Positions 1-38,105 of a stretch of 38,105 nt of DNA are shown piece by piece. Positions within the stretch are counted from its first letter, which is position 1. Every line of letters begins with the position of its first letter. The stretch is taken from NCBI GenBank assembly GCA_023266635.1, contig JAHFPU010000005.1:1-38105 (forward strand), in the 5' to 3' direction. Origin of the DNA: Sphingobium sp. (GTDB taxonomy: Bacteria > Pseudomonadota > Alphaproteobacteria > Sphingomonadales > Sphingomonadaceae). The notes beneath the pieces are model-generated. The model worked only from the letters and a program-made list of their open reading frames with translations. It had not been told where the DNA came from and ran no database searches. Made by a program: the position numbers and the translations under genes.

Positions 1-1
1 A

Positions 2-1291
2 GAGATAGAGAACAAGCGGATCAACGAGGTCTTCAGCAAGGACTTTTTCGAAAGCAACTTCTGGCTCTATTGGCGCACCATGTTCGCCTTCGAAGAGTGG
101 CACTCCGCCCTCGAGATGAAGCTCTACATTCACCGTTTTATCCACCATATCGCTCATCTCGCGGACTTCTCTTCGTTGAAGTTCAATCGCTACAACCAGT
201 ACGAGTCCATGGTGCTGCCGCTGGTTAAATGGCTGACCGATCACGGCGTTCAGTTCCGCTACGGCGTTGAGGTGACGGATGTGGATTTCGACATCCGGGA
301 AGGCCACAAGGAAGCGACCCGAATTCACTGGAGGGAGAAGGGCGAGGAAGGCGGCGTCGATCTTGGCCCCGACGATCTCGTCTTCATCACCATCGGCTCG
401 CTGACCGAAAACTCGAACAATGGCGATCACCACACCCCGGCGGAACTAAACGAGGGACCGGCGCCGGCTTGGGATCTGTGGCGGCGCATCGCGGCGAAGG
501 ACCCGGCCTTCGGACGCCCGGATGTGTTCGGTGCCCATATTCCTGAGACGAAATGGGCATCGGCATCGATAACCGCGCGCGATCCCCGGATCGCGCGGTA
601 CGTCGAGAAGATCACCAAGCGTAACCCCTTCACCGGCAAGATCGTCTCGGCCGGCATCGTCACGGCGAAGGATTCTGCATGGCTGCTGAGCTGGACGGTC
701 CACCGGCAGCCGCATTTTAAAACGCAGCCCAAGGACCAGATGATCGCTTGGTTCTATGCGCTCTTCGTGGATTGCCCCGGCGACTATGTGAAGAAGCCGA
801 TGCAGGAGTGCACCGGCGAGGAGATCACCCAAGAGTGGCTCTATCACCTTGGCGTGCCGGTCGAGGAAATCCCAGAGCTCGCAGCAACTGGCGCCAATAC
901 GGTTCCGACGATGATGCCCTATATCACCGCATTTTTTATGCCACGTCAGGCAGGCGACCGCCCGGACGTGGTTCCGGAAGGGGCAGTGAATTTCGCCTTC
1001 ATCGGCCAATTCGCCGAGTCCAAGCAACGCGATTGCATCTTTACGACCGAGTATTCGGTGAGAACGCCGATGGAGGCCGTCTACACGCTCATGAACGTCG
1101 AACGCGGCGTGCCCGAGGTATTCAACTCGACCTATGACATTCGCACGCTGCTTGGCGCCATTACCCCTCTGCGCGATGGGAAGCACATCGAGTTACCGGG
1201 TCCGGCTTTCCTGCGCAAGCTAGCGATGAGCAAGCTGGAGGGCACAGAAGTCGAGAAGCTCCTTAGGGAATTCAACCTGTCCTCGGGATGA
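2..1291 (+). CDS. ohyA: Oleate hydratase (myosin-cross-reactive antigen family), 3' part
   Basis: FAD-dependent oleate hydratase adds water to the cis-9 double bond of oleic acid, giving 10-hydroxystearate. The reading frame is open from base 2, upstream of the first ATG at 80. The residues encoded before that ATG (NFWLYWRTMFAFEEWHSALE) match a hallmark stretch of the family, so the ORF is cut by the window edge and 80 is not the start. Further family-like stretches are KFNRYNQYESMVLPL and, later, the segments around FIGQFAESKQRDCIFTTEYS and MEAVYTLM. About 429 codons are visible; full-length members are roughly 550-650 residues, so the N-terminal Rossmann FAD motif lies outside the window. 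The C-terminus looks complete and ends in a normal stop. The family call is firm. The role (fatty-acid detoxification or hydroxy-fatty-acid production) is inferred from the family. Confidence 0.93.
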   Translation, partial: EIENKRINEVFSKDFFESNFWLYWRTMFAFEEWHSALEMKLYIHRFIHHIAHLADFSSLKFNRYNQYESMVLPLVKWLTDHGVQFRYGVEVTDVDFDIREGHKEATRIHWREKGEEGGVDLGPDDLVFITIGSLTENSNNGDHHTPAELNEGPAPAWDLWRRIAAKDPAFGRPDVFGAHIPETKWASASITARDPRIARYVEKITKRNPFTGKIVSAGIVTAKDSAWLLSWTVHRQPHFKTQPKDQMIAWFYALFVDCPGDYVKKPMQECTGEEITQEWLYHLGVPVEEIPELAATGANTVPTMMPYITAFFMPRQAGDRPDVVPEGAVNFAFIGQFAESKQRDCIFTTEYSVRTPMEAVYTLMNVERGVPEVFNSTYDIRTLLGAITPLRDGKHIELPGPAFLRKLAMSKLEGTEVEKLLREFNLSSG

Positions 1292-1403
1292 CGGTGCGCT
1301 GCTTACGCGCTATCGAACTACGCCATTCTGAGAGTCCGGCGGTCGCATTGTCTTTTCAGGATCGACATGCCTCCGCGACGGCGGCTGGGTTCAGCGTGAA
1401 TCC

Positions 1404-1421
1404 GGCATTCTGAAGAATGCC
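1404..1421. terminator. Hairpin downstream of oleate hydratase, next to the IS end
   Basis: Perfect 7-bp inverted repeat GGCATTC / GAATGCC with a TGAA loop, 113 bases after the oleate hydratase stop. There is no T-tract, so it is at best a weak terminator. It ends only 2 bases before the first base of the IS remnant, so it could instead belong to the insertion target. Confidence 0.35.
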
Positions 1422-1423
1422 GC

Positions 1424-1811
1424 TAGGGTCAGGACTCGTTGATCACAGCCAGAAGATGACGGTGGCAGCGAGGGCGATTGCGGAGAAGAAGGCGGTGGGG
1501 CAGCGGTCGTAGCGGGTAGCGACCCGGCGCCAGTCCTTGAGGCGGCCGAACATGATCTCGATGCGGCTGCGACGCCGATAGCGGCGCTTGTCGTACCGGA
1601 TCGGTTCGTTGCGCGACCTGCGGCCTGGGATGCAGGGTTGGATGCCTTTGGCCTGGAGGGCGTCCCTGAACCAGTCGGCGTCGTAGCCGCGATCACCAAG
1701 CAGCCACTGCGCCTTCGGCATGTCATCGAGTAGCGCTGCCGCGCCGGTGTAGTCGCTGACCTGGCCCGCGGTCATGAAGAAGCTCAAGGGGCGCCCGTTC
1801 GCATCCCCAAG
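1424..1811 (-). mobile_element. IS5-family insertion sequence remnant (transposase 3' part)
   Basis: The minus strand encodes the C-terminal half of an IS5-family DDE transposase, from DANGRPLSFFMTAGQVSDYT through LLGDRGYDADWFRDAL to IEIMFGRLKDWRRVATRYD. It contains the second catalytic Asp (GDRGYDAD) and the final Glu (RIEIMFGRLKD). The outer end at about 1424 begins TAGGGTCAGGACTCGTT, which resembles the terminal repeat of the IS at 16584-17432, including the leading TA. The inner end is missing: near 1811 the frame passes directly into an unrelated primase gene. The element has therefore lost its transposase N-terminus and one terminal repeat, and should not be autonomous. Confidence 0.85.
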
Positions 1812-2123
1812 CGTGCCACCGACCGGGATGGCTTGGTCCCAAAGCCGGACGATATTACCGGTGCCCCGGCGCAGGTCCGCATTCGGCGGCTCGAACCGTC
1901 GCGTGACGGGCATGCGACGCAGTTCGCGCAGCACGTTCTCGGCGTCGCAACCTGCGAAGCACGTCACAAGGATGCCGCGATCACCCTGGCGGAGCGACAG
2001 GCTTGGAGTCTTGTCGGAGTGTGCCGGGCAGCGACACGAGGCGACGTAGCCGTGCCAGACACCGCCAAGCGAGCCCACAATGTCGACGAGTTCCTGGCTT
2101 GGTTTCAATGCGGTATAGGGCAT
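1443..2123 (-). pseudogene. Chimeric ORF: zinc-finger primase N-terminus fused to transposase C-terminus
   Basis: A 226-residue open frame joins two unrelated proteins. Residues 1 to about 104 look like the N-terminus of a plasmid or phage primase of the CHC2/Toprim type: a zinc-binding pattern CRCPAHSDKTPSLSL followed by VTCFAGCDAENVLREL, then LWDQAIPVGGTL. From about residue 105 (DANGRPLSFF) to the end it is IS5-family transposase. The junction lies at about 1806-1812. The primase Toprim core is absent, so this is most simply a gene truncated by an IS and an associated deletion. The in-frame fusion leaves no stop codon, so a stable chimeric protein is possible but no function is suggested. 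ATG at 2123 is a plausible original start. Confidence 0.8.
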
Positions 2124-2557
2124 CCCGTCAGCTCCTTCGCAACTTTGCCCCCCTCCCCTCGCTCAGTTAGTCGTGCGGTACTCGATGGTACCATGGGAAT
2201 GCCGAAGCCGGCGGGGTCATGCGGACGATGCGTGTAGTATCCTTGGCCCTGCTGCGGTTCCACGCTAAGGCTTGGCCGTGGGTACGCCATCGTTCACACC
2301 GCATTGCTACGCGAGCCCTGCGGTGGCGGGCGCGGCGTTGCGGTACGTCGTCCCGCGAGGCGAGGCGTAGCGATGCCATGTGCAGTCGGGTGAGGCAGTG
2401 CGGGGGCGGGCGGGGCGTAGCCCTTGCTGCGCATGTACTGCGTTGCGTTGCAAAGCGCGTTGTGGCAGTCGGTAGCGAACGCAGGCGATGCGTAGGCCAG
2501 CGAGGCAGTGGACTGCGGTGGCCAGCACCCCTCGAGAATGACAGGGAAGGCTAGGGA
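2124..2557. other. G-rich repeat-bearing intergenic region upstream of parA
   Basis: No convincing gene is seen in these 434 bases; the open frames here are low-complexity and overlap each other. From about 2310 the plus strand is strongly G-rich and carries many short imperfect repeats built on GCGAGGC, GGCGTAGC, GGCAGT and GCGTTGCG. Its place directly in front of parA would suit a centromere-like (parS) or operator region, which for ParA systems is often upstream of the operon. That role is inference; no clean iteron unit can be read. Confidence 0.4.
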
Positions 2558-3244
2558 ATGCCTGTAATCAGTTTTGCAAGTCCGAAGGGCGGCGTCGGGA
2601 AGAGCACCTCGGCGCTGGTGCTGGCCAGCGGCCTCAGCGTTGCGGGGGCGTCCGTCACCGTTGTCGATGGCGATCCGAACAGGACGCTCGAGACCTGGGC
2701 GAAAGCTACTGCAGAGCCCGGCTTCGACTGTCGGACGCTTCCATCGGACAATGCGATCATCGATCAGATCGAGGAGGCAGCGGCTTCAAGCCAGTTCGTG
2801 ATTGTCGATCTCGAGGGAACGGCCAACCTGGCGATGTCGCGCGCGATCTCGCGCACCGATCTCGTCATCATCCCGCTGCAGGCGTCTCCGGTAGACGCGC
2901 GGCAGGCGAGCAGGGCTATTAAGCTCGTCGTGGACGAGGGGAGGGCGCTGCGTCGCGAAATACCCTACCGGATGCTCTTTACGCGCGTGAACCCGGCGAT
3001 CGCGACCCGCGACGAGAAGGAGATAAGGTCACAGTTCAAGGGAGCAGGTATCCCAACCTTCGAGACAGCCCTCAACGACCGAGCCGGCTTTCGGGCGATG
3101 TTCACCCACTATCGCTCGCTGTGGAGCCTTGAAAACGAGCAGGCGACGGGCCTCGATAAGGCGAGGGCAAATGCCTCTGCGTTCGTGCAGGAGGTCATTC
3201 AGGAGATCAGGAAGCAGAAGGTCGCGGTGGAGGAAACGGCATGA
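2558..3244 (+). CDS. parA: ParA-family partition ATPase
   Basis: A 228-residue P-loop ATPase of the MinD/ParA class. The deviant Walker A motif KGGVGKST is at residues 10-17, and the Walker B-like segment FVIVDLEG is near residue 86. The short N-terminus has no helix-turn-helix, as in the small type Ib ParA proteins that do not themselves bind an operator. These ATPases move plasmid copies apart together with a centromere-binding partner. The next gene starts inside its stop codon (ATGA overlap at 3241-3244), which implies translational coupling and makes that gene the likely partner. Partition is firm as a family-level role; the cognate site is not identified. Confidence 0.92.
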   Translation: MPVISFASPKGGVGKSTSALVLASGLSVAGASVTVVDGDPNRTLETWAKATAEPGFDCRTLPSDNAIIDQIEEAAASSQFVIVDLEGTANLAMSRAISRTDLVIIPLQASPVDARQASRAIKLVVDEGRALRREIPYRMLFTRVNPAIATRDEKEIRSQFKGAGIPTFETALNDRAGFRAMFTHYRSLWSLENEQATGLDKARANASAFVQEVIQEIRKQKVAVEETA

Positions 3245-3570
3245 CGAACGGCGGCATCGATCTCGGTCTTGGCGATCTGTCGGACATCAAGCCAGCCGCG
3301 CGCCCGGAGCGCCCCTCAGTCGAGCAGCGCCGGGACGCGGCCGCGGTAGACAATGTCGGACGGGAGCATGGGTTTTCGAAGCCATCCGCTCCCGCCGGCC
3401 TACCACGGCGACAGAAGTCGGCTTACGCGGGCGAGCAGCTCCACCAAGTCAGCGTGAAAGGGCCGTTGAGCGTCATGTCGCGGTTCATCGAATATTGTGA
3501 TCGCGAGCGCCTTCCGTACTGGCAGGCGATCGAAAAGCTGATGGACCAAGCCGAAGGGGCAGGGGGCTAG
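3241..3570 (+). CDS. Small putative partition partner (ParB-like) protein
   Basis: A 109-residue protein whose ATG overlaps the parA stop codon, so the two form an operon. Residues 1-60 are polar, rich in Pro, Arg and Ala and probably disordered. The C-terminal 45 residues (LHQVSVKGPLSVMSRFIEYC and on) read as a beta strand followed by helices. This layout resembles small ribbon-helix-helix plasmid stability proteins, in which a strand and a fingerprint such as a phosphate-contacting Ser/Thr precede two helices. Centromere binding and ParA stimulation are inferred from position and layout, not from a recognised motif. Confidence 0.7.
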   Translation: MTNGGIDLGLGDLSDIKPAARPERPSVEQRRDAAAVDNVGREHGFSKPSAPAGLPRRQKSAYAGEQLHQVSVKGPLSVMSRFIEYCDRERLPYWQAIEKLMDQAEGAGG

Positions 3571-3803
3571 GCTCTTGGGAGCGTCGTCACGACTTCGCCG
3601 ACCAGGTAGAACGACTCCGATAGCACGAAGAGGGCGTCAACCTGGGCATGGTCGTCCGCGGGCGCCTCTGTTGGCCCGATGACGGCGCCCCAGCGTTCGT
3701 CGATGTAGCGGAGGAGGGCGTCCCAGGCGGCATCGTGGGCAGGGTGGACCGATAGCTCGTCGGTTCCGCCGGCGAGGCTGATCATCAGAAGGTGGTGCGG
3801 CAT
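3567..3803 (-). CDS. Small plasmid protein, paralogue of the protein at 4397-4651
   Basis: A 78-residue acidic protein of unknown function. It shares a recognisable pattern with the 84-residue product of 4397-4651: a hydrophobic start, then H-x-A-H-x-x-AW-x-x-L-x-x-x-x-D-x-RW-x-x-x-x-G-x-T, then an acidic stretch and an FY pair near the end. The last bases overlap the stop codon of the parA-partner gene on the other strand, so transcription converges here. No DNA-binding or membrane signature is visible. It could be a small regulatory or host-interaction protein; no function is claimed. Confidence 0.65.
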   Translation of the reverse strand: MPHHLLMISLAGGTDELSVHPAHDAAWDALLRYIDERWGAVIGPTEAPADDHAQVDALFVLSESFYLVGEVVTTLPRA

Positions 3804-3926
3804 AGCGAGCTCCTCTGAGCTGCGCCTCGACTGGAGCCCGGGCAGGGGAGGGGCAGGGGCCTCGGGACGTAAATTCCGCTTGCCCGCCTCTCCCGACCCT
3901 TCTCACCTTGTCGGATCGTTCTGCGC

Positions 3927-4330
3927 TCAGCGCAGGAGAACCGCCGCGATCTGCGAATAGTTGCGGGGATGTATGCGGTCCCGGGTCTCGAACCGGACCA
4001 AGTCCAGCGTCTCGTCGCCGAAACGCGCGGCGACAGAGCTGACAGTATAGGCCTGCGGTCGGGCATAAGGCAGGAGCCAGATGACCCGGCGATAACAGAT
4101 GCTAGACCGGATCTTCGCCAGCTTGGCGGCTAGTCCGAGACCGGCCTGATCGTTGGAGCCCATCGCAAAGATGCAGGCGCCATAGTCCTTGCCGGTCTTT
4201 CGCCAGGAAAGGATCTGCGCTGCGGTTGCGCGTTCCACGGCCTGCACGTCGCACTGGCGCGCGTAGCGGTGGTTAATCGCCTGGGCCGCGCCCACGCCGT
4301 ACTGTCCCCCAAGATGAGGCACTCGAACAT
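3927..4330 (-). pseudogene. SGNH/GDSL-hydrolase-like gene with a single-base frameshift
   Basis: Reading from ATG at 4330 gives MFECLILGDS, a typical SGNH block I with the catalytic Ser in GDS. After about ten codons this frame loses sense, while the frame shifted by one base continues with VGAAQAINHRYARQCDVQAV, later FAMGSNDQAG (block III-like, with Asn) and ends with DRIHPRNYSQIA, a D-x-x-H block V that supplies the catalytic Asp and His. Restoring one base near 4293-4298 yields a continuous protein of about 134 residues, short but complete for a minimal SGNH fold. So the gene carries a one-base deletion, or there is an assembly error or a recoding event. The longer open frame reaching to 4796 is only a shadow at its N-terminal half. 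Confidence 0.7.
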
Positions 4331-4396
4331 TGCTGGCTCCCGCTTCCCCGAACCTTACGACGTCTGAGGATCGCAGGGGAAGAGCCTGATTGAAGG

Positions 4397-4651
4397 TCAG
4401 GTCAACGCGTCCTGCAGTTCGGACACGTCGGCGTCGATGATCGCGTAGAAGTCGTCCCCATCGTTGCGGAAGAACTCGTCCGCACGCGCCTCGGGTTCGA
4501 TAGGCGAGGGCGTTCGGCCGAACCGGGCCTCCCAGCGCCGGTCGACAAACTCCATGAGCTGCCGCCATGCCTGAGCGTGTGTGGCGTGGAGCGTTACCTC
4601 GTGAGCGCCCTCGAAGATGATGACGAGGACGACTACGCCGGGGTGCATCAC
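4397..4651 (-). CDS. Small plasmid protein, paralogue of the protein at 3567-3803
   Basis: An 84-residue protein of unknown function beginning with a hydrophobic strand (VVVLVIIFEG) and carrying the same AW...D-x-RW...G-x-T...FY pattern as the 78-residue protein at 3567-3803. It is followed 66 bases later by the SGNH-like gene, so on the minus strand the order is paralogue, SGNH, paralogue. Conservation of pattern between the two copies is the main evidence that both are translated. It is acidic, has no cysteine pair and no obvious membrane helix. Confidence 0.65.
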   Translation of the reverse strand: MMHPGVVVLVIIFEGAHEVTLHATHAQAWRQLMEFVDRRWEARFGRTPSPIEPEARADEFFRNDGDDFYAIIDADVSELQDALT

Positions 4652-4881
4652 CAGCCGGAGCCAAGCGCGTCTCCACGGTGCGCCAGTCGCAACCTCCGTC
4701 GGCCGATCGTGCAGAGCCGGTTAGCGACCATCGACTTGTGTTTTGATGGGAACTTACGTCACTTTCGTTGCGGTGGAGGGTTAAGCGAATCCTCACCGTG
4801 CTGTCCTAAACAGATAGGGTCCATCCGGAACCGGCCAAGGGTCGGCGACATTATTCCCCCGGGCGGGTTGTGAGGCTGACC

Positions 4882-5151
4882 ATGGCGCACTTGACCCAAG
4901 TCGAGTTGATCAACTGGGTCGCGCTCTACACGGCGACCGGCCTGTGCTGTGCGATCGCGATGGTGCTCTCGGTCTCCGTGGCCGGCGTCCGCCTCTATCG
5001 CGAACAGTCCTGGCAGGAGGTCCGCACCCTTCGCGGCGCCGTGCTGTTCCTTCCAAAGACCTGGTGGCGGTGGCAGAAGCTCTACCTTCTGTCGACGCCG
5101 GTGACGTTGGCGATCGTCGTCTCGTTCGGGATGAGCCTCACTTGGAGCTGA
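4882..5151 (+). CDS. Small two-helix inner-membrane protein, unknown function
   Basis: An 89-residue protein when started at ATG 4882, which has a GTGAGG purine-rich sequence just upstream; a GTG at 4870 would add four residues. Two hydrophobic segments are visible, about residues 12-36 (VALYTATGLCCAIAMVLSVS) and 68-85 (LLSTPVTLAIVVSFGMSL), separated by a basic, tryptophan-rich loop (TWWRWQKLY). It is divergent from the minus-strand gene at 4651 and convergent with the one ending at 5156. In such plasmid backbones small membrane proteins are often entry-exclusion or transfer accessory factors, but nothing in the sequence decides this. Confidence 0.6.
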   Translation: MAHLTQVELINWVALYTATGLCCAIAMVLSVSVAGVRLYREQSWQEVRTLRGAVLFLPKTWWRWQKLYLLSTPVTLAIVVSFGMSLTWS

Positions 5152-5155
5152 CCCG

Positions 5156-6451
5156 TCAGATGTCCAGGACGCGGGCGAGGTGATCGCCGACGCGGTCCTT
5201 TTCGACGTCGCTGGGTAGGATCGTCAGCAGGGGGCCGAGAAGCCGCATTCGGGGATGCGTGGTCGACTTGGAGGCGAGATAGTCCTCGTCGCTGAAGCCC
5301 ATCGCCTCCACGACGAGTTGCTTGATCTCGCCCGTGAGGCGCGAGCGCGCCTCTAGGAGGAAGTCCGGCCTGCAGGAGCCCTGTGTAGTGAGCCGGTCGA
5401 ACACCGGCTTCTCGATCGCGAGGTCGACGCCGGACTTGTCCAGTTGGCGCCGCGCCTTGAAGAGCTCGCGCAGGACCGATCGCTCGAACTCGGAGTAGAC
5501 CGGAATGAAGCGCTGCCCAGAGAAGATCGGCTGAGCGTAGCCGCGCAGTGGCGCATAGCCGTGAGCCTCGGGGTATTCGCCGGCGACGATCACCACGAGA
5601 AACGGACCCTTGATGAGATTGCCGCGGACCGACGGCGACTGGACGCGGTTTGCGACATGGATGGGTTCCGCGCCGGGAACGTCGACGACGTGGCCGCGGA
5701 CGTGCGGCGAGAATAGCACCAAGAAGCCTTGGGGTGCGTGGCGGCTCGGCCAACTCTTCGCGAGCTGGCGCAGCATCGCATAGGCGCGCCGGCTGTGCAG
5801 GGCATTGGAGTGTGTCCAAAACGCTCGGCCGAGTTGGATGCCGGGGGCGATCTCGATCTTGGCAGCGGCTCGGCTGAGAGCATCGAACTCGCGCTTGATG
5901 GAGGCCGGCTCGGTCTCGTGCGGCTCGGGCGGCACGCGGTTGGTGCCGGCAGCATCGATCAGGCGCCACAGGAGCCGCGCCAGACGCGGCACGGAGGCGT
6001 GGCGTGTCCGATCGTCGCTGGCGTCCTCCTCGGGCCTATGGGCGAGCTTTTCCGGGGCAGGCCGCAACACCTCGAAGAAGCCGGCCGGGGGGTCAGCCGG
6101 AGTCTCGCGGGAGCGGATCTCGGTGATGCGATGCGTCACCTGGTCGCGAAAGAAGGGGCAGTCCTCGCGATGTTCCGGCCGCTTAATACTGGTGAGGCGT
6201 CGTAGGTAGTAGGTTTCCGCCTCCGAGAGGAATGCCGGCGTCAGGATCGGCGGGGCGTCGTCGGCCGCCAGGCAGTCGCATGCGATCCATTTCGCACCGA
6301 TGCGCGCGTTCTGCACGAGGGTGATGCCGGCTTCCTCGTCACCGCGGGAGCCCTCGCCGACGTACCAGCGCACCAAAGCCTCCCGCAGGGGCGGGGGGAG
6401 GGGGATGCGACGTCCTCCGACGCCGTTCGTGTCGCGGTCGATGAGCCACAT
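5156..6451 (-). CDS. Conserved plasmid protein with nuclease-like C-terminus (DUF1173-like)
   Basis: A 431-residue soluble protein, recognised from memory as similar to the DUF1173 group of plasmid proteins; the family name is tentative. The N-terminal third has IACDC and a segment LSEAETYYLRRLTSIKRPEH followed by DCPFF, so a Cys/His metal site is possible. The C-terminal 110 residues read as a restriction-endonuclease-like fold: a helix with Glu (YSEFERSVLRELF), RPDFLLEA with the motif-II Asp, then a strand QLVVEAMGF with Glu and DYLASK with Lys. That spacing fits a PD-(D/E)xK variant. A role in DNA processing or transfer is inference. It is divergent from the lytic transglycosylase gene, with about 108 bases between the starts. 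Confidence 0.65.
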   Translation of the reverse strand: MWLIDRDTNGVGGRRIPLPPPLREALVRWYVGEGSRGDEEAGITLVQNARIGAKWIACDCLAADDAPPILTPAFLSEAETYYLRRLTSIKRPEHREDCPFFRDQVTHRITEIRSRETPADPPAGFFEVLRPAPEKLAHRPEEDASDDRTRHASVPRLARLLWRLIDAAGTNRVPPEPHETEPASIKREFDALSRAAAKIEIAPGIQLGRAFWTHSNALHSRRAYAMLRQLAKSWPSRHAPQGFLVLFSPHVRGHVVDVPGAEPIHVANRVQSPSVRGNLIKGPFLVVIVAGEYPEAHGYAPLRGYAQPIFSGQRFIPVYSEFERSVLRELFKARRQLDKSGVDLAIEKPVFDRLTTQGSCRPDFLLEARSRLTGEIKQLVVEAMGFSDEDYLASKSTTHPRMRLLGPLLTILPSDVEKDRVGDHLARVLDI

Positions 6452-6559
6452 TTCAGGGGTCCAAAGGCTCGATTTGCAGCCAGTCTCACCCAGGCCGGGG
6501 GGATTGACAACGGAAAATCAGTCCACCTCACTCTTCAGGAACGGGGTCGGGAGGACCAC

Positions 6560-7561
6560 ATGCGAGCGTATTTTCTTGCCGGAGCGGCACTGATTTCGAC
6601 TGTTGCGACTGTCGCGGCGGCGGGGGCGCAGCCCGCCCGAACCGTCCGTACTGTCCAGCTGATCAGCATGATCGGCGCGCCCTCGCCGGCACCGGAGGAG
6701 GCACCCGAGGGACCGTGGGGACCGGCGCCGGTCGATGCCGCTGCCGCCTTGCCGCCCGAGTCAGCGGCGCTCCCCGAGGCGTTTCGTGTCCACGATCTCA
6801 GCCGGCAGTGGGTCGCATACCAGATGGCAAACAGCCTCGCTCCGCAACCGGCGGTAGCGGCGGCGGGGGCGGGCGCGATCGGAGGCGAGGATCCATTCGC
6901 GTCGGTCGGGGTCGCACAGCCTAGGGTTCCGGCCTACGGCTCCGCGCTCAGCGTCGCGCCGATGTCGGCCATCTCGGTCCCCTTGTGGATGCGCGGTGGC
7001 CAGGTCTTCGCCGCGGCGGTAAACTCCTATGTGCCGGGATGCGTACCGACGGACTACAGGCCGAGCGGGCTCCTGCGCCCCGACGGCGAGTTTCGACGTC
7101 GCGGCTATTTCGCCATGATGTCGACCATAGCCTGTCAGTACGGCATCCCGGTCGGCCTGTTCGACGCGATGATCATCCGGGAGAGCCGCTACAACGCCTC
7201 GATCTTCTCGCCGAAGAACGCTTTCGGACTGACTCAGCTCATGCCCGACACGGCCGCGGGGCTGGGGGTAAACCGCTACGACGTCGAGCAGAACCTGAGG
7301 GGCGGGGCGCGGTACCTGCGCCAGCAGCTCGACAAGTTTGGCAGGTATCACCTCGCGCTCGCCGCCTACAATGCGGGGCCGGGAAGGGTGAGAAACGGCC
7401 GTATGCCGCGCATCGTCGAGACACAGGACTATGTGTTGAACATCCTGCTGAACTGGTCGCGGCTAGCCGGGCTGTCGCGTGTGGCCACAATTCAGTCTTC
7501 GGAGAGTGCGGCCCCGGTCCCGCCCACCTTCTCGCGCGCGGCGATGGTCTCGTCGTTCTAG
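6560..7561 (+). CDS. Lytic transglycosylase (SLT domain), probable conjugation peptidoglycanase
   Basis: A 333-residue exported enzyme that cleaves peptidoglycan between MurNAc and GlcNAc. Residues 1-24 form a signal peptide ending AAAGAQ. Residues 25-175 are a low-complexity Ala/Pro/Gly linker. The SLT domain occupies about residues 185-305, with the catalytic Glu at 208 in IRESRYN, GLTQLMP at 223-229 and AYNAGPG at 269-275. Such enzymes (VirB1-like) open the cell wall for conjugation machines, and the pilin gene at 11992 supports a transfer role. It is convergent with repA: its stop at 7559-7561 is one base from the repA stop. The catalytic call is firm; the conjugative role is inferred. 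Confidence 0.9.
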   Translation: MRAYFLAGAALISTVATVAAAGAQPARTVRTVQLISMIGAPSPAPEEAPEGPWGPAPVDAAAALPPESAALPEAFRVHDLSRQWVAYQMANSLAPQPAVAAAGAGAIGGEDPFASVGVAQPRVPAYGSALSVAPMSAISVPLWMRGGQVFAAAVNSYVPGCVPTDYRPSGLLRPDGEFRRRGYFAMMSTIACQYGIPVGLFDAMIIRESRYNASIFSPKNAFGLTQLMPDTAAGLGVNRYDVEQNLRGGARYLRQQLDKFGRYHLALAAYNAGPGRVRNGRMPRIVETQDYVLNILLNWSRLAGLSRVATIQSSESAAPVPPTFSRAAMVSSF

Positions 7562-7562
7562 C

Positions 7563-8456
7563 TCAGGCGATCGCCTCGAGCGTCTGCTGGACGTAGGGGC
7601 AATCGCCCGTCCGGGGCCGCTCGGAGAAGGTGACGATCGTCTCGTTGGCGCGAGCGCGAACGCGATGTCCGTCAATCTCGTCGCGCATGGCGATGCTGTA
7701 ATGGGGCAGACTGTCCGACTGCTGGATGTCACTGATGTGCTGCTTGAACCGTCGTAGTGCGCTTCGGCTGCCGACCGTTTTCAGGAGCGATTCCAGGTCG
7801 ACCTCGAACGGTCCCTCGTCGCAGTGTGAGCGGGCGATCTCGTAAAGCCGCCGCTCGATCAAACCAAGTTTGAAGTACTCGTGATGGTAGGAGTACATCG
7901 ACACATCGCGCTCGATCGCGCGAAATAGAAAATCACAGAGGCGAATTTTCACCGCCTGCAACCGCTCATAGCCCTCGGGCATATCGCTGTAGATAACCTG
8001 GGCGTTTTCTACCCATGAGAACCAGCCACGGTGGCCAGAGCCGCCCGTCTTGAGATTCGTCTGGATCTGAGTGCCCTGAAGGCGGGACATGGCGTCCGTG
8101 AAGCGGGCATAATCGCGCTTGCCCGGGTTCGGCGTGCCGGTCGCGCGGAAGAAGTCATGCGCCGTGAAGGTAATCTCCTGCGAGAGCGCCTGTCCCCGCG
8201 CCTTCTGCTCGAAGATGATCGAGGCGACATAGAGAATGATCTCCTTGTCGTACATCGTGGCAATGCCGCCTTCGCCAGCGCGGATCGTAATCGAGACATT
8301 GCCGATCTTGTGCTCGATAATGCCGGTCTGGGGCTTCTTTTCGAGCGCGAAGAACGGGAAGTCCATGACGCTTCGGTCGCCGTGAATGTCTCCCCGCAGC
8401 GGGCAATCCAGCGCCAGCAGGCCTTGAACCTCGGTGTTGGTGCGCTTTCTCGCCAT
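7563..8456 (-). CDS. repA: Plasmid replication initiator, RPA family
   Basis: A replication initiator protein A (RPA) family member of 297 residues. ATG 8456 (MARKRTNTEV) is chosen over the longer frame from 8543 because the extension runs through an iteron-like repeat and lacks family similarity. Typical segments are MDFPFFAL with KKPQTGIIEH, GIATMYDKEIILYVASI, FTAHDFFRATG, the strand-helix pair LQGTQIQTNLKTGG, and IERRLYEIARSHCD. These proteins bind iterons and open the origin; the iteron-like repeats at 8529-8798 directly upstream are the expected target and may also autoregulate the gene. RPA initiators are common on large sphingomonad plasmids. It is encoded downstream of repC on the same strand. 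Confidence 0.9.
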   Translation of the reverse strand: MARKRTNTEVQGLLALDCPLRGDIHGDRSVMDFPFFALEKKPQTGIIEHKIGNVSITIRAGEGGIATMYDKEIILYVASIIFEQKARGQALSQEITFTAHDFFRATGTPNPGKRDYARFTDAMSRLQGTQIQTNLKTGGSGHRGWFSWVENAQVIYSDMPEGYERLQAVKIRLCDFLFRAIERDVSMYSYHHEYFKLGLIERRLYEIARSHCDEGPFEVDLESLLKTVGSRSALRRFKQHISDIQQSDSLPHYSIAMRDEIDGHRVRARANETIVTFSERPRTGDCPYVQQTLEAIA

Positions 8457-8528
8457 TCCGCAAGGCCTCCATAACTCGACTCGTTGATACCGCATCGGAT
8501 CACGGCCGACCACCGAAGAGAACCGCTT

Positions 8529-8798
8529 CGCACCTAAAAGCACTAGGAATCGTCGTTACATGCGCCGTTCCGCTCCAACCGCACCCGAAAACCGACGGGG
8601 TCTAGGTGTGCCGCTGCCCGATCGCACCCGAAAACTCGCCCATACGCTAGAAAACATCGTGCTTTTGGGTGCGTTTGCCTCGGGTCGGGCCATAGAAGCG
8701 TGTTTTCCTCGTGCTTTTGGGTGCGTTTGCTCGTGCTTTTAGGTGCGGTACCCCGGCGAGCGGCCCTTTGGAGCGTCCCCATCGTGCTTTTGGGTGCA
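8529..8798. repeat. Iteron-like repeats between repC and repA
   Basis: A 15-base unit, consensus GTGCTTTTGGGTGCG, occurs at 8659-8673, 8711-8725, 8733-8747 (TTTTAGG variant) and 8784-8798 (last base A) on the plus strand, and as a reverse copy at 8529-8543. Two weaker reverse copies are at 8580-8594 and 8623-8637. Further copies lie beyond repC (10399-10478). The position just upstream of the RPA initiator gene fits binding sites for that protein and a replication origin or copy-control region. The region has no convincing gene. Confidence 0.8.
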
Positions 8799-8811
8799 TC
8801 GTTGGGCAGGC

Positions 8812-10083
8812 TCAGCTTTCGCCACTCCGCGCCTCGCGCATGCCGTGGAAGGTCTTGCCCAGGTTCAACTCGCCGGCAGCGGCCTTGGCCGTCATACCGC
8901 GCAGATACGCGCCGGGGGAGCGGACCTCACCGGTCAGCGACTTGGCGACGGTCGCGATCACAGCGGCCGCGGCGCCGCGCTGCCCCATCAACCGGCAGGC
9001 TTCGCGCCAGGCGTGTGAGCCGATTGCGTACTGCCCCGTCAGGCCCTCGGCGATGCTGACGAGCCGACCCCAAGCTCGCGGGCCAGGGTCGAGATCCCAG
9101 ATCAGCTCCGGCGCTGCCTTGGCCACAAACTTCGGGTCGACGCCGTGACGGTCCAGGTCGGCTTCCACGTTGCTCTGCGGGGCGAGAAGGGCGATGTCCC
9201 ACCCGCCACTACTTTTTCTCGCAAAGCCATTACTCGTAACTGCGTTAGCAGTTTTAAGTTGGGTTGTAGTTGTAGAGTGAACGAACGGACGTTCGCCCTT
9301 GGGTGAACTATCAACAGGGCAATCTGAAGCGCTTTCGACGTCCGGACTGGTATTTAGCGCTTCCAGCGCCCCATCAACAGTTGCCTGAAAAACGTCGACG
9401 CGCGACGTGACCTGGGCAAGGCACCGGATGAGCGTGTCCAGGTCGCGGCTGCCTTTCACATGGTCCAAAGCCATCCGCACGAGTTCGACTTCGCGAGCCG
9501 CGTCCACGCCCTGAATTTCGGCGTCGAGTACCGCGTTGGCGAGCGTGCGGGCACGGCGTCGTGCTGCCGATAGGGCGCGCTTGAGTCGCTCTATCTCGCG
9601 GTCCTCCGCGTATCCCTTGGCCGCAACCGCGTCGAACTCGGCCGCGCGGGTACCGAGCGGCCGCAGGTCGAAGCCGTAGCCCCAAAGGATGTCGCCTGCG
9701 GCATTGCGTTTGCCGCCGCGATGCCCGTTGGGGCTGTCGTGGGGTACCATCAGGCCGAACTCGATTGCCGCACGGATCATCTTCTGCACCTGGCGGACAG
9801 AGACGCCGAGCTTGCGCGAAAGCGTCTCGTTCCTCGGCCATACGAGCGGCACCCGGCCGGGAAGCCAGTCCTGCGGTTTGGAGTGGGGAATGAGGGCGTC
9901 CATAAGCGCCAGCACCGAAGGGGAGACCCCCATGTACGGGGCGGCGCATTTGAGCTTTCCGAGCAGCCGGGCCGGCGAAACCTTGTCCTGACCGGCATAG
10001 CCCTTCGCGATCCGACCGACGACGGCGTTGAATTGGTTGTAGCGGCGCATGCCGCCCGAACGCTTCGGGGTATAGGTTCCCAT
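8812..10083 (-). CDS. repC: Plasmid replication initiator RepC
   Basis: A 423-residue RepC protein, the initiator of alphaproteobacterial repABC-type replicons. The N-terminal domain (about 1-180) carries the typical run RLLGKLKCAAPYMGVSPSVL, WPRNETLSRKLGVSVRQVQK (a winged-helix DNA-binding segment) and GFDLRPLGTRAAEF. A helical, Arg-rich middle and a variable linker (about 245-290) lead to the C-terminal domain with WDLDPGPRAWGRLVSIAEGL, ACRLMGQRGAAAAVIATVAK and RSPGAYLRGMTAKAAAGELNL. No repA/repB partition genes of the repABC type adjoin it; instead an RPA initiator follows. ATG 10083 is supported by the family-like N-terminus. Confidence 0.95.
   Translation of the reverse strand: MGTYTPKRSGGMRRYNQFNAVVGRIAKGYAGQDKVSPARLLGKLKCAAPYMGVSPSVLALMDALIPHSKPQDWLPGRVPLVWPRNETLSRKLGVSVRQVQKMIRAAIEFGLMVPHDSPNGHRGGKRNAAGDILWGYGFDLRPLGTRAAEFDAVAAKGYAEDREIERLKRALSAARRRARTLANAVLDAEIQGVDAAREVELVRMALDHVKGSRDLDTLIRCLAQVTSRVDVFQATVDGALEALNTSPDVESASDCPVDSSPKGERPFVHSTTTTQLKTANAVTSNGFARKSSGGWDIALLAPQSNVEADLDRHGVDPKFVAKAAPELIWDLDPGPRAWGRLVSIAEGLTGQYAIGSHAWREACRLMGQRGAAAAVIATVAKSLTGEVRSPGAYLRGMTAKAAAGELNLGKTFHGMREARSGES
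9205..9340. other. AT-richer segment inside repC, candidate origin
   Basis: The stretch encoding the linker between the two RepC domains is visibly less GC-rich than the rest of the gene. It contains short palindromes: AACTGC-GTTA-GCAGTT at 9238-9253 and CGAACG-GA-CGTTCG at 9282-9295. In studied repABC plasmids the replication origin lies in such a segment within repC. The origin role here is inference from that precedent. Confidence 0.55.
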
Positions 10084-10159
10084 TCGTCACTCCCTGGGGG
10101 CGTGCCGTTCGGACAAGCAGGGGCGTGGCGCGAAACGCGCTTCGGCCTTGTCTGTTTAG

Positions 10160-10236
10160 AGGAGATCAGTTAGAACCGGGTTTCCAGACAGGTTCTATGA
10201 CCACCCGAAAAGCCCGGCCTAGCGCCGGGTTTTTCT
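10160..10236 (+). ncRNA. Candidate counter-transcribed RNA upstream of repC
   Basis: The leader of repC, read on the opposite strand, has the two-hairpin form of the small antisense RNAs that control repC in repABC plasmids: a 7-bp stem TAGAACC / GGTTCTA at 10171-10177 and 10191-10197, then an intrinsic terminator at 10209-10236. Its position, between the repC start and the upstream iterons and antisense to the repC leader, matches the family layout. I could not find a strong -35/-10 pair, so the 5' end is approximate. Confidence 0.5.
10209..10236 (+). terminator. Intrinsic terminator antisense to the repC leader
   Basis: Stem CCCGGC (10213-10218) and GCCGGG (10224-10229), a CTAGC loop, followed by five T residues on the plus strand. 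An A-run precedes the stem, so the structure could also act on minus-strand transcripts of the repC leader, as expected for the attenuation mechanism of repABC plasmids. Confidence 0.75.
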
Positions 10237-10506
10237 TGCCCTCACGACATCTCCGTTCCGCACGTTGATCCCTGAGCGAACGACGCGGTGCGGGCGCGTT
10301 TCAGCTCACCCCGCCCCGATTCGCCGATATTGCCGAATCCGGTGAGGCCTCGGGACGAGTGTTAACGGCCGATAAATGTGGAGCGAGCGCGATTATTAGT
10401 GCTTTTGAGGACGTTTCCCCGAAAGCGCGCAACTATTTCCAGTGTTTTTAGGGCCGCTCGCTAGTGCTTTTAGGTGCAGCGAAGGAAAGAGAAAGCGGCT
10501 GGGCGG
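10237..10506. repeat. Region upstream of repC with further iteron-like repeats
   Basis: No gene is seen between the candidate antisense RNA and the gene ending at 10507. One good iteron copy, GTGCTTTTAGGTGCA, lies at 10464-10478, and two diverged ones at 10399-10413 (GTGCTTTTGAGGACG) and 10442-10456 (GTGTTTTTAGGGCCG). They repeat the unit found between repC and repA, so repC is bracketed by the same sites. Confidence 0.65.
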
Positions 10507-11100
10507 TCAGAACATCGAGATCTTGCCAGACTCGAGATCTGATCGACGCTGCAGGACCATGCTGATCTCGGAGACCATCTTCTTGATCACGGCCGATTGG
10601 AAGTATGTACCCCATTCCTTGTGGACCTCGGTGCCGTCCATGCCCTCGAGATCGCGAAGCGCCTCGACAATGCGATGAGGGAGGCCTTGAAACAGCGTGC
10701 TGAGCATCGACACGAGCGTCAGAAACCGCTCGTCGCCCACCAGTTCGAGGTCGCGGGCCATCTCAACGCTGATGATCGCGTGCATGACCTCGATGTTGAG
10801 GGCACGCAGGATCGACTGGAACTCGGGGAGCGTCATCGCAGAGCGCTTCGCGGGATCGCGGTGGAGGATTGTCCCCAGCCGGCTCTTCTTGATGTTCACC
10901 TTGAGGGCCATCTGGCGAATGCCCAGGTCCTGGGACTCCATGGCCCGCATGATGAGCGGAACGTAATCCGGTTCGCTCGGCGGCGCGAAATCCCCTTCGC
11001 GCCCGGAATCGATCGCAAGCGACTTCTGTTCAATTACAGCTACGGACTGCACGGCATCAGGCCCCCCCGAAATCCAATTCGGACCCTGCGAGAAAACCAA
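10507..11100 (-). CDS. Plasmid protein with a probable helix-turn-helix
   Basis: A 197-residue soluble protein. Residues about 47-110 resemble an XRE-type helix-turn-helix: VPLIMRAMESQDLGIRQMAL, then KVNIKKSRLGTILH as turn and recognition helix, then LPEFQSILRALNIEV. The C-terminal half is helical with a GMDGTEVHKEWGTYFQ segment. The first ~40 residues are weakly structured and a later start (for example Met51) cannot be ruled out. It is transcribed in the same direction as repC and may regulate copy number or transfer. I do not recognise a named family. Confidence 0.65.
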   Translation of the reverse strand: MVFSQGPNWISGGPDAVQSVAVIEQKSLAIDSGREGDFAPPSEPDYVPLIMRAMESQDLGIRQMALKVNIKKSRLGTILHRDPAKRSAMTLPEFQSILRALNIEVMHAIISVEMARDLELVGDERFLTLVSMLSTLFQGLPHRIVEALRDLEGMDGTEVHKEWGTYFQSAVIKKMVSEISMVLQRRSDLESGKISMF

Positions 11101-11160
11101 ACTCTCAGCAGGTTGGCAACCCTAAGTTACAATTGGGACGGGCACGCCCTGCGCCGCTAA

Positions 11161-11628
11161 CTACCTGAGACGCACGACGTTATCGGCTTTCTCCCGGCCC
11201 GCGCCCGGCCCGTCGCACTTGGAACTCGTCTCGTCGAGGCCGAGCTTTGAGAGCAGGCGAGAGGCGCTCTGGTCGACCACGAAATCGAACAGAAGCATGG
11301 AGATCGCGTCGCCGACTGTGAGGGTGGAGCCGAGTTCCTTCGCAAGCCGCTTCTTCGCCTCGATCAGGTTGTCGGCGCTGGTCTTCGTGATGTGAAGGTG
11401 GATGCGGATCGGACCCTTGGTCGGGATCTTGCTGAGGTGCTGGCGCAGCGTCTCGACGTCATGCTGCGCGATAGCGTCTGCCGCGCCCGCGCCGGCGAGC
11501 TGGTTCACCATGCTGGTTAGGCTGTGATAGCGCTTCGTCTCGTTGGACAGGAGCCGAAGGCTCTCTGTGGTGAGGCGGAACAGGTACTCCGATACGTCGA
11601 GCGAATAACCGCGAGTATCCCCACTCAT
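11161..11628 (-). CDS. Plasmid protein with ribbon-helix-helix-like core
   Basis: A 155-residue protein of unknown function. The middle, IRIHLHITKTSADNLIEAKK and the following helix ending AISMLLFDFVV, reads as a beta strand plus two helices in the order of ribbon-helix-helix DNA-binding proteins. The N-terminal 60 residues are helical and Ser/Thr-rich. The C-terminal 20 are charged. It lies 60 bases upstream of the HTH gene on the same strand and next to the GTCCG repeat cluster, which would be a reasonable target if it binds DNA. That link is inference. Confidence 0.6.
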   Translation of the reverse strand: MSGDTRGYSLDVSEYLFRLTTESLRLLSNETKRYHSLTSMVNQLAGAGAADAIAQHDVETLRQHLSKIPTKGPIRIHLHITKTSADNLIEAKKRLAKELGSTLTVGDAISMLLFDFVVDQSASRLLSKLGLDETSSKCDGPGAGREKADNVVRLR

Positions 11629-11749
11629 TCGTGCACGTCCCTAGCTTTCGATCCTGCTACACCCCGGCTAAGCCGAACATCGCTAGGATGTGATGAACGC
11701 GCCCTATACGACTCAAAGGTCGCCCGTCGATTCTAGACTCTTAAAGCTC

Positions 11750-11923
11750 GTCCGCCAATCGGGACAGGCGTCCGTGACTGCGGACGCCTGTCCGTGGTGG
11801 CGGACGCCTGCCCGCAGCCTCGGACAGCGGTCCGCCGCTGCGGACGTTTTTTCATCGTAAATCGCGAGAAGTGAAAAAAGGGTTTGTCGGCGGCGATAGT
11901 TCCGTCCGGACCTGATTGTCCGC
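11750..11923. repeat. Cluster of GTCCG/CGGAC inverted repeats upstream of the pilin gene
   Basis: Eleven occurrences of GTCCG or its complement CGGAC lie in about 175 bases, in mixed orientation. The best structure is a perfect 13-bp inverted repeat, GGACAGGCGTCCG at 11762-11774 and CGGACGCCTGTCC at 11781-11793, with a 6-base loop. A second hairpin with a T-run is the terminator at 11830-11852. The rest of the 363-base gap 11629-11991 holds no gene. It separates the divergent minus-strand gene and the pilin gene, so operator, attenuator or transfer-origin roles are possible. Confidence 0.7.
11830..11852 (+). terminator. Intrinsic terminator or attenuator ahead of the pilin gene
   Basis: Stem GTCCGC (11830-11835) and GCGGAC (11840-11845) with a CGCT loop, followed by G and six T residues. 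It would stop plus-strand transcription about 140 bases before the pilin start, so it may act as an attenuator or insulate the transfer operon. Confidence 0.65.
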
Positions 11924-11991
11924 CAAATCCATCTCGGCTCACCTTCCGATTGGGCGCGGACCAACCGCGTCTCCATCGAAGGGAACTCAAC

Positions 11992-12312
11992 ATGCAGTCC
12001 GTGCTGAAAAAGAGCGGCCACATGGAGATGGCGGTCTTCGCCCTCGCCGTGCTGGCGTTGGCGCTCTTCTATTTCGCCGGCCCGGCCTTCGCCGGCGCCG
12101 ACACCACGTTCGACACAGCCCTGACGAAGTTCACGGACTTTCTCGAGGGCTCGGGCGGCAAGGTCATCACCGTGCTGTCGCTCGCAGGCGGCATCGTGGC
12201 GCTGGCCTCGGGCCGCTTCTCCATGGGCCAGATCGCGATCCCGGTCGGCGTCGGCGTCGGCGCCGGCACCGGCATTCCGATCGTCACCAGCACGGTGACG
12301 GCGACGATCTGA
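11992..12312 (+). CDS. Conjugative pilin (TraA/VirB2/TrbC type)
   Basis: A 106-residue small hydrophobic protein with the layout of type IV secretion pilins. A long signal or leader segment (about residues 12-34, ending GPAFA) is followed by the mature part: ADTTFDTALTKFTDFLEGSG, a transmembrane helix KVITVLSLAGGIVALASG, a short polar turn (RFSMGQ), and a second helix IAIPVGVGVGAGTG. Two transmembrane helices joined by a tight loop is the pilin topology. ATG 11992 follows GAAGGGAACTCAAC, a good ribosome-binding site. In transfer operons pilin genes are normally followed by small assembly genes; here a carbohydrate-related gene follows after 63 bases. Confidence 0.85.
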   Translation: MQSVLKKSGHMEMAVFALAVLALALFYFAGPAFAGADTTFDTALTKFTDFLEGSGGKVITVLSLAGGIVALASGRFSMGQIAIPVGVGVGAGTGIPIVTSTVTATI

Positions 12313-12375
12313 CGCAACCGTTCGGCCGGTCGGGGTGGCAGCTCCGGCCGTGCTCGCGGGGAGGGTGAGGGAGAC

Positions 12376-14583
12376 TTGGAATTGGCTCGTGCTTCTGCAG
12401 CAAGTGCAGCGACGATCAGCCTGCGCGCCGAGCTGGCAGCTGGCATGCGTCGGATTGCAGACATGCCCGTCGGTGTCCGATCACTGGAGGTGCTGGAGGG
12501 CCGGGATTCCATCTGGGCGATCATCAGGCGCCCTGACCGGGGTGGCCTGGCGCTGCGCATCGCTCATTGCTGGGGTGGCCCCACCAAGGTCAGGAAACGG
12601 CTGACGCGGGGAGGGGAGCTGCTGCGGCTGGAGATCACCAGCCCTATCGGCACGCAGGATGTGGTGCTGCGCTTCGATGATCTGGAGCTCGCCCTGATCC
12701 GGGTGACGACTACGCTCATCCCGACCATTCCGCTTCTCATCCCCTACTTCCCACGCGATCTGTATCCGCTTGGAGAAGGGGACGACCCGATGGCGGCAGA
12801 TGGCCAGGTAGAAGCGGGCCAACGCGGTCTGAACGGCGGTGTCTGCTACTTCCATCTCGACGAGCCGGCGTTTGGCAGCGTCCTCTATTTCCAGAACCTG
12901 ACGGCGCTCAACGGCTATTACGCCGCGACCGATACGAAGCCGGACGGCGCGGTCGGAGGCGAGTGGCCAGAGCTCGGCTATCTACCGCCGACACCTCCGC
13001 AAAGCGGCACGCCTCCGACCAATCCGTTGCCGGCGGGCAAGCCGGTGGTGATGTCCGATGCGATATTAGCGTTCCACGATGATGCCGCATGCGACGAGCA
13101 GGACATGGCACGGCGGTTCCTGCAGTTGCTCGGTGCCGCCTACCGGCAGCTTGAGCCGCCATCGACCCAATACCGGGATTGGGTCGAGCGGGCAGAGCGA
13201 ACGCTCCACGATCTGGAAACCGCGCCAGACACCCGGATCGAGCATTACGGCCACACCTACATCCATCCGTATACGGCAGCCGAGTATCCCGATGTCATGG
13301 TGCAGATGGCGATCATCGCGCCATTGCGGGATTATGCAGCATGGACGGGACGGGACTTGCCGTTCTGCAAGGCGCTGGAGGACGGCCTTGCCAAGTTCCA
13401 CGACAACAAACTGGAGACGATGCGGCGCTATCTGCCGAACGTCGGCAAGGACAAGGACAAGTTCGCCGTCGACAGCTGGTATCTTTACCACCCGCTGCTC
13501 AATCTCGGTCGCCTCGCGCTCGACGGCGACGCCCGCGCCAAGGGGCTCTTCCTTGGCTCGCTCGGCCTCGCGATCAAGGCGGCACAGCACTTCGCCTACG
13601 CCTGGCCGATCCAGTTCAAGGTCGACAGCCTCGACGTCATCGTCGAAGCGCGCAACGACGACGGGCTCGGCCAGACCGATGTCGGCGGCATCTACGCCTA
13701 TGTCATGGTCCAGGCCTATCAGCTGACCGGCAAGCCGACCTACCTTGAGGAAGCGCGAAAGGCGATCGATGCCGCACGCGAGATGCGCTTCGAACTCAAC
13801 TATCAGGCCAATCTGACCGCTTGGGGCGCCGCGGCCTGTATGCGGCTCTGGCGGATCACCGACGAGGAATATTACCTGCGGCAGAGCTATGTCTATCTCG
13901 CGAGCTTCTTCCACAACACGGTGATCTGGGAATCCGAGATCGGCCATGCCAGCAAGTACAAGGTCTTCCTCGGCGCGACCTGTCTCCACGATGCCCCTTA
14001 CATGGCGGCGTTCGAATGCTTCGACAGCTTCGCCGCGTTCGAGCGCTACCTGAAGGACAGCGGGCCCGATCTGGAACCTGCAGTGCGGCTGCTCGTCAGC
14101 GAATATTGCAAATATGCGCTCGACCGGGCCTGGTATTATTACCCCGATGCGCTGCCCGAGGACGCTCTAGCGCAGGAGGACATCCGCAATGGTCATATTG
14201 ATCGAAGCCTGTCGTTCCCGATCGAGGATCTCTACGTCGACGGACAACCGGCAGGCCAGGTCGGCCAGGAGATTTACGGTGCGGGAGCCGCGTTCGTCTT
14301 CGCAACGCGGGCGTTCCATCAGGTCAGCGGTGCACCCTTCCGTATCTTCTGCGATCATTTCCCGGTGACCAGCGAACGCACCTCGGAGCGATCGCTGAAG
14401 TTCGGCCTCGACGGCGGCCATGCTCGCAACGCGGTCTTCAGCCTGTCTCGGCTTTCGGGAGAGACCCTGCCCAGGTTCATCCTGCGCACCATAGCCGGCG
14501 ATACGCTGCGTCCGGTGACGAGGCGAGCCGATCTCATTGAATATCAGATACCTGCCAGTGGGGAGATCAGTCTTCACTGGTGA
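12376..14583 (+). CDS. Large uncharacterised probable (alpha/alpha)-toroid carbohydrate protein
   Basis: A 735-residue cytoplasmic protein without signal peptide. The proposed TTG start at 12376 has a GAGGGTGAGGGAG Shine-Dalgarno region; a later ATG at residue 24 is an alternative. Residues about 1-150 look like a beta-rich domain. Residues about 240-600 are successive amphipathic helices with aromatic and acidic residues (YHPLLNLGRLALDG, FAYAWPIQFKVDSLDV, DDGLGQTDVGGIYAYVMVQA, AWGAAACMRLWRITDEEYYL), as in alpha/alpha-barrel glycosidases and epimerases. The C-terminal ~90 residues again look beta-rich. The GH130-like and SDR genes behind it suggest glycan or polyol metabolism. I do not recognise a named family, and catalytic residues cannot be assigned by eye. 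Confidence 0.85.
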   Translation: MELARASAASAATISLRAELAAGMRRIADMPVGVRSLEVLEGRDSIWAIIRRPDRGGLALRIAHCWGGPTKVRKRLTRGGELLRLEITSPIGTQDVVLRFDDLELALIRVTTTLIPTIPLLIPYFPRDLYPLGEGDDPMAADGQVEAGQRGLNGGVCYFHLDEPAFGSVLYFQNLTALNGYYAATDTKPDGAVGGEWPELGYLPPTPPQSGTPPTNPLPAGKPVVMSDAILAFHDDAACDEQDMARRFLQLLGAAYRQLEPPSTQYRDWVERAERTLHDLETAPDTRIEHYGHTYIHPYTAAEYPDVMVQMAIIAPLRDYAAWTGRDLPFCKALEDGLAKFHDNKLETMRRYLPNVGKDKDKFAVDSWYLYHPLLNLGRLALDGDARAKGLFLGSLGLAIKAAQHFAYAWPIQFKVDSLDVIVEARNDDGLGQTDVGGIYAYVMVQAYQLTGKPTYLEEARKAIDAAREMRFELNYQANLTAWGAAACMRLWRITDEEYYLRQSYVYLASFFHNTVIWESEIGHASKYKVFLGATCLHDAPYMAAFECFDSFAAFERYLKDSGPDLEPAVRLLVSEYCKYALDRAWYYYPDALPEDALAQEDIRNGHIDRSLSFPIEDLYVDGQPAGQVGQEIYGAGAAFVFATRAFHQVSGAPFRIFCDHFPVTSERTSERSLKFGLDGGHARNAVFSLSRLSGETLPRFILRTIAGDTLRPVTRRADLIEYQIPASGEISLHW

Positions 14584-14634
14584 GGGAACCGACGCCCGCG
14601 CCGACGCTTCCTTGCTGATCAACGGGAGCCGATT

Positions 14635-15393
14635 ATGACCTCTGCCACAGACGCCCATACCGAGATGCCGACCCTTGCCGGACGGCGGGCGATCGTCACC
14701 GGCGGCACTACCGGGATCGGCCGCGCCATTGCCATTCTGCTCGCCAGTGAAGGCGTCGATGTCTTCATCTGTGGCCTTGAGGCCCAATATCTTGAGGACG
14801 CGCTCGCTGACATCCGCAACGTCGGCAAGGGCGATGGTGTGGTCATCGACCTGGCGGAGCCGGACAATGTGAAGGCAGTCTTCGATCAGGCCGTCGCTTA
14901 TCTCGGCGGGCTGGACATCGCCGTCGTGAACGCGGCAGTCGCGGCGGAAGGGTTGAGCGATACGAGCGAAACTGATTTGCGGCGGGCGATCGCCACGGAC
15001 TTCACCGCCTATCTGCTCAGCGCCCATGCCGCGGTCGACAAGTTGGGAGGCAACGGCGACATCGTGCTCATCGGGTCGATGAGCGCGCATGTGCTCGGCC
15101 CCAATTCGACGATCTACGCCGGCATCAAATATGGCATCCAAGGCTTCTCCGAGGCACTGCGCCGTGAGCTTGGACCCAAGGGTATCCGGGTCGCGCTCGT
15201 GGAGCCCGGCAAGACCGGCTCTGACATGCAGACGCCCGATATCCCGACCGACAAGCAGCGCGAGATGATCCGAGACGAGGAGATGCTGCGGGCAGAGGAT
15301 ATCGCCGTCGGCGTTCACTACCTGCTGACGCAGCCCAATCGTACTGTCGTCCAGCAGCTCACCATCGCGCCGCGGATGCAGTCGCAGGAATGA
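14635..15393 (+). CDS. Short-chain dehydrogenase/reductase
   Basis: A 252-residue classical SDR oxidoreductase acting on NAD(P)(H). The cofactor loop TGGTTGIG is at residues 22-29, the VVNAAV segment (NNAG equivalent) at about 97-102, the catalytic Ser at 148 in IGSMSA, and Tyr161 and Lys165 in YAGIK. The C-terminal REL-GPKGIRVALVEPG is typical. Substrate cannot be read from sequence; neighbours suggest a sugar or sugar alcohol, for example oxidation to a keto-sugar before cleavage. It starts 52 bases after the toroid protein, and its stop overlaps the GH130-like start (ATGA at 15390), so the three genes look like one operon. Confidence 0.93.
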   Translation: MTSATDAHTEMPTLAGRRAIVTGGTTGIGRAIAILLASEGVDVFICGLEAQYLEDALADIRNVGKGDGVVIDLAEPDNVKAVFDQAVAYLGGLDIAVVNAAVAAEGLSDTSETDLRRAIATDFTAYLLSAHAAVDKLGGNGDIVLIGSMSAHVLGPNSTIYAGIKYGIQGFSEALRRELGPKGIRVALVEPGKTGSDMQTPDIPTDKQREMIRDEEMLRAEDIAVGVHYLLTQPNRTVVQQLTIAPRMQSQE

Positions 15394-16535
15394 GCTACGC
15401 AGTCGACAAGCTGGTCCTCGTTCCCGACGACATTGATCTCTCCCGCTCGCCGCTGGCCGGCCACCTCGACGCAGAGACCTATGTGCTTGGCGTGTTCAAT
15501 CCGGGCCTGACGCGGTTACCCAACGGCAATCTCATGATGATGGTGCGGGTTGCCGAGGCGCTGCGCAGACCCGTCTTCGACGGCAATGTCCACTCGATCC
15601 GCTGGGAGGAGGCAGGCGAGAACGGCCGTTATGTGCTCGATGCATGGCCACTCGAACATGTTGACACGTCTGACCCGCGCAAATTCCTGCTGCGCGGCGG
15701 GGGCTGGCGCGTGATGGCGCTGACCTCGCTGTCTTGGCTGCTGCCGGTCGAACTCAGCCCGGACGGCCTCGAGCGCGTTGCGGTCCATTATGATCGCGCC
15801 ATCGCGCCGCAAGGAAGCTGGCAATGCTACGGCGTCGAAGACGCACGGATCAGCCAGGTCGACGGGCGCTACTTGATGACCACCTGCTCGGTCAGCCCCG
15901 AGCGTCACTCGACCACGCTCTACGTCTCCGACGACGGCTACGACTGGCAGTTCGAGGATATTCTACTCGACCATCAGAATAAGGACATGGTGATCTTCGA
16001 AGGCCGGGTCGACGGCGCCTATTGGGCGCAGACTCGTCCCTTGGGCGACCATTACTTCGCCTATCCGCCGGGCAGCGAATGGCGCGCCGGACCCTCGATC
16101 AAGTTTGCGACGTCACCCGATGCCCTCCATTGGAAGCCGCATCTGACGGCCAGCATCCGCCCGCACAGCGCGACCGTGGCGACGGCCCGAATGGGCGGCG
16201 GAACACCCCCGGTACTCACCGATCGAGGCTGGCTGACGCTGTGGCATGGCGTGGAGCCGAAGGAGATCGTCGGCATCTATCGAACCTACTGGTCGATTTT
16301 GGATCGCGACGATCCCGGCAAGATCATCGCCACGGAGCATGCGCCGTTGCTGGAGGCCAATCCAAAGCTGACCGCCGACCTCGAGCATCAGATGTACGTG
16401 CGAGACGTCGTGTTCACAACAGGCATCGCCGATCATGGCGAGGTGTATGTTGTGGCTTCAGGCGAGGCTGATCTGGCTTGCCGTATCACGCACATCCCGA
16501 AGTCGGCTTTTCAGGAGCAGCACTGCAGTGAATGA
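15390..16535 (+). CDS. GH130-like glycoside phosphorylase/hydrolase
   Basis: A 381-residue cytoplasmic five-bladed beta-propeller enzyme of the GH130 type, a family of beta-mannoside phosphorylases and beta-mannosidases. Visible family features: FNPG at 36-39, VRVAE at 52-56, GVEDAR at 148-153, GGGTPP at 269-274, and WHGVEP at 285-290 followed by a YRTYWSILDRDDPGKII segment and a C-terminal VRDVVFTTG. Whether it is a phosphorylase or hydrolase needs the phosphate-binding residues checked against structures. No signal peptide is present, so the substrate must be imported or made inside the cell. The start overlaps the SDR stop, implying coupled translation. The stop lies 48 bases before the IS. 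Confidence 0.85.
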   Translation: MSYAVDKLVLVPDDIDLSRSPLAGHLDAETYVLGVFNPGLTRLPNGNLMMMVRVAEALRRPVFDGNVHSIRWEEAGENGRYVLDAWPLEHVDTSDPRKFLLRGGGWRVMALTSLSWLLPVELSPDGLERVAVHYDRAIAPQGSWQCYGVEDARISQVDGRYLMTTCSVSPERHSTTLYVSDDGYDWQFEDILLDHQNKDMVIFEGRVDGAYWAQTRPLGDHYFAYPPGSEWRAGPSIKFATSPDALHWKPHLTASIRPHSATVATARMGGGTPPVLTDRGWLTLWHGVEPKEIVGIYRTYWSILDRDDPGKIIATEHAPLLEANPKLTADLEHQMYVRDVVFTTGIADHGEVYVVASGEADLACRITHIPKSAFQEQHCSE

Positions 16536-16599
16536 TCATCACACGCAGGGGCCAATGGGGAAGGGCTTTCTGGCGCCTGCTGCTAGGGTTCAGACTCAT

Positions 16600-16935
16600 T
16601 CAGAGCCAGAACGCCAAAGCGGTTGCCAGCGCGACGCCTGACAGGAAGTTGGCCGCGAGCTTGTCGTATCGGGTGGCGACGCGGCGGAAATCCTTAAGGC
16701 GGCAGAAGGCGTTCTCGATGAGGTGGCGACCGCGATAGCGGTCCTTGTCATAGCGGATGATGCGCTTGCGGTTGCGCCGACCTGGGATGACGGGGACAGC
16801 CCCTGCATCGCGCAACGAGCGCCGCAACCGGTCGGCGTCGTAGCCCTTGTCGCCCAGCAGGTAGCGCATGTGCCCGGCGCGCTCGAGAAGCGCGGGTGCG
16901 GCCTTGATGTCGCTGACGTTGCCGGGCGTCAGCAT
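16600..16935 (-). CDS. IS5-family transposase, C-terminal frame (orfB)
   Basis: The second transposase frame. From its first ATG it reads MLTPGNVSDIKAAPALLERA, then YLLGDKGYDAD with the second catalytic Asp, then GRRNRKRIIRYDKDRYRGRH and LIENAFCRLKDFRRVATRYD with the catalytic Glu. Similarity begins upstream of this ATG, at the point where orfA loses it, so it is probably made as an orfA-orfB fusion. The C-terminus ends 16 bases inside the left terminal repeat region, as is usual for this group. Confidence 0.8.
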   Translation of the reverse strand: MLTPGNVSDIKAAPALLERAGHMRYLLGDKGYDADRLRRSLRDAGAVPVIPGRRNRKRIIRYDKDRYRGRHLIENAFCRLKDFRRVATRYDKLAANFLSGVALATALAFWL

Positions 16936-17372
16936 CAGCGCATACGGGCGGCCGATGACGTCGGTGAGCGCGTGTACCTTGGTGGTCCAGCCACCGCGCG
17001 AACGGCCGATCGCTTGGCTCGATCGCCCCCTTTTGCGCCGAACGCCGCGCGCTGTGCCTTGACGTAGGTGCTGTCGATCGCGGTGCTTTTCGTGACCGCG
17101 CCGGTATCCACCAAGGCATCGAGCAGCTTCAGCCAGAAGCCCCTGTGCGACCAGCGGTTGAAGCGGTTATAGATCGTCGTCGATGGACCATAATCGGCCG
17201 GGCAGTCGCACCACCGGCAACCGACCTTCAGCACGTGCAGGATGCCCGAGATTACCCGACGATCATCCACCCGTCGGGCACCGGGCTGGTTCTTTGGCAA
17301 ATGCGGTTCGATCGCCGCCCACGCCTCGTCCGAAAGCCAGAACAGCGCCATCCCGCACCTCTTTTGATCCAC
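16935..17372 (-). CDS. IS5-family transposase, N-terminal frame (orfA)
   Basis: The first frame of the transposase. WLSDEAWAAIEPHLPKNQPG, GCRWCDCPADYGPSTTIYNR and AIDSTYVKAQRAAFGAKGGD are characteristic, the last carrying the first catalytic Asp (IDST). Met at residue 8 (MALFWLSDEAW, 17351) is an alternative start. After AFGAKGG the correct protein continues in the -1 frame (SSQAIGRSRGGWTTKVHALT), so residues after about 115 of this frame are not transposase. The shift lies at the AAAAGGGGG run near 17026-17034. The frame can be restored by programmed -1 frameshifting or by one missing G. Confidence 0.8.
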   Translation of the reverse strand: MDQKRCGMALFWLSDEAWAAIEPHLPKNQPGARRVDDRRVISGILHVLKVGCRWCDCPADYGPSTTIYNRFNRWSHRGFWLKLLDALVDTGAVTKSTAIDSTYVKAQRAAFGAKGGDRAKRSAVRAVAGPPRYTRSPTSSAARMR

Positions 17373-17435
17373 ACCGCCTGTGAATCACGAAAGCCGCACG
17401 CCTTCAAGCAGATGATTGGGTTTGGACCCTAACGG

Positions 17436-18473
17436 CTAAGCCCGCCGCTGCTCCAGCGCGCAGGCAATCTCCTGCTCCGTGGCGACATGCTCCTCAATGA
17501 TGCAGCGTAGATCCAAGGCCGTGATACCGTCGGCTGAGGTGACATGAGCCTGCGCGATGTTGAGACCGTCCGATGACCTGACGGTCGTACCAGCCGTCTG
17601 CACGGCGTGTGGGTGCGTTGCATGCCAGGCGTAGTTTCCCGATGCGGCAACAACCCGTGCGCTTCGGTCGACAATGGCAGCCACGGCATGAACCCCGGCC
17701 TTGTTGATCACGCTCGTGATCAGGCTTGCTTGGCCTTCGAAATCGAACTCAAGGTAACATACACCGACAATCGTCCCTTCCGCGCGCACCGGCGCCACGT
17801 AGATCAACACCTTGCGATCATTCGACCACGGGTTTTGCCAGACCTCATCTGTCATCCACGCCACATCAGGCGGCGCAGCCATAGCCTTCTGGAATTGTGC
17901 GTAGCCCTTGAAGTTAGCCCGGCGGACCGCCGCGTTGTCATGGGCACATACAGCCACTTTTCCGTCGGCATCGACGACAAAGGCATTCAGAAAATAGGGT
18001 GAGCAATCCAGAAGCGTGCGCAATCTGCTCAATGCCTTGGCCTCAACCCGGGCCGAGGCATGATCAAGCATCAGCGCTTCGGCGACGGAGGCGTCTGTCG
18101 CCAACATGCGGACGTCGATTGAACGATCGTAGAGCGTACGTGCAAGCGTGTCCGCCATCGACTGGGCGAGATCGGCCAACCGACCGCCCTCAATGTCCCG
18201 AGCAAGCTCGTCGGCGATCGCACTGCCGTGCTGAAGATAGCCGAGAACGTCGTCACGGAAGGTGCTGGCTGCAGCTCGCGCGAGGCCAGCGAGCGTCTTT
18301 ACCTCCTGCGCAACGACGGAAAATCCCCGCCCTGCCTCCCCCGCACGCGCCGCTTCGATAGTTGCGTTGAGGGCAAGGAGGTTGGTGCGACCGGCTATGT
18401 CTTCGGCCTGTCGTGCGTGCGTCGTGACCTCCTGACCAAGGGCGTTGAGCAAAGAGCGTATTCGGCGCGGCAT
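17436..18473 (-). CDS. Soluble chemoreceptor-like protein: MCP tip followed by sensor domain
   Basis: A 345-residue protein without membrane segments. Residues about 23-60 ([20 protein letters not shown], then [18 protein letters not shown]) are the highly conserved hairpin tip of methyl-accepting chemotaxis proteins, which contacts CheA and CheW. A helical segment (70-150) is followed by a sensor region (about 155-330) with strands such as [16 protein letters not shown] and [20 protein letters not shown], resembling a Cache/PAS-like ligand-binding fold. The order tip-then-sensor and the very short coiled coil differ from ordinary receptors. The IS lies 4 bases beyond the stop. The ATG at 18473 follows GGTGATG rather than a strong Shine-Dalgarno, so the start could be further upstream. 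Confidence 0.8.
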
Positions 18474-18614
18474 CTATCGCTTTCGAAGGCAGGTGATGCG
18501 GCGATAGACGAATATGGTTATCAAACTGTTGGCGTCCGAATGCTCTGGTCGTCGGGTCAACCGAGTTCTTCGACGTTCCTGTGATCTGGCGGCGATGCGC
18601 GGTGGGTGCAAAAA

Positions 18615-18630
18615 GACCAAAACTTTGGTC
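18615..18630. promoter_or_regulatory. Perfect palindrome upstream of the chemoreceptor-like gene
   Basis: GACCAAA-AC-TTTGGTC, two 7-base arms around AC, sits in the 218-base gap between the Crp/Fnr stop and the chemoreceptor-like start, 142 bases upstream of the latter. It lacks a T-tract, so an operator is more likely than a terminator. The binding protein is unknown; the adjacent Crp/Fnr regulator is one candidate. Confidence 0.45.
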
Positions 18631-18691
18631 ATCGAATGCAATTCGACCCGAAACGAGGCTCGCGTTTTTCAGGAGGCGAACGGTAGATCCC

Positions 18692-19450
18692 CTAGGTAAT
18701 AGCCAAAGCGGTCTGGTATCCCTTTGCCTCGGGTCGACTTGGCGATGCGTTACCTCCTGGACGAAAGCCCAGGGTGGAAACTTGCTGCATAAGGCGCTGT
18801 GGATCTGCGATGGCCAGCATTCCGCCGGTGCATGATACCAATCCGTCGGCGCGGAGTCGCTGCAGGGTCCGATTGACGTGCACTGATGTAAGCCCCAGCG
18901 CATCGGCGAGGTCGGTCTGGGTCAGGGGCAATTCCATGGAGCCGTTGCGTACAAGCCCAATCTCCTGACCTCGTTGCCAGAGGCTTAGCAGGAGCGAGCC
19001 AAGTCGATCGTAGGCATCGCCGCGTGCAACGCTTGTGAAGACTGCGCGGACCCGTTCTTCCTCTTTGAACTGAATCGACCTCAGCGCTTGGCAAATCGGC
19101 AGGTGCTGCGATGCAAGTGCGTTGAGGGCGCCATGCTCGACCCGTAAGGTTTCTCCGCTTGTCAGTGCTTCCACGGAGTAGCTGAGCGGTAGCTCGGTCT
19201 GCGAATTTAGATGAAGGATATCGCCTGGAAGGTAGATCGCGCTGATACTGCGATCACCATTGCGATGCAGAACCTGAGCCACCGCATAGCCAGATTCAAG
19301 GACCAGGGCATGACGGGGTGCATCACCGACCGACGCGAGGGAAGCTCTGCGTTGGTGAGAAATAGCCCGGTATGGCGTTCCTTCCAGTGCAGCTCTTGCA
19401 TGCTCGTCGAGCGAGGCATGTTTGCCAAAGCGGTTCACCAGCAGATTCAT
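18692..19450 (-). CDS. Crp/Fnr-family transcription regulator without Fe-S cysteines
   Basis: A 252-residue regulator from the preferred ATG at 19450 (MNLLVNRFGKH); an in-frame start at 19483 would add 11 residues. The N-terminal part is a cyclic-nucleotide-binding-type beta roll (ALVLESGYAVAQVL, RSISAIYLPGDILHL). A long dimer helix follows, then the winged helix ELPLTQTDLADALGLTSVHV with the recognition helix NRTLQRLRADGLV. Only two cysteines are visible and none in an N-terminal cluster, so it is not an oxygen-sensing FNR of the [4Fe-4S] type. Its effector is unknown. Position on the same element as a FixLJ/cyd island makes a role in the low-oxygen response conceivable, as FixK does elsewhere, but this is inference. 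Confidence 0.88.
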   Translation of the reverse strand: MNLLVNRFGKHASLDEHARAALEGTPYRAISHQRRASLASVGDAPRHALVLESGYAVAQVLHRNGDRSISAIYLPGDILHLNSQTELPLSYSVEALTSGETLRVEHGALNALASQHLPICQALRSIQFKEEERVRAVFTSVARGDAYDRLGSLLLSLWQRGQEIGLVRNGSMELPLTQTDLADALGLTSVHVNRTLQRLRADGLVSCTGGMLAIADPQRLMQQVSTLGFRPGGNASPSRPEAKGYQTALAIT

Positions 19451-19799
19451 CGGTATACTTCCCGCTAGATAACGTTTCGCCACTGTATCGGTTCATACGC
19501 TGTATGCGATTGGCATCGATAGAGGCGAGCACCATTGTCATGGCCGTATGGTAAACGCGGAAGCAAAAGCCCCCGAGGCTGGCTATAGGGCGTTGAAAAG
19601 CCGCCTGCAGAACGAATTAAGTGTCACGTCCACCTAGGTTGCTGAGTGACAGGGGCGTTCGAGTGATTTATACTGTGAAAAGCAAAGCAGAGGGGAGTTT
19701 CGCGCCAAGCTTTTGCCCAAGGCGCCATTGCTTGTCTTAACCCCTGTTCAATCGTGCATTTTTGCATATTGGCCTTGATAGGATGTTACTCGGCGAAGA
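19451..19799. other. Intergenic region without a convincing gene
   Basis: These 349 bases separate the Crp/Fnr start from the stop of the next minus-strand gene. They are less GC-rich than the surroundings and presumably carry the Crp/Fnr promoter. A pair of arms TGTCAC / GTGACA lies at about 19621-19651 with an 18-base spacer, too far apart for a normal Crp-type site. I see no RNA gene. Confidence 0.4.
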
Positions 19800-20153
19800 C
19801 TAAATTATCGCCTCCTGAAGAATGCGGGCCTCTTTCATCAGGCGTTCGATCGTGTCGAACGCCTTGCCTGATAGCGTAAGCTCATCGTCCAGATCACCGA
19901 CGCCATCCCCGATGATGAGGTGAATCCGGGTGAGATGCATCAGCCATCGCGACATGACATTCGGCGGCACTTGGTTTTGTTCGCTGACCTGCCAGCCAGT
20001 GAGACGGCGTCCCTGGGCGTCAGCGACGAATAGTTCCAGAAGGAGATCCCACGCTGGTTCGTGGAACAGCTCTGCCGGCAGTATCTCCGATCGTGCACGA
20101 CGAAATCGAAGGATTGCCGCCGCGGTCGTTGCCGCACGATCATTACCCTGCAT
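19800..20153 (-). CDS. Small winged-helix DNA-binding protein
   Basis: A 117-residue protein with a MarR-like winged-helix layout: FHEPAWDLLLELFVADAQG, then LTGWQVSEQNQVPPNVMSRW as helix-turn-helix, then LIIGDGVGDLDDELTLSGKA as the wing and a C-terminal helix FDTIERLMKEA. A conserved-looking start MQGNDRAATTAAAIL supports ATG 20153. It probably acts as a small transcription regulator; its target is unknown. It is followed after about 340 bases by the Crp/Fnr gene on the same strand. Confidence 0.75.
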   Translation of the reverse strand: MQGNDRAATTAAAILRFRRARSEILPAELFHEPAWDLLLELFVADAQGRRLTGWQVSEQNQVPPNVMSRWLMHLTRIHLIIGDGVGDLDDELTLSGKAFDTIERLMKEARILQEAII

Positions 20154-20208
20154 GCTGGCCTCCCTTCCAACATCGCCATCCTGCGGGAGAAGTCTTTACG
20201 AACGCAAG

Positions 20209-20367
20209 CTAAATTGCCGCTTCAGGGTAATGGTCCGTCAGGTGTGAACGGGCTAGCTCAAGCGTTGCGGCGAGAACGAAATCCTCTTCCTGATCTGCAA
20301 ATGCGATCAGAGCATCGAGATTCGAGGCCATTGCCTGGAGCTGGCCTTTCCGATCCAAGCTATGCAT
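20209..20367 (-). CDS. Small conserved-looking protein, unknown function
   Basis: A 52-residue protein from ATG 20367, chosen because it follows a strong purine-rich site (CAAGGGGGTATCG). The longer frame to 20463 has no such support. The sequence MHSLDRKGQLQAMASNLDAL and FADQEEDFVLAATLELARSH is one helix-turn-helix-like hairpin of amphipathic helices. It looks like the short helical proteins often found beside diguanylate cyclases or two-component genes in this group, but I cannot name a family. It is divergent from the cyclase gene. Confidence 0.6.
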   Translation of the reverse strand: MHSLDRKGQLQAMASNLDALIAFADQEEDFVLAATLELARSHLTDHYPEAAI

Positions 20368-20519
20368 CGATACCCCCTTGAAGATGCACCGCTTGTACAG
20401 AGCGGCAATATTTGAGCAATAACGCGCATCAGGGTTGATCGGCCGTTTGGAAGGCTTCGGCACTCTCTAGCCCCAGTGCCGTTAACCGCCTGCTAGTCAG
20501 CCGAAGTGTAGGTCACGGC

Positions 20520-22316
20520 ATGCGCTTGGCGACCATCACGAATTGGGCATACGGCGCGACCGTGGCGCTCACGCTGGCATCTGGTACAACGATGTTGCTC
20601 GCTTCGTCAGCGCAGCAGGAGGAGCGGACCTCCGTCAGCCAGCGCTATGCGCTTGATCGTGCTACCGCGACGATCGAGGAGGATGTGCTCGCTCTCAGCG
20701 AGCTTGCCCGCCAATACGCCATCAACGGCGATGCTTCTGACCGCCTCGCCTACGCAAAACTGCGTAGCGAACTGGGCACGGTGGAAGCGCGGACGCGGCA
20801 GATCAAGGACGCCGGGGCAGGCGAAGACGAGCTTCGCAGCCTGCGTGAGGCTTTGAGCTGGGCAGACGCTCTCCAGGTCCAGCAGGAGCAAGCGATTGCG
20901 GCACGGCGCCGGGGGAATGCTGATGCCGCTTTGCGCGCGCTGTTTGCTCCGGAGTATGAGCGCGAGCTCGATCGGTCGAGGGCAGCAGTCGAGCGATTCC
21001 AATACCGTCTGGATCAACGTACGGCCGACGACCTGCGTGCAGCAGAGAAGACCGCGCGAATCTGGCGCTCCACGTCCGAGGCTATGCTGGCCGTCACTGG
21101 CCTCCTCTTTCTGTGCGTCCTGTACTTCATATTCCGCCGACGAGTGCTGCATCCGGTGGTGAAGCTGAGTGACGTGATAGGCCGGCTTGCAGCCCAGGAT
21201 TATGAAGCCGAACCGCCTCAGTATGATCAGATCGACGAAATCGGGGACATGGCACAGGCCCTGCGCGTGTTTCGTGAAAACGGGATCGAACGCCAGCGGC
21301 TGGAGCGGGAGCGCGATGCCGATCGGGCCGTGCGCGACCTTCTATCGCGGATGACACAGCGCATGCAGGGCTGCGATACGGTCACGGAGCTGAAGAACGT
21401 CGTGCAGCGCTTTGTCCCTGAGGTTGCGCCGCAGCTGGCAGGGCGCCTCTATCTATTCGACCCCGCCCGCAATGTGCTTGTCGAGGGATGCTCTTGGCTG
21501 GATCCGATCCACTCTGCTGCCGAGTTTTCGCCGCTTGCCTGCTGGGGGCTTCGACGGGGGGCACCGCATCGACCATCAGGGGCCAGTTTTGACGTGCCCT
21601 GCGGCCACCTCATCGGGGAACCTGCTCCCGAGAGTTTATGCCTGCCGCTGATTGGGCAGCAGGGCACGCTTGGCATGCTGTACCTGGAAAACCGCACAGC
21701 CGATCGCGCCACACCGCTGGTCGAGACCTACCTCGAATTTCTGGCGGAGAATATCGGCCTCGCGTTGGACAACCTGCGTCTGCGAGAGGCGCTTCGCCTG
21801 CTTGCCATGATTGACCCGCTCACGACGCTACCTAACCGCCGCCAGCTGGATGAGGTACTCGCTACCGCACTTGCCGATGCCGAACGTAGCGGCTCGTCAA
21901 TTTGCTGCGCGATGATCGATGTCGACCATTTCAAGCGCTTCAATGATGAGCATGGGCACGACGCCGGCGACGCGGTACTTCGTCGCGTTGGTCAGACGCT
22001 CAAAGATGCGGTAAGGGACACCAACCTGGTGTTTCGATACGGAGGCGAGGAGTTTCTTCTGCTGCTACCCGGCATGGGGGAGGCTGCGGCAGCCGTCCGG
22101 GCTGAAGAGATCAGGAGCCGCATTGCTGCGCTTCGTGTTCAGTACGAGGGCAAGGACCTTGGACCGATTACCGCATCCGTCGGTCTTGCCTGCGCGCCGT
22201 CGCATACCGACTGGCAAAGCCTGGTGCAAACCGCGGATGCCGCTTTGCTCCGGGCCAAACAGGCAGGTCGCAACCAGGTGATCACAGCGAGTGAACGCAG
22301 GCGCCGGTCAGCGTGA
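20520..22316 (+). CDS. Membrane diguanylate cyclase: sensor, HAMP, GAF, GGDEF
   Basis: A 598-residue enzyme that makes cyclic di-GMP from two GTP. Transmembrane helix 1 is at about residues 9-29, a helical periplasmic domain at 30-180 (four-helix-bundle type, rich in Glu/Arg/Ala), helix 2 at 189-206, HAMP at about 208-262, a GAF-like domain at about 280-430, and GGDEF at about 430-595. The active-site motif GGEEF is intact at 508-512. The product-inhibition I-site, normally RxxD five residues ahead, reads R499-D-T-N502, so feedback inhibition may be weak. It probably sets surface attachment or motility in response to a periplasmic and a cytosolic signal; the signals are unknown. Confidence 0.93.
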   Translation: MRLATITNWAYGATVALTLASGTTMLLASSAQQEERTSVSQRYALDRATATIEEDVLALSELARQYAINGDASDRLAYAKLRSELGTVEARTRQIKDAGAGEDELRSLREALSWADALQVQQEQAIAARRRGNADAALRALFAPEYERELDRSRAAVERFQYRLDQRTADDLRAAEKTARIWRSTSEAMLAVTGLLFLCVLYFIFRRRVLHPVVKLSDVIGRLAAQDYEAEPPQYDQIDEIGDMAQALRVFRENGIERQRLERERDADRAVRDLLSRMTQRMQGCDTVTELKNVVQRFVPEVAPQLAGRLYLFDPARNVLVEGCSWLDPIHSAAEFSPLACWGLRRGAPHRPSGASFDVPCGHLIGEPAPESLCLPLIGQQGTLGMLYLENRTADRATPLVETYLEFLAENIGLALDNLRLREALRLLAMIDPLTTLPNRRQLDEVLATALADAERSGSSICCAMIDVDHFKRFNDEHGHDAGDAVLRRVGQTLKDAVRDTNLVFRYGGEEFLLLLPGMGEAAAAVRAEEIRSRIAALRVQYEGKDLGPITASVGLACAPSHTDWQSLVQTADAALLRAKQAGRNQVITASERRRRSA

Positions 22317-22510
22317 TGCTGCTGTATCGCCTGTTCAACGCCATTGGATCCGCTCAATTTACGCGCTTCGGAGATATGGCCCGCGTCAGCATGTGAAGCG
22401 GCTTTTCCTCACCAATGGCGGGGCCGCGTTCACCGGTCCTCATTAGGTACACCCAAAAGTCACCTTTACGAAATCGATCAGCGTCGCAATTGTTAAAAGA
22501 TGAGTCTTCT

Positions 22511-23045
22511 ATGACGCTCTTTTGTTACAAGCGCGTATCGACCATTGATCAGGATGTCGGCATCAGGAGGCGGCGCTTCTGACGGCCGGGTGCCAGACGG
22601 TTCGGTCCGAGAAGAAGTCTGGATCGGATCGAAGCGCCCTGAACGAGCTTCAGACGCTGCTCGACTTCCTGCGCCACGGCGACACTTTGGTGGTGACGCG
22701 CAGCGACCGGCTCGCCCAATCGATGAGGATCTGCAAAACATAGTTCACGAATTGAAGGTGAGGGGGCTACTCTGAAGGCAACGGAGCAGCCGATCGCCAT
22801 CGGCAGCGCGGCAGGAAAGGCGTTCCTCGACATGCTGGGGGCGTTTGCCGAGTTCCAAACCAACATGCGTCGCGAGTGACCGGCGGATGGTATCGAGGCC
22901 ACCAAGGCCGGCCGCGTATACAAGGGTGGCAATGCGCGCATCGATCCAGAAGCGAACAAGGCACTGCTGGCTGAGGGTATGAAACCATCGCATGCCGCCG
23001 GGCAACTCGGGATCTCGCGCGGTACCGTGTATCGCTTTTATACAG
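22511..23045 (+). pseudogene. Decayed serine recombinase (resolvase/invertase)
   Basis: A serine recombinase can be followed through three reading frames. ATG 22511 gives CYKRVSTIDQDVGI. After a one-base loss near 22564 the next frame reads EKKSGSDRSALNELQTLLDF and LVVTRSDRLAQSM. A second loss near 22727 leads to DLQNIVHELKVRG. A third near 22765 leads to KATEQPI, GKAFLDMLGAFAEFQTNMRR, then a TGA at 22878 replaces a codon after RRE. The last part, YKGGNARIDPEANKALLAEG and the HTH GISRGTVYRF, is in the same frame after the stop. Four lesions show long inactivity. The gene marks an old transposon or integration event beside the cyclase gene. Confidence 0.85.
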
Positions 23046-23108
23046 GCCGGGGAGCGCAGCGACACTGCTACGGTGTGAGGACGGGCGCTACGCGCCCGTC
23101 ATTGTGGC

Positions 23109-23555
23109 TCATTCGCCGGCAGGCTCTTCGTTGCTGGCGGCAGGTGCCGCCTTGCGACCAAGGCCAATCGACTTGGCCATCGATCGGCGGGCTTCGCTGT
23201 AGCTTGGTGCCACCATCGGGTAATCGGCCTTGAGGCCATAGCGCTGGCGATAATCGTCCGGCGTAAGGCCGTGGGTCGTCAGGTGACGGCGCAGCGCCTT
23301 GTATGGCTTGCCATCGATCATCGAGATGATGTGGTCGGGGGAGGCGAGAGACTTCCGGACGGACACGGCAGGCGTGTGGTCCTGAACCTCTGACGCCGGC
23401 GCCAGCTCAGCTGAAATTTCCAGCTGTGCGACAGCGTCGTGCATCGACTGGAGAAACGCCGGAACGTCATCAGCCGACGTGCGGGTGTTGGGATTGCTCA
23501 GCCACGCGATGGTAAGCTCGGTGGCAAGTGCAATCGCGTTGAATGGTTCGGACAT
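23109..23555 (-). CDS. MucR/Ros-family transcription regulator
   Basis: A 148-residue regulator. The C-terminal DNA-binding part, SPDHIISMIDGKPYKALRRH, then LTTHGLTPDDYRQRYGL and DYPMVAPSYSEARRSMAKSI, is the characteristic MucR/Ros core. The canonical zinc-finger cysteine position (CLEDGK in typical members) reads SMIDGK here, so the zinc site is at least incomplete; some natural Ros homologues fold without zinc. The family controls exopolysaccharide, motility and cell-cycle genes in alphaproteobacteria. It stands alone, with its own promoter region upstream, convergent with the recombinase pseudogene. Confidence 0.88.
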   Translation of the reverse strand: MSEPFNAIALATELTIAWLSNPNTRTSADDVPAFLQSMHDAVAQLEISAELAPASEVQDHTPAVSVRKSLASPDHIISMIDGKPYKALRRHLTTHGLTPDDYRQRYGLKADYPMVAPSYSEARRSMAKSIGLGRKAAPAASNEEPAGE

Positions 23556-23643
23556 GTAGTTTTACTCACTCTTGAAGCTACGCAGTCACCGGCGGCACAA
23601 ACGCCGGGAGACCTTCCTCACGTAAGGTCGATGACATGATACA

Positions 23644-23841
23644 CTAAAGGGTGATGTTGCGCTTCGTCATTTCCGCAAAAGCGATCTCGCCAAGAGGCGT
23701 GAGGGGTTCTTCCTTGAAGATATCCGCGAGGTCGAGGAGGTCTTCACTGGCGAGCGCGATGATCGAGGCCTCGATAGCTGCGAGGCGCTGCACTGCTCGC
23801 TCGCTGCGACCCGAGAGCCGCTTCATTCGTGTCTTGAGCAT
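23644..23841 (-). CDS. Small helical protein, unknown function
   Basis: A 65-residue protein, mostly helical, with a basic start (MLKTRMKRLSGRSERAVQRL) and a Leu/Asp-rich middle (LASEDLLDLADIFKEEPLTP). No signal peptide or known motif is seen. It lies 88 bases upstream of the MucR gene on the same strand. Regular codon use and absence of a better frame support it as a gene, but the evidence is modest. Confidence 0.5.
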   Translation of the reverse strand: MLKTRMKRLSGRSERAVQRLAAIEASIIALASEDLLDLADIFKEEPLTPLGEIAFAEMTKRNITL

Positions 23842-23895
23842 AGGGTCGCTATAACAGGGGGGATGTAAAAAACGGTAATCGATATGCCATGGTCA

Positions 23896-24243
23896 TCAAC
23901 GTGGCGGCTTGACGCCCGTTCGTGTCGGACGTGACGTCATAATGCCTGAGGGCCGCCGCGGCGCACCGCCACCTTGGACTGGTCTAACCCTGCTGACTTC
24001 CTTGGCATCCACGACAACATAGCCGTCTTTTTTCAGCTGTGTGAAAGTTAGCCGGACGCTATTTGCAATCGCGTCCCTAAGTGCCGGCGGTAGGTCCGCC
24101 GCGGCTGTGTTGGGATGAATGGCATTGAGGTCCCGCAACAGGGCATTTGGTAAGCCATTGGATGCTGCCTTCAACGCTGACACCGCATCGACCACCGCTG
24201 AGGTCAGTGCGTCATGCATCACGTCTGTCGCTGATTTCGTCAT
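23896..24243 (-). CDS. Hypothetical protein with basic tail
   Basis: A 115-residue protein from ATG 24243 (MTKSATDVMHDALTSAVVDA); the longer frame to 24378 runs through a terminator-like hairpin and is rejected. The N-terminal 85 residues are helical (ALLRDLNAIHPNTAAADLPP, then IANSVRLTFTQLKKDGYVVV). The last 25 are rich in Arg, Pro and Gly and probably disordered, possibly nucleic-acid binding. I do not recognise the family. Confidence 0.55.
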   Translation of the reverse strand: MTKSATDVMHDALTSAVVDAVSALKAASNGLPNALLRDLNAIHPNTAAADLPPALRDAIANSVRLTFTQLKKDGYVVVDAKEVSRVRPVQGGGAPRRPSGIMTSRPTRTGVKPPR

Positions 24244-24299
24244 ATGCTCTCTCAACCCTGCAAGCGCTCGCATTCGACCGGCGGTCGGTGACGCGAAAA

Positions 24300-24329
24300 C
24301 GCCCCGTTGCAAAGGGCAGCAACGGGGCG
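24300..24329 (-). terminator. Strong hairpin with T-run on the minus strand
   Basis: Perfect 11-bp inverted repeat CGCCCCGTTGC (24300-24310) and GCAACGGGGCG (24319-24329) with an 8-base loop. On the minus strand it is followed by TTTT, so it is a good intrinsic terminator for transcripts coming from higher coordinates. It lies 57 bases ahead of the start at 24243. Confidence 0.7.
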
Positions 24330-24419
24330 CTTCATCAGCCAGAACCGCGGGGGGGGATCCACGATCCGGTCGTGACAAGAACCGCGGAGGCTTTGGTCCG
24401 TTCCATCAGCCGACAGTAA

Positions 24420-24453
24420 AATGCCCTGCTGATCCGTCGACCGGCAGGGCATT
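24420..24453 (-). terminator. Second hairpin with T-run, tandem to the first
   Basis: Perfect 10-bp inverted repeat AATGCCCTGC (24420-24429) and GCAGGGCATT (24444-24453). On the minus strand the 3' arm runs into a short T-run (ATTTTAC). Between it and the first hairpin the sequence GAACCGCGG occurs twice, at 24342-24350 and 24379-24387, so the two hairpin units look like tandem copies of one design. Confidence 0.55.
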
Positions 24454-24933
24454 GCGAGCTTTCACCGCCGTTCCCCCCGAAAGGGCAGGACGCTTCCAGC
24501 AGACTTACAACCTCGACACCTCGGCTTCGTTCCGCTTGATCAACGATCCACATCCGCGACCTAGCCCAATTCTGATCGAAAGGTACCTGACGGCGAGGTC
24601 CCCAATCCAAGCCGGGTCAAGCGCCTGCTGGGTTCGCCGACACAGTTCGCTCATTTACATGGAATGGATGGCTGGTTTCGGGTGCCGCCGTGCGGTTGCT
24701 GAATGGCCGGAAATAGGTCGTTGCGTGCGCAACCTGCAGGTCGGCTCCCGACCCATTCCCGGCCGTTCGGTAGATCGTCGTGGCATCCCGAAACCGGCCG
24801 TTCCGGCAACTCGCAGCTGTCCCGTTTCTCCATCTCCGACGAACCTGTTCGGGAAAACGCAATGGGGAACGGATTTTGGGAACACGGCCCGACCCGGAGG
24901 CATCGGAAGACCAATCCTCCGGCGGCTGTCCCG
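24454..24933. other. Gap without a supported gene
   Basis: Several long overlapping frames exist on both strands here, but none has recognisable protein character, a ribosome-binding site or a consistent start. The region lies between tandem hairpins and a truncated dehydrogenase gene and may be debris from a deletion. Short repeats CGGCCGTTC (about 24762 and 24797) are seen. Confidence 0.4.
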
Positions 24934-25205
24934 CTAGGCTTTCGTTTGTGGAACGCCAACAGCATCACCTTCCTTCAGGTCAACGACGCCAGGACCAACT
25001 GCAGCGACATGGCCCACGCCCTCGTGGCCTGGTATCAATGGGAGGATTGGCTTCACCGGCCAGTCACCGTCAACGACGTGAAGATAGGTATGACACACGC
25101 CTGTAGCCCGTATTTTGACTAGGACCTCCCTAGGACTGGGCAAGGGGACAGGGACGGATTCAAGGGTGAGCGGCTCACCGAGCGACGAGCTACTGCAGCG
25201 ATCAT
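24934..25205 (-). pseudogene. Truncated, frameshifted zinc alcohol dehydrogenase
   Basis: The minus strand encodes the N-terminus of a medium-chain zinc alcohol dehydrogenase. ATG 25205 gives MIAAVARR, then one base is missing (expected [13 protein letters not shown]) and the next frame continues [20 protein letters not shown] with the first zinc Cys, then [20 protein letters not shown] and [11 protein letters not shown]. Similarity stops at about 24949 and a stop follows. Normal members have about 340 residues, so three quarters of the gene is missing. The Asp of the usual GVCHTD is Tyr. This is a dead fragment. Confidence 0.85.
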
Positions 25206-25233
25206 TGTTGTCATGAGATGAGCTCCTCGACGC

Positions 25234-25911
25234 TTAAAGCCTAACGCCGACGCCTATTCCGAGCACCAGCGGATCCAGATGAATCCGAACGCGCTGAGTG
25301 CCGATCGCGGTAGTGCGGAGACGCGCCGTCGTATCAACGTCGATGTACTTGACATCAATATTAAGGAAGATGCTCGGTGTAACATCAATATCCACGCCGG
25401 CTTGAGCTGCCCAACCGAAGCTATCCTTCATGTGCACTCGTGTGGATCCGACCGCATCCTGCAGACTTGATGAAGCTTTTTCATTCCAGAACACTGTGTA
25501 GTTGATACCGGCACCGACATACGGTCGGACGTGACCAGCAGGACTGAGATGGTACTGCGCCGTTAGAGTCGGCGGTAGAACCCACGTCGAAGCGAGATCT
25601 CCAATTGCCCCAGTCGTACCCGTCCGACCCGACGCGGTATGCTTGGTGGTGGAGGCGATTAGCTCGACCCCAAGATGATCGGTCGCCATATAGGTTACGT
25701 CCACCTCGGGCATCGGCGAATTATCGACCCGGACGCGCTCTGCCGGAAACGTCGGCGTGATACCGCCCGAACGCTCATTGGGCATAACTTGAATACCGCG
25801 AAGTCTAAGCAGTACGTCGCCCTCCTGTATGCCGATGCGATTACTGTCCTGCGCAAAGGCAGGCGCAGCCAGAAGGAGTGCCACAGAGGCACCCGCAATC
25901 AGTCGGAACAT
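25234..25911 (-). CDS. ompW: OmpW-family outer-membrane protein
   Basis: A 225-residue eight-stranded beta-barrel porin from ATG 25911 (MFRLIAGASVALLLAAPAFA, a clear signal peptide cleaved before QD). Family features: GDVLLRLRGIQVMPNE near the mature start, PEVDVTYMATDHLGVELIAS, LPPTLTAQYHLSPAG, HVRPYVGAGINYTVFW and the C-terminal LDPLVLGIGVGVRL ending in an aliphatic residue after strand alternation. OmpW forms a small hydrophobic channel and is often controlled by oxygen supply or stress regulators. It follows the universal stress protein gene by 30 bases on the same strand, so it may be the last gene of the low-oxygen operon. Confidence 0.92.
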   Translation of the reverse strand: MFRLIAGASVALLLAAPAFAQDSNRIGIQEGDVLLRLRGIQVMPNERSGGITPTFPAERVRVDNSPMPEVDVTYMATDHLGVELIASTTKHTASGRTGTTGAIGDLASTWVLPPTLTAQYHLSPAGHVRPYVGAGINYTVFWNEKASSSLQDAVGSTRVHMKDSFGWAAQAGVDIDVTPSIFLNIDVKYIDVDTTARLRTTAIGTQRVRIHLDPLVLGIGVGVRL

Positions 25912-25941
25912 GAATAGTTTCCTTGCCAGGTTTGCGGGCAA

Positions 25942-26754
25942 TCAATGCGCCAGGAAAACAGGTACAGGGCTCTTGGTCAGCATGGTTCGCGTGACGCCAC
26001 CGAAAACCGCTTCTACAAAGCGGTCGTGACCGAATCCGCCTAAGACAACGTAGCCGAACCGATGCAATGCCGGATGTTTAAGCTCCCGGAGCAACAGATC
26101 TGCGGCGTCTCCCTGTCGACAGCGCATTCGTCTTACGCTCGCATGCACATCATGGCGGGACAGATAGACAGCGGCATCTTCTGCTGGCGTCACGATCGAT
26201 CCGTCCAACGCCTCAAAGAGGATCACATCGTCGGTTTTCTGAAGTAGCGGGATTGCCGCCTTCAGTGCCTTTGCTGCACATGCGGAACCGTCCCAGGCAA
26301 CCAAGGCGGATGACAAGTCCAGCCGGTCACATGTTGGCGGCACAGCAATTACCGGCTTGCCTGATTTTACAACGAGCTCGGCCGTCGTGCGCCGCATATC
26401 GATCATGGATGTGTCGATGTGGCGGCTCACAACGATAACGTCTGCCCAGTCGGCAGCCTTTCGCAGCGAAGCAACAACTTCACCTTTTGCATCGCGCCAA
26501 TCCCAACTGACGTCCTCGTGAGCAAGACGGGCTACTAACCGGCCTTTGTTTACGCTTTCGCGAGCGACCTCTTCCGTCATCAGCTCTGCCATTGCGTAAG
26601 CGCCTTCAGGGCATCCGCATCCAGGGAATGGCGGCACATACGCCAGATCAAGGCAGGTGAGGTGCCCACCTATTGCGCGGGTAAGGTCCAAGGCCGTCTG
26701 GTAGCGTGCCTCTTGGCCATCGTCATCATGTACGAGAAGAAGAACGTTCTTCAT
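25942..26754 (-). CDS. Universal stress protein with two Usp domains
   Basis: A 270-residue tandem UspA protein. Domain 1 spans about residues 1-140 (KNVLLLVHDDDG, then DVIVVSRH) and domain 2 about 148-270 (SALVAWDGSACAAKALKAAI, then YVVLGGFGHDRFVEAVFGGV). The second domain keeps a G-x2-G-x9-G-type ATP-binding motif, with G in place of the usual final S/T neighbourhood. Single- and double-domain Usps commonly belong to dormancy or oxygen-limitation regulons. The start overlaps the upstream receiver-protein gene by 29 bases, so the two are co-transcribed. Confidence 0.92.
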   Translation of the reverse strand: MKNVLLLVHDDDGQEARYQTALDLTRAIGGHLTCLDLAYVPPFPGCGCPEGAYAMAELMTEEVARESVNKGRLVARLAHEDVSWDWRDAKGEVVASLRKAADWADVIVVSRHIDTSMIDMRRTTAELVVKSGKPVIAVPPTCDRLDLSSALVAWDGSACAAKALKAAIPLLQKTDDVILFEALDGSIVTPAEDAAVYLSRHDVHASVRRMRCRQGDAADLLLRELKHPALHRFGYVVLGGFGHDRFVEAVFGGVTRTMLTKSPVPVFLAH

Positions 26755-27205
26755 GGTCGCGTTCCAGTCTAACTAACTTGCTTCCTTTGCTAGAGCGGTC
26801 ATCGTTCCTGCGGCATTCGGGATTGTACGGAGGCCGTTCAGCAGCCAAGGCTATGGCGAGTTCTTGCTGACGCAACGGCTTTTCAAGAATGGCATCAAAC
26901 CCGATCTTCTTCGCCGTGGCGACAAGCTCATCGCTCGGGAAGGCTGTGATGAGCACCGAGCGCCCGGTCCAGCCACGCTGCTGCAAGGCGAGCAGGACGT
27001 CGAAGCCGGTTGCGTCAGGGAGCCGGTAATCGGCAATCAGGACGTCCGCCCCGTTGATATCATCGCTTGCGAGTAACAAATCAGCAGCAGCGTATGAGCG
27101 CACGTCATAGCCGCGCCAGTGTAGCAGAAGCTGGAGCGAGCGGCGGACGCCTTCGTCATCCTCCACGATCAGCGCCCGGCGCCCGGTATCCTTTCCCTTG
27201 TTCAT
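26726..27205 (-). CDS. Single-domain response regulator (CheY-like)
   Basis: A 159-residue protein from ATG 27205 (MNKGKDTGRRALIVEDDEG). It is one receiver domain: acidic pair at residues 16-17, phosphoacceptor Asp59 in IADYRLPDATG, Thr/Ser switch in VLITAFPS and Lys in ILEKPL. The C-terminal 35 residues are charged and carry no known output domain. It could accept phosphate from the nearby FixL kinase and serve as a phosphate sink or a partner-binding switch, by analogy with FixT/SpdR-type proteins; this is inference. It overlaps the universal stress protein gene and lies 72 bases beyond the fixJ stop on the same strand. Confidence 0.88.
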   Translation of the reverse strand: MNKGKDTGRRALIVEDDEGVRRSLQLLLHWRGYDVRSYAAADLLLASDDINGADVLIADYRLPDATGFDVLLALQQRGWTGRSVLITAFPSDELVATAKKIGFDAILEKPLRQQELAIALAAERPPYNPECRRNDDRSSKGSKLVRLERDHEERSSSRT

Positions 27206-27277
27206 CGGCATACAGCACACTCCGGTTGGAGAGCCTGATATGCATAGGCCGCGTGGTGGGGTCGCTACGTGATGTCC

Positions 27278-27895
27278 CTAGTCGTCGGCGACCTCGGCAG
27301 CGAACGCGATACGCAGTGCATCAGAGAAACTATGCACATCCAGCTTCGTCATGAGGTTGGCGCGATGGACCTCCACCGTGCGCGCACTGATGCCGAGATC
27401 GTAGGCAATGGTCTTGTTCGGATGCCCACGCGCCAGGCCGGCGAGCACATCCTGTTCTCGCGGGGTCAGGGCGGCAACCCGGACCTTTGCCTCCTCAGCA
27501 CTGGCCAAATTTTCACTGCGCTTTTCGAGACGATGGAAGCCGACGCTCAACGCGCCCAGCAATGCGGCTTTTTCGAACGGCTTTTCCAGAAAATCTACGG
27601 CACCCTGACGCATGGCGGTCACTGCCGTCGCAACGTCACCGTGGCCGGTGAGAACAATGATCGGCAAGCCTACGCCATGCACGGTCAGCTCGCGCTGTAC
27701 CTGCAATCCGTCCATCTCGGGCATGCGGACATCGAGCAGCACGCAGCCAGGTTCGACTGACCGCGCTGCCCGCAGGAACGCCACCCCGCTGTCCCAAGGC
27801 GTCACGGCAAAGCCCGACGTCTTGAGCATGAAGGCCACCGAACGGCGGATGGACTCATCGTCATCGACGATATGAACCAAGCGCTTGTCAGACAT
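27278..27895 (-). CDS. fixJ: FixJ-family response regulator
   Basis: A 205-residue transcription activator from ATG 27895 ([20 protein letters not shown]); the longer frame to 28114 is the shadow of fixL. The receiver domain has Asp11/12, phosphoacceptor Asp55 in [11 protein letters not shown], Thr in VLTGHGDV and Lys in FLEKPFEKA. The LuxR-type HTH is at about 140-190 ([35 protein letters not shown]). In rhizobia FixJ, phosphorylated by FixL, turns on fixK and microaerobic genes. The start overlaps the end of fixL by 8 bases, so kinase and regulator are translationally coupled. Confidence 0.95.
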
Positions 27896-29417
27896 GACGT
27901 TCCTCCGGATCTCCGCTCCAGACAGTGAAGTGAAAGATGCTACCGCCGCCCTCATTGGATTCAACCCAGATACGACCACCATGCGCCTCGACGATCGTCC
28001 GCGAAATCGACAGACCAAGTCCCATGCCGCTTTCCTTTCCGCTGGCGAAGGCCTCGAACAGGCGCGGGGCGATCGCGGGGTCGATCCCCGTCCCCGTATC
28101 CGCGACCGACACATCGACCAGAGAGCCGTCCCGGTGACTGGCCACCGTCACGTCGCGCCGTTCGCCGTGCGCCACCGCCTCCGCGGCATTGCGCAGCAAG
28201 TTGACCAGCACCTGCTGGATCTGAACCCGGTCGGCCAGCACATGGCGAGCCGCAGGATCGAGCCGGGTGAACAAGCGGACCCCGTGTTCCGTCGCGCCGA
28301 GAAGGCCGAGCCGCGCTGCCTCGTTGATCATCGTCGGAAGATCATGCACGGCCCGTTCGGTTTCGCCGCGCGCGACGAAGTCACGCAGGCGGCGGACGAT
28401 CTGCCCGGCCCGCAACGATTCTTGAGCCGCCTCGCTCATCGCTTCGCGAAGGAAAGGGAGAGCGTCCGGCGTATCGCTGTCGATCAGGTCCCGGCCGGCC
28501 TCCAGGTAATTGGCGATCGCGGTCAGCGGCTGGTTGAGTTCATGGGCCAGCGTGGAAGCCATGGTTCCCATCGCACTGACCCGTGAGACGTGGATGAGTT
28601 CGGCCTGCAACTCCTTCATCCGCAGCTCGGCCAGCTGCTGCGCGGTCAGGTCCCGAATAAAACCGGTGAAAATGCGGTGTCCCTCGTCCCGCGCCTCACC
28701 GACGGACAGCTCCATTGGGAATTCGGTGCCGTCCCCGCGCAGCCCCGTGACCACGCGGCCGATGCCAATGATGCGGCGTTCGCCGGTCGCCTCGTAGCGA
28801 GCGATGTAACCATCGTGCTGCTCCCGATAAGGGCTAGGCATCAACACGCTAACGTTACGTCCTACGACGTCCGCTTCCGTATAGCCGAACAGGCGCTCTG
28901 CGGCGGCGCTGAACGACAGGATGACACCGGCATCATCGATGACTACCATAGCGTCCGGAACGGTCGCCAGGATCGAGCGCACGTGGAGTTCGCTTTGTCG
29001 TAACGCCTGCTCGCGCGCGTGACGTTGCGTTACGTCGGCGATGCTCATCCCGAAGCCGGACGGCGCGCCCACATCGTTGTGTAACGCCACGATTGTCGTC
29101 TCGGCGACAAATTCCGAACCATCGCGGCGTGCGCGCCACTCCTCACCGCGCGTAGAGGAGCCCACTCGCGCCGCCACGAGATCTGCGCCCAGCCTGGCCT
29201 CAGCCGTCGCGCCAGCGGGATACAAGGCAGCGGCCGACAGGCCAATGAGCTCATTGCGAGGCCAGCCGAGGAGGATCTCGGTACCGCGGTTGCATGCGGT
29301 TACAATGCCGTCGTTATCGAGCAACAGCACGCCGCGATCCAGTGTGCCCTCGATGAAGCGGGCCAACCCGTCTCTAACTTGGCCGTCCCCATCAAATTTC
29401 GTCATATCAACGTCCAA
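27888..29417 (-). CDS. fixL: FixL-type oxygen-sensing histidine kinase
   Basis: A 509-residue kinase: PAS-1 (about 15-135), heme PAS-2 (about 140-265), HisKA (272-340) and HATPase (about 375-500). PAS-2 has the FixL signature: HDGYIARY with His201, and Arg221 exactly 20 residues later in [10 protein letters not shown], matching the heme-ligand His200 and the ligand-sensing Arg220 of Bradyrhizobium FixL. The phosphoacceptor is His292 in AHELNQPL. The N, G1 and G2 boxes are visible as [17 protein letters not shown] and GMGLGLSI. No transmembrane helices are present, so it is a soluble sensor. It overlaps fixJ downstream and the channel gene upstream (stop of the channel gene at 29407). Confidence 0.95.
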
Positions 29418-29844
29418 GCTCGCGCTCCACGAAACCGATCCGGCCTACCATGGCAACGAAGAAGGCCGTGGACCAACCAAGCAAAATGATGCCGTTCGCA
29501 CCCTCGATGGCACCGACGATCCGCCATGACGGTGTCAGTAACACGTCACCATATCCAATCGTCGTGTACGACGACGTCGAAAAGTAGAGGGCCGTCTCGA
29601 AATCGATCGTTGCACCGATCAGAACATAGACGATGGCGTAGGTCCAGATTTCGAGACCGTGCAGCGCGAAGAGACCGCATGCCGCAGCGACGATGGCGCC
29701 GATTTCATGCTGTATCGCCCGCTTGCCGGATGCGTCGGCCCGTCGCCGGATCAACAGGAGCAAGGCCGCAATCCCGCCCAGGTGGAGCAGGATGGTGACG
29801 AGAACCAGCACCGTAGAAAGCAGCAATTGCAGCAGGACGCCCAT
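29407..29844 (-). CDS. Two-TM potassium-channel-like protein
   Basis: A 145-residue membrane protein. Helices lie at about residues 5-32, 48-78 and 112-135; a pore loop sits at 82-102 with the selectivity filter TTIGYGD at 94-100, which is diagnostic of K+-selective channels. No RCK or cyclic-nucleotide domain follows, so it is a bare pore module. The gene overlaps fixL by 11 bases, so the channel and oxygen kinase are made together. A link between membrane potential or K+ and oxygen limitation is suggested by this arrangement but not shown. Confidence 0.9.
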
Positions 29845-29943
29845 GTCGTGATCCTAGCGGAAGGGGGGCGGGCATCCAGATGCGTAGTATCCCGTAGGTG
29901 ACAGAGCCGGAGGACACGGACGGATGAAGCGAGACGAAGCGGG

Positions 29944-31287
29944 CTAGATTGCGACGCTTTGCAACGCAGGCATGGTAGGACGTCGCGTGTCGAAGGCTGC
30001 GGCGACCAGCCGGCGATAGGGTCGGCTGTCGCTGCGAACATGCAAAGCCCAGCCCCTACGATCGACGATCGCCCGTGCCTCCAGCGACTCGAGCGTCGCC
30101 ATCGCAGGCGACAACCGGGCGGGATCGGCTGCGGCGTCGCGGCACAGCGCTGCGACATCGGCATGACCATCGCACAGGATGCGTTCGATGATCGCGCCTC
30201 GAAGGCGATCATCGGCGTCGCGCGTCACGCCGCGGACACCGGCCAATCGCCGGCCGCAGACGCTGTCTCGATAGCGGCCGACATGCTTTTCATTCTGGAC
30301 GATCACGCCATCGAACTGACTGATCGCCGAGGCGCCAAGGCCGATGACAGTGCGAGCGGGATCATCTGTGAAGCCCTGAAAGTTGCGGAACAGTCGGCCG
30401 GTCGCTTCGGCGCGGGCGAGGCTGTCGTCTGCCAGAGCGAAGTGATCGAAGCCGATCGCGCGATACCCAGCTGCAGTGAACAGACGATGCGCCAGTTCGC
30501 TTTGCAGGAAACGCTCTTCAGCATCCGGCAAGGCGGCGCCGTCGATCATGCGCTGGCGTGCCAGCATCGCCGGCAGGTGAGCATAGCCGAACATCGCCAC
30601 GCGGGACGGAGCAAGGGTCAGGGCCGCAGCGATGCTGCTGACGATATCACCGCAGCTTTGATGGGGAAGACCATACATCAGGTCGAGATTGATCTTTCCG
30701 ATCCCCGAAGCGTGCAGCGCGTGCACGGCGTCGGCCACCATCCCAAACGGCTGAACACGATTAATCGCGCGCTGGACCTGCGGTGCAAAGGTCTGCGCGC
30801 CGATGCTGACGCGACCGATCCCGATCGCGGCCAGGGTGTCCGCCTGTGCTGCACCGATGGTGCGGGGATCGATCTCCATTGCCCATTCGGCATCGTCGGC
30901 GATCCGGAACGCCGTGCGCAGGGCATCGGCGATCGCGTACAGGTCGGACGCGGGGAGGACGTTGGGGCTGCCCCCGCCGAAATGCACTGCACCGACGCGG
31001 CCCCGCATCATCGCACCGACGCTCGCGATTTCGGCCAGCAGGGCGTCTCGGTAGGTGCCCAGCCGTTGCTCCCGCCCGATCGCGCCGGTGTTGCAGCCAC
31101 AATACCAGCAGATGTCACGGCAATAGGGAACGTGCAGGTAGAGGGAGGCGGGGGTGTCGGGGGCGACGGCAACCAGTGCCTGTCGTTGTGCGTCCGCCCC
31201 GACTGCCGGCGTGAAATCGGCGGCAGTCGGATAGCTTGTGTAGCGCGGAACCGGACAGGCGGCGAGGTCTGCGTGGAACTTGGTCAC
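29944..31287 (-). CDS. hemN: Oxygen-independent coproporphyrinogen III oxidase
   Basis: A 447-residue radical-SAM enzyme that converts coproporphyrinogen III to protoporphyrinogen IX without oxygen. The [4Fe-4S] motif CxxxCxxC is at Cys56, Cys60, Cys63 (PYCRDICWYCGC). Other typical segments are VHFGGGSPNVLP, EIDPRTI, RVSIGAQTF, INLDLMYGLPHQ and the C-terminal HFALADDSLARA with NFQGFT. GTG 31287 is chosen as start because it overlaps the cydX stop (GTGA) and gives the normal N-terminus VTKFHADL; the longer frame is shadow. Heme made by HemN would serve the cytochrome bd oxidase encoded directly upstream and the FixL sensor. Confidence 0.95.
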   Translation of the reverse strand: MTKFHADLAACPVPRYTSYPTAADFTPAVGADAQRQALVAVAPDTPASLYLHVPYCRDICWYCGCNTGAIGREQRLGTYRDALLAEIASVGAMMRGRVGAVHFGGGSPNVLPASDLYAIADALRTAFRIADDAEWAMEIDPRTIGAAQADTLAAIGIGRVSIGAQTFAPQVQRAINRVQPFGMVADAVHALHASGIGKINLDLMYGLPHQSCGDIVSSIAAALTLAPSRVAMFGYAHLPAMLARQRMIDGAALPDAEERFLQSELAHRLFTAAGYRAIGFDHFALADDSLARAEATGRLFRNFQGFTDDPARTVIGLGASAISQFDGVIVQNEKHVGRYRDSVCGRRLAGVRGVTRDADDRLRGAIIERILCDGHADVAALCRDAAADPARLSPAMATLESLEARAIVDRRGWALHVRSDSRPYRRLVAAAFDTRRPTMPALQSVAI

Positions 31288-31397
31288 TGCGACGCCTCTC
31301 CCTCGTCGGCGGGCAGGTGGAATTCGTGCCAGATGCCGTTGAGGATGCCGAAGCCCACCGCCAGGCCAAGGCCGAGAACCCAAGCAAAATACCACAT
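31284..31397 (-). CDS. cydX: CydX, small subunit of cytochrome bd oxidase
   Basis: A 37-residue single-helix membrane protein reading MWYFAWVLGLGLAVGFGILN, then GIWHEFHLPADEGEASQ. The MWYFAW start and the length are those of CydX (YbgT) proteins, which stabilise the heme site of cytochrome bd. It lies between cydB and hemN; its stop overlaps the hemN GTG start. Because of its small size it is easily missed in automatic annotation. Confidence 0.93.
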   Translation of the reverse strand: MWYFAWVLGLGLAVGFGILNGIWHEFHLPADEGEASQ

Positions 31398-31426
31398 GAT
31401 GCTACCTTTCAAGGAAAGTTCGGGGA

Positions 31427-32563
31427 TCAGTAGAAGTCGGGACCGGTCATCACAGCGTCGGTAGTGACCCGGCCGAACATCACGCGGTACGCCCAGGCGG
31501 TGTAGGCAAGGACGATCGGCAGGAAGATGATCGTGACGACCAGCATGATGCCGAGCGTCTTCTCACTGGAGGACGCGTTCCAAACTGTAAGGCTTGAATG
31601 CGCATCAGTGCTCGACGGCAGGATGAAGGGAAACATCGCGCATCCCACCGTTGCAATGATGCCGGTCGCGCCGACGCTGGACCCGCCGAAGGCTAGCGCC
31701 CCGTGCCGCCGATAGATGCCGATCAGCGCCAGACCCGTACCTGCGAAGCCCAAGACAGGGGCGGCCAGCATCCATGGATGCAGTCCGTAGTTGCGAAGCC
31801 AGCCACCAACCACCGCCTGGGACGTCGTATGCAGCGGGTTGGACGGTGCCGCTGTCTCAACGGCACCGACAATCTGCCAACCTGGCATCTGCCACACGAG
31901 CAGTCCCCCGACGGCAAATAGTATCAAGACGAGCGTTCCTGCCGCAAAGCCGTACGCGGTGGCCCGATCATGGATGGGGCCGCGCTCGACCTTGATCGCC
32001 AACCAGGCTGCGCCATGCAGCACCAGCATGGCGACCGACACCACGCCTGCAAGCAGGGCGAAGGGGCTGAAGAGCGCGAAAAAGCTGCCCTCATAGAAGA
32101 CACGCAAGTCGCTATCGAGGCGGAAGGGCGCGCCGGTCAGTACGTTTCCGACGGCTACGCCGAAGACGAGCGCAGGCACGATCCCGCCGACGAACAGCGC
32201 CCAGTCCCAGCGGGTACGCCAAGACGGATCGGGGCGCTTCGACCGGTATTTGAAACCCACCGGCCGCAGGATTAGCGCCGCCAGCACCACGAACATCGCG
32301 AGGTAAAATCCCGAGAAGCTGGCGGCATAGACGAACGGCCAAGCTGCGAAGATCGCACCACCTCCGAGGATGAACCACACTTGGTTGCCTTCCCAAGTTG
32401 GGCCGACGGTGTTGATGACCGTGCGGCGTTCGGCATCGTTTCTCGCGACAAACGGCAGCAGCGTGGCGACGCCAAGATCGAAGCCGTCGGTCAGCGCAAA
32501 CCCTATCAGCAGCACACCCAGCAGCGCCCACCAGATCAGGCGCAGGATTTCGTAATCGAACAT
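31427..32563 (-). CDS. cydB: Cytochrome bd quinol oxidase subunit II
   Basis: A 378-residue integral membrane protein with eight or nine predicted helices. Characteristic segments: LIWWALLGVLLIGFALTDGF, DLGVATLLPF, RRTVINTVGPTWEGNQVWFI, GGAIFAAWPFVYAASFSGFY and the final segment with SSTDAHSSLTVWNASSSEKT. Length matches the classical subunit. CydB pairs with CydA and has no heme itself. It follows cydA by 12 bases and precedes cydX, forming a cydABX operon. Confidence 0.97.
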   Translation of the reverse strand: MFDYEILRLIWWALLGVLLIGFALTDGFDLGVATLLPFVARNDAERRTVINTVGPTWEGNQVWFILGGGAIFAAWPFVYAASFSGFYLAMFVVLAALILRPVGFKYRSKRPDPSWRTRWDWALFVGGIVPALVFGVAVGNVLTGAPFRLDSDLRVFYEGSFFALFSPFALLAGVVSVAMLVLHGAAWLAIKVERGPIHDRATAYGFAAGTLVLILFAVGGLLVWQMPGWQIVGAVETAAPSNPLHTTSQAVVGGWLRNYGLHPWMLAAPVLGFAGTGLALIGIYRRHGALAFGGSSVGATGIIATVGCAMFPFILPSSTDAHSSLTVWNASSSEKTLGIMLVVTIIFLPIVLAYTAWAYRVMFGRVTTDAVMTGPDFY

Positions 32564-32575
32564 GGTCGGCCTCCT

Positions 32576-34168
32576 TCAGGCGGCAAGCGGCAGGGATGGC
32601 AGCGGCGCGCCCACCGGGGCTGGGGCCTGCGCCTCGTCCTCGACCGGCCCGTGACGGATCGCAGCGAGGATCAGCCGCACCTCGATGACGGCCAGTACGC
32701 CGTAGAGCAGGGTGAAACCGGCAATGGTCGTCAGGATCGCCGCGGGCGTCAGGCTGGACGAGGCAAGGAAGGTAGGCAGCACGCCGTCGATTGCCCAGGG
32801 CTGGCGACCCAGTTCGGCAACGACCCAGCCTAGTTCGATAGCGATCCAGGGCAACGGAATCGCCAAGACCGCTGACTTCAGGAACCAGCGCACATCCATG
32901 TGCATCCGCAGCGAGCACAGCACAAATGCGGTGGCGAACAGCGCGATCATCGCAAAACCGATCGCGGCCATGATCCGGAACGACCAGAACATTAGCGGGA
33001 CGCTCGGCACCGTGTCCCACGCCGCCTGGCTGATCTGCTTCGGCGTGGCAGTCGCGGGATCAGCAACGTAGCGCTTGAGCAGTAATCCGTAGCCGAGGTC
33101 GCGCTTGTGCGCCTCGAAGGCCGCGCGGGCCGGCATGTCGTTAGCGTTCGTCTTCAGTCGCTGGACCGCGGCATAGGCGATGCGCCCAGAAGCAATCCGC
33201 TCCTGCGCCTGCAGCACCAGTTCGGACATACCGGTCACGGTGCCATCGAGGCTGCGCGTCGCAATCAGGCCGAGCACCCAAGGAACCTGCACCTCGTAAC
33301 GGGTTTCATGGGTCGCCATGCTAGGCACGCCGAACAGCGTCAGTCCGGCAGGAGCGGGCTCTGTGTGCCAGGCGGCCTCAATGGCGGCGAGCTTCATCTT
33401 CTGGTTGTCTGTAAGGGCATATCCGCTCTCATCGCCGAGGACGACGACGGACAAGGAAGACGCAAGGCCGAAAGCGGCGGCAACCGTCATCGAGCGACGC
33501 GCGACCGGAACCCAGCGGCCCTTGAGCAGCCAGAAGGCAGAGATGCCAAGTACGACCACCGAGGCGGTAACGTAGCCCGCGCTAACGGTGTGGACAAACT
33601 TGGCCTGCGCGACAGGGTTGAACAGCACCGCGCCGAAGTCTGTGACCTCCATCCGCATAGTGTCAGGGTTGAAGCGCGCGCCGACCGGATTCTGCATCCA
33701 GCCATTGGCGATGAGGATCCACAGGGCGGACAAGTTGGTGCCGAGCGCCACCATGAAGGTGACGATCAAATGCCCCAGCTTCGATAGCCGATCCCAGCCG
33801 AAGAACATGAGACCGACAAAGGTCGCTTCGAGGAAAAAGGCCATCAGCCCCTCGATTGCGAGCGGGGCGCCGAAGATGTCGCCGACGTAATGAGAAAAGT
33901 AGGACCAGTTGGTCCCGAACTGGAACTCCATCGTCAGCCCCGTGGCAACCCCGAGCACGAAGTTGATGCCAAAAATCTTGCCCCAGAAACGTGTCACCTG
34001 CCGCCAGACCGGGCGTCCCGTCATGACGTAGACGGATTCCATGATGACGAGCATGAAGCTGAGCCCAAGCGTCAGCGGCACGAACAGGAAATGATAAAGC
34101 GCAGTTAGCGCGAATTGTAGCCGCGACAGGTCGATAACGGTCGGGTCCACTGGCGGGGTCTCCTCCAT
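32576..34168 (-). CDS. cydA: Cytochrome bd quinol oxidase subunit I
   Basis: A 530-residue heme-bearing subunit that oxidises ubiquinol and reduces oxygen. ATG 34168 (MEETPPVDPTVIDLSRLQFA) is the start; the longer frame is an antisense shadow of cydD. The heme axial His26 sits in LTALYHFLFVPLTLG; ETRYEVQVPW marks the segment after the quinol (Q) loop, which contains GDESGYALTDNQK and AIEAAWHTEPAPA with the Lys/Glu of the quinol site. The length (close to the 522 of the E. coli protein) places it in the long-Q-loop type. It is the first gene of the operon and is divergent from cydD. Confidence 0.97.
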   Translation of the reverse strand: MEETPPVDPTVIDLSRLQFALTALYHFLFVPLTLGLSFMLVIMESVYVMTGRPVWRQVTRFWGKIFGINFVLGVATGLTMEFQFGTNWSYFSHYVGDIFGAPLAIEGLMAFFLEATFVGLMFFGWDRLSKLGHLIVTFMVALGTNLSALWILIANGWMQNPVGARFNPDTMRMEVTDFGAVLFNPVAQAKFVHTVSAGYVTASVVVLGISAFWLLKGRWVPVARRSMTVAAAFGLASSLSVVVLGDESGYALTDNQKMKLAAIEAAWHTEPAPAGLTLFGVPSMATHETRYEVQVPWVLGLIATRSLDGTVTGMSELVLQAQERIASGRIAYAAVQRLKTNANDMPARAAFEAHKRDLGYGLLLKRYVADPATATPKQISQAAWDTVPSVPLMFWSFRIMAAIGFAMIALFATAFVLCSLRMHMDVRWFLKSAVLAIPLPWIAIELGWVVAELGRQPWAIDGVLPTFLASSSLTPAAILTTIAGFTLLYGVLAVIEVRLILAAIRHGPVEDEAQAPAPVGAPLPSLPLAA

Positions 34169-34224
34169 AATCCGCGAACATTGCGGGTATGGCTGCCTCA
34201 TCGGCGTCGGTGCGAACGTCGGGT

Positions 34225-34242
34225 ATACGGGAAGTCCCGTAT
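34225..34242. promoter_or_regulatory. Perfect palindrome between divergent cydA and cydD
   Basis: ATACGGGA-AG-TCCCGTAT, two 8-base arms around a 2-base centre, lies in the 109-base gap between the divergent cydA and cydD starts, 57 bases from cydA and 36 from cydD. It probably binds a dimeric regulator that controls both operons. It does not look like an FNR/FixK box (TTGAT-N4-ATCAA). A half-like TCCCGTA recurs at 29890-29896 upstream of the channel gene. Confidence 0.65.
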
Positions 34243-34277
34243 TCGGCGGTGCGGTCCCGCCGATTAGGCCGACGATC

Positions 34278-35921
34278 ATGTCCACCATCGCTAACCGCCC
34301 CACTGCTACCCGCCTGCTCGCCGATCTCGCGCCCCGGCGGGGCCGGGCGGAGGCGCTGCTGCTACTTGATACGGTGGCGGCGATCGGTTTTGCCGGCGGC
34401 CTTGCCGGCGCGATCACGCATGCGGACCGCGTCGCTACGCTGCTGCCCTGGCTCTGCATCGCGGGGGCCGCGGCGATCGCCCGCGGAGGACTGATCGCCG
34501 CACTCGCCGACGCCGGCGCGGCGGCAGGACGGCAGATGACGATGACGGCCCGCCAGCGCGTCGTCTCCGCCACGTTCACCATGATGCCGGGCGGACGCCG
34601 TACGTCAGCCGACATCGTCACCGCGGCGGTGGACGAGGTCGATGCGCTGGACGGCTATGCCGCGCGTTTCCTGCCGGCGCGACGCGCCGCCGCGATCGCG
34701 CCGCTGATCGTTCTCGGCGTGATCGCGACGGCAAGCTGGGTCAGCGCCTTGATCCTGCTCGCGACATTGCTGCCCTTCGTCGCCGCCATGATCCTGGCGG
34801 GGGGTGCCGCGGCGGACCGGTCGCGACGCCAGTTCATGGCCTTGTCGCGGCTGTCCGCACTGTTCGCCGATCGCGTGCGGGCGTTGCCCGTCGTATTGGC
34901 CTTTCGCGCCGAGCAGCGCGAGGCGGACCATATCGGTCGTGCTGCCGAAGATCTAGCCACCCGCACCATGGGCGTCCTGCGCGTGGCGTTCGTCTCGTCC
35001 GGCGCGCTGGAGTTCTTCGCGGCGCTGTCTGTTGCGCTGGTCGCCGTCTATTGCGGCTTTGCTCTGTTGGGGTTGCTGCCGTTCGGGTCGCTCGAGACGC
35101 TTGATCTGGGCGACGCCTTCTTCGTCCTTGCCCTGTCGCCCGAATTCTACGCGCCGATGCGAAGGTTGGCCGCTGCTTATCACGAGCGGCAGGCGGCGCA
35201 GACGGCCGCGGAACGGCTGGCTCCGCTGTTGAGCGATAGCGCCATCGCGCCGGTGCAGCTCCCTAGGGCAGCCGTCGCCCCAAGCGTCGCCTTTCAGGCA
35301 GTGACGATCCGTTATCAGGACCGCGACGAGGCTGCGGTGATCAACCTCTCGCTGACGATCGAGTCCGGGGAAACGCTGGCGCTGGTCGGTCCATCGGGCA
35401 GCGGCAAGACCAGCCTGCTTCATAGTCTGCTTGGTCTTGCTCCAGTCTCGGAAGGGACGATCCTGATCGACGGAGCGCCCTTGCCCCTCGGCGGCAGCGT
35501 CGCTGCGGTGGCAGCATGGGCCGGACAGAACCCGCTGATCCCGCCGGGAACTATCGGTCAGGCGATTGCGCTGGGGGATCGCACGGCGGATGCAGCCGGA
35601 ATCGCTGCTGCGGCCGATGCCGCAGGCCTCGGCCCTGCCCTCGCGCGCCGGCCGGAAGGCCTGGAGGCGATGATCGATGCGCGCGGGGGCGGTCTATCCG
35701 GCGGCGAGCGCCGGCGCATCGGGATTGCGCGTGCGCTGTTGAAGGACGCACCCCTGCTTCTGCTCGATGAACCCACGGCGCACCTCGATGCGGCAGCGGA
35801 GGAAGAGATAATCGCGTTACTGGCCCGTGCCTGCACCGGTCGAACCGTCATCATCGCGACGCATTCGGCCAGACTGGCGGCGATCGCCGACCGTGTCGTC
35901 ATTCTGGGAGGGCATGCGTGA
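34278..35921 (+). CDS. cydD: Cytochrome bd assembly ABC exporter subunit CydD
   Basis: A 547-residue half-transporter: membrane domain (about 1-310, six helices) and ATPase domain (about 335-547). Walker A is GPSGSGKT, the signature LSGGERRRIGIARAL and Walker B LLLLDEPTAHLD; the switch His is in ATHSARL. CydDC exports cysteine and glutathione to the periplasm and is required to assemble cytochrome bd with its hemes. The ATG at 34278 is the first good start after the divergent promoter region. Assignment as cydD rather than a general exporter is from order (first of the pair) and the cydAB neighbourhood. Its stop overlaps the cydC start. Confidence 0.92.
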   Translation: MSTIANRPTATRLLADLAPRRGRAEALLLLDTVAAIGFAGGLAGAITHADRVATLLPWLCIAGAAAIARGGLIAALADAGAAAGRQMTMTARQRVVSATFTMMPGGRRTSADIVTAAVDEVDALDGYAARFLPARRAAAIAPLIVLGVIATASWVSALILLATLLPFVAAMILAGGAAADRSRRQFMALSRLSALFADRVRALPVVLAFRAEQREADHIGRAAEDLATRTMGVLRVAFVSSGALEFFAALSVALVAVYCGFALLGLLPFGSLETLDLGDAFFVLALSPEFYAPMRRLAAAYHERQAAQTAAERLAPLLSDSAIAPVQLPRAAVAPSVAFQAVTIRYQDRDEAAVINLSLTIESGETLALVGPSGSGKTSLLHSLLGLAPVSEGTILIDGAPLPLGGSVAAVAAWAGQNPLIPPGTIGQAIALGDRTADAAGIAAAADAAGLGPALARRPEGLEAMIDARGGGLSGGERRRIGIARALLKDAPLLLLDEPTAHLDAAAEEEIIALLARACTGRTVIIATHSARLAAIADRVVILGGHA

Positions 35922-37528
35922 ACGCCTTCGAAAGCTTGCTGCACGATGAGATCCGCAAGGAAGCCGCAACGCTGCGACGTGCCGCGCTGCTCGCAGCAGC
36001 GGTCGCGGGTGCGACGATCGTGCTGCTCGGCCTGTCCGGCTGGTTCATCACCGCAGCGGGCGCCGCGGGTCTCGCCGGCGCGGCGACGGCGCGCGTCTTC
36101 AACTACATGCTTCCGAGCGCTGGCATCCGGCTGCTGGCGATCGTGCGCACAGGCGCGCGCTATGGCGAGCGACTGGCGAGCCATGCCGCCGCCTTTGCCG
36201 TGCTTGCGCGGGTCAGGCCGGCGCTGTTCCGCTCCATCGCCGCAGCACCGGTGCGGCAGGCGCTTGCGTTGAGCACCGGCAGCGCGACGGCGCGGCTGGT
36301 GCAGGACGTCGGCGCGATCGAAGGCGCGGTCGTGCGCCGGTCCGCAACATGGGCAGCGGTGGCGGCGGTGGCGACCGGCGTCGCCCTGACGGCGGCCGCC
36401 GGACCGATCGTCGCTGGAACGCTGGCCGCGATGACGGGCCTGACGCTGGCGGTAACGTTCCGTCACCTCGCCGTCGGGCGCCAGCACGGCGTCGCGCTCC
36501 AGCGGATGCAGGGCGAGATGCGCGAACTGCTGGCCACCCAATTGTCCGCAGCCCCCGAACTTCGCTGCTATGCGATGCAGGACACGACGATCGATCAGAT
36601 CGCACGTCTGGATGCGCGACTGGCCGCAACGCGACGGGATCAGGCACGCGTTGCAGCCCGTGCCGAGGCCATCGCCGCGGGCATGGCAGGATTGGGCGCG
36701 GTGGCGGCGTTCGTCGTCGCATTGCCCGCTGGCGTGCCGCTTGCCGCGTTGTCCGCGTTGACGGCGGTGACCACGATCGACGGATTGGCGCCGCTGCTGC
36801 GCGACCGCGCGGCTCGCGGCGCGACGATCGAGGCGACGGAACGGCTTTCGGACCTGTTTCGACCGGTGGCTGCTGCCGTCACGATTGGGCCGGCCTGTAA
36901 CCCGACGCTGGCGCTTCCTGGGCTCTCGCTGACCGCGCCACCGGACGCGCGCATCGCGATCACCGGCGTATCGGGTGTCGGCAAGACGACGCTGCTGGAA
37001 ACGCTGCTGGGCCTGCGTACAGACGGGACGGACGGCATCTTCGTCGGGGGGCGACCCCTTGTCGGCATGGACCCAGCCGTGTTGCGCGGCATGTTCGCCT
37101 GGTGCCCTCAGGATGCGCAATTGCTGGCGGGGTCGATCCGCGACAATCTGCTCCTGGCGCGGCCGGACGCCCACGATGCCGAACTGTGGCAGGCGCTGGA
37201 CGATGCCTGTCTTGGACACCGTATTCGCCTGTTGCCCGAGGGACTGGATAGCTGGGTCGGCGAGGACGGTTCCCGGCTGTCCGGGGGCGAGCGGCGGCGA
37301 CTATGCCTGGCCCGTGCCTACAACGCGCGCGCGCCTTGGCTGCTGCTCGACGAACCGACGGAGGCGCTCGATGGGCAGACCGAACAGCAAGTAATCCAAC
37401 GACTGAACACCCGCCTGATGCGTACGCAACAAGGGCTGATCGTGGTCACGCATCGGGCCGCTCTACTGAAGATGTGCACCCAGCACGTCATGCTATCCAC
37501 CAATGCGCTCCGTGATCTGGCGGCTTGA
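35918..37528 (+). CDS. cydC: Cytochrome bd assembly ABC exporter subunit CydC
   Basis: A 536-residue half-transporter starting at GTG 35918, which overlaps the cydD TGA by 4 bases. The membrane domain opens with a helix RAALLAAAVAGATIVLLGLS and SGWFITAAGAAGLAGA, typical of CydC. The ATPase domain has Walker A GVSGVGKTTL, signature LSGGERRRLCLARAY and Walker B WLLLDEPTEALD; HRAALL marks the switch His region. It forms a heterodimer with CydD. The stop lies 4 bases from the end of the convergent oxidoreductase gene, so the two transcripts probably terminate against each other. Confidence 0.92.
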   Translation: MNAFESLLHDEIRKEAATLRRAALLAAAVAGATIVLLGLSGWFITAAGAAGLAGAATARVFNYMLPSAGIRLLAIVRTGARYGERLASHAAAFAVLARVRPALFRSIAAAPVRQALALSTGSATARLVQDVGAIEGAVVRRSATWAAVAAVATGVALTAAAGPIVAGTLAAMTGLTLAVTFRHLAVGRQHGVALQRMQGEMRELLATQLSAAPELRCYAMQDTTIDQIARLDARLAATRRDQARVAARAEAIAAGMAGLGAVAAFVVALPAGVPLAALSALTAVTTIDGLAPLLRDRAARGATIEATERLSDLFRPVAAAVTIGPACNPTLALPGLSLTAPPDARIAITGVSGVGKTTLLETLLGLRTDGTDGIFVGGRPLVGMDPAVLRGMFAWCPQDAQLLAGSIRDNLLLARPDAHDAELWQALDDACLGHRIRLLPEGLDSWVGEDGSRLSGGERRRLCLARAYNARAPWLLLDEPTEALDGQTEQQVIQRLNTRLMRTQQGLIVVTHRAALLKMCTQHVMLSTNALRDLAA

Positions 37529-37532
37529 GACG

Positions 37533-38105
37533 TTAGGCTTGCGCTTGGCGCCTCGCCAGCTTGCATGACTTCGCGGCCTCGTGCGCCGCACTCAGCAAGA
37601 CACTGCACGTCTGGCGGCTGCGTTCCGCTGCGCGTTCCAGGCATTCCGCCGCGTAAACTGGAGAGAGGGGGCTCACGATCGAGTCGAAGTGCTCGTGATC
37701 GCAATCACTCAGGCCGAAAATCGCCTCGAGATAATAGTCGAACGCCTCTTTCAAGCCATGCCATTGCCCGCGCTCGGCGAGCCAGGGCAGGGTTGCGCCT
37801 GAGGTAGTAAGCAGGACGATGCGCTTTCCCGTAAGCCGTCCTTTATGCTGATTGTGGCGGATTGCGGTCGCGGTCACTCCCGCCCCAAGGACGCGATCGA
37901 CATAACCCTTTATGATCGCCGGCGGCATGCCGAACCAGACAGGATAGACCAGTACGATCACACTGGCGCGCTCGACTATCTTCAGTTCCGCGCGCACATC
38001 GTCCGACAACGCGAAACCCGCGGCCTCCGGGCGTTCGCTCGCGCGTAGCAGCGGGTCGAATCCTATTGCGTACAAGTCGCGAACTTCGGCTGTTTGGCCA
38101 CATGC
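37533..38105 (-). CDS. NAD(P)H-dependent flavodoxin-fold oxidoreductase, 5' part missing
   Basis: At least 190 residues of a flavodoxin-like FMN/FAD oxidoreductase of the quinone-reductase/KefF type. The frame continues past the apparent start at 38075 (a TTG) to the window edge with TAEVRDLYAIGFDP, so the N-terminal FMN-phosphate loop lies outside. Visible family features: VIVLVYPVWFGMPPAIIKGY and DRVLGAGV, LTGKRIVLLTTSGA, and FGLSDCDHEHFDSI. Such enzymes reduce quinones or act as ancillary subunits of K+ efflux systems. It is convergent with cydC; participation in the respiratory island is possible but not shown. Confidence 0.85.
   Translation of the reverse strand, partial: ACGQTAEVRDLYAIGFDPLLRASERPEAAGFALSDDVRAELKIVERASVIVLVYPVWFGMPPAIIKGYVDRVLGAGVTATAIRHNQHKGRLTGKRIVLLTTSGATLPWLAERGQWHGLKEAFDYYLEAIFGLSDCDHEHFDSIVSPLSPVYAAECLERAAERSRQTCSVLLSAAHEAAKSCKLARRQAQA

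Follow-up and report, generated by a model that had tools for sequence, protein, structure and literature searches.

A possible stress-response module for beta-mannosides on a sphingomonad plasmid, with a conserved toroid protein of an unnamed family

In the window, a stretch of 38,105 nucleotides from Sphingobium sp., three adjacent genes encode a 735-residue protein of an unnamed family (hereafter T735), an SDR family oxidoreductase, and a GH130 protein. The best explanation, to which we assign a probability of about 0.45, is that these genes represent a plasmid-borne copy of a stress-response module of sphingomonads for a beta-mannoside, combining phosphorolysis with oxidation, and that T735 represents a new glycoside-active family. 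The GH130 protein would act as a beta-1,2-mannoside phosphorylase, in the presumed direction from mannoside and phosphate to alpha-mannose-1-phosphate, whereas the SDR would be a sugar or polyol oxidoreductase drawing on the same saccharide pool. T735 would be the founding example of an (alpha/alpha)6 carbohydrate-active family, its likeliest role being that of a glycoside hydrolase or lyase that acts on the saccharide of the GH130 protein or on an oxidized form thereof; the module is probably cytosolic, no signal peptide being apparent by eye. If true, the carbohydrate-active enzymes would gain a new family, and a large group of environmental bacteria a mannoside metabolism linked to stress.

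All three ORFs lie on the forward strand exactly where the sequence-only reading had placed its three-gene operon: T735 at 12376-14583 (TTG start), the SDR at 14635-15393 (252 residues), and the GH130 protein at 15390-16535 (381 residues). The tight linkage claimed there is accurate for the ATGA overlap of the SDR stop and the GH130 start (15390-15393), whereas the gap between T735 and the SDR is 51 bases rather than 52. The left edge of the cassette, at 12366-12368, is a junction with an F-type tra region, in which a TrbC/VirB2 (TraA-type) pilin gene (11884-12312, forward strand) lies upstream and traL would be expected a few bases on. Homology to the tra DNA of Sphingobium RAC03, with which the tra gene order was also compared, ends at 12367, and the DNA common to the window and Sphingomonas Leaf412 (L007) begins at 12366. 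Directly downstream of the operon is an IS5-family element (16581-17431, reverse strand), 99.9% identical to a plasmid stretch of Sphingomonas sp. AAP5.

T735 is a conserved, unnamed, enzyme-like family that is new to the databases used here. The best Pfam match, C5-epim_C (E 0.025), is under the cut-off of that model, and there is no match in NCBIfam (E up to 0.1), PADLOC (0.01), or PHROGs (0.1), in agreement with the earlier statement that no family could be named. The PHROG and PADLOC searches also led us to reject a phage or defence gene; in viral contigs, 19 pattern matches yielded no T735 relatives. The AlphaFold2 model (mean pLDDT 83.8, pTM 0.88, with pLDDT below 50 in the conserved loops) comprises a beta-sandwich (residues ~25-234), linker helices (241-282), an (alpha/alpha)6 toroid (~265-650), and a C-terminal beta domain (~655-734), and thus reproduces the toroid with beta-rich ends that had been proposed from the letters. 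The predicted layout appears to be that of several glycoside hydrolases and phosphorylases; the same order of domains is found in kojibiose, maltose, and cellobiose phosphorylases and in glucodextranase, which we take to be members of GH65, GH94, and GH15 that combine a mutarotase-like N-domain with a toroid. In the predicted model, the N-domain has Z scores of 10-12.7 to the N-domains of GH97 enzymes, kojibiose and cellobiose phosphorylases, and glucodextranase, and also of ~10 to YidC. Unlike the phosphorylases and glucodextranase, T735 has no sequence-model match, with GH65, GH94, and GH15 models all absent from the Pfam matches at E up to 1, and a Foldseek search with its N-domain gave nothing at E <0.001 (best E 0.046). 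Relative to the families actually compared, no clear match to a characterized family of unrelated function emerged.

The GH130 assignment was confirmed, with PF04041 matched at 70.7 bits against a cut-off of 26. The protein has the -1 subsite residues N37, D151, and D361, the roles of which are described in excerpts of PMC4264767 and PMC4599007. Its K198 falls in the same alignment column as the NKD lysine of Lin0857 and Teth514_1789, which are beta-1,2-mannobiose phosphorylases, and of Uhgb_MS. In the available part of PMC4599007, Lys199 of BT3780, kept in Teth514_1788/1789, is the likely beta-1,2 determinant; K198 was equated with it through the NKD lysine of the aligned relatives and that paper. 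R216, R267, and H286 align with basic residues in all three relatives, and R53 in Lin0857 and Uhgb_MS only; these four are candidates for the three basic phosphate-binding residues of beta-1,2-specific phosphorylases. Across 41 aligned GH130 rows, each of the eight residues is conserved to 97% or more, short rows and rows with stops being excluded. The lysine and the -1 subsite are signatures that suggest specificity for beta-1,2-mannosides. Unlike the three relatives, the window protein has an insertion of ~10 residues after R216, belongs to a GH130 kind often paired with an SDR, and is of low identity (27-28% for Listeria homologues on plasmid-collection records). The SDR matches PF00106 at 131 bits and carries the classical SDR marks, namely TGGTTGIG at residue 22 and S148, Y161, and K165, the last three being kept in 23 of 23 SDR1 matches at >=45% identity (duplicate loci included).

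Matches to T735 were found in 70 of the 201 genomes searched in one sphingomonad genus (that of genome G084), i.e., in about a third of them, although some are fragments; the family is rare outside this genus, and most of the named genomes that carry it are called Sphingomonas. Its surroundings provide a testable substrate class and regulator. With six duplicates left out (L102, L103, L117, L118, L119, and L121), there are 54 distinct loci. An SDR lies within 5 kb in 32 of these, a GH130 gene in 22, both in 17, and neither in 17, some of the latter being cut by contig ends. These counts come from tblastn, with identity and 5 kb limits that we set, because simple ORF calls put some ORFs of this GC-rich DNA on the wrong strand. 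The order T735-SDR-GH130 recurs, e.g., in L003, L013, L015, L021, and L034. We compared 16 T735 regions that had played no part in discovery (20 minus 4 that overlap loci from which the stress panel described below was chosen) to 20 control regions, each on the contig of a T735 gene and 300 kb ahead of it. GH130 was nearby in 4 of the 16 versus 1 of the controls, which was a 28% match and hence not a close one (Fisher test for close GH130, p 0.03); an SDR of any identity was nearby in 13 versus 2 (p 2e-5). The linkage of the three genes exceeds chance, and their co-occurrence in other genomes, on which the proposed operon had been staked, is real. GH130 also adjoins T735 in distant branches, i.e., in Asticcacaulis (L004, L005) and Spirosoma (L006), and this adjacency is clustered on the tree, with 9 changes versus a shuffled mean of 17.1 (0 of 500 shuffles as low).

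The SDR partner belongs to either of two subfamilies (SDR1 in 19 and SDR2 in 13 of the 54 loci). Ten loci have a zinc dehydrogenase, which in 5 is accompanied by a lactonase; 8 of the 54 have an MFS transporter. A second operon type (type II) reads T735-SDR2-zinc dehydrogenase-lactonase-MFS transporter and lacks GH130. Zinc dehydrogenase and GH130 occur together in none of the 54 loci; therefore, the substrate may differ between the operon types. Among the partners of T735, dehydrogenases recur most persistently, in keeping with an oxidation step. From the route formerly proposed, oxidation followed by cleavage of a mannose-containing glycoside, the oxidation step and the mannoside gain support from the dehydrogenases and the GH130 signatures, respectively, whereas the order of the steps, a keto-sugar product, and a cleaving role of T735 are conjectural.

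T735 loci tend to sit near catalase-type stress genes. Such genes, the core panel, were found in 6 of the 16 T735 regions versus 0 of 20 controls (p 0.004), the result being made up of Mn catalase (5), DUF892 (2), and KatE (1), some of these matches having an identity of 32-34%; none of the 16 had Ku, LigD, or Hsp20. A wide panel gave 13 of 16 versus 0 of 20, inflated because its zinc alcohol dehydrogenase also matches the dehydrogenase of the type II operon, so that the core panel was relied on. The relaxed EcfG-like motif GGAAC-N15-17-NNTT precedes T735 in 18 of 53 loci, as compared with 7 of 229 control genes (p 1e-9); for GGAAC alone, the counts are 26 of 53 versus 53 of 229. A slight increase was also seen in one spacing control (5 of 53 versus 5 of 229, p 0.02). 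Three versions of the motif were first compared to random windows, and then two versions, GGAAC alone, and four controls to gene-upstream windows from simple ORF calls. The strict motif (CGTT) was rejected as a general rule, with only 2 of 53 loci (0.15 expected), and the window has no strict site of the GGAAC-N16-CGTT type. It contains a candidate EcfG-like promoter with an imperfect -10, GGAAC-N16-GCTT (14585-14609, forward strand), in the T735-SDR gap, 50 bases upstream of the window's SDR (loci L038 and L072); a flexible -10 in such promoters is reported in an excerpt of PMC7083833.

A possible source of the saccharide would be a GT4-toroid/GH130b pathway, carried by nearly all genomes searched in the G084 genus. 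The GT4-toroid fusion is present in 197 of the 201 genomes of that genus and in 32 of 33 T735 genomes; a close GH130 (71-83% best identity) is found somewhere in 29 of 30 T735 genomes, and GH130 of this kind in 196 of the 201. This genome-level co-occurrence is mostly background, because both genes are near universal in the genus and the T735 genomes are mostly Sphingomonas. Within the genus of the window, the fusion occurs in 27 of 94 genomes, among them all 3 other genomes that have a full T735 (p 0.02); the genome of the window itself, which is 78% complete, yielded no such fusion. Homology between T735 and the C-terminal domain of the GT4 fusion was rejected (hhalign probability <1%).

With respect to the nature of T735, two families with the same toroid fold have to be weighed. 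The best match of the predicted toroid is GH76 (Z 24.6, 321 residues, 3.9 A), and there is a sub-threshold sequence match (E 0.028); however, that alignment places A478-N479 opposite the GH76 Asp pair (itself mutated in the matched chain), such that the catalytic pair is apparently absent, and no GH76 model appears among the Pfam matches at E up to 1. We therefore find an alpha-mannan enzyme similar to GH76 a very improbable identity for T735. An AGE-type sugar epimerase or isomerase, which would turn mannose into glucose units next to GH130 in the way known for cellobiose 2-epimerase in a mannan pathway, fares a little better but is still quite improbable: the toroid scores Z 18-20 against cellobiose 2-epimerases and Z 19 against a D-mannose isomerase, the weak Pfam match is to a C5-epimerase domain, and the pairing of cellobiose 2-epimerase with GH130 is on record in the available text of PMC4264767. 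Conversely, no AGE-type model is among the Pfam matches at E up to 1. AGE enzymes work through a pair of His, whereas conservation across 52 rows leaves T735 with a single invariant His, H372. Its large N- and C-domains are not a known feature of AGE enzymes.

Two further alternatives concern the pathway, and we consider both unlikely, to the same degree. The GH130 protein might run in the synthetic direction, as a mannoside synthase in an operon whose product under stress is a beta-mannosyl compatible solute or reserve, with the SDR and T735 supplying or trimming the acceptor. This would accord with the promoter motif and stress neighbours, with Uhgb_MS, a named mannoside synthase, being the second-best solved relative of the GH130 protein, with the reversibility of phosphorylases (PMC4264767, in part), and with plasmid pSES220, where GDP-mannose genes and groEL accompany the GT4-toroid/GH130b pair. 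However, the transporter and lactonase of the type II operon look catabolic, and no motif enrichment was detected before the GT4-toroid (1 of 15) or GH130b (1 of 18) genes. Alternatively, T735 might belong to an oxidative pathway for another glycoside, with the dehydrogenases as its real partners and GH130 as an independent gene of the same stress islands that often lies nearby. Here, the SDR is the commonest partner and persists through the subfamily swap, the zinc dehydrogenase, lactonase, and MFS genes fall into place, and the SDR-GH130 pair occurs without adjoining T735 for 15 of 49 GH130 sequences (in many cases, the flanks available at the locus span only 1.5 kb); the recurrence of GH130 beside T735 in distant branches and its clustering on the tree argue against such a separation.

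A broader scheme, which we regard as doubtful, is a stress-induced, mannogen-like beta-mannan cycle of sphingomonads: the GT4-toroid fusion would build the mannan from GDP-mannose, the two GH130 kinds would extend and phosphorolyse it, and T735 with the SDR would form an oxidative route in or out, T735 being a new hydrolase, lyase, or transglycosylase on native or oxidized mannosides. If true, this would parallel the reserve mannan of Leishmania, in which, according to excerpts of PMC8950772, enzymes with the GH130 fold carry out the turnover of beta-1,2-mannan (mannogen, GT108); unlike that system, the one proposed here would consist of a GT4-toroid fusion, two GH130 kinds, an SDR, and T735. 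Titles and opening lines of abstracts in the open-access literature revealed no paper dealing with this operon, GH130 in Sphingomonas, or a bacterial mannogen. The EcfG regulon of Sphingomonas melonis Fr1, as given in part of PMC6599016, includes Ku, catalases, PRC-barrel proteins, a zinc alcohol dehydrogenase, and an adjacent glycosyltransferase-glycosidase pair (genes 1750 and 1751), a possible counterpart of the GT4 or GH130 genes described here; the same kinds of gene also occur near T735.

The three open reading frames proposed by the sequence-only reading are present in the window, at 12376-14583 (T735, the 735-residue protein), 14635-15393 (SDR) and 15390-16535 (GH130); the close spacing of T735 and SDR holds, with a gap of 51 bases instead of the 52 claimed. 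T735 starts with TTG, preceded by the ribosome-site-like stretch GAGGGAG, and many homologues carry an ATG a few codons upstream of this position. Comparison of T735 to Pfam, NCBIfam, PHROGs and PADLOC returned no model at or above its cut-off, and all four plasmid records with near-full copies label it "hypothetical"; judged by sequence, T735 is a family without a name in these four collections.

The association of T735 with its partners was assessed at 54 distinct T735 loci. Within 5 kb of T735, an SDR occurs at 32 of these loci (subfamily SDR1 at 19, SDR2 at 13), GH130 at 22, both at 17 and neither at 17, compared to 0/20 control regions with a close GH130 and 2/20 with any SDR. Besides the loci with GH130 (type I), there are type II operons, with the order T735, SDR2, zinc dehydrogenase, 7-bladed lactonase and MFS transporter. 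The zinc dehydrogenase was found at 10 of the 54 loci, the lactonase at 5 and MFS at 8 (some of the latter with type I), and GH130 and zinc dehydrogenase occurred together at none of the 54. Mapped onto the T735 tree, the loci with GH130 require 9 changes and those with zinc dehydrogenase 5; for each type, 0/500 shuffles gave as few. A Spirosoma plasmid encodes T735 at 33% identity, adjoining GH130 at 59%, with an SDR at 45% elsewhere on the plasmid. The SDR-GH130 pair also recurs by itself, given that an SDR lies within 1 kb of 31 of the 49 distinct GH130 sequences; 15 of these 31 pairs are labelled as having no T735 nearby, many such loci having flanks of only 1.5 kb. Close GH130 copies are present in 29/30 T735 genomes (the exception is Sphingorhabdus contaminans), a figure that is mostly background because most of these genomes are named Sphingomonas; therefore, the argument rests on the adjacency counts. 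The same copies occur in 8/36 other genomes of the window's genus and in 196/201 genomes of the sphingomonad genus of genome G084.

The predicted toroid with beta-rich ends was recovered in an AlphaFold2 model (26 sequences; pLDDT 83.8, pTM 0.88), which consists of an N-terminal beta-sandwich, linker helices, the toroid and a C-terminal beta domain. When VIA-align was run on Foldseek's match list, the toroid of the predicted model aligned with GH76 (Z 24.6, 321 residues, 3.9 A), Dfg5 (Z 21.4), cellobiose 2-epimerases (Z 18-20) and unsaturated glucuronyl hydrolase (Z about 18). The N-domain, folded separately, gave Z 10-12.7 over about 200 residues with the N-domains of sugar enzymes, i.e., GH97, kojibiose and cellobiose phosphorylases, glucodextranase and cyclic glucan synthase CGS, and Z about 10 with the YidC periplasmic domain as well; Foldseek's own search with this domain yielded no significant match. 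Together, the toroid and N-domain matches indicate that the modelled layout of T735 is that of sugar enzymes, a layout from which function is not deducible. Across 52 aligned rows, 78 residues are invariant, including the acids D128, D268, D343, D366, D435, E459, D539, E547, E617, D618 and E632. The low-confidence loops of the model, 524-539 and 618-630, hold D539 and D618, as might be the case for an active site that few aligned sequences cover.

Among solved relatives, the window GH130 is closest in sequence to the beta-1,2-mannobiose phosphorylase Lin0857 and to the mannoside synthase Uhgb_MS. Residues N37, D151, D361 and K198, and the basic R53, R216, R267 and H286, are conserved across 41 aligned rows; a passage in PMC4599007 gives lysine at the K198 position as a probable marker of beta-1,2 specificity. 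These residues suggest that, in a first step, GH130 would phosphorolyse or synthesise a beta-1,2-mannoside. In a putative second step the SDR, in which the catalytic residues are present, would carry out an NAD(P)-dependent oxidation or reduction. In the third step, proposed from its fold and partners, T735 would act on the saccharide, either unchanged or oxidised; a hydrolase or lyase is the first choice for T735 chemistry, and an epimerase the second. The composition of the type II operons suggests that a product is passed via a lactone to an acid.

In five relatives without T735 (L077-L081), GH130 adjoins a second kind of GH130 (GH130b) and a GT4 glycosyltransferase fused to a C-terminal domain without a Pfam name (9980-12328 in L077, and relatives). 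This domain matches the toroid protein 7tem, has no detectable relationship to T735, and is present in 197/201 genomes of the G084 genus. The conjugative Sphingobium plasmid pSES220 (L085, 1094-15311) carries groES-groEL, GDP-mannose genes (two of this pathway), the GT4-toroid/GH130b pair (50% and 57% identical), phosphomannomutase, a response regulator and an HWE kinase, a cassette that reads as a mobile mannan-type pathway. The fusion was found in 32/33 T735 genomes (one reading frame in 30, two pieces in 2); it was not found in the window's own assembly, which is 78% complete, and in the window's genus the full fusion occurs in 27/94 genomes, including all 3 others with full T735 (p 0.02). 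Given the fusion, GH130b and the GDP-mannose genes, a possible substrate source for the T735 operon is a mannan or mannoside, the putative product made from GDP-mannose. On an S. parapaucimobilis plasmid (L083, 9992-13697), an alpha-amylase-family enzyme, GT4 and GH130 (60% identical) form one run.

A peptide-pattern search located T735 at 31 loci in 30 genomes, sphingomonads by name almost throughout, with one called Microvirga. T735 is present in 4/72,556 plasmid records (one from Novosphingobium, two from Asticcacaulis and one from Spirosoma), and in 3/398 genomes of the phylum and 2/385 of the class, these genomes all belonging to one family. Within the genus of the window, full T735 occurs in 4/94 genomes, the window's own counted, and fragments in 3 more; in the G084 genus, 70/201 genomes have a match, part of them mere fragments. 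Remnants at G084:C1:1005241-1005679, G031:C29:3603-3824, G685:C28 and G582:C4 are a sign of gene loss.

The core stress panel gave hits in 6/16 new T735 regions versus 0/20 same-contig controls (p 0.004), and the relaxed, EcfG-like motif GGAAC-N15-17-NNTT within 300 bases upstream of 18/53 T735 genes versus 7/229 control genes (p 1e-9), both p values being overstated because T735 loci are related to one another. The panel result is carried by Mn catalase, DUF892 and KatE; Ku, LigD and Hsp20, present in the discovery loci, were found in none of the 16 new regions. Spacing and scrambled motif controls gave 1 to 5 of 53, and neighbouring genes have the motif in 39/564 cases. It precedes 6/19 T735-linked SDR1 genes, including that of the window, where GGAAC-N16-GCTT (14585-14609) is an EcfG-like promoter candidate. 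Only 1/15 GT4-toroid genes and 1/18 GH130b genes have it, indicating that the mannan pathway itself is without such a stress sign. A passage in PMC6599016 places in the EcfG (general stress) regulon of S. melonis Fr1 the same kinds of neighbours as those of T735, and an adjacent glycosyltransferase-glycosidase pair. On these motif and neighbour counts, stress control appears supported at many T735 loci and weak for the window copy.

The DNA 5' of the window cassette matches a Sphingobium F-type tra region as far as 12367, where traL is expected next, and 12366-15432 (T735, SDR and the first GH130 bases) is common to the window and Sphingomonas Leaf412, in which the preceding DNA differs; thus, the native T735 promoter is probably missing from the window copy. 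An IS5 element (16581-17431) follows the operon. A RepC replication protein above its cut-off (8812-10083), with a ParA-type ATPase below its cut-off (2558-3244), indicates that the window is probably plasmid DNA. An open frame at 2-1291, truncated by the window start, matches oleate hydratase from model position 186 onward. A Crp/Fnr-family regulator is encoded at 18692-19483, and similar genes lie near T735 at several other loci. Cytochrome bd oxidase subunit II is encoded in the region 31427-37528, together with two ABC half-transporters that are possibly CydDC.
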